Origin: Saliphagus infecundisoli
GTDB taxonomy: Archaea > Halobacteriota > Halobacteria > Halobacteriales > Natrialbaceae
DNA length: 33,166 bases
NCBI RefSeq assembly: GCF_020177375.1
Contig: NZ_JAIWHV010000034.1
Span: forward strand, 1 to 33,166
Direction: 5' to 3'
Positions 1 to 33,166 of this stretch are shown here, piece by piece (the first letter of the stretch is position 1; each line of letters opens with the position of its first letter). The notes under the pieces were generated by a model. The model ran no database searches. It saw only the letters and a program-made list of their open reading frames with translations, and was not told the origin of the DNA. A program made the position numbers and the translations under genes.

Positions 1-315
1 TGCACGCCACTCAGCACATCTTGCTCACCGAATCACAGATTGTCACGTAGATTCGACAGAATTCGCCTCAGATTTCATCTGATTCTACCGCGATTCGTTT
101 GTAGACGCTTTACATCCCAGAGGCGTGCGTTGCGAATGCCGGTATATCTATGCACGGGATTCGCGCTGAGCGCGGTATCATCGCTGAATGGAGGCCCAAT
201 TGAACGACTAGAAACTGCCACTCACCGAGCTGAATGGCAGTTGGCCACGACTTAGGCGGGAAATTCGATCGTCTGATAGCGATGCCTCTCTCGCCGGGCG
301 AACACGGAATGGATT
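1..315. other. Non-coding left edge with IS left end
   Basis: I see no credible gene here. From about position 133 the sequence matches, in inverted orientation, the DNA upstream of the transposase start near 2144-2166, so the left end of the insertion sequence probably lies here. The first 130 bases show nothing recognisable. Confidence 0.4.
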
Positions 316-2166
316 CTACAGCAATGTGACCACCCTCCGTCTCAGGAAGCCACGAAACCGCGGGGCGATGACCCGCGGTTTCGTGCGAAACTCGACGACG
401 CCGAGCGATCGTTGGACGAGGAGATCAACGAGCAGCCACATGTCGTACAGCAGCATCGCGAACCCGAAGTGGAACAACCGCACCGCGTACTCTTTGGATG
501 TCGTCCACGGTGCAAACTGCTTGATACTGCCGTACGAGCTTTCGATCCCACCGCGGCGGGTGTAGCGTTTGATCTTCCGGTGCGTTTGACGCCGATCCAG
601 ACGAATCTCGTCGTCAACGGCGAGATTCGTCAAGAATACCTGCTCTCCGTCGTAATCTTCGTCCGGCGGAAATCCAACTAACGTTGTCTCGACTCTGGTT
701 AATCGCCTACTATCTTTGACCGGCCCGTAGAACCCGTGCTCGTCTTTGACCGTCACCTGCTTGTTTCCGTCTCTGTCCTCGTCCATACGCGCGATGAACC
801 GCTTGACGCGGTCATCGCGCCTGGCCGGAATCACGTAGAACAGGTTTCGCTGTTCGAGCGCAGCCACGACGTCGGCGGCGTGAAACTCCCGATCAGCGAA
901 GACACGGCGAACGCTCAGGTTAGCACGCTCTTCGACGATATCGACGAGCCGGCGGACGACGCCGCCGGCTCGATACGATTTCTCGTCGTCCGCGTACGCA
1001 TCCGGATCGTGGTCATCGGCGTCACCGATCGGCAGCATCGCTGCAGTGAACAGGACGTTATCGCCGACAATACTCGCTGTCGCGACCTTGTGACACCAGT
1101 TGTAGGACTTGTTCTCGGGTGCGCCTTGCACGCGAACGAGTTCATCGCGGTCACCGTAGTACGCGACGTACGTCATGTCGATCGCGAGCATCACCGGTCG
1201 CTCGAACTCGATGGCGGGCTTGGCCCGCGTCAAGACGCGGGCCGCGCCCCGGTTGACCATCGCGGTGATGTCGTTGATCTCCAACCCCTTGATCGCCTCC
1301 AACAGCGTTTCTCCGGACGGTCCATCAGCGAAAAACGGGTCGGAGATATCCGGCTCTGGATTAACGTAATCGCCGTAGGTCTCGGCACCGCCGTTGGCGG
1401 CGGTGCCTGTGACCCCGAGTAACGTTTCCAGCACCAGCAGCTCGTCGTCATCGTAGATCACGCCATCAGGACGGTCGAACTCGATCGCCGGGAAGACGAC
1501 CGTGGTGAGTTCGTCCAGTACCTCGCGAGTCTTCCCGCGGATGAGACGGTTGACCGTGCGCTTGGAGGCGCCAGTCGGCGCCTCCGAAGCGCTCTCAGCC
1601 GTCGGTGCCCCGATTGGACTTCCGTGACGAGCGGCGAGCGCCCGGATCTGGCGGCTACTCGTCTCAATTGTTCGCTCGAGCTCTGCGAACCGACGACGCC
1701 GAGCACGTGAGAGCGTGCTTTGATCGGGGACGTCGTCTGGATCAAATCCCAGGTCAGCAGCCGTTTCTGGTTCGGATTCGAGCGTCCGATGCACGGCGGC
1801 ATCGGACGCGTCGTCGAGTTCGCCTAGAAGGATAGCTCGAAGCATTGGCTCGAACGGTTTCGAGTCATGCCATTCTGGATACGGATCGTCTCGTGCATAT
1901 GAGGAGAGGTCGAGGTGGCCGACCACCTCGACCGAAGTGGTCGTATCGTCGATGATTTCTGCGGCCTGCTGTGTCAACAGCAGCTGTCCGCCAGCAAGCG
2001 GGTCGATATCTGTGCGTTGATCATCCGGTCGTGGGTCGGCGCTGCCCGCGGCAGCACCGACCCGATCTGTGTTGTCTGTGACCACCCCCGCGACTGCTCA
2101 CTCACGTTGAGTCAGGCATCCGAATCCCTCTCGTCCATCCGATCCGTGCATAGATCCTGTCGTTCG
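133..2166 (-). mobile_element. Insertion sequence with IS4-type transposase (approximate ends)
   Basis: One large transposase gene is bracketed by imperfect inverted repeats. CTATGCACGG at 148-157 is answered by CCGTGCATAG at 2144-2153. Outside these, CGAATGCCGG at about 133-142 resembles the reverse complement of the sequence ending at 2166. The repeats lie on either side of the single ORF, so the element is about 2.0 kb. No clear target-site duplication is visible, so the exact ends are uncertain by some tens of bases. Confidence 0.55.
316..2085 (-). CDS. IS4-type DDE transposase
   Basis: Transposase of 589 residues that would cut and rejoin the ends of its own element. DDE residues are visible: a first Asp in AIDMTYVAYYGD, a second in VFADREFH, and the Glu in RRGGIESSYGSIK. 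That last segment fits the Y-x2-R-x3-E-x6-K signature of the IS4 superfamily exactly (Tyr, Arg, Glu, Lys all present). The N-terminal 250 residues are longer than in many IS4 proteins and contain a putative DNA-binding region (SKRTVNRLIRGKTREVLDEL). The start is GTG; no better ATG lies nearby. The C-terminal 40 residues are hydrophobic then Arg-rich. The reading frame is intact, so the element may still be active. The exact family within the IS4/ISH3-like group is not assigned. Confidence 0.85.
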   Translation of the reverse strand: MVTDNTDRVGAAAGSADPRPDDQRTDIDPLAGGQLLLTQQAAEIIDDTTTSVEVVGHLDLSSYARDDPYPEWHDSKPFEPMLRAILLGELDDASDAAVHRTLESEPETAADLGFDPDDVPDQSTLSRARRRRFAELERTIETSSRQIRALAARHGSPIGAPTAESASEAPTGASKRTVNRLIRGKTREVLDELTTVVFPAIEFDRPDGVIYDDDELLVLETLLGVTGTAANGGAETYGDYVNPEPDISDPFFADGPSGETLLEAIKGLEINDITAMVNRGAARVLTRAKPAIEFERPVMLAIDMTYVAYYGDRDELVRVQGAPENKSYNWCHKVATASIVGDNVLFTAAMLPIGDADDHDPDAYADDEKSYRAGGVVRRLVDIVEERANLSVRRVFADREFHAADVVAALEQRNLFYVIPARRDDRVKRFIARMDEDRDGNKQVTVKDEHGFYGPVKDSRRLTRVETTLVGFPPDEDYDGEQVFLTNLAVDDEIRLDRRQTHRKIKRYTRRGGIESSYGSIKQFAPWTTSKEYAVRLFHFGFAMLLYDMWLLVDLLVQRSLGVVEFRTKPRVIAPRFRGFLRRRVVTLL

Positions 2167-2228
2167 TAACTCCAGGAGAGAGTTTGGAAGGAAGATGAGA
2201 CTGCAGCCAGTATAGCCTTCTGTACTTT

Positions 2229-2711
2229 CTATGGTGGATTACTCGCGGCGTTCAACGGGTCGTAGGAGCCTGCATGATACGCAATACGCCATAGCTTGAG
2301 AACAGCACGAGTGACGAGTGCTTCGACAGACTGCTTGATGCAGGACTCTTCAACGTCGTCAGGATCAGCGGTGGCATCAGGAGGTGGGTGATAGTGCTCA
2401 TTTCCCGGAACATGGATGTAGTCTCCGTCATGAGAATGCTTCCCCCAGCGGAAGTTCACGCCATCAGCGTCGGTGTAGTGAAATTTGTAGTCTGCTCGGG
2501 TCGTCCATTGAACATCAATCCGGGCGGATTCAGCATGACAGAGTCCATCCTCGAGCGGAACTTCCAGAACTGTCGGATTGAGATAGTCATCTAGCGATGG
2601 CGCTGCAAGCGGTTCTTCTCTATCGATGATGTCACGAATCGTGAGGAGCGCTGGCCGATCGATCGGTCCTCGGAGTGAATGGGACTCATCTGTCTCATCT
2701 CTCTTCACCAT
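2229..2711 (-). CDS. TumE-like toxin (DUF6516-like) candidate
   Basis: A 160-residue protein. Its centre (about residues 65-110) has the pattern YKFHYTDADGVNFRWGKHSH followed by HVPGNEHYHPPPD: aromatic/His strand, D-x-x-G turn, R-W, then a His/Pro-rich segment. This resembles the TumE (DUF6516) toxin family, which has an RWDNAPHH...PHHKH-type core. It follows the HTH gene with only 3 bases between the upstream stop codon and this ATG, so the two are almost certainly cotranscribed. In TumE-TumA systems an HTH protein is the antitoxin, and the gene order HTH then TumE fits. The family call is from pattern memory and the histidine cluster is not identical. It could instead be an unrelated haloarchaeal small protein. 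Confidence 0.6.
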   Translation of the reverse strand: MVKRDETDESHSLRGPIDRPALLTIRDIIDREEPLAAPSLDDYLNPTVLEVPLEDGLCHAESARIDVQWTTRADYKFHYTDADGVNFRWGKHSHDGDYIHVPGNEHYHPPPDATADPDDVEESCIKQSVEALVTRAVLKLWRIAYHAGSYDPLNAASNPP

Positions 2712-2714
2712 CTC

Positions 2715-3305
2715 TCAGACAGGAATATTACCGTCGGTTGTCCGTGACTCGTCGTCAACAAACCGCTCGGCGTTCGCAATCGAGAGTGCAGCATTCGCGA
2801 AAGCAAGATTTCGGCGCGTCGTCTGCCAGTTTTGGAGTGTCTCAGCGTCGATATCGGATTGGTTGGAGTCAGTCTCGGAGAGAAGTTGGTTTGTCTGCTC
2901 AATGGTCACCTCCTCGGGTGAATCGACTCCATATTCTTCCCGGTAGGTGTTGAGCTGATCCCTCATCTCCGAAATTCGTGTGACGAGCTCGTCGGTCGAG
3001 ACGTGTTCGAGGATGTCTGCTGCCTGCTCAACGACGAGCGATTCCGACGACCGCTGATAGGTCGTCCCACCATGTTCCCCGGTTGTAGTGCCGACGAAGC
3101 CCTCATCAGCGAGGGCGTTCAGATGTTTCCGGGCTGTCTTCGGTGAGGTCTGCGCGTCTTCAGCGACAGTATCAGCTGATACGGGCGAGTAGGTATGGGC
3201 AATAACGTGACGAACACGCTCGTAGGGAGTCGTCTCAGACACCCACTCGTCGCTAACCACCTCGTTGATGTCCTCAAATTCGTCTGGTAGAGTTGTGTCG
3301 CCCAT
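2715..3305 (-). CDS. Winged-HTH protein, putative antitoxin/regulator (DUF7342-like)
   Basis: A 196-residue protein. Residues about 25-80 form a winged helix (YERVRHVIAHTYSPVSADTV then SPKTARKHLNALADEGFV), followed by a wing with TTTGEHGGTTYQRS. The C-terminal half is helical and acidic with a predicted coiled segment (VTRISEMRDQLNTYREEYGV). Such proteins are common on haloarchaeal plasmids and typically precede a small gene like the one downstream. It probably binds DNA, perhaps its own promoter, and may neutralise the downstream TumE-like protein. A TATA-like ACTATACTCC on the minus strand about 27 nt before the ATG fits a leaderless transcript. A 7-bp inverted repeat lies further upstream at 3375-3392. 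Confidence 0.75.
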   Translation of the reverse strand: MGDTTLPDEFEDINEVVSDEWVSETTPYERVRHVIAHTYSPVSADTVAEDAQTSPKTARKHLNALADEGFVGTTTGEHGGTTYQRSSESLVVEQAADILEHVSTDELVTRISEMRDQLNTYREEYGVDSPEEVTIEQTNQLLSETDSNQSDIDAETLQNWQTTRRNLAFANAALSIANAERFVDDESRTTDGNIPV

Positions 3306-3663
3306 GCCTTCACTACCGAGACAGAGGAGTATAGTTCTTTGGTGAAGTAATATTCTCCTCTATTTGGGGTGAGTTCAATACGTATGTATTGAGTGTTCCA
3401 ATCTCAACTTCTAGCCAGGGTCGATCGATACACAGTTTCAGAAAGTAGAACGCTACCAATCGATTGACTTTGGGCTCTATCAGTCCGAACCCGTATCCCC
3501 TCGTCACTGTTCGCCGCTTTTCATGCTTGAGCTGATACTTGTATTCGAGACAAAATGTAGAGGTGATACCGACGATGAATATCATAGAATTCGCCGCAAG
3601 CAAGTTGCCGGCGACTGCATTTCCAGCATTACCCATTTCCGACCCGAGAGAGAACGAGCAACT
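3306..3663. other. Intergenic region with divergent promoters and a short palindrome
   Basis: No credible gene was found. The left part contains the TATA-like element for the minus-strand HTH gene (about 3327-3336) and a perfect inverted repeat TCAATAC-GTAT-GTATTGA at 3375-3392, a possible operator for the toxin-antitoxin-like operon. The rest lies upstream of the small plus-strand gene at 3664. Local AT content is higher than in the flanking genes. Confidence 0.4.
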
Positions 3664-3951
3664 ATGCCCAGCGATTCCGACTCGAATGGTGTCCGCGTCT
3701 GGCTCGTCGAGCGGACGTACTCCGACGACGAGCAAAACCTCATCATCCTTACCTACGCGACCCCGGATGGCGAGCAGTACTACCGCAAGGAGCGGGCGCT
3801 CACTTCCTTCACCGATGTCCGCGACACGACGGCCGCCGTCGATGCCGACCCAGACAATCTCGGTTCGGTCAATGACTCCGATCTGCAGGAGCAGTACGCC
3901 GCCGAGGCCCAGCGAATGCAGGAGGGACACGACCCCGACGACGTAATTTGA
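3664..3951 (+). CDS. Small acidic hypothetical protein
   Basis: A 95-residue protein of unknown function, acidic as usual for haloarchaea. The middle reads VRVWLVERTYSDDEQNLIIL then YATPDGEQYYRKERALTSF, a likely small beta sheet; the C-terminal third is acidic and helical (LQEQYAAEAQRMQEGHDPDD). The open frame extends upstream, but composition and protein character change at the ATG at 3664, so that start is preferred. It sits 63 nt ahead of the HTH-10 regulator in the same direction and may belong to the metal-resistance group, though nothing in its sequence shows metal binding (no Cys or His cluster apart from one His). Confidence 0.7.
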   Translation: MPSDSDSNGVRVWLVERTYSDDEQNLIILTYATPDGEQYYRKERALTSFTDVRDTTAAVDADPDNLGSVNDSDLQEQYAAEAQRMQEGHDPDDVI

Positions 3952-4014
3952 CTCCGGTCAACACGATGGCAGCACCGAGCGACGTGTTATATCCAGGCAC
4001 TCCCTATGCGTGGT

Positions 4015-4764
4015 ATGCGCGAACTCGTCTTCGCCCTTGAATACGAGCCGGGGTGCAACAGGGTGGCGGACGCCCTCGCCGACCACCCCGATGCCCGCGT
4101 CCGCTCACTCTCGTTGCACGCTACTGCCAAGCAGCTCTGGCGAGTCGATCACGCCACCGGAACTCCCGACGCACTCGATGCCATCGAGGACGCCTTTCTC
4201 ACTAGCGACTACTACGCTGACTGTCTCGCTACCGAGGACTGCAACGCCACCCAAACCACCAACGTCCTCGACCGCACGGATGACACGCTCGTCCTCTACT
4301 CCGACTGGGAACGCACGCCCACCTGCGCGTCCGTTCCTCATATCGCCCGCGACCACCTCGGCGACGGCGTGCTATTCGAGACACGTCACGAAGGGCGTTA
4401 CTACACGTGGCGGCTCATCCACTCCGGTGAGGGCGACGTGGCGGCGTTCTTCGACGCCCTCGAAGCCGCTGTCGGGGACTGCGCCCAAATGGAGATGCTC
4501 CGAACAGCAGACACGACGACGTCAGCGGGGGGAGTCGACGAGACGCAACGTGACCTGTCTCCAGAGCAGGAGGCAGCACTCCGGGCAGCCGTCGAACACG
4601 GGTACTACGAGTCACCACGCGAACTCGACGTCGGCGAACTGGCCGAGCATCTCGATGTGCCACGGTCGACGCTTACCTACCGACTCCGCCGAGCGGAGGA
4701 ACACTTGGCGAAGCAGCACGTCGCCGGCGAGCGAGTGCTGGAAGAACCCCCAGCAACACGCTGA
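4015..4764 (+). CDS. HTH-10 (bacterio-opsin activator-like) regulator, probable metal sensor
   Basis: A 249-residue haloarchaeal regulator. The N-terminal 180 residues form a sensor region. The C-terminal part (about residues 182-237) is the HTH-10 domain: LSPEQEAALRAAVEHGYYES, then the helix-turn-helix ELAEHLDVPRSTLTYRLRRAE. The sensor region has several cysteines (EPGC near residue 14, ADCLATEDC, TPTC, GDC), and the gene ends 58 nt before a heavy-metal ATPase. It may therefore sense the transported metal and control that gene; this is inference. ATGs occur at 4006 and 4015. A TATATCC-type box at about 3987-3992 lies roughly 25 nt before 4015, favouring the second as a leaderless start. The window does not show whether it activates or represses. 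Confidence 0.8.
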   Translation: MRELVFALEYEPGCNRVADALADHPDARVRSLSLHATAKQLWRVDHATGTPDALDAIEDAFLTSDYYADCLATEDCNATQTTNVLDRTDDTLVLYSDWERTPTCASVPHIARDHLGDGVLFETRHEGRYYTWRLIHSGEGDVAAFFDALEAAVGDCAQMEMLRTADTTTSAGGVDETQRDLSPEQEAALRAAVEHGYYESPRELDVGELAEHLDVPRSTLTYRLRRAEEHLAKQHVAGERVLEEPPATR

Positions 4765-4771
4765 CTCCAGT

Positions 4772-4785
4772 TTGGAATATTCCAA
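4772..4785. promoter_or_regulatory. Perfect 14-bp palindrome, candidate operator of the metal ATPase
   Basis: TTGGAATATTCCAA is perfectly self-complementary and sits between the HTH-10 gene and the P1B ATPase. A TATA-like ACTTATC follows at about 4791-4797 and the ATPase ATG is at 4823, so the palindrome is just upstream of, or touching, the BRE/TATA position. This is where an activator or metal-responsive regulator would bind. The adjacent HTH-10 protein is the obvious candidate ligand, but this is not proven. Confidence 0.6.
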
Positions 4786-4822
4786 CAAAGACTTATCGAA
4801 CTGACGCCCCTACCGTGAGGTA

Positions 4823-7192
<2,370 letters not shown>

Positions 7193-7466
7193 CGCCTCCC
7201 TTCTCTCTCCAAGTCTACTGTACTGCCAGGGCTGTTTCCGGAGGCCGTCTTCCTCAACTGGAGGCTCCAGTTCCCTCTCGTTCTCTTGTACCCATTCCGT
7301 CAGCTCCCAGAGGGCCTCGTCGAAGCGCCGGCGTAACACCTTGACCGCCCGGTACCGCTCCGTGATCCCTGTATGATCGAGGGAGAGGCGAAGATTTGCG
7401 CCCATCTCGGTCACATTCTACCGGTACTCCCAATACCGAAGAGCGTCTCGTTCGAAGCAACCTACC

Positions 7467-7916
7467 GTGGACACAGACCCAATATATCGTGAAGTGCAGC
7501 AGTTTCGTCAGCGGTGGCTCTGGGCCCTACTCGGCGGGACAGCGCTGATCATGCTCGTGTTCGGGCCCGTCTCGTGGCCCGGACTCGTCATCGTTGGGGC
7601 CGTCGCCGCGTTCGTCTACAGTTTTCGCCTCGAAACGGAGGTCAGACTTGATGGGGTCTATTTCAAGATGTGGCCGCTTCATCGGTCGTTCCGTCGAATT
7701 GCCTGGTCGGAGATCGACCAGTATGAGGCAAGAACGTACAGACCTCTTCGTGAGTTCGGTGGCTGGGGGATTCGCTGGACACCGGGCAAGCGTGCGTACA
7801 ACATCAGCGGCAACCGGGGCGTCTGGATCCAACGGCCGAACGCTAGTGACGTTCTCGTAGGGTCACAGCACACAGAGGACTGCATTACTGCGATTGACGA
7901 GGTCTCTACGAACTGA
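7467..7916 (+). CDS. Two-helix membrane protein with PH-like domain (DUF6141-like)
   Basis: A 149-residue membrane protein beginning with GTG. Two hydrophobic helices lie at about residues 18-35 and 38-55 (LWALLGGTALIMLVFG, GLVIVGAVAAFVYSF). A small beta-rich soluble domain follows, with FRRIAWSEIDQYEARTY and REFGGWGIRW, then NISGNRGVWIQ and VLVGSQHTEDCITAID. The pattern GGWGIR...NISGNRGV...LVGSQ is that of bacterial/archaeal PH-like (DUF6141-type) membrane proteins. Function is unknown. It has no evident partner: the flanking genes are the small minus-strand ORF and the integrase. Confidence 0.75.
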   Translation: MDTDPIYREVQQFRQRWLWALLGGTALIMLVFGPVSWPGLVIVGAVAAFVYSFRLETEVRLDGVYFKMWPLHRSFRRIAWSEIDQYEARTYRPLREFGGWGIRWTPGKRAYNISGNRGVWIQRPNASDVLVGSQHTEDCITAIDEVSTN

Positions 7917-8011
7917 GTGGCAACAGTGTCATGGCGAATGCTTCGCTCATACATTGAGAACCTCAGTCGCAACTACCGTCATCTGTTTCTGAGAGTAGAA
8001 CGCTGATCAAA

Positions 8012-8043
8012 AATGTTCGACTCCGTTAGTAGAATCGAACATT
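8012..8043. promoter_or_regulatory. 9-bp inverted repeat upstream of the integrase
   Basis: AATGTTCGA at 8012-8020 and TCGAACATT at 8035-8043 are perfect inverted copies separated by 14 bases. The right arm overlaps a TATA-like TTACTT at about 8042, some 28 nt before the integrase ATG at 8074. The site could be an operator controlling the integrase, or a recombinase-binding core with inverted arms. The sequence alone cannot separate these. Confidence 0.5.
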
Positions 8044-8073
8044 ACTTGAACGGCGACTGTCCTCGGGTGAGTA

Positions 8074-8670
8074 ATGGCGTCGGACGACAAGTGCTGGCTG
8101 AAACCCGAACAGGTCGAAGCCATGCGCGCCGCTGCTCGCGACGGACGCCACTCGCTCCGGGACGACGCCCTGATCGTTCTCATGTACGACACGGGACTCC
8201 GGCGAGCGGAGCTCTCACAGCTCGATCGTGCGATGGTCGACCTCGAGGACGGCGACCTCCGGATCCCGACGCGGATCCAGAAGGACTACCCCAACGATCG
8301 GACCCCGGACCCGGCGACGTTCGAGCTGGACGCGGCGGGCGTCCTGGGGACGGTTGACGCGATCGAGGAGTATCTCGACGATCGCGACGACTCGGCGGCG
8401 TTGTTCCCGAGTCAGAAGGGGTCGCGGATGACACCGAAGGGTATCAACGACGTCGTGCAGCGGGCCGCACGCCGCGCGGAGATCCGTCCCTACTCCTATG
8501 AGGGTCGTCGGTCGGCCGACGTTGTCTCGTCGCACACGCTCCGGCACAGCGTCGCCTGGCGGATGCTCCGGGCTGAGGAGGACAATCGACTATATCACGT
8601 CCGGAACCGACTCCGCCATTCTTCTATCTTGACGACTGAGCGTGAGTACGACCACTTCCAGCGGATCTAA
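8074..8670 (+). CDS. Minimal tyrosine recombinase (phage integrase family)
   Basis: A 198-residue site-specific recombinase that is essentially only a catalytic domain. Conserved residues are in order: Arg43 in YDTGLRRAEL, Lys70 in TRIQKDYP, His154-x2-Arg157 in SSHTLRHS, His182 in RLRHSS, and nucleophile Tyr192 in TEREYDHF. The N-terminal arm-binding/SAM-like domain of longer integrases is absent or reduced to about 15 residues, as in many small haloarchaeal integrases. It would break and rejoin DNA at an att or resolution site. The ORF is intact. A 9-bp inverted repeat abuts the promoter, and a wrecked homing endonuclease gene follows 49 nt downstream, so this may be the remnant of an integrated element. 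Confidence 0.85.
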   Translation: MASDDKCWLKPEQVEAMRAAARDGRHSLRDDALIVLMYDTGLRRAELSQLDRAMVDLEDGDLRIPTRIQKDYPNDRTPDPATFELDAAGVLGTVDAIEEYLDDRDDSAALFPSQKGSRMTPKGINDVVQRAARRAEIRPYSYEGRRSADVVSSHTLRHSVAWRMLRAEEDNRLYHVRNRLRHSSILTTEREYDHFQRI

Positions 8671-8719
8671 TGACAGGCGAAAGGGACGTCTGCGGACACT
8701 ACGATGGGAGATCGACAAA

Positions 8720-9404
8720 ATGGGTGACCAGATCCGGGGGCCAGGTCTCAATGCCTGCCCCCAGTGTAGCGAGACGAAGACATCGTATCCGCAACACTGG
8801 AACCAGAGCTCGAACTGCGACTACCCCACGCTCAACCTACATATCCACGAGATCGCCACTGGTGCGCTCATGGGCGACGGATCGCTCGAGGGACGCGAAC
8901 GGGCCAAGCTCCGCGTCGAGACGACGACTCGAGCGTTCGCGCTGTGGCTCTACGAGCAGTTCGGCATGGCTGCTGGGAGCGTCCGACGGTTTCCACAGGA
9001 CGATCCCGACCACAACGTCTATCGCGTCTCGACGATCGCCCATCCTGAGTTCAACCACTACCGAGACTGCATCGGGACGGCGAGAAGTGTATCCCTGAGC
9101 ACATCCGACTCCGGCCGCTGTCGACGCGCATGTTCGTCGCCTACGACGGCTCACTCACGTTCGGTGGCAATGAACACCTACGGATGACGTTCCGACCGTT
9201 GACGACGGCTATCGTGAAGACTTGGCGCACACACTCCCACGACTCGAAATCGAGATCACGCCCCGCGTAGGCTCGCGTCGAGTCTCGATCGACGTGCCTG
9301 ACGTCCCCCGGCTCCTTGAGTGGATCGGCAACCCCGTCCCAAGTGCCGAATACAAATGGGCGACGTCGAAGGGGGAGTACGACCGGCTTCGCGATCGGCA
9401 GTAA
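8720..9404 (+). pseudogene. LAGLIDADG-type homing endonuclease gene broken by two frameshifts
   Basis: The coding signal starts at ATG 8720 (MGDQIRG) with a zinc-ribbon-like ACPQCSETKTSYPQHW, then HEIATGALMGDGSLEGRERA, a recognisable LAGLIDADG first helix (ALMGDGSL). It continues in this frame to about 9075 (HPEFNHYRDCIG). It resumes in another frame at about 9079 with GEKCIPEHIRLRPLSTRMFV and AYDGSLTFGGNEHLRM, the second LAGLIDADG-like segment. From about 9215 it is in the third frame with LAHTLPRLEIEITPRVGSRR and the family-typical ending SAEYKWATSKGEYDRL. One continuous homology-like sequence across three frames means two indels. Intact haloarchaeal relatives also end in a YKW motif. The gene is probably inactive. 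Confidence 0.75.
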
Positions 9405-9598
9405 TGCCTTTAAGCGAACGTGTTGAGATGGCACGCTTCAGAAGCTCGAGGTACTCAGCCGGACACCGCGTTTCCGTTGTATCTGGAGTCAAGCAGGTAG
9501 ATTGCTTATGCACAACCAAGTTCGGGATCTCCATTAGCAAGATAAATTCCACAGATTTCCTGGATGATAAATTTGCCTTGCTAATCTTTGGTAGATAT

Positions 9599-10009
9599 TC
9601 ACGGGTCTGTACTAGAAATGCCTTGTCTAACGAAAAGGATAATGAGTCTTATCCCGTTACCGAAAATAACCGCAATTATATAAAAATACACAAGCCGGGC
9701 TGAATAGTAGACTAAAGAAATGTCTGGTATTACTATATCGAATATATCAAATATCGACACAAAAATATACCAAATAAGCATGAATGGGTATAAAATTGGG
9801 TAATACCATTGATACAGAGGTGCACTGCCACCCTCATATCTCGATATTGTCTCGCCTTGTGCATCGACAATTCCACCAGCATACCCGGAAACTGCACCCG
9901 TGGTAATTATATCGAGAAAGATTGGGAAAAGAGCAAAAAACAAAAATATAGCTAGTATGTATCTGTTCGGACGGAGAAGTCGGATAACCTTATTGGGAAT
10001 GAAATCCAT
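9599..10009 (-). CDS. Four-helix membrane protein in an AT-rich island
   Basis: A 136-residue membrane protein of unknown function. Hydrophobic helices lie at about 17-36 (YILAIFLFFALFPIFLDI), 72-92 (YPFMLIWYIFVSIFDIFDIV) and 105-128 (VYFYIIAVIFGNGIRLIILF), with a polar outward loop between (GGIVDAQGETISRYEGGSAP). Codon use is AT-rich, with many A or T third positions, unlike the neighbouring GC-rich genes, which suggests recent acquisition. No partner gene is adjacent: the endonuclease pseudogene lies on one side and AT-rich non-coding DNA on the other. The frame is intact over 137 codons in AT-rich DNA, where stops are frequent, which supports it being real. Confidence 0.65.
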   Translation of the reverse strand: MDFIPNKVIRLLRPNRYILAIFLFFALFPIFLDIITTGAVSGYAGGIVDAQGETISRYEGGSAPLYQWYYPILYPFMLIWYIFVSIFDIFDIVIPDISLVYYSARLVYFYIIAVIFGNGIRLIILFVRQGISSTDP

Positions 10010-10362
10010 GGGCGAATTATATTCGCCTATTGATATTGCAACGGGCGCGAGTATTTTGTGCCACGGTGTCTATTCACATTCACTAAACAAATAGTGGTGG
10101 CATCTAATAAACCCATTTGGGAATAGCACTTTCATATACTTATGAATATTTATAGTGGTTATGGTATTATATATCAGTTCCATTGTTGATTTACATTGCC
10201 AGAACTAGACTGATGACCAGTTGGGAGTGTAATAATAATCGGACGAAACGAACGCCTGATCCGTGCATTAATCAGCTACCTAGCCGACGTCAGGTTGTAT
10301 CGAAGGCGGAGTCCCGCAGCTGACGGCCACAGAGCACCCCATGTGCCGAGTGAAACGAAGCC
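10010..10362. other. AT-rich intergenic region
   Basis: No gene was found. The sequence is strongly AT-rich up to about 10200, with several short dyads such as TTCATA-TACT-TATGAA at 10131-10146. It may hold the promoter for the minus-strand membrane protein. It marks a sharp composition change toward the GC-rich DUF6788-like gene. I found no convincing iteron series, so I do not call an origin. Confidence 0.4.
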
Positions 10363-10707
10363 TCACTCCGATTCGGCCTTGCCGAGATACTCCCGGCGAA
10401 CCGTATCGCCGTCGCGATACGCTCGATACGCGTACGGGCCGTGTTTCGGTCCGCCTGTCATGCATTGACAGCTGTCGTCGCTACAGGTCCGGTACTCATG
10501 GTAGACGGTTCCGTCCGAACCTTCCTCAACGACGTCGGCGTCATCAGGGAGTTCGTCTTCAGTGACCGGTTCCTCGCGACGTCGTTCGCGATCGGCGAGT
10601 AGCTGATCGATGTACTCCTGTGTGTCGCGAAGCGTCTCGTCGTCTTGTTTCGGGAGCCCGTCGGCAACGTAATCGGGGAGTGACGTCGGTGCGGTGGGTG
10701 GGGCCAT
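10363..10707 (-). CDS. DUF6788-like small Cys-containing protein
   Basis: A 114-residue protein from the ATG at 10707 (an in-frame ATG also exists at 10755, inside the inverted repeat). The N-terminal half is helical and charged (LRDTQEYIDQLLADRERRRE); an acidic linker follows. The C-terminal part has a Cys cluster and the signature YRTCSDDSCQCMTGGPKHGP followed by YAYRAYRDGDTVRREYLGK. That arrangement (C-x4-C-x-C, then HGPY...R...V..EYLGK) is the DUF6788 pattern, common in plasmids, viruses and mobile elements and of unknown role; the cysteines may bind zinc. A perfect 12-bp inverted repeat brackets its promoter, so it may be tightly controlled. Confidence 0.75.
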   Translation of the reverse strand: MAPPTAPTSLPDYVADGLPKQDDETLRDTQEYIDQLLADRERRREEPVTEDELPDDADVVEEGSDGTVYHEYRTCSDDSCQCMTGGPKHGPYAYRAYRDGDTVRREYLGKAESE

Positions 10708-10709
10708 CG

Positions 10710-10758
10710 GCCTTGTGCAACAATTGACCGCCTCTCCGTTAAAGATGTTGCACAAGGC
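10710..10758. promoter_or_regulatory. 12-bp inverted repeat bracketing the DUF6788-like gene promoter
   Basis: GCCTTGTGCAAC at 10710-10721 and GTTGCACAAGGC at 10747-10758 are perfect inverted copies with 25 bases between. On the minus strand a TATA-like CTTTAAC falls inside the spacer and the ATG at 10707 is just beyond the proximal arm. Two identical arms on either side of a core promoter fit a repressor operator pair. They could also be recombinase-binding arms or short element ends. Confidence 0.6.
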
Positions 10759-10856
10759 AGTGATGTGATCGCCGTGTCAAGGCCGTATGGACGCCGATTT
10801 GGACGCTCGCAAGCCGAAGACTACTTCTCGAGGAGGTATGTATTGGTGAGTGTCGT

Positions 10857-11024
10857 ATGGCAGACCTCATCGTCCAATCGGCAGTGAAGGACCACCTCGA
10901 CAACCACAACGTTGCATCGGACTTCTACGATGCCGTCGACGAAGAGGTTGCAGAGTTACTCGAGGATGCCGCCCAGCGAGCCGAAGACAACAACCGGAAA
11001 ACAGTCCAGGCTCGCGATCTGTAG
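10857..11024 (+). CDS. Histone-fold-like small protein
   Basis: A 55-residue protein starting MADLIVQSAVKDHLDNHNVA and continuing SDFYDAVDEEVAELLEDAAQ, then RAEDNNRKTVQARDL. The pattern (short helix, loop, long helix with DEEVAELLEDAAxRAExNxRKTVxxRDL) matches the single histone fold of small haloarchaeal proteins of the CBF/NF-Y/HMF type, in which RKTV and RDL close the fold. It probably dimerises; whether it binds DNA or protein is unknown. It is short but has an intact start and stop. A second, mutated copy of the same length lies at 25549-25716. An SD-like GGAGG (10832-10836) lies about 20 nt before the ATG, too far to be typical. Confidence 0.8.
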   Translation: MADLIVQSAVKDHLDNHNVASDFYDAVDEEVAELLEDAAQRAEDNNRKTVQARDL

Positions 11025-11222
11025 ACCGGTCGACCGGGATCATCGATCTGACTTCTTTTAGCCGGATCTGTGACTGAAACGGGTGTTACATACAGGGGAA
11101 GCAGATAGCGGAACGATAATCACACATTTCGCGACAAAGGTGCATTGAGAGCAAGTTCAAGCGGTCGTTTTCGAGAGAGTCGAAGACGCTATGGAGTCTT
11201 CGGCGGCTATTTGCAGCGACAG

Positions 11223-11972
11223 TTAATCAAAGCCATTCCGCACAGTCTCGAGATCGCCGATGAGTGCCGCCGGCGTCGGCGTGTTGCTCCCGTCGTAGGC
11301 GCGTTCGACGTATCCGTCCCGGTTGACGAGCAGCGTCAGGACGACGTGGACGAACGGTGCGTTGCTGCCGTCGTGCCCCGTACTCTGCTGGTCACCGTCC
11401 GTTTGAGTATCGCTGTGGCCCTTTCGAGGGTCCTGGTCATACGTCTCGGTCTTCTCGACGCCGACGCCGAAGGTCCCGTTGACGACGTCGATCGCGCGGT
11501 CGAACGACGGCGGACGGAGGAACTGCCAGTTGTCGGCCGCGGGATCGGCACCTCGATCCGCACTGAACGTCCGGAGGCGCTCGGCAGTATCGAACTGGGG
11601 ATCGAAGGTGATCGGAAGGAGAGCGATCTCGTCTCCGTACCCGTTTTCGGTGGCGTCCACTTGGATCTGTGCTAAATTGCTGGTGAGTACCGGACAGGGG
11701 CCCATACAGCGGGTAAAGACGAACGTGAGGAGGACGTGCCGCTCGCTGTCGAACTCCGTCGTCGTCACCTCGCGATTGTGCAACGGCGATGGGAGCGTCA
11801 CCTCGGGAAGCTGCTGCTCGAACGCCGGAAACGAGAGGGCCTCGCTCTCCGCTCGTCGCCACTCGGGCTTGTCAAGGACCGTCGGGCCAGAATCGCGAAA
11901 CGTACTGAGACACCCTGCTCCAAGAATCGATCCGACGGCCGCAGTACTGCGAAGATATGAACGCCGGTCCAT
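11223..11972 (-). CDS. SCO1/SenC-like copper-handling Tat lipoprotein
   Basis: A 249-residue protein of the SCO1/SenC/PrrC thioredoxin-like family, which delivers copper or acts as a thiol reductase for the CuA site of cytochrome oxidase. It begins MDRRSYLRSTAAVGSILGAG-Cys21: twin Arg and a lipobox, so it is probably exported by Tat and lipid-anchored outside the cell. The SCO metal site is present: Cys89-x3-Cys93 in FTRCMGPCP, and the conserved His (about 209) in APFVHVVLTLL. A polar insert (about 183-205, HSDTQTDGDQQSTGHDGSN) precedes that His. The long upstream extension of the open frame is rejected because it would bury the signal. It is transcribed divergently from the halocyanin gene 93 bp away. 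Confidence 0.88.
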   Translation of the reverse strand: MDRRSYLRSTAAVGSILGAGCLSTFRDSGPTVLDKPEWRRAESEALSFPAFEQQLPEVTLPSPLHNREVTTTEFDSERHVLLTFVFTRCMGPCPVLTSNLAQIQVDATENGYGDEIALLPITFDPQFDTAERLRTFSADRGADPAADNWQFLRPPSFDRAIDVVNGTFGVGVEKTETYDQDPRKGHSDTQTDGDQQSTGHDGSNAPFVHVVLTLLVNRDGYVERAYDGSNTPTPAALIGDLETVRNGFD

Positions 11973-12000
11973 GTATGACACTATTGAAGACGCGTATAAC

Positions 12001-12010
12001 CCAGATCTGG
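12001..12010. promoter_or_regulatory. Palindrome between divergent copper-protein genes
   Basis: CCAGATCTGG is perfectly self-complementary and lies in the 93-bp space between the SCO1-like gene and the halocyanin gene. A TATA-like GTTATAC for the SCO1-like gene (minus strand, about 11994-12000) touches it. The halocyanin TATA-like CTATGAAAAT is at about 12037-12046. It could be a shared operator, but a 10-bp palindrome can arise by chance. Confidence 0.35.
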
Positions 12011-12065
12011 TTTGATTGTCGAAAAGGGCACAAGGCCTATGAAAATCTTGCCCGGACGATGATGT

Positions 12066-12698
12066 ATGTACAGACGGGAACTGCTCAAAGCGGTCAGCGG
12101 CGTGCTCGGTGCCGGCGTTGCTACGACTGCGATGGCCCCCGCCGGAGCCCAGGAGAACGCAAACGAGAGCGGCGGCGAAGAGGGTGGCGGGGAAGCGACT
12201 GGCAACGGAACTGGTGGTGGCAACGAGAGCACCGGTAACGAGACCGGCGGTGATGGAGGTGGAGCGACGGAGACGGTCAACGTTGTGGACAATGCATTTG
12301 AGCCCGAGGAACTCGCGATCGAACCGGGAACGACCGTCCAGTGGGCCTGGCAGGGAACGCAGGCCCAGCACAACGTCCACCCGACGTCTCAGCCTGGTGA
12401 AGCCAATTGGGAAGGTCACATGCCCTTGGAAAGCGGGGACTTCTCCTTCCAGTCCACGTTCGACGTAGAAGGCGAGTACGAGTACCAGTGCGACCCCCAC
12501 GCGAGTCTCGGGATGGTCGGCACCGTCACCGTCAGTCCCGATGCAGGGACGACAGCAGAAGGCCCGATCCAGCTCGTCCCCGACGCGGCCTGGACGCTCG
12601 TCATCGCAACCGTCGCAGGGATGCTCGCGACGCTGTCCCTAGCATACGCGTTCATCCGCTACGGCGGTTCGAATCCCAGCAGTAGTCCCGAACGCTGA
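12066..12698 (+). CDS. Halocyanin-type blue copper protein with C-terminal membrane anchor
   Basis: A 210-residue electron carrier. Residues 1-29 form a Tat signal (MYRRELLKAVSGVLGAG, processing likely near AGAQ). Residues 30-67 are a Gly/Asn/Glu-rich linker with repeated N-E-S/T-type glycosylation sites. Residues 68-158 form a plastocyanin-like domain with the type-1 copper ligands His102 (AQHNVHP), Cys142, His145 and Met150 (YQCDPHASLGM). Residues 175-198 are a transmembrane helix (TLVIATVAGMLATLSLAYAF), so the copper domain faces outward, tethered at its C-terminus. It would pass electrons between membrane complexes in respiration. It is divergent from an SCO1-like copper chaperone, consistent with a shared oxidase-related role. 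The ATG at 12066 gives an ideal Tat signal. Confidence 0.93.
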   Translation: MYRRELLKAVSGVLGAGVATTAMAPAGAQENANESGGEEGGGEATGNGTGGGNESTGNETGGDGGGATETVNVVDNAFEPEELAIEPGTTVQWAWQGTQAQHNVHPTSQPGEANWEGHMPLESGDFSFQSTFDVEGEYEYQCDPHASLGMVGTVTVSPDAGTTAEGPIQLVPDAAWTLVIATVAGMLATLSLAYAFIRYGGSNPSSSPER

Positions 12699-12906
12699 TC
12701 ACTGGGCTTTGGCGACCGTCTCGGTGAGCCTGACAGTACATCTATACAAACTTGACTTCTCTAGACCAATAGATCGAATACGGGTAATGGTAGATGTCAA
12801 GCCACCTAATTTGTATTATCTCAATGAGAGGTGGATGATGGGTGCTGTGATTCGACAATCAAACCCGAAGCGATAGATCATCTCTCGGTATATTTTCGCC
12901 TGTCGT

Positions 12907-13509
12907 ATGGCACCCAACTCGCGCTCCCCGACCGATCGTACGGAGAAGAGCACCCATTCATCAACAAGACGTCGTGTTCTCAAAACGAGCGCCGGTGTGG
13001 TCGCGGCCACAGGCGCTGTGTCAGTATTAACTGGAACTGCAGCTGCCCATTTTCCGGATCAGCTCGTAATCGATGTCAAACCTGGCTGTACGGACAACCC
13101 TCTTGACGTGCAGAATGACGGCGACATCCCAGTTGCTGTCCTCTCAACGGAGTTCGTCGACGAGAACGGAGAGACCGTTACCTTCGATCCGACGGAGCGG
13201 GCCGTGCGGTATCGATTCGGTGCGCCCGCCACTGTAGAGAATGGCGGTGGCGCACGCCCCGTTCACGATGGGGAATGTACCGATGAAGGGACGCTCGTTC
13301 TCCAGTTCCCGATCGAGGACATGGGATTCGAGGGCGACGAGACAACTGGCAAACTCCTCTGGGAACGCGATGAGACTGGCGAACACGGGTACGCTGGAAC
13401 GGACACGATCACCGTTTCCTCTCAGTCCAATGAGTCGGTTAACGATCGCGGAGCCCCGCACACGAGCAGATCAGCGTCTCTCTTCCGCTCTGCACAAAGG
13501 CTGCTGTAA
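12907..13509 (+). CDS. Tat-exported beta-domain protein
   Basis: A 200-residue exported protein of unknown function. After a charged N-terminus comes STRRRVLKTSAGVVAATGAV, a Tat signal, with likely cleavage after the Ala-rich TGTAAAHF. The mature part has LVIDVKPGCTDNPLDVQNDG then DIPVAVLSTEFVDENG, and later YRFGAPATVENGGGARPVHD and LVLQFPIEDMGFEGDE. This IDxKPG...IPVAVL...FGxP...PxHxG...L.FP..D.G pattern is a recurring extracellular beta-sandwich-like unit in bacteria and haloarchaea. The last 20 residues (NDRGAPHTSRSASLFRSAQR) have lost the acidic haloarchaeal character, suggesting a 3' frameshift or replaced end. The promoter may use a GGTATATTTTC sequence just upstream. Confidence 0.75.
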   Translation: MAPNSRSPTDRTEKSTHSSTRRRVLKTSAGVVAATGAVSVLTGTAAAHFPDQLVIDVKPGCTDNPLDVQNDGDIPVAVLSTEFVDENGETVTFDPTERAVRYRFGAPATVENGGGARPVHDGECTDEGTLVLQFPIEDMGFEGDETTGKLLWERDETGEHGYAGTDTITVSSQSNESVNDRGAPHTSRSASLFRSAQRLL

Positions 13510-13615
13510 CGGAGAACCTCGTTGATAGCGATTTCTCGCGTGTAGGTACTGCAGGGATCCATTCGGGCCGATCAATTTCATTCGAACACGCCGAGAGAAG
13601 AGATCTGCTGGGAAA

Positions 13616-13969
13616 CTATTGATGTCTGTTCGTTTCGATGGAACGAGTGGCTGTTGGCGAGCCGCTGCGATAGATCATATAGAGAAGAGTAATTGAAATA
13701 AAGACGTCCGCGCCGTGTTCAACGAGATGATGGACAGTCATTGGAACGAGTCCAAGGACTGTTCCAAGCCCAACAACGGAGCGAGCCACGAGTATCCCCA
13801 AGACGAACGTAATCAACAAATAGCGGACGGTTTGCCGCCGTGAATACGCGATCAGGCTGATTCCGAACAGGAGAATCGTCCCGACCACCGCAAGACCGAT
13901 TATAAGGACGAGAACAGGAGCCAATTGCGGATCCAGCCATTCGCTCCCTCGAAAACTCACAGCGAACAT
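13616..13969 (-). CDS. Small membrane protein (DUF7471-like)
   Basis: A 117-residue membrane protein from the ATG at 13969 (an in-frame ATG lies eight codons earlier). Three hydrophobic helices are visible: about 18-40 (APVLVLIIGLAVVGTILLFG), 49-72 (YLLITFVLGILVARSVVGLG) and 76-102 (VPMTVHHLVEHGADVFISIT, with His residues inside). The layout 'short exterior N-terminus, three helices, TVHHxxEHxxD' is that of a haloarchaeal family often found next to a wHTH regulator, as here. The histidines in the membrane region (HHLVEH) could bind a metal or haem, but this is speculation. Confidence 0.7.
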   Translation of the reverse strand: MFAVSFRGSEWLDPQLAPVLVLIIGLAVVGTILLFGISLIAYSRRQTVRYLLITFVLGILVARSVVGLGTVLGLVPMTVHHLVEHGADVFISITLLYMIYRSGSPTATRSIETNRHQ

Positions 13970-14184
13970 GGGTGATACTGGTGAGTGGAGCATAAACTAT
14001 CTATGGGCTTTGACACGGCTCCTCCGTGAAGGGACCATCCATCGGACTCGGCCCAGCCGTCAGGGGGAACTCGGAAGACAGGTCATCATCACTTCCCACT
14101 TCCCAGGAATCGGCGAAAGGCACTATTGTCTCTGCTTGGTATCTCCGGTATCAGTTTCCCTGCAACCCGACCCAGGCGATCTCA

Positions 14185-14700
14185 ATGACAGGAACACGGC
14201 AGCAGATCCGAACACACGTCCACGAGAGTGCGGGTATACATTTTAACGAGCTCGTTAGAGCCTCTGAATTTGCGCCAGGCCAGATCCAGTATCATATTCG
14301 GCGCTTGATCAATGAAGACGCCCTCGTCCGATGTGAATTCTACGGCCAAACCCACTACTATCCTCCTGGATACGACGAGTGGGAGCGGGGAGCACTAGCG
14401 TTGTTCCGTCGTGAAACTGCCCGAGAAATCGTCGTCCATCTCATTGAACACGAACCAGCCAGCCCCACCGAAACCGCTGAGGCGCTTGGAATTGCCCGAA
14501 GCACTCTTGAGTATCACGTTAACCACCTCATTGAGCAAGAAGTAGTGAAAAAGGAATATGGTATACGAAATCAAGTCACACTTCATCTGGCTCAGCCAGA
14601 CCAAATTGGCCCGTTGCTGTCAGAGGTAAGGCCAACAGTCCCCGATCGGTTCATTGATCGATTCACGAGACTCGTCGACAGTCTCCTTGACCGGTCTTGA
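14185..14700 (+). CDS. Tandem winged-HTH transcriptional regulator
   Basis: A 171-residue cytoplasmic regulator with two winged helices. The first (about 1-62) has MTGTRQQIRTHVHESAGIHF, ELVRASEFAPGQIQYHIRRL and the wing EFYGQTHYYPPG. The second (about 72-132) has RRETAREIVVHLIEHEPASP and TETAEALGIARSTLEYHVNH. The open frame extends to 14026, but the sequence before 14185 lacks haloarchaeal character, and MTGTRQQIRTHV is a natural start. It is divergent from the small membrane protein; in other haloarchaea such pairs are conserved, so it may control that gene or itself. No ligand domain is present beyond the two wHTH domains. Confidence 0.8.
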   Translation: MTGTRQQIRTHVHESAGIHFNELVRASEFAPGQIQYHIRRLINEDALVRCEFYGQTHYYPPGYDEWERGALALFRRETAREIVVHLIEHEPASPTETAEALGIARSTLEYHVNHLIEQEVVKKEYGIRNQVTLHLAQPDQIGPLLSEVRPTVPDRFIDRFTRLVDSLLDRS

Positions 14701-14983
14701 ATAGTTTGGTCAAGTGAAGAATTAGAATTGCCTGCCACTTTGAATCGCCGACAGAGGCTGAAGGAACCACAGTGATTGAACCAAATCTACTCTCGAACTA
14801 CTCATTCTCTCGGTTATTTTGTTGGTGTGAAACAATAAATATCGAAATATCACATCACATATTCGCACCCTGATGTAATATTGGAAGGGTTGTCATCGGT
14901 ATCGTCCTCACCGAGTCAGTTTGGGATTATCAATATTCATGAAGTAACAGACACTTTGAATAGGGAGGAAGACAATCAATTCT

Positions 14984-15271
14984 ATGACTACGTACGCATC
15001 ACTCGTTGACGCTACAAGCGAAGACATTCAGACCGTCCAGGAGCTAGCAGTGATCTGGGGCGAGCTTCAAAACGGATTTACCGATCATGATGCTGAGCTC
15101 ATCGACTCCTATGCAATGCTCGGGACACACGACTTCCTCATCATCTTCGAGGTTCCTGATGGTGACGGGGCGACGAAGGCAGCGCTAACATTGCGTGAGC
15201 ATGGACTCTCTACACACACGATGGAGATCCAAAACATGGATGACTTTGCTTCCATCGTTGACGAAATTTGA
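14984..15271 (+). CDS. GYD-domain protein
   Basis: A 95-residue cytoplasmic protein matching the GYD family (small ferredoxin-like alpha/beta proteins of unknown function). Visible features are the N-terminal strand TTYASLVDAT, the helix SEDIQTVQELAVIWGELQ, the core SYAMLGTHDFLIIFEVPDGD, in which THDF replaces the usual GxYD, and the C-terminal helix of the repeat LTLREHGLSTHTMEIQNMDD. It stands alone, with non-coding DNA on both sides (283 and 700 bp). A GGGAGGAAG sequence about 14 nt before the ATG may be a ribosome-binding site, unlike the leaderless neighbours. Confidence 0.85.
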   Translation: MTTYASLVDATSEDIQTVQELAVIWGELQNGFTDHDAELIDSYAMLGTHDFLIIFEVPDGDGATKAALTLREHGLSTHTMEIQNMDDFASIVDEI

Positions 15272-15971
15272 CCCCGATTGATCCGGTGGATAATCTCCTA
15301 GGCATAACGTTCCTCCGGATACTGCTCAATTGAACCGTCCAGCTCAGCTCCCACCCATCGCCCTGCAAGCATATCCCCTATCCACAGACCTATTTCCCTC
15401 GGATCTCTGAGGGTAGACTGCACGGTCTACAGGGGACCATCTGACAATCGGGACCGTGCTACCAGTTAACGGACATCCGTTCGGGCAGGGTGTCTTTCCC
15501 GGCCCCTGCCCGTTTCCTGGCAGGTAACTCGTTCACGGACAGTAACCAGCACGGCTCTCCGTCATCCGTACAAGAACCATCAAGCCTATAATTCAGCACG
15601 CATGCGACCCATTTGCACGGCCTGGTTCCCCATTCGGACCGTTCCCCCCAGGTTGTGCTACCTGCAAGCGCGTTCGATCGGGCTAACTCCCCACTCTCCC
15701 GGCCCGATCACTTTCACGGGAGCGAAGTCTGAAAGCCATACATCTATTGATCTACAGTGCGGCCTTCCTGAGTGCACGACCTGATCTGAAGGCACATCAA
15801 TGGGGTCGTGCTGCCTGTCAGAGGCACACCGGCGGGCTGATTCCCTTTCCCCATCGCCCGCTTGCTTTCCTCATTCGCTTGGGGGCAAGGACCGTACTTA
15901 CGCCCTGTTGCCCTCTCATTACCGATAGCCGTCCGAAGGGTATTTCGACGCCTCTCCCTAGGCCAGATATA
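15272..15971. other. 700-bp non-coding region rich in hairpins
   Basis: No protein gene is convincing on either strand. Several perfect inverted repeats follow one another: GTAGAC/GTCTAC (15413-15430), GCACGGTC/GACCGTGC (15420-15427 with 15452-15459), AACGGA/TCCGTT (15468-15481), CGGGCAGGG/CCCTGCCCG (15482-15512) and GATCGGGC/GCCCGATC (15676-15709). The first two are mutually exclusive. The region could encode a structured RNA or be a decayed mobile element. The DedA-like gene starts at its right end. Confidence 0.45.
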
Positions 15972-16580
15972 ATGGATTTGACGGAGGCCACACTCCACTT
16001 TATCCGCCTGTATGGCCCTCTCATATTGGTCATTTTCACGTTCCTCGAAATGTCGATGCTGTTCCCCTTTCTTCCGAGCGAAGTCGTTGTCCCGGGCGCC
16101 GCTGCGATACTCATCACCGACGCCACGTCGTTTCTCGTGTTCATATTGGCAGCCGGCGTCGGCGGAACGGTCGGAGCATTCGTTCCGTACTACGTCTTTC
16201 ATGCGACCCGATCGGGTGGGGTTGGCTGGATCAAGGATCGCATTACCGTCTCAGAAGAGAACACTAACCGAGGGCGGGAATGGTTCCAGGAGTGGGGGCA
16301 GTCGTCAGTTCTCTGGGGACGATTTCTCCCTGTGTTGCGGTCCGTGATCTCCATCCCGGCTGGTCTGGCCAGAATGAGATCGATGCGATTTGGCGTCTTC
16401 ACGGCGATCGGCACCGTTGGATTTTACGCGGCCACGGGAGCACTCGTTTACTTCGGCCGACAACAGCCCCTGTTTAGGGCAGCAGTCAGTTCCGTCATCG
16501 ACAGACCAGCCCTCACTGCAGTCGGAGCACTGTCTCTTCTTACAATCGGAGTTGTTCTTAGGAGATATCGTCAAAGTTAA
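15972..16580 (+). CDS. DedA-family membrane protein
   Basis: A 202-residue polytopic protein of the DedA/VTT (SNARE-associated) family. Members are lipid scramblases or undecaprenyl/polyprenyl-phosphate transporters and influence membrane potential; the exact role in archaea is unknown. Family marks: the early re-entrant segment FTFLEMSMLFPFLPSEVVVP (about 21-40), and after a cytosolic loop the signature WGRFLPVLRSVISIPAGLAR (about 115-134), matching the conserved F/W-x-R-F-x-P-x-x-R...AG. Four to five hydrophobic segments follow this layout. The open frame extends upstream, but ATG 15972 gives a normal N-terminus. No operon partner is visible. Confidence 0.88.
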   Translation: MDLTEATLHFIRLYGPLILVIFTFLEMSMLFPFLPSEVVVPGAAAILITDATSFLVFILAAGVGGTVGAFVPYYVFHATRSGGVGWIKDRITVSEENTNRGREWFQEWGQSSVLWGRFLPVLRSVISIPAGLARMRSMRFGVFTAIGTVGFYAATGALVYFGRQQPLFRAAVSSVIDRPALTAVGALSLLTIGVVLRRYRQS

Positions 16581-16673
16581 TTCTCAACCGTTCACCTATA
16601 CGACTTCTACATACTGATAGCTCAGTAGTTTACTCAGCGAAGTTCACTGACCACGGTACCTAGAGCTGAGATT

Positions 16674-17276
16674 TTATTTCCGTGAGCGGTCCTCAGTAGT
16701 GACACTAACCTGGGATTCTGCCTGCGTTCCTCGCTCTGAAGGTGTCTCATCCATCAGTTCAGCCAACTTCTGTTCGAATGTGGACTCGCTAATTTCGCCC
16801 GTCACGTATTGCTCTCGGAGTTCTCGTTTTCGATCTTCAGTCGTTGGTTCGACCACTGCGGATACATCGAATCGCCGGAGCAGCGGGAAATGGCGTTCAA
16901 GTTCTGTAACGAGAGTGACGAGGCGATCGTCACGCGGAAGCGATGCGTTTCGGAGGATCGAGACGATGGCGGCAGTCAGAAACACCAGTGCGATCAGTCC
17001 GAGCACGAGCACGATTACAATCCACTCTGCGGCTGCACTAAGCATGGTCAGGACCGCCAGTTCCTCGCTCCCAGGGACACCACCAGAAAGGACGGAGAGT
17101 CCTTCGAAGACTCCCATCAACCCTGCGCCGACGATCGCAATCGCTGTTACGACAAAGCCACCGAAGTACAGCCAGTGGCGAGCTACCATATCTGAGGGTT
17201 GGGACGAAGAGGGATTAAGTGTACGGACCTGATCAGCCAACGAGTCTCTCGATAACTCACCCGTCAGAGTAGGCAT
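16674..17276 (-). CDS. Two-helix membrane protein with C-terminal SHOCT domain
   Basis: A 200-residue membrane protein. Two hydrophobic helices: about 35-58 (YFGGFVVTAIAIVGAGLMGV) and 83-107 (AEWIVIVLVLGLIALVFLTA). The soluble C-terminal tail has a short Glu/Arg helix (TTEDRKRELREQYVTGEISE) followed by STFEQKLAELM. This 'L-x-x-x-Y-x-x-G-E-I-s-x-x-x-F-x-x-k-l-x-x-L' pattern is the SHOCT domain, thought to mediate oligomerisation. Its role in the cell is unknown. Met30 (MVARHWLYFGG) is an alternative start just before the first helix. The gene is divergent from the tandem UspA gene, whose ATG is 83 bp away with an inverted repeat between them. Confidence 0.8.
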   Translation of the reverse strand: MPTLTGELSRDSLADQVRTLNPSSSQPSDMVARHWLYFGGFVVTAIAIVGAGLMGVFEGLSVLSGGVPGSEELAVLTMLSAAAEWIVIVLVLGLIALVFLTAAIVSILRNASLPRDDRLVTLVTELERHFPLLRRFDVSAVVEPTTEDRKRELREQYVTGEISESTFEQKLAELMDETPSERGTQAESQVSVTTEDRSRK

Positions 17277-17333
17277 AGGATGAGTTCTGGGTTACGACCC
17301 ATCGAGCCATGCAACGAACAGGTACACCTGTGG

Positions 17334-17354
17334 TCCGTGAGTACGACTCACGGA
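17334..17354. promoter_or_regulatory. Perfect 9-bp inverted repeat just before the tandem UspA gene
   Basis: TCCGTGAGT at 17334-17342 and ACTCACGGA at 17346-17354 are perfect inverted copies with a 3-base spacer (ACG). The repeat ends 5 bases before the UspA ATG, inside the 83-bp divergent space shared with the SHOCT gene. It covers the position of core promoter and start site, so a bound regulator could block transcription. If the transcript starts further up, it would be a hairpin next to the start codon. Confidence 0.55.
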
Positions 17355-17359
17355 GTACT

Positions 17360-18247
17360 ATGTTCGACCGGGTTCTGATCGCAGTGGACGAGAGCGACCA
17401 TTCGCGACGGGCTGCAATGGTCGGCCTTGCGTTCGCGACAGCGTATGGCGCCGACATCGATGTGGTTCACGCCGTCGAAGACGCTTCCTCGACGACCAGT
17501 ACAGAAAACAGAAATCAGGATCATCAGGGCACCGACGACATCCTCACAGGCATCTCCGAGAGAGCTACCGACGTCGGCGTCACCGGTGAGACGCATGCCA
17601 TCGAGGGGAAACCACCAGAGGTCATCGTCAATCAAGCGAACGAGTCGAACGCAGATCTCATCGTTATGGGGCGCCAAGGCCGGTCAGGCATCAGTGAGCA
17701 GGTCCTTGGAAGCGTCACTGACCGGGTCCTCCGTAATACTGATGTCCCCGTGCTGGTTGTCCCGAGCGGCGAGCCCGTCAGTGGTGATGACAGCAGGTTT
17801 GATCGCATTCTCGCTCCGACGGACGGCAGCGAGACCGCCGAACAGGCAGCACCATACAGCACGGATATCGCCAAGCACCACGACGCAACGCTTCACGTCC
17901 TCAACGTCATCGACCCGCGGTTTGAAGGCATCTTCAGTGCGGGCGGCGGCTCCGAGGAATTCTTCGAGCGACTCGAGGAGCGTGGTCACGACTTTATCAA
18001 TCAATACATCGAGCATGGCGGCCAAACAGCCACAGAGACACCGACTGATGTGAATATCCACAAAGCGGTTGTTCGAGGCACGACGTCTGAAGAAATAGAC
18101 GAGTATGCCGTCGAGAACGATATCGATCTCGTCGTGATGGCCTCACAAGGCGAATCCGGCCTGACCGGCCAACTACTCGGAAGCATCGCAGATCAAACTC
18201 TCCGTGAGAGCGAGAAACCAGTGCTAATCATCCCATCGACCGAGTGA
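17360..18247 (+). CDS. Tandem universal stress protein (two UspA domains)
   Basis: A 295-residue cytoplasmic protein with two UspA domains. Domain 1 begins MFDRVLIAVDESDHSRRAAM and carries the ATP-binding signature G104-x2-G107-x9-G117-S118 in MGRQGRSGISEQVLGSVT, followed by the PVLVVPSG strand. Domain 2 begins FDRILAPTDGSETAEQAAPY and has MASQGESGLTGQLLGSIADQ, where Ala replaces the first Gly, ending PVLIIPSTE. Such proteins bind ATP and respond to stress, often partnering transporters; a Na+/Ca2+-exchanger-like gene is convergent just downstream and another UspA is next to the phosphate transporter. The open frame reaches 17309, but ATG 17360 matches family starts and lies after an inverted repeat. 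Confidence 0.93.
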   Translation: MFDRVLIAVDESDHSRRAAMVGLAFATAYGADIDVVHAVEDASSTTSTENRNQDHQGTDDILTGISERATDVGVTGETHAIEGKPPEVIVNQANESNADLIVMGRQGRSGISEQVLGSVTDRVLRNTDVPVLVVPSGEPVSGDDSRFDRILAPTDGSETAEQAAPYSTDIAKHHDATLHVLNVIDPRFEGIFSAGGGSEEFFERLEERGHDFINQYIEHGGQTATETPTDVNIHKAVVRGTTSEEIDEYAVENDIDLVVMASQGESGLTGQLLGSIADQTLRESEKPVLIIPSTE

Positions 18248-18296
18248 CCGGCGGGAAACCACCGAATTCTGTCCAGCGGAGATCGACTGCTGGGAC

Positions 18297-19691
18297 TCAG
18301 TCAGCCTGTTCGGGTTGCGCACTACCTGATCGAGTGGTCTTTCGGATACTCCCCATGGTTCGCGAGAGGAGATCCCGAAGGGCCTCACGGCGGGTGTAAA
18401 AGAGCCACGCTCCGATGATGAGATAGATGGCCGTATAAGCGTACAATACGTCGATACTGAGCGCCGTCGCCTGCGGTTCGGAGACCGTTTGGATAATGGC
18501 GAATTCGATGCCGACCTGTGAAAGGAAGAGGACGAGCAGCCCGACCGCCTCGCGCATGCTGATCTCGAAGTTCGTTAGGAGTGCAATCGCGAAGAAGCTC
18601 TGGGCGGCGGTGATCCAGATCTCGGCGATCTGTTTCTGGTCGAACGGCAATCCTCCAAGATGGCCTGCAGCGATCGAGTAGACCACCGCGAGCGTTCCGA
18701 TCAGCAGTGTCCACTGATTGAGTTTCGAGGAGATCAGAGCGTTGAATCCGGCGGTCGAGCGTGCCTTATTGACGAGATAGGCGACGACGATGAGCTCGGG
18801 GCTCTCAGAAGCAAGCGGCGCGAGCCACTGGATCATGAAGAACTCGGGAATGCCGTACTGGAGGCCCAGTTCTTCGAGGCCGGTGGCGAACGGCTCCACT
18901 GCGATAAAGATCAGTACACCCGAAAAGGCGAACAAGAACAGGACGCTGGCGATGCGTGGTCCCTTCGACCACGATTGAAGATACGCAGGGACGCCGACGT
19001 GCACCTCCTCTTCGTCAACGTCGCCACGGATGATGATGGCGAGATACATCACATACAGCCCAACGAGGACCAGCGTGTCAAGCAGACCGATGCCACCAAC
19101 GGGACCGCCGCCACTCAACGTGGCCCCACTCAACGGGACCAGAAAGGCGAACAGAGTCGCGGCGAGCAGGAATGTAATCTCAACGGCGAGGTCACGGTCG
19201 AGGGTGACCACGTCCGCGAGAACGCCCGAGCGGCGTTCGACAGCGGGGTCGGTGTGGGTTCGCGCTCGATACACCGTGAACAGTGCAATCGCCGCCCAGC
19301 CGATTCCGATCAGGATGCGGTTCGCGCCGGTCATGTTGGCAACCGCGAGATTGGCGTTATCCATGCCCTCGGCAGTCCCCTCCAATGCCCCGGCGTTCCA
19401 CGCATACAGCGCATCGACGGCGTATTCGGGCGCGACCGCGAGTACTGCGAGCACCGCGATAGCAAATGCCCGTGGGACGTCTTTCTCGGCGGTTTCAGCT
19501 CCCCACGCCAGGAGGAAGGCCGCGCCGAGCACGGCAAGCCCGGCGACGATGACCGTCGTTAACGGCGCGATGTTCTCGCCTGGATGGACCGTCATGTAGC
19601 CACCGTAGGAAGCGAACGTGACGATCCACGGGAGGGTCAAGACGAAGGCGAAAGCGACCGCGACCAGGGGATGCCGGAACCGATTCAACAT
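18297..19691 (-). CDS. Na+/Ca2+-exchanger-like (CaCA family) membrane protein
   Basis: A 464-residue polytopic membrane protein with about eleven helices. Two inverted alpha-repeats characteristic of cation/Ca2+ antiporters are visible: GAETAEKDVPRAFAIAVLAV then VAPEYAVDALY (about 64-96), and APLASESPELIVVAYLVNKA (291-310) followed by AGFNALISSKLNQWTLLIG. The acidic residues in these repeats (Glu in GAE and APE, Glu in SESPE) and the Asn in NALISSKLNQW are the expected ion-binding side chains. It would exchange Ca2+ or another cation for Na+ or H+ across the cytoplasmic membrane. An Arg-rich cytoplasmic tail ends the protein. It is convergent with the tandem UspA gene (49 bp) and divergent from the PiT-like gene (209 bp). 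Confidence 0.85.
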   Translation of the reverse strand: MLNRFRHPLVAVAFAFVLTLPWIVTFASYGGYMTVHPGENIAPLTTVIVAGLAVLGAAFLLAWGAETAEKDVPRAFAIAVLAVLAVAPEYAVDALYAWNAGALEGTAEGMDNANLAVANMTGANRILIGIGWAAIALFTVYRARTHTDPAVERRSGVLADVVTLDRDLAVEITFLLAATLFAFLVPLSGATLSGGGPVGGIGLLDTLVLVGLYVMYLAIIIRGDVDEEEVHVGVPAYLQSWSKGPRIASVLFLFAFSGVLIFIAVEPFATGLEELGLQYGIPEFFMIQWLAPLASESPELIVVAYLVNKARSTAGFNALISSKLNQWTLLIGTLAVVYSIAAGHLGGLPFDQKQIAEIWITAAQSFFAIALLTNFEISMREAVGLLVLFLSQVGIEFAIIQTVSEPQATALSIDVLYAYTAIYLIIGAWLFYTRREALRDLLSRTMGSIRKTTRSGSAQPEQAD

Positions 19692-19740
19692 TAGGGGACC
19701 TCGTGGTGCCCCTAATCCTATCTCTTTTGATCTGAGATAG

Positions 19741-19800
19741 TACGGGCGACCTGCCTCACTCTCCTCGCTCGTTTCGTGAGGACAGGGCTTCCTACATTCC
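19741..19800. other. Possible remnant of an IS200/IS605-type end
   Basis: In the divergent space before the PiT-like gene, CCTGCCTCAC (19750-19759) can pair with GTGAGG-A-CAGG (19776-19785), followed by GCTTCCTACATTCC. Hairpin-plus-GGCTTCCTAC sequences resemble the ends of haloarchaeal tnpB-type elements, but no tnpA or tnpB gene is present. It may be an abandoned end or chance. Confidence 0.3.
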
Positions 19801-19900
19801 TGACGAGCTTTGCGGTTCTGATCAGGGTAATTTATAACTTATGAGGATTATTTTCGTGGGTCGGTAGATACTTACGACTACTTCTCCCATACCTTATTGG

Positions 19901-21079
19901 ATGTCTCTTACGACGGTCTTAGTTGTCGGTATCGTTGCGTCGATCTTTGTTGGATTGAATATCGGCGGCTCCTCCACGGGGATCGCGTGGGGACCTGCAG
20001 TCGGGGCTGGGATTATCTCGAAAACGCTCGCTGCCGGGCTGATGACCTTCTTCGTCTTTCTGGGCGGCTGGACAGTCGGCCGGAACGTCATGGACACACT
20101 AGCTGGAGACATCATCACGATCCCGATTTCGCTTGAATCGGGCGTTGCCGTGCTCTTTTTCATCGGGCTGGGGATTCTCATCGCGAACGTCTTCGGCGTC
20201 CCCGTGCCGACTTCAATGACAACCGTTGGTTCGATCGCCGGGCTCGGACTCGCGACCGGAACGCTCAACTTCGAAACGATCGGGTGGATCGTTTCCTGGT
20301 GGGTCGTCACGCCGATTATCGGCTTCTGGGTCGGAGGCGTGATCGGTCGCTACCTCTACCCAGAGCTCAACCGACGATTCGAGATCACCACCTCGGAGGG
20401 CCCACTGCTGGCCCTCGACCGACGTGGAACCGTTCCGACTCCCACACTTGGTCCGAACACGACCCGGAGGGAACTCCTCACTACAGTCCTCGTTCTGATT
20501 ATCGGCTGTTACATGGCGTTCAGCGCCGGCGCAAGCAACGTTCCCAACGCGGTCGCACCACTTGTCAGCAGCGGCGCGTTGGAGGTCAACACGGCGATTG
20601 CCATTGCGACCGTCGCGATCGGAGTCGGCGGCTTCACGATCGCCCGCCGGACGATGGAGTCAGTTGGAACCGAACTCAGCGACATTCCATTGCTCGCCGC
20701 GCTCATCGTGATGCTGACGGCCGCGACGATCACGACCGCCCTCTCAGCCATCGGCATCCCGATCAGCCTCGTCATGGCGATGGTGATGACGATCGTCGGG
20801 CTCGGCTGGGGGCGTGCGACCCGGCCGGTCAGAGTCCGTGACGTTCGTGACGTCATCCGAGGAGACGAAACTGCCGAGATCGAACCCGGTGCGCTTACTG
20901 CAGACCCAAATACGCCTGTTCGCCAAATCGGCGAGGAGGAACCTCGGGAAGTTCGAGAGGCGAGTGATCTGTTCAATCCCCGGGCAGTGATCAAATACGT
21001 TTCAATGTGGATCATCGGACCGACGGTCTCACTCGGCCTCTCGTACGCGTTTTTCGTTGCGTTCCCGTTCGTCGGGTAG
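19901..21079 (+). CDS. PiT-family inorganic phosphate transporter
   Basis: A 392-residue membrane protein of the PiT family, which imports phosphate with Na+ or H+. The second internal repeat carries AGASNVPNAVAPLVSSG (209-225), close to the family GANDVANAxA/P signature. The first repeat is altered: GLNIGGSSTGIAWGPAVGAG (18-37) replaces the usual GANDxANA. The conserved PVPTSMTTVGSIAGLG (101-116) matches the PVSTTH...VG segment. About ten helices surround a cytoplasmic loop (about 155-190). A polar segment (about 320-355, with NTPVRQIGEEEPREVREASD) precedes the last helix. A UspA gene begins 43 bp after its stop in the same direction, a frequent pairing in haloarchaea. An AT-rich promoter region precedes it. 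Confidence 0.85.
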   Translation: MSLTTVLVVGIVASIFVGLNIGGSSTGIAWGPAVGAGIISKTLAAGLMTFFVFLGGWTVGRNVMDTLAGDIITIPISLESGVAVLFFIGLGILIANVFGVPVPTSMTTVGSIAGLGLATGTLNFETIGWIVSWWVVTPIIGFWVGGVIGRYLYPELNRRFEITTSEGPLLALDRRGTVPTPTLGPNTTRRELLTTVLVLIIGCYMAFSAGASNVPNAVAPLVSSGALEVNTAIAIATVAIGVGGFTIARRTMESVGTELSDIPLLAALIVMLTAATITTALSAIGIPISLVMAMVMTIVGLGWGRATRPVRVRDVRDVIRGDETAEIEPGALTADPNTPVRQIGEEEPREVREASDLFNPRAVIKYVSMWIIGPTVSLGLSYAFFVAFPFVG

Positions 21080-21122
21080 TATCGTCAGGACGCTTATTCA
21101 TGCGTGCGTCGTAGATAAGGGT

Positions 21123-21542
21123 ATGATTTCCCGTGTCCTCGTTCCAATGGACAAGTCCGAGATGGCCGAACACGCGCTCAGATACGCGCTTGAGGCGTTT
21201 CCGGATGCCGAGATTACCGTCTTCCACGTCGTTGGCGAACCGTCGGCATTATGGGGTGAAGCAGCCAGTCTCGCACTCGCGGACGATATCGGTCAAGCCG
21301 CCGAAGAACACGCCTCGGACGTTTTCGATGACGCTCGAGCGATTGCCGACGAGTACGATCGAGAAATTGCGACGGACGTGCAAGTAGGCCATCCGACACG
21401 TGCGATTCTGAATGCGGCTGAGGGATTCGATACCGTTGTGATCGGCCCACATGGAGGCTCGTTAGCTGATCGACTCCTTATGGGGAATGTTGCCGAGACG
21501 GTCTTTCGTCGGTCTCCCGTTCCAGTTACTGTCGTTCGGTGA
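21123..21542 (+). CDS. Universal stress protein (single UspA domain)
   Basis: A 139-residue single UspA domain: MISRVLVPMDKSEMAEHALR, then EITVFHVVGEP, and a glycine-containing loop VVIGPHGGSLADRLLMGNVA before the last strand RRSPVPVTVVR. The loop keeps G-x2-G but the following S/T position is replaced by NVA, so ATP binding is uncertain. It lies 43 bp after the PiT-like phosphate transporter. A TATA-like CTTATTC about 28 nt before the ATG suggests its own leaderless transcript. It may modulate the transporter, as proposed for transporter-linked Usp proteins. The open frame extends to 21057, but the ATG at 21123 fits family and promoter. Confidence 0.9.
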   Translation: MISRVLVPMDKSEMAEHALRYALEAFPDAEITVFHVVGEPSALWGEAASLALADDIGQAAEEHASDVFDDARAIADEYDREIATDVQVGHPTRAILNAAEGFDTVVIGPHGGSLADRLLMGNVAETVFRRSPVPVTVVR

Positions 21543-21669
21543 ATTTCCTGCATGCACCGTAGTGGTGAGATGTCACCGACTAGATCCCCTGGTCTGGCGT
21601 TACATACAGGATGAGTAGGTCAAGGAAGAACCACTGTATTCATTGACAGCAATCGGCGGATGTAGGGAC

Positions 21670-22269
21670 TTACTGTTTCGTTACTTCGAATTGGAAGCCC
21701 CACGTGAATGTTTGTCCATCAATAGTCACAGAATTTCCAAATGTAAACTCTCCCTCAGGCCAGCAGACATCATCCTCTACGCCTCCCCACAGCGCGGCGT
21801 CACCTGAGTACGATTCGCTCGGTTTGAGCTCTATTTGGTTTTCCTCACGAGCTACCCGATAGGGATTATTGTCGGGGTCCGCATTCTCCCAACAGTCTGA
21901 TCGTCGATCATCTGTCGTCCACGAGGATGGCTGTAAAAGAACGTAGTTAGGCGGCTCACTCGATTCTACGAGTAGGTTCGGGACAGGAATGCTTCCAACA
22001 TCAAATTGTTGGACGGTATCTGCTTCATTAGTGAGTGTAAATCGAAACGCGACCGTCTGATCAGGAGTCACCCGACTTGTGGTCGCTTCAACAGACAGTG
22101 AAACAGAAACAGAATCAGGTATCTCGCCGGTGGAGGTAACTGACACAGAGCGCCGCTGGAATGACTCGTCCTCTGAGGAGTTTGCAGGAGAACTCCCAAT
22201 TGACGTGCATCCAGCAAGAAAAATGGGTGTGCTGCTCCCAATCGTTGCGAGAAAACGGCGACGATCCAT
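21670..22269 (-). CDS. Tat-exported lipoprotein of unknown function
   Basis: A 199-residue exported protein. It begins MDRRRFLATIGSSTPIFLAG-Cys21: twin-arginine signal and lipobox, so it should be lipid-anchored on the outer face. After a Ser/Glu-rich spacer comes a beta-sandwich-like domain with VSLSVEATTSRVTPDQTVAF and RFTLTNEADTVQQFDVGSIP, the layout of intracellular-proteinase-inhibitor-like (BsuPI) or cohesin-like domains. Two Cys (SDCWENADPDN, DDVCWPEGEF) could form a disulfide. The end GQTFTWGFQFEV is typical of a closing strand. The start at 22269 is chosen because it gives the signal; the frame upstream is not protein-like. No clear partner. Confidence 0.8.
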   Translation of the reverse strand: MDRRRFLATIGSSTPIFLAGCTSIGSSPANSSEDESFQRRSVSVTSTGEIPDSVSVSLSVEATTSRVTPDQTVAFRFTLTNEADTVQQFDVGSIPVPNLLVESSEPPNYVLLQPSSWTTDDRRSDCWENADPDNNPYRVAREENQIELKPSESYSGDAALWGGVEDDVCWPEGEFTFGNSVTIDGQTFTWGFQFEVTKQ

Positions 22270-22440
22270 GGCATCTCGTTCTGAGTGTGAGGAGAAAAAA
22301 TTTCGGGAAGGTGAAATAACTATTTTCTCGTCCGTGTAAATACCACTCATCGTCTGTGGTTTGAGGGGTAGTTCACAAGAACAGCTAACAGAGGTGGAAG
22401 GGTCGGCGTGGACTGATCCATTTAGCGCGGTCAAATCGGA

Positions 22441-22734
22441 TTGGTTTCGGAAGCACCCGTTCCGGATCCCGATAAGATCTGGTTCGCTCACGTTGTTCGG
22501 GTTGGCAGAGGCTCCGACGACGGGACAAAACAAATCAGGTGGTCCGACGGGGTCACCTCGAAGTCATTAGGCATAGACGTATCTAATACAGCAGCTGGTG
22601 TGAACAAGTGGTCGGGATGGACAGAGTTCGAGATTGGTGATCCAACACAAATTCTGGGGTTACGCGTGCAGGGGCGCAACTTAGATGGAGGGACGACCCA
22701 AGTCGATAACACGAACTTCAATATCGATATCTAA
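22441..22734 (+). CDS. Hypothetical protein, possibly a truncated gene
   Basis: A 97-residue ORF: MVSEAPVPDPDKIWFAHVVR then VGRGSDDGTKQIRWSDGVTS, later WSGWTEFEIGDPTQILGLRV and ending VDNTNFNIDI. The alternating hydrophobic pattern suggests a beta-rich domain. It has no signal or helix and its start is not well defined. It may be the surviving 3' part of a longer gene. No family was recognised. Confidence 0.4.
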   Translation: MVSEAPVPDPDKIWFAHVVRVGRGSDDGTKQIRWSDGVTSKSLGIDVSNTAAGVNKWSGWTEFEIGDPTQILGLRVQGRNLDGGTTQVDNTNFNIDI

Positions 22735-22776
22735 TGATGCAACGCTCCAACCAGTACGAACCGATTGCTATTCGTG

Positions 22777-23067
22777 CTATTTCACGTTGACAAAATCCGC
22801 TTTGAATTGGCCGTTTGAATTTCCAAAGCGGCACCCAGTCAAATGGTTCGTTGTCGATTCATCTGCCTTGGTTAGTTTCATCTCGAATATCATCGGAGGG
22901 TCTCTCATCATATACCGACTAATTTCAAGCTGACTCCCTTCTCTAGGAAATATCATACCATGGACATCACTTCCATCAGAGTGTTCAACATAGAGATCGT
23001 TCCGGTGCCACTGATCAGGACCTTCTATTTCGACTGTGTCTCCCTCCTTCGTGTCAAAGGTGAACAT
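22777..23067 (-). CDS. Small hypothetical beta-rich protein
   Basis: A 96-residue protein of unknown function: MFTFDTKEGDTVEIEGPDQW, HRNDLYVEHSDGSDVHGMIF, then EISRYMMRDPPMIFEMKLTK. Repeated alternating strands suggest a small barrel. Acidic character fits haloarchaeal proteins although the DNA is AT-richer than average, suggesting acquired DNA. It lies between two other fragments in a region with a transposase remnant. A normal ATG start is present (CAT at 23065-23067). Confidence 0.5.
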   Translation of the reverse strand: MFTFDTKEGDTVEIEGPDQWHRNDLYVEHSDGSDVHGMIFPREGSQLEISRYMMRDPPMIFEMKLTKADESTTNHLTGCRFGNSNGQFKADFVNVK

Positions 23068-23221
23068 ACAGATTCACTGTACTCATGACACATAGAGATG
23101 GTGGCTCAGCACTCAAGACTGAGGGCCCGTGTTACACCTCGAAGTTCGTGTTACGTGCGGAGGAAACAGGTCCCAGAGCGATTACCGAATGCCATGAGGT
23201 CTGTCAAACAAATCACCCGTA

Positions 23222-23599
23222 TTGACACTCGTCCATCGGGATGACGTCCGAGTGCGGTTTCTCGTCTGTGAAGATCTAAAAGACGTTGACGAAGACATCG
23301 TTGAATACGGCGACGGAAGTGTGATCCTCTGCACTGACGACTACACGATTTACGACGACATCAAGGAGACGGAGACGGTGGACGGTCGTCCGGCCGTCAC
23401 CCACGCCAATACCTACGTGATTGGTGACGCTCACACAAACACCCGCGAGAACCGCGATAGCTTCCTTCGCCAGTCGCTTGCGAAGTTCAGGGGCGTCCCG
23501 AAGCACCATCTCCAGAAATATCTCAGCATCCTCCGCCTGAAAGTTAACTCACCGGATGATTGGTTCGAGAAACTGCTGTGTTACAATGTATCGAAATGA
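23222..23599 (+). pseudogene. C-terminal remnant of an IS1595-type transposase
   Basis: The ORF opens at a TTG and encodes 125 residues resembling the C-terminal half of IS1595/ISXO2-like transposases: VILCTDDYTIYDDIKE (second catalytic Asp), then VIGDAHTNTRENRDSFLRQS and AKFRGVPKHHLQKYLSILRL, ending NSPDDWFEKLLCYNVS. The H-x-N-x-x-E-N segment and closing FEKLLCY are typical. The N-terminal zinc-ribbon and first Asp are missing, so this is a dead fragment left by an older insertion. AT-rich DNA surrounds it. Confidence 0.75.
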
Positions 23600-23733
23600 G
23601 CGTATCACCTTTGGCAATATAATATCAGAATCCGCACTCCAACATCACGATACGACGATGGCGTCAACGGCAGATAGATTCGCTATTCAAAGCGAAGAAT
23701 TGACAATAATCCGATTACTCGGCTTCTTTTGAT

Positions 23734-25266
23734 ATGCCCGCCGCATATGGAATATATACGGTTGCTATAGCATATATCTCAGCGGTGGCGGTCTCCTTAC
23801 TGGCATACGGCACCGCTGACCACAGCCGTCAATCCGACAGTCTCATCGGCATTTTACAAGTTGGGGCCGGGTTAATCGTGGGGCTGTATCTGCTCCTGTT
23901 TCAGTTCGGGGGAGTGACTGATTCACTCGTCCGCGGGCTAACTCATGGGCCGGTCGCGGCACGATCGTACCTCCTTCTGGCAATGGTCGCCGGTGTCGTC
24001 ACGATGGATTACCTGTTGCGGCGGCTCATTCCGGCAGTGACCGCCGGCGTCCGGCGTCTCATGGCTCGAAACGGATCCATCGGGACCGCCGAAAGTGGTA
24101 TCGAGAGAACACGACGATCGGTGTTCGGCGTGAGCTTGGGAATCGCCACGGCGGGTTTCACGGGCGGGTTTACGTTGTTGGACGGGTTCCTGCAATCACG
24201 GAATGGCGGGGCAAACGGGATTTCGGAGTTCCGACAGCGTGCGACGTTCGAGGCGCCCTACTTTCCCGCGGCCTTAGACTTCAGCGAGCAAGGCTATGGG
24301 TACGTGGCATCGCTTGAGGAGGGGATATTCAGATTTGAACAGCCCTCGTCCGACCAGGAGTCGCTCAACTTCACGAAGGTCGCCTCCGACATCCAGTATC
24401 CCCAGGGCGTCGAGGTGTCCGGTGACACCCTTTATACCGTCGACAATGGAAGTGCGGCCAGCGGCAAGTACGATGCGGAGAACGGATATAACGTGTTACA
24501 GGAGTCGAACGGCAAGGTGCTCGCCTTTGATATCGAATCTGACGGCTCACTCAGTAATCGGCGCACGATCCTTTCGAACCTCCCCGTCGTGAATAGCGAC
24601 CACGCACTTCACCAGATCGAGACCGGGCCAGACGGAAGACTGCACCTCTCCATTGGACACCTTGGCGGGCGGAAGTACCCCGAGATGTTTGACGGGAAGA
24701 ACTACGAGCCGAGCGATGCGGACCATCCCAATCATGAGTATCTCGGGACCGTGATTTCCTTCGATCCAGATGGCTCGAACGTCGAGATCGTGGCCACCGG
24801 ACTACGGAACGTCTACGACCTCACGTTCGACCAAGATGGCAACCTGTTCGGCGCGAACAACGACGGGATGTCGATGCGATCGAAAGTCTGGGAGTCACTC
24901 CTCCACATCACCGACGGCGCAGACTTCGGTTATCCCGAGTACGGCACGTTCGGTTCAAGTCCGTCCGGTGAAGACGTGACGGATCCATTGTGGATTCTGG
25001 ATGGCGTCCAGTCGACTGGCGTCGAAACGATGGACAAGCTCGGCGCTGAGGACGGTATCGTCGTGGCACTCGCCAACAAGATAGCGTTCGTCCCGATCGG
25101 ACGGGGCGAGGACGGCGTATGCGTGCCGGAGTTTCTCCGCCCAGAGCCGAGTATCATCGAACCGGACGGAATTCCAATCGTCGTCGAAGCGGGCCCGGAT
25201 GGTTTGTTGTGGGTTGGCTCCATCGGGCAGGACGATACGTTCACACTGTACGAACCCGCGTCCTGA
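23734..25266 (+). CDS. Membrane-anchored glucose/sorbosone dehydrogenase-like beta-propeller
   Basis: A 510-residue protein. Four hydrophobic helices lie at about 5-25, 36-58, 77-97 and 130-152. A long outward domain from about 165 follows, with repeated propeller strands: EQGYGYVASLEEGIFRFEQP, YPQGVEVSGDTLYTVDN, HQIETGPDGRLHLSIGHLGG, TGLRNVYDLTFDQDGNLFGA, ITDGADFGYPEYGTFGSS, EAGPDGLLWVGSIGQ. The GLRN...FDQDGNLFGANNDG and DGADFGYPEY segments are typical of the GSDH (soluble glucose dehydrogenase-like) family, which uses PQQ in some members; PQQ binding cannot be confirmed here. An N-terminal membrane domain joined to a GSDH propeller is unusual. An IS1595 remnant precedes it. Confidence 0.8.
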   Translation: MPAAYGIYTVAIAYISAVAVSLLAYGTADHSRQSDSLIGILQVGAGLIVGLYLLLFQFGGVTDSLVRGLTHGPVAARSYLLLAMVAGVVTMDYLLRRLIPAVTAGVRRLMARNGSIGTAESGIERTRRSVFGVSLGIATAGFTGGFTLLDGFLQSRNGGANGISEFRQRATFEAPYFPAALDFSEQGYGYVASLEEGIFRFEQPSSDQESLNFTKVASDIQYPQGVEVSGDTLYTVDNGSAASGKYDAENGYNVLQESNGKVLAFDIESDGSLSNRRTILSNLPVVNSDHALHQIETGPDGRLHLSIGHLGGRKYPEMFDGKNYEPSDADHPNHEYLGTVISFDPDGSNVEIVATGLRNVYDLTFDQDGNLFGANNDGMSMRSKVWESLLHITDGADFGYPEYGTFGSSPSGEDVTDPLWILDGVQSTGVETMDKLGAEDGIVVALANKIAFVPIGRGEDGVCVPEFLRPEPSIIEPDGIPIVVEAGPDGLLWVGSIGQDDTFTLYEPAS

Positions 25267-25868
25267 GCCAAAGTCAGGATCGAGCAAGCGGGTCACGCGA
25301 CGGCTGGCACGGGTTGCGAGATCGAAGGAGTCCACCCTCATCAGTCATGCAAGGCATGGGCGAAGTCGCGGACGAACTGCTCTTCGCCGTTGTCGATGGC
25401 CGTGACTTCCGCACTTGGGGCGAGGGGGTCGGGCATCTGAATCGAAGACGAGGTCCGTAATCGACAACCAAGGACCGTCTATACGTAATTTTGGGCGCTT
25501 GCAAGCCAGAGGATCCGTTTCAAATAGATATGTACTCGTGAGCGTCGTACGGCGGAGCTCATCATCCAATCGCCAGCGAAGGACCAACTCGACAACCACA
25601 ACGTTGCGTCGGACTTCTACGATGCGCTCGACCAGGAGGTTGCGGAGTTACTCGAGGATACCGTCCAGTGAGCCGAAGACACCGACCGAAAAACGGTCCA
25701 GGCTTGCGATCTGTAAACCGGTCGACCGGAGTCATCGAGCTGACTTCTTTTAGTCGAATGTGTGACTGAAACAGCCGTTAAATACAGTGTGTTTGCATAT
25801 TGATGAAATCAACCGTAATTAATAGTGAATAAACAGGTTTATGCAAAAGGTGTGTGATATAAAACAGC
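25267..25868. other. Non-coding region holding a dead gene copy
   Basis: The stretch contains the mutated histone-fold gene copy (25549-25716), its duplicated flanks (about 25486-25791) and, at the right end, AT-rich DNA with a TATA-like TTTATGC about 28 nt before the next gene. At 25341-25436 on the minus strand a 31-codon ORF (ending EEQFVRDFAHALHD) could be a fragment of a longer acidic protein, but the evidence is weak. Confidence 0.5.
25549..25716 (+). pseudogene. Dead copy of the histone-fold-like gene
   Basis: This is a second copy of the gene at 10857-11024, with exactly the same length (168 nt) and no indels. The start ATG has become ACG, and codon 41 (CGA, Arg) has become TGA. The remaining reading is still clearly homologous (AELIIQSPAKDQLDNHNVAS then DFYDALDQEVAELLEDTVQ). 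Homology continues on both sides, about 60 nt upstream and 75 nt downstream. The two copies are about 14.7 kb apart in the same orientation. Confidence 0.85.
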
Positions 25869-26309
25869 ATGGATCTTCGGTCGTGGTTACGGCCTGCAGT
25901 GTACGTGAGCGCTATTGGTCTGTTTGTTCTTGGACTCGCTATTACTGGTTCTGCTGCATACGGTGAGGCGCAGTCAACACCGTATATGGTTCAAATGGAT
26001 CAGGTGGAGTCATCCACAACTGACTCGCCAGTTCCGTATGCTGATCTTTCGTCGGCAGAGAAATCCGTATTTGATCGGCTGAATACGGGCCAAGCGGCAC
26101 CTGTTGAAGGTACTACGCTAACTACCTTCGCTAACAACGCTGTTCGATATCAGGGCGACATATACACATTCCAGATGGTACATGATCCCACTACGCTGAC
26201 GCCGCTTGTGATTGGGTTTGGTATTGCCATAGCTGTCGCTAGCGGTGCGCTGTTCTTCCTTACGCAGTTTATTGAAAGACGGAGAATGCTGTCCACAGAG
26301 ATTTCATAG
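25869..26309 (+). CDS. Two-helix membrane protein (DUF7979-like)
   Basis: A 146-residue membrane protein. The N-terminal helix is at about 10-30 (AVYVSAIGLFVLGLAITGSA) and the C-terminal helix at about 112-133 (LVIGFGIAIAVASGALFFLT), with a polar outward domain between: VPYADLSSAEKSVFDRLNTG and NNAVRYQGDIYTFQMVH. The 'VPY-x-x-L-s-x-x-x-x-x-x-F-d-x-x...Y-x-G-x-x-Y' pattern resembles the haloarchaeal DUF7979 domain, of unknown function. A TATA-like TTTATGC about 28 nt upstream supports the ATG at 25869. An IS630 element follows 150 bp downstream; the gene seems intact. Confidence 0.7.
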   Translation: MDLRSWLRPAVYVSAIGLFVLGLAITGSAAYGEAQSTPYMVQMDQVESSTTDSPVPYADLSSAEKSVFDRLNTGQAAPVEGTTLTTFANNAVRYQGDIYTFQMVHDPTTLTPLVIGFGIAIAVASGALFFLTQFIERRRMLSTEIS

Positions 26310-26464
26310 CCCGTCTGTACTCCCCGTTTGTGTAGGTTTTCCCAGAGTTAGCGGATAAGCATGAGCACGAAGGCTCTAAAGCGAGATTTGAACGCGTCTG
26401 CACACGGTTGGGCGTCACGATCCCGCAGATTCTGACTTCGCACATCAGTTCTTGTCATTGATAC

Positions 26465-26965
26465 TCACGGACACAAGTACGCGAAGACATCTGGTATCTC
26501 GATGCTGTCAAGCGCGGTAAGTGCGGCATCACGGAGGTCGTCTAGTGTTTCGAACGGGCGGTTGCCGAGTGCTTGATCGAGTTGTCGCCAGCACTCCTCC
26601 GCGGGGTTCAGCTCCGGTGAACCCCGCGGGAGGTAACACAATTCGATCGGTGTGTCTTCGGCGAATTCCTGCACCCTGTTCGCTGTGAAATACGAGGCGT
26701 TATCCAGGACAACGCAGATTTTCTCGCCGAACTCGGTCTGGAGTGCGTCCAACAGCCGAATCGTGGTATCGCTGTTGAAATTCTCTTCACACGGGAGAAA
26801 GAACGTCTCGTTGGTATCACTGACTGCACCGAGCAGCTTGATGCTGTCCCACGCGCCCGTCACCGGCAGTGACGGGCGCTCTCCTTCGGGAAACCAGGCA
26901 TGAATCAGGGTCGAGAGGACCTGACGCGTTTGATCTATTGCGAGGATCGTGTATTCGTCGTCCAC
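26465..26965 (-). CDS. IS630 transposase, DDE domain (orfB)
   Basis: The catalytic half of an IS630-family transposase (166 residues from its first Met). DDE residues: Asp in ILAIDQTRQ, Asp in KICVVLDNASYFTA, Glu in LPRGSPELNPAEECW, the classic IS630 spacing and context. The frame opens upstream of the Met, within the 7-A run used for frameshifting, so the protein is normally made as a -1 fusion to orfA (…GFKK then KRNNVDDEYTILAID). The frame is intact to its stop near the IS left end. Confidence 0.9.
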   Translation of the reverse strand: MDDEYTILAIDQTRQVLSTLIHAWFPEGERPSLPVTGAWDSIKLLGAVSDTNETFFLPCEENFNSDTTIRLLDALQTEFGEKICVVLDNASYFTANRVQEFAEDTPIELCYLPRGSPELNPAEECWRQLDQALGNRPFETLDDLRDAALTALDSIEIPDVFAYLCP

Positions 26966-27486
26966 GTTGTTGCGCTTTTTTTGAAGCCGTCCTGCCAGGC
27001 TTCTTGGGCCCGTTCGTCGGACTTGTGGAACTCCGGCCGGGCTGTCTTCCAGGACAGCCCGGCCTCAGACATCAATCGACGGACATGGCGGTCACAGTAC
27101 TCTACGTCGAACTGTTGACGAAGGTACGCGCTGGCAATGGGGACAGACCACGCGGGTGCGTCGAACCCAGCTTCTTGGGGAGAGTCATGAAGTGCTTCAA
27201 CGAACTGGTCGTGCTGTTCGTCCGAGAGCTCAGCTGGTCGACCCGAACGTGGGTTATCGTAGACGACTTCCTCGAACGGCTCGTCGGCGAGCCGTTCGAG
27301 TCGGGTGAACCATTTCGAGGCCCAACTGCTCGAAAACCCATAGAGAGCAGCAGCGTCTGCCTGTGTGAGGTCGTCTATTTCCTTGTAAGTGATCGCGGCC
27401 ATGAGCCGCTTTGCCGCGTCGGCATCATCGACCTCCGCCAAGATTTGGCGGAGGTCTTCGACGGAGACGTCCTCCAGCGTCGCCAT
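26935..27486 (-). CDS. IS630 transposase, HTH part (orfA)
   Basis: The N-terminal, DNA-binding part of an IS630-family transposase. It begins MATLEDVSVEDLRQILAEVD and has an HTH (LMAAITYKEIDDLTQADAAA then LYGFSSSWASKWFTRLERLA), a linker with NPRSGRPAELSDEQHDQFVE, and a second wHTH-like region (YLRQQFDVEYCDRHVRRLMS). After GFKK the zero frame runs into Ser/Thr-rich residues (SATTWTTNTRSSQ) and stops. Seven A residues (minus strand; plus-strand T run 26976-26982) allow -1 slippage into orfB, the usual expression mode in this family. Confidence 0.9.
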   Translation of the reverse strand: MATLEDVSVEDLRQILAEVDDADAAKRLMAAITYKEIDDLTQADAAALYGFSSSWASKWFTRLERLADEPFEEVVYDNPRSGRPAELSDEQHDQFVEALHDSPQEAGFDAPAWSVPIASAYLRQQFDVEYCDRHVRRLMSEAGLSWKTARPEFHKSDERAQEAWQDGFKKSATTWTTNTRSSQ

Positions 27487-28074
27487 ACCGTTCCTCGTGT
27501 CTGGAGATACATGAATTTTTAGCCGACAGTATGAGTGTCGGGCCCGATGTGCAAGATACGCACGTTCAATATAACGATCGGATTATCTAAGTCATGATAT
27601 GCCCCCCTGAGCAGACCGGCGGTGCCGCTGCTCGCGATCAGCAGAGAGCATGAGCGGGCGGGAAGGGGGGTCCCGCCCATGAAGTGCTCTGGTAGCGGCA
27701 CGGCCTCGAGCGAGTCTGTCCGACAAGCGGGCCGTGCAGACATGTGTCACTCGTCCTGGGTAATAGTCATGCCGGCAGTGACAGTATCCGCGTCACCCAC
27801 AGATATAGATGCGAATCCAAGAGTGGGATAACTCAGATCGGGCCCGATTCTCGCTTTACGTGTCTCTGGCGACGAGGTAGAGATATGAGAGAAGTGGGGT
27901 CAGGTTCTAGGCGTCCAACTTCTGGGTGAAACGTCGTCTTTTTCCTGCCAGGCGGGATGATTCTCGTGTTACGTACAGCCGATCCGGGTAACAAGTGCAC
28001 TATGGCCTCTATGCGTGCGTATTTAGAAGGCAATCATCCAGAATAGGTTGCTATGTATCTCTTCGAGTGACCAT
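27487..28074. other. 588-bp non-coding region with direct repeats and nested hairpins
   Basis: Apart from the IS630 end, no gene is credible. The palindrome-containing 11-mer TCGGGCCCGAT occurs twice, at 27538-27548 and 27838-27848, exactly 300 bp apart in the same orientation; between them lies a GC-rich block of nested inverted repeats (27622-27737). A GTTACGTACAG motif lies at 27968-27978. Functions are unknown. Confidence 0.45.
27622..27737. other. Nested inverted repeats, candidate structured RNA or element end
   Basis: Three tiers of perfect pairing are nested: GTGCCGCT 27622-27629 with AGCGGCAC 27694-27701; AGAGCA 27645-27650 with TGCTCT 27685-27690; GGGCGGGA 27656-27663 with TCCCGCCC 27671-27678 around a 7-base loop. 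An alternative hairpin, GCACGGCC 27698-27705 with GGCCGTGC 27730-27737, would compete with the outer tier. No ORF on either strand explains it. Confidence 0.45.
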
Positions 28075-29364
28075 CTACGCACCGACTTTCTCGACTCGGT
28101 ACCATTCACCGTCCCAGCTGAGGAAGTACTCGAACGCACTCCGAATAGTCAACAGTCCGAAAGCAGGGTATACAAGGGGAACCAAGGCCAATGCGGGTGA
28201 TATCTCGAGGACATGGCCTTGCCGTACATCGTGTTTAAGGACGGGGGTGACTGTTAGACCGATCGCTACGAATGGCAGCAAGAAGATCAACTCGAGCTCA
28301 AGCAGGAGTAGTAGGACGACCTTCGCAGAGAGCGCAACGAGGAAGACGCTGGCCGCGAGACTGGAAATGATTCGAAGCGTCGATAGGGCGCCGCGAAGCC
28401 CACCACGCTCATATCCGCTCGTAATCGCTTTGAGGAAGACCTCGATATGGCCCAGTCGCCACCGCTTGCGCTGCCCCCAAAGATCCCAAAGAGTGTGCGG
28501 TGCTTCCATCTCGTTCGTAATATTCCGTGATTGGTGTACGGAGAGGCCTGCCCTGAAGCACTTGTGGGCAAAGTCAAGATCTTCCGTCAACAAATCGTCT
28601 AATCCATCGACTGCCTCGAAAGCTTCGCGAGTGAAAGCTGAGGAGGAACTCCGGCAATAGGTGAACCCTAGCGGTTCGACGAGTTTGTAGCCAGCGTGAA
28701 AGAGCAGACGCTCGCAATAGGCCAACGCCTCAACCGGCCCAGTTACGCGGGGGACACGCCGGGCCTGAAAAACGTCAACGTCAGCGTTAGTGAGATAGTG
28801 AACGGCAATGGAGACGAACTCCGGATCAATCCGCTCGTCCGCGTCGAATACTGCGAAATAGTCAGTGTCCAGACGTTCTACAGCGTCGTTGATCGCGCCG
28901 GCCTTGGAACCAGGATTCCGATTGACCAATACTTGGACATCTGGGTGTTCACTATACTCGCGAGCGACCGATAACGTTGGTTCGTCGTCCGGTTCCACTA
29001 CAATAGAAACATCGAGATTTAGATAGTTTGAGGCAAGCAGTGTCTCGACGCTCTCACCGATTACGGGAGCGTCTTGGTAGGCAGGGACGATCGCAGTGAT
29101 GCGGGGCCCCTCCAGAACGCGCTCAGCACGATTGCGTTCGCTATAGACTTCACGAGTGAGCAGCAACCCGCTCATCGTCACAAGCGTCGAGAAGACGACC
29201 GTCGCTGTAATGGCATCAATAGCGATGATCCGAACGATTACCCAGTAAAGATCGAGAGAAATCGCCTCCCGCTGGATCCCTTCGTACGCACCAAACGCCA
29301 GCACCGCGACGACGGCTACCAGATAGCCCGTTCGTTCGATGATGCTCCGGACGGGCCCGGTCAT
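28075..29364 (-). CDS. Processive family 2 glycosyltransferase, membrane-bound
   Basis: A 429-residue membrane glycosyltransferase (numbered from ATG 29364; the frame extends 20 codons upstream). N-terminal helices at about 12-30 and 40-70 are followed by a cytosolic GT-A domain: ITAIVPAYQDAPVIGESVET, the substrate Asp in VVEPDDEP (about 124-127), FDADERI (173-179, DxD-type metal site), TEDLDF (260-265) and QRKRW (298-302). The D,D,D,QxxRW set marks processive enzymes of the cellulose/hyaluronan synthase type, which make and extrude a polysaccharide. C-terminal helices (about 332-408) form the exit channel. It would act in exopolysaccharide or surface glycan synthesis. No partner export gene is adjacent; it stands alone between IS copies. 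Confidence 0.88.
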   Translation of the reverse strand: MTGPVRSIIERTGYLVAVVAVLAFGAYEGIQREAISLDLYWVIVRIIAIDAITATVVFSTLVTMSGLLLTREVYSERNRAERVLEGPRITAIVPAYQDAPVIGESVETLLASNYLNLDVSIVVEPDDEPTLSVAREYSEHPDVQVLVNRNPGSKAGAINDAVERLDTDYFAVFDADERIDPEFVSIAVHYLTNADVDVFQARRVPRVTGPVEALAYCERLLFHAGYKLVEPLGFTYCRSSSSAFTREAFEAVDGLDDLLTEDLDFAHKCFRAGLSVHQSRNITNEMEAPHTLWDLWGQRKRWRLGHIEVFLKAITSGYERGGLRGALSTLRIISSLAASVFLVALSAKVVLLLLLELELIFLLPFVAIGLTVTPVLKHDVRQGHVLEISPALALVPLVYPAFGLLTIRSAFEYFLSWDGEWYRVEKVGA

Positions 29365-29418
29365 GACGATACACTTCTGGCGTCCTATTGTCAATCTATC
29401 GTTCGGCAGTGACTTCCT

Positions 29419-29462
29419 CCCCACCCTACCGCTCGCCTTTCGGCTCGCGCTCGAGGGTGGGG
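29419..29462. repeat. Strong hairpin, probable IS200/IS605-type end remnant
   Basis: CCCCACCCT at 29419-29427 and AGGGTGGGG at 29454-29462 are perfect inverted copies with a 26-base loop. Read on the minus strand, the hairpin is followed by AGGAAGTCACT, resembling the hairpin-plus-GAGGATGTCAC right ends of haloarchaeal tnpB-type elements. No tnpA or tnpB lies nearby. It may be an orphan end or a small palindrome-associated element; it could also act as a terminator. Confidence 0.5.
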
Positions 29463-29601
29463 CGTCCTGTTTCCACGACGCGCTTTACAGTAAAGCTGAT
29501 GACGCTCATCAAACGGAAAGAGAGGTACCATCGAGGGGTAGAACATGGTCCACTCATCCGGACGGGTAAGATGTTTTGGTCCCCGAGACCGACCCTCCGC
29601 T

Positions 29602-30582
29602 ATGCCGTTTGGAACGAGCTGGCATACGCTCCTCGACGAGTGCGACGCCCTCGACGACGAGGCGACGCTCGTCACCCCACTCACGGAGACCGAGTTCAGG
29701 ATCACCAATGTTCAAGAGCACCGCATCGTGATCACGGAAACCAAGACAGGCGACACAGAGCCCCTCCAACGCGACCAGTTCGCGACCCTCGCAGACCGAA
29801 TCTCCGACGCTGGCGGCACCTTCCAACTCCAGCGTCTTCCGCCCGATGCCGAACCCTACGCTGCCGTGCTGAGCCTCCATCCTCGCTACGAGTGTGACAC
29901 GCGAGCGGGGACACTCACCGAAACCGACGAGCCGACCACCTCCCAGCTCATTACCGGAGCCACCCCATCAAGTGATGACGACCGGGATCGAAGCGAACCG
30001 GATCTCGACGTCTACGCCGATATGCTCTTGCTGATCGATACGCTCGAGCGCCACGATCCCGCTACCTTCGACGAGTGGGACACCCCAGTGCTCATCAACC
30101 TCTATACGCTGCTCTCGGACGTCCAACGCAACGCAGGCGACCTCCGCACAGAGGTCCGAGAGATCCTCCTCGACCGCCTTCACCACGACCAGCCGGTCCA
30201 CGGCCAGTATGGCTCGGTCCAGCGGACGACCCGCCGAAATCGCTCGCTCAAAGACGACGGCGAAGTGCTCCGCGTCCTCGAAGACGAGGGTATTCCCCGT
30301 GAGCGTGTCATGGCCGTCGATCGAGAGAAAGTCGACGAAGCCCTCGACGTCACCGAACTGTCCGACTCGGCCGTCTACGAGATCGACGAGCGAGAGTACG
30401 TCCGCAAAGCCGACGTTGACGAGGAGACCAAAGAGAGTCGGCTCCAAGGCCTGAAAGATCAACTCGCATTGAGCGACGAGCCTGAAGCCGAAGACCTCCG
30501 CGAGGAAGTCGACGAACTCGAACAGCGGATCGAGGACCTCACCGAGTTCAGTCCGGGAACGGAGGTCGGCTCACGCTCGTAG
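29602..30582 (+). CDS. Acidic hypothetical protein with coiled-coil C-terminus
   Basis: A 326-residue acidic protein of unknown function. From the ATG at 29602 (MPFGTSWHTLLDECDALDDE) it has an N-terminal alpha/beta domain (to about 105, with EFRITNVQEHRIVITETKTG and DRISDAGGTFQLQRLP), a flexible acidic linker (about 110-132), a helical middle (DMLLLIDTLERHDPATFDEW, ILLDRLHHDQPVHGQYGSVQ, RTTRRNRSLKDDGEVLRVLE) and a long charged coiled coil at about 270-315 (ESRLQGLKDQLALSDEPEAE). The middle, with 'RTTRRNRSLKDD' and 'GIPRERVMAVDREKVDEALD', resembles plasmid- or virus-encoded proteins of haloarchaea, but I cannot name it. The frame opens at 29545, but the first 19 residues look non-coding. Its neighbour, a wHTH, is convergent. 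Confidence 0.75.
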   Translation: MPFGTSWHTLLDECDALDDEATLVTPLTETEFRITNVQEHRIVITETKTGDTEPLQRDQFATLADRISDAGGTFQLQRLPPDAEPYAAVLSLHPRYECDTRAGTLTETDEPTTSQLITGATPSSDDDRDRSEPDLDVYADMLLLIDTLERHDPATFDEWDTPVLINLYTLLSDVQRNAGDLRTEVREILLDRLHHDQPVHGQYGSVQRTTRRNRSLKDDGEVLRVLEDEGIPRERVMAVDREKVDEALDVTELSDSAVYEIDEREYVRKADVDEETKESRLQGLKDQLALSDEPEAEDLREEVDELEQRIEDLTEFSPGTEVGSRS

Positions 30583-30664
30583 CCCTCGCTCAGTGTACGC
30601 ACCTCACGTCTCGATATCGAGCCAGGAATAGCGGACTCCACTGGGGTCGACGCTACGAATGGAG

Positions 30665-31024
30665 TTACTCGTCGTCGGATTCAGGGTCGTCACCGTCTCC
30701 GCGAACGAACGCGGTTTCGGCCGCCGCACCGGACTGGTCCGGCTCTGGGGTCGGGCCATCGAGCAATGCGTCGAAATCGTCGACCTCGCCGTACTGATCT
30801 TGATAGACCAGGGCAGCTTTCCCATCCGAAGTGATTTCGTACAGTCCCGAGCGTTTTGCTGGCCCGATCTTCCGAACGAGGCCGTAGTCTTCGAGCACTG
30901 GCAGCCGCGTGTTGATGTTCTTGCGACTCTTCTCGGTATGTGATTGCAGGTTGGTTGCGACGTTTCGGCCCGTCTCTTCGAGTGCTTCCAGGATCAGGAA
31001 GTCTGTCGGCTGGCGGAGTCTCAT
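30665..31024 (-). CDS. Small wHTH regulator, PhiH1-repressor-like
   Basis: A 119-residue DNA-binding protein: MRLRQPTDFLILEALEETGR, then NVATNLQSHTEKSRKNINTR (recognition helix region), LPVLEDYGLVRKIGPAKRSG and LYEITSDGKAALVYQDQYGE. This layout, a winged helix with 'L..Y.L...G....Y.iT..G..yl' and an acidic tail, is that of the PhiH1 repressor/DUF2250-like family of haloarchaeal plasmids and phages. The tail (DQSGAAAETAFVRGDGDDPE) is disordered. A TATA-like ATATACATATTT on the minus strand (about 31046-31055) lies about 25 nt upstream, supporting ATG 31024 and leaderless expression. It is convergent with the unknown 326-residue gene. Confidence 0.8.
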   Translation of the reverse strand: MRLRQPTDFLILEALEETGRNVATNLQSHTEKSRKNINTRLPVLEDYGLVRKIGPAKRSGLYEITSDGKAALVYQDQYGEVDDFDALLDGPTPEPDQSGAAAETAFVRGDGDDPESDDE

Positions 31025-31245
31025 GAGTGAAGTTTAGATACGGAAATATGTATATCTTATGGCATTCCCCTATCAGGGAAAGTCATCACCACTCCCCTTC
31101 GATCGGTCACGACTACTTTACGGGGCACTGGTGTTTCCAGTCGCGTCCTCGAGTCAATTTGCTCGCCCCCAGTGGTCAACCCAAAGCTGAGGCCCTCTAC
31201 GAGAATTTTGATATCGTTCAAGGGACGACAACAGGGCTGTATTCG

Positions 31246-31545
31246 TCACTCGGCGTCAGCAGCTGGCCGTGCCTCGAGATGCTCCTGCTCCCACTCGTGG
31301 CGAGCCCGGAGCTTCTCGTACCCCTCATCGGTGAGTGCATAGTAGTTCGTCCGTCCGTCGAGCTCCCCCTTCTCGATGTATCCTGCCTCGACGAGTTCAT
31401 CTAAGTTCGAGTAGAGGCGCCCATGGAGGACCGGTCGATCCTGCGATTGTTCGACCTCGCTCATGAGTTCGCTTCCACTCGGCGTCCCCATCCCGCTGAG
31501 GACGAACAAGAGGTCACGCTGAAACCCGGTCAGATCAGCCAACAT
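31246..31545 (-). CDS. PadR-family winged-HTH regulator
   Basis: A 99-residue small PadR-type repressor: DLTGFQRDLLFVLSGMGTPS, GSELMSEVEQSQDRPVLHGR, LYSNLDELVEAGYIEKGELD, GRTNYYALTDEGYEKLRARH. The order 'F.RDLL..L.......G.El...ve......v..grlY..L..L...G.i......grt.yY.lT..G' is typical of the haloarchaeal PadR group. Ligand unknown. A TATA-like AATAAATA sequence (31569-31576, TATTTATT on the minus strand) lies about 28 nt before the ATG. The start is divergent from the TBP gene 195 bp away, so it could control that gene or its own. Confidence 0.88.
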   Translation of the reverse strand: MLADLTGFQRDLLFVLSGMGTPSGSELMSEVEQSQDRPVLHGRLYSNLDELVEAGYIEKGELDGRTNYYALTDEGYEKLRARHEWEQEHLEARPAADAE

Positions 31546-31739
31546 ACTCGCGACTCAGTTCTCCTGCCAATAAATACACTCGATTTTGACCGTCAGATTA
31601 GGCAAATTCGACTGAATTCAACTGACTATCTCCCACAACGGAGTGTATCACCAAGCCACATCTTGCAGACCGAGCGGGAACGCCGTTACCGTACAACAGC
31701 AGTATTATATATCGGTGCCAGGCAGCCCTATCAAAAGGG

Positions 31740-32300
31740 ATGGGAGACCTTCTACACACACTTTCGACGGAGAACGTTGTCGGGTCGACTAGCATCGACC
31801 AGGAACTCGATCTCGAATCGCTTGCGGACGATCTCGACGGCGCCTCGTTCGAGCCAGATCAGTTCCCGGGCGTCATCACGCGAACGACCGATCCCAAGGC
31901 TGCGTCACTGATCTTCCGCTCAGGGAAGATCGTCTGTACCGGGGCCTCATCAGTCGAGGACTTGACGACAGCAGTCGGGCTGACGTTCGATAAACTTCGT
32001 CGATTGGGTCTTGATGTCCCAGAAGAGCCGGACGTCACAGTCCAGAACATCGTGACGAGTGGCGATCTCGGCACGTCACTCAATCTCAACGCAATCGCGA
32101 TCGGCTTCGGATTGGAGGCCGTCGAGTACGAACCCGAACAGTTCCCCGGACTCGTCTATCGGGCCGACGAACTGGACGTCGTCGTCTTGCTGTTCGGCAG
32201 TGGGAAACTCGTCATCACCGGTGGAACTCAAGCAAGCGATGCCGAGGATGCGATTACTGCGGTTCACGCACGATTAGACGATCTCGGATTGCTCGAGTAG
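31740..32300 (+). CDS. tbp: TATA-binding protein paralogue
   Basis: A 186-residue archaeal TATA-binding protein. Two imperfect repeats are visible: residues about 8-92 (NVVGSTSIDQELDLESLADD, FEPDQFPGVITRTTDPKAAS, LIFRSGKIVCTGASSVEDLT) and about 98-186 (VQNIVTSGDLGTSLNLNAIA, VEYEPEQFPGLVYRADELDV, LLFGSGKLVITGG). The saddle-forming F-P-G and F-x-S-G-K segments are conserved in both. It bends promoter DNA and recruits TFB and RNA polymerase. Haloarchaea often carry several tbp genes, with extra ones on plasmids; this one lies in an IS-flanked accessory segment and is likely a special or stress-specific paralogue. A TATTATATAT box (31703-31712) lies about 32 nt before the ATG. Confidence 0.95.
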   Translation: MGDLLHTLSTENVVGSTSIDQELDLESLADDLDGASFEPDQFPGVITRTTDPKAASLIFRSGKIVCTGASSVEDLTTAVGLTFDKLRRLGLDVPEEPDVTVQNIVTSGDLGTSLNLNAIAIGFGLEAVEYEPEQFPGLVYRADELDVVVLLFGSGKLVITGGTQASDAEDAITAVHARLDDLGLLE

Positions 32301-32368
32301 CATCTGTGAACCTCAGTGGTGGACTCCTCGCTAGCCGAGAAGATTCGCTAGCTTGGAAGCCGCATCAG

Positions 32369-32791
32369 TCACTCGTGGACGGTGGGGTCAACGTGTTCGA
32401 TGACTTCGCCAAAGGCGAGCGTTTCCTGGACGTTCTCGATTTCGATCTTGACCCGGTCGCCGATCTCAGTCTCCGGGACGATGACGACGTAACCCCGCTC
32501 GACACGGGCGATGCCATCTCCTCGCTTACCAATATCGTCGATATCGACGATCCGACGATCACCCTCTGCAATCGGTGGGTTACGTCCACTGGATTCGGAT
32601 GACTGCCCGGACGTCTCACGGGCTGATGAGCCAGAATCAGAATCAGATGCAAGCAGTGCGACCTGATAGACCTCTCCTGGTTGGAGATCCCCATCCGTGA
32701 CCTCTCGAGCAGGAATCTCGATTCGATACGAGTCGCCATCGGCCTCGACCTCGGCACTGAGCAAACAGAGCAACGCTTCAGGTATCTCCAT
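32369..32791 (-). CDS. TRAM-domain protein
   Basis: A 140-residue protein from the ATG at 32791 (MEIPEALLCLLSAEVEADGD; an in-frame ATG lies 10 codons earlier). A short N-terminal domain with SYRIEIPAREVTDGDLQPGE and VYQVALLASDSD is followed by a Ser-rich linker (about 55-75). The C-terminal TRAM domain has VDIDDIGKRGDGIARVERGY, VVIVPETEIGDRVKIEIENV and AFGEVIEHV. TRAM domains bind RNA, and small TRAM proteins of archaea have been described as RNA chaperones. This one has an extra N-terminal domain with no known match. It is convergent with the TBP gene, 68 bp away. Confidence 0.85.
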   Translation of the reverse strand: MEIPEALLCLLSAEVEADGDSYRIEIPAREVTDGDLQPGEVYQVALLASDSDSGSSARETSGQSSESSGRNPPIAEGDRRIVDIDDIGKRGDGIARVERGYVVIVPETEIGDRVKIEIENVQETLAFGEVIEHVDPTVHE

Positions 32792-32836
32792 ACTGAAATC
32801 TTCTATTTTACCATCATCCAACCAGCTCCTTGATAC

Positions 32837-33166
32837 TTACGGACATAAATACGTAAAGATATTTGGCGGATTGATGCTGTCGAGTGCAGCGAGCGCGGCA
32901 TCCTGAAGTTCGTCCAGTGAGTCGAAGAGGCGGTTACCGAGTACCTGATTGAGCTTCTTCCAGCAGTCCTCCGCGGGGTTCAGCTCCGGTGAACCCCGCG
33001 GCAGGTAACACAGTTCTATCGGCGTATCCTCGACGAACTCTAGGACTGCGTTCGCCGTGAAATACGACGCGTTGTCCAATACGACGCAGATTTTCTCGCC
33101 AAATTCTGTCTGAAGAGCGTCCAACAACCGGATTGTCGTATCGCTGTTGAAGTTCTCCTCGCACGG
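32837..33166 (-). CDS. IS630 transposase, partial (window edge)
   Basis: The C-terminal part of an IS630-family transposase, running off the right edge; it is open to 33166. It contains VVLDNASYFTANAVLEFVED, LPRGSPELNPAEDCW (catalytic Asp and Glu) and ends INPPNIFTYLCP. It is clearly related to orfB at 26465 but differs at many positions (for example AEDCWKKLNQVLGNR against AEECWRQLDQALGNR), so it is a diverged isoform, not a recent copy. The left IS end is near 32826. Same orientation as the first copy. Confidence 0.9.
   Translation of the reverse strand, partial: PCEENFNSDTTIRLLDALQTEFGEKICVVLDNASYFTANAVLEFVEDTPIELCYLPRGSPELNPAEDCWKKLNQVLGNRLFDSLDELQDAALAALDSINPPNIFTYLCP

Follow-up and report, generated by a model that had tools for sequence, protein, structure and literature searches.

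A predicted accessory face-to-face histone gene of Saliphagus infecundisoli, its decaying duplicate, and the dispersed junction sequence at their right border

Why does one contig of the haloarchaeon Saliphagus infecundisoli hold the same small histone-fold gene twice, once intact and once dead, and do the two copies represent a unit that moves by itself? We addressed this question in a stretch of 33,166 nucleotides (contig NZ_JAIWHV010000034.1 of assembly GCF_020177375.1), here called the window. It is labeled C27 among the contigs of the genome, and its live and dead copies are labeled C27a and C27b (Table 1). Direct comparison confirmed the pair described in the first-pass annotation: the genes have the same length and orientation and no indels between them, and the second has lost its start codon (ACG replaces ATG) and carries TGA as codon 41. 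The copies are offset by 14,692 bp. In blastn, they aligned without gaps over 298 bp (10798 to 11095 and 25490 to 25787) at 83.9% identity. Identity in 20-bp windows was 15 to 19 of 20 across the gene and for most of the 3' flank, with one 5' window dropping to 10/20; background was reached near +240 and, on the 5' side, beyond about -80. The flank borders proposed earlier (10790 to 11096 and 25486 to 25791) were correct to within a few bases, and homology does not stop at the coding region, as both flanks are duplicated.

The live gene is predicted to encode an accessory face-to-face (FtF), DUF1931-like histone. Its product matched Pfam DUF1931 with 23.0 bits (cutoff, 21.8) and, over residues 1 to 54, HTkC, the FtF histone of Thermococcus kodakarensis (PDB 9f2c; E = 1.7e-6). 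The signature residues of FtF histones are given as K11, R41, N45, and RxTxxxxD (R47, T49, and D54) (PMC11390915). All of these are present in the live copy (K11 in helix 1), as in known FtF histones; R41, N45, R47, T49, and D54 are invariant across 30 aligned live sequences. At the tetramer residues R41 and N45, the dead copy has the stop codon and T, respectively. An AlphaFold model of the monomer reached only a moderate pLDDT of 77; the PDB entry that it matched best, again 9f2c, was nonsignificant. The histone-fold call of the earlier annotation was borne out by the sequence match and the signature residues. The FtF histone HVO_0196 of Haloferax volcanii likewise has 55 residues and a histone-fold sequence. 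Judging from known relatives, an FtF tetramer would bind and wrap about 50 to 60 bp of DNA, and a DNA-packaging function of the product is suggested by its sequence. Because Halobacteria are known to have one chromosomal FtF histone and additional plasmid-borne ones (PMC11390915), an accessory copy is to be expected, and extra plasmid copies are of an already known kind.

The genome contains seven FtF genes, two each on the window contig and C23 and one each on C26, C47, and C22. The live/dead pair is real, then, but makes up only two of seven related genes. As with known FtF histones, one chromosome-type copy is accompanied by accessory copies (PMC11390915): in a gene tree, the C22 gene groups with the core, chromosomal FtF genes of Natrialbaceae and others, and the other six genes sit on smaller contigs. 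Unlike in known cases, there are seven genes in one genome, one of them a pseudogene, and extra copies are linked to a DUF6788 gene and a dispersed inverted repeat (IR). Haladaptatus litoreus has at least five FtF genes on several contigs (L060, L064, L067, L129, and L138), four of which fall in a single Haladaptatus clade.

Only C27a, C27b, C26, and C47 have flanks in common. In the tree, which was built from 165 bp and has weakly resolved deep nodes, C27a and C27b (94/84) and C26 and C47 (91/85) form sister pairs. Pairwise among the live copies C27a, C26, and C47, dN was 0.05 to 0.08 and dS was 0.50 to 0.58, with 0 or 1 second-position changes (dN/dS, about 0.14 to 0.16 for C27a against C26 and C47). 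The live copies are therefore under purifying selection. Between C27a and C27b, dS was only 0.23, compared with 0.50 to 0.58 for the other pairs among the four flank-sharing copies, yet dN was 0.11 and 4 second-position changes had occurred. The dead copy is therefore a younger duplicate that has evolved under relaxed constraint. Its second-position changes numbered 4 to 5, in contrast to 0 to 1 in live pairs.

Table 1. Positions of the histone copies, their flanks, and associated sequences in the window
Feature	Position	Strand	Basis
Block common to C47, two pieces	8448..11096	+	8448-10364 at 92%, 10362-11096 at 78%
DUF6788 gene, intact, 114 aa, divergent from live histone	10363..10707	-	Pfam PF20586, 34.1 bits (cutoff, 27.2)
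49-bp inverted repeat, GCCTTGTGCAACA-N23-TGTTGCACAAGGC	10710..10758	.	Dispersed on accessory contigs
5' flank of live copy (promoter/leader), common to the other three copies	10798..10856	+	Alignment
Live gene, predicted FtF histone, 55 aa (MADLIVQSAVKDHLDNHNVASDFYDAVDEEVAELLEDAAQRAEDNNRKTVQARDL)	10857..11024	+	Pfam, PDB match, signature residues, dN/dS
Junction element straddling the right border; core GTTACATACAG at 11085-11095	11053..11125	+	nhmmer, E = 1.6e-8
Further core copy	21599..21609	+	In C47, same sequence directly after the histone block
5' flank of dead copy; homology to live copy begins; without DUF6788 and IR	25490..25548	+	Alignment
Dead copy, pseudogene	25549..25716	+	ACG for ATG; TGA in place of R41 (25669-25671)
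Decayed core GTTAAATACAG, right border of dead copy	25777..25787	+	Sequence comparison
Further core copy, same orientation	27968..27978	+	Pattern search

In a four-way alignment, the flank-sharing copies ended together on the right but at different places on the left. C27a, C26, and C47 share a left region that includes the IR and the divergent DUF6788 gene, and homology between C27a and C47 extends over about 2.65 kb. The C27a/C47 block is a mosaic, since its two pieces differ in identity. Copy 2 alone begins about 60 bp upstream of the gene, and its left break is not at the junction core described below. Judged from the reading frames, the DUF6788 gene, intact in the window, is frameshifted in C47, truncated in C26, and absent at the dead copy. 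Farther left in the window, a tyrosine recombinase fragment (198 aa, Phage_integrase; 8074 to 8670) is followed by a LAGLIDADG-like open reading frame (8642 to 9187), and part of this region lies inside the 92% piece. The ends of C47 are identical over 122 bp, but this is no proof of circularity, since C40 ends in the same 122 bp, which may be an assembly repeat.

The IR is itself dispersed. The genome-wide pattern, ACCTTGTGCAACA-N(21-24)-TGTTGCACAAGGC (arm distance, 34 to 37; spacer not conserved), was found at the window site and about 30 more places, on contigs C4, C5, C7, C10, C12, C16, C17, C23, C25, C26, C29, C36, C37, C44, C47, C59, and C60; the two long contigs C11 and C22 held no exact copy. 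Strict copies numbered 28 in this genome, compared with 1 across 124 other genomes of the family. The IR also adjoins DUF6788 in plasmids of Halalkalicoccus, outside the family, and none was found in viral contigs. We considered a simple operator at start codons, which holds for DUF6788 (arm 3 nt from the ATG), but a crude ORF call placed no start codon near most of the other IRs. At 7 of 23 loci (L031, L034, L039, L046, L052, L054, and L057), a gene for a PadR-like regulator (MYDLTGFQRDLLYV...) is present no more than 1.5 kb from the IR, and its product could be the IR-binding protein.

At the far end of the window, a direct repeat (79% identity) with a piece of a DDE_3 transposase occupies 26455 to 26794 and 32827 to 33166. 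The contig may break at this insertion sequence, whose second copy ends it. An accessory-contig gene for a TATA-binding protein is located at 31740 to 32300, and the block around it (31206 to 32833) is common to C26 at 93%.

On the right side, all four flank-sharing copies end at GTTANRTACAG. Pattern searches and selected regions, from which the genome-wide statistics are drawn, gave 35 exact copies of the core GTTACRTACAG in the genome, compared with 0 for the reversed control. The copies are spread over accessory as well as long contigs, in most cases with no histone gene, and more than 30 of the places are nonhistone. Genomes of the closest multi-copy genus, which we infer to be Natronococcus, contain 3 to 11 cores each, versus 0 to 3 elsewhere in the family. 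These sites are apparently intergenic and have a conserved left half, TTTCTTTATTCAG...GTGAAACTCGC, and a right half, GGTAACG...GATAGCTGTCAAGA. An nhmmer profile built only from these 39 Natronococcus sites matched the histone 3' flank in the window. The 3' flank is thus one example of an intergenic element that is dispersed and runs past the supposed cassette border. The common right border is not histone specific: the duplicated right flank exists as first reported, but its sequence recurs at many histone-free places.

The left and right neighbors of the core are freely combined. Sequences to its left form three recurrent families, one of which is the histone 3' end, and those to its right form six recurrent pairs. 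In C47, the histone 3' flank passes through the core into a sequence that lies 10.5 kb away in the window, behind another core at 21598 (C47:1210-431 corresponds to window 21598 to 22378 at 87%). The sequence to the right of the window's core recurs on C15 behind a different left part (84% over 1.5 kb). We then compared usable ends of homology blocks of at least 150 bp with random site placement. In 13 of 82 cases, the end was no more than 15 bp from a core on the first sequence, compared with 0.66 expected (2,000 trials; maximum, 7), in regions picked for holding cores and with the random control on the same regions. Twelve block ends had a core on both sequences; five were ends of histone copies and seven were others. 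Genes occur on either strand around core sites. Tandem sites in the same orientation are spaced at about 0.8 to 1.3 kb, and the interval often contains one predicted gene (C40:11774, 12592, 13717, and 14636; C5:63861 and 64879; C7:66161 and 67190; C15:1428 and 2774).

The likely explanation is that an accessory FtF histone gene was duplicated within larger plasmid blocks shuffled at the junction, with one copy now decaying. C27a, C27b, C26, and C47 would descend from a single ancestral locus, composed of the histone gene, its promoter, and the 3' intergenic element, with the IR and the divergent DUF6788 gene to the left. The copies would have arisen and traveled inside larger plasmid blocks joined at GTTACRTACAG, which would be why all four end there. 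Copy 2 would be the latest duplicate to derive from the live copy in the window, presumably made by recombination at the junction. It would have lost its left neighbor first and then its start codon and frame, and would now be decaying under relaxed selection. We found no recombinase linked to the junction and saw no excised or circular form.

It is possible, in our view with less than even probability, that the copies instead arose by ordinary segmental duplication and homologous recombination between related plasmids. GTTACRTACAG would then be only a short shared homology or a conserved terminator or promoter region, not a recombination site. C26 and C27 do share further blocks elsewhere at 91 to 93%, the 3' flank holds a T-rich stretch that resembles a terminator, and the site has no recombinase tied to it, with the integron integrase model not reached in this genome (TIGR02249; best, 28.4 bits; cutoff, 265). 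However, block ends coincide with the core much more frequently than with random positions, and a given left part is found next to various right parts, and vice versa. The presence of genes on either strand around the sites also speaks against this alternative.

We consider it unlikely that the copies are xenologues rather than duplicates made in this lineage, each brought in on a different plasmid by its own horizontal transfer from a common pool of accessory modules. The dS of about 0.5 among C27a, C26, and C47 does indicate an old divergence, and the DUF6788-IR association in Halalkalicoccus plasmids would fit such a pool. The two window copies, however, are sisters with low dS, and the four copies had no closer same-flank relatives in any genome or plasmid searched. 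In 60 relatives, the match was confined to the coding region or a few bases beyond. Across 392 genomes of the order queried with the 5' flank, the promoter part was found in the source genome only, and two genomes of one other genus matched only the IR part. Fifty-six plasmid records matched the histone unit, and among the matches listed none ran more than a few bases past the gene. Phage records gave no match to the histone unit, leading us to reject a phage origin, and no defense-system annotation was found.

The earlier proposal that the gene and its flanks form a self-contained unit of about 300 bp, which would be moved in trans, is very improbable and mostly refuted already, even though the coding region, the greater part of both near flanks, and the right end are common to the four copies: the left ends lie as much as 2.3 kb from one another, with three copies sharing far more DNA; the right end is the generic core; no direct or inverted word of at least 6 bp joins the borders of either window copy, and no target-site duplications were found there; and, while the search for further copies did reveal shared flanks in C26 and C47, copies in the other genomes and plasmid records searched share the coding region alone and never the borders, so that under the refuting condition set with the earlier proposal this is not a mobile unit.

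If blocks are shuffled at the junction, as we favor, the site invites comparison with known systems. Integron gene cassettes and CALINs have been reported in other archaea (PMC9668308). As in integron cassettes, a short core containing GTT joins the blocks, an inverted GTAAC arm lies upstream of some sites, and sites on C40, C5, C7, and C15 are in tandem. We nevertheless rejected an integron or CALIN reading, since the integrase is absent, the core differs (GTTACRT does not fit the GTTRRRY of attC), and folding is weak, the upstream arms folding little or no better than shuffled DNA (z-scores, -2.3 to 0). The dif/pdif modules are moved by XerC/XerD. The junction may resemble them: its sites fit a loose 28-bp consensus, cGTTACRTACAGgnnannCAGRTAACG, in which inverted arms flank a 6-bp center. 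No Xer recombinase was linked to it, and unlike dif/pdif sites, the junction has a poorly conserved right arm and long extra conserved flanks.

The histone pair itself has an ordinary cause; the unexpected part is the junction sequence, which may be the more interesting object. Speculatively, and we regard this as doubtful, GTTACRTACAG and its half-conserved flanks could be where crossover takes place in a haloarchaeal module-shuffling system not yet described. With a site-specific recombinase acting in trans, such a system would transfer genes, singly or in blocks and including the FtF histone, between plasmids and the chromosome in the source genus and Natronococcus. The histone part offers a clear case of FtF copy number growth and decay on accessory replicons and is a useful starting point for the question of why a plasmid has a chromatin protein of its own. 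If true, the junction part would matter more, as an archaeal counterpart to the shuffling of cassettes or dif modules would account for the way in which haloarchaeal plasmids are pieced together.
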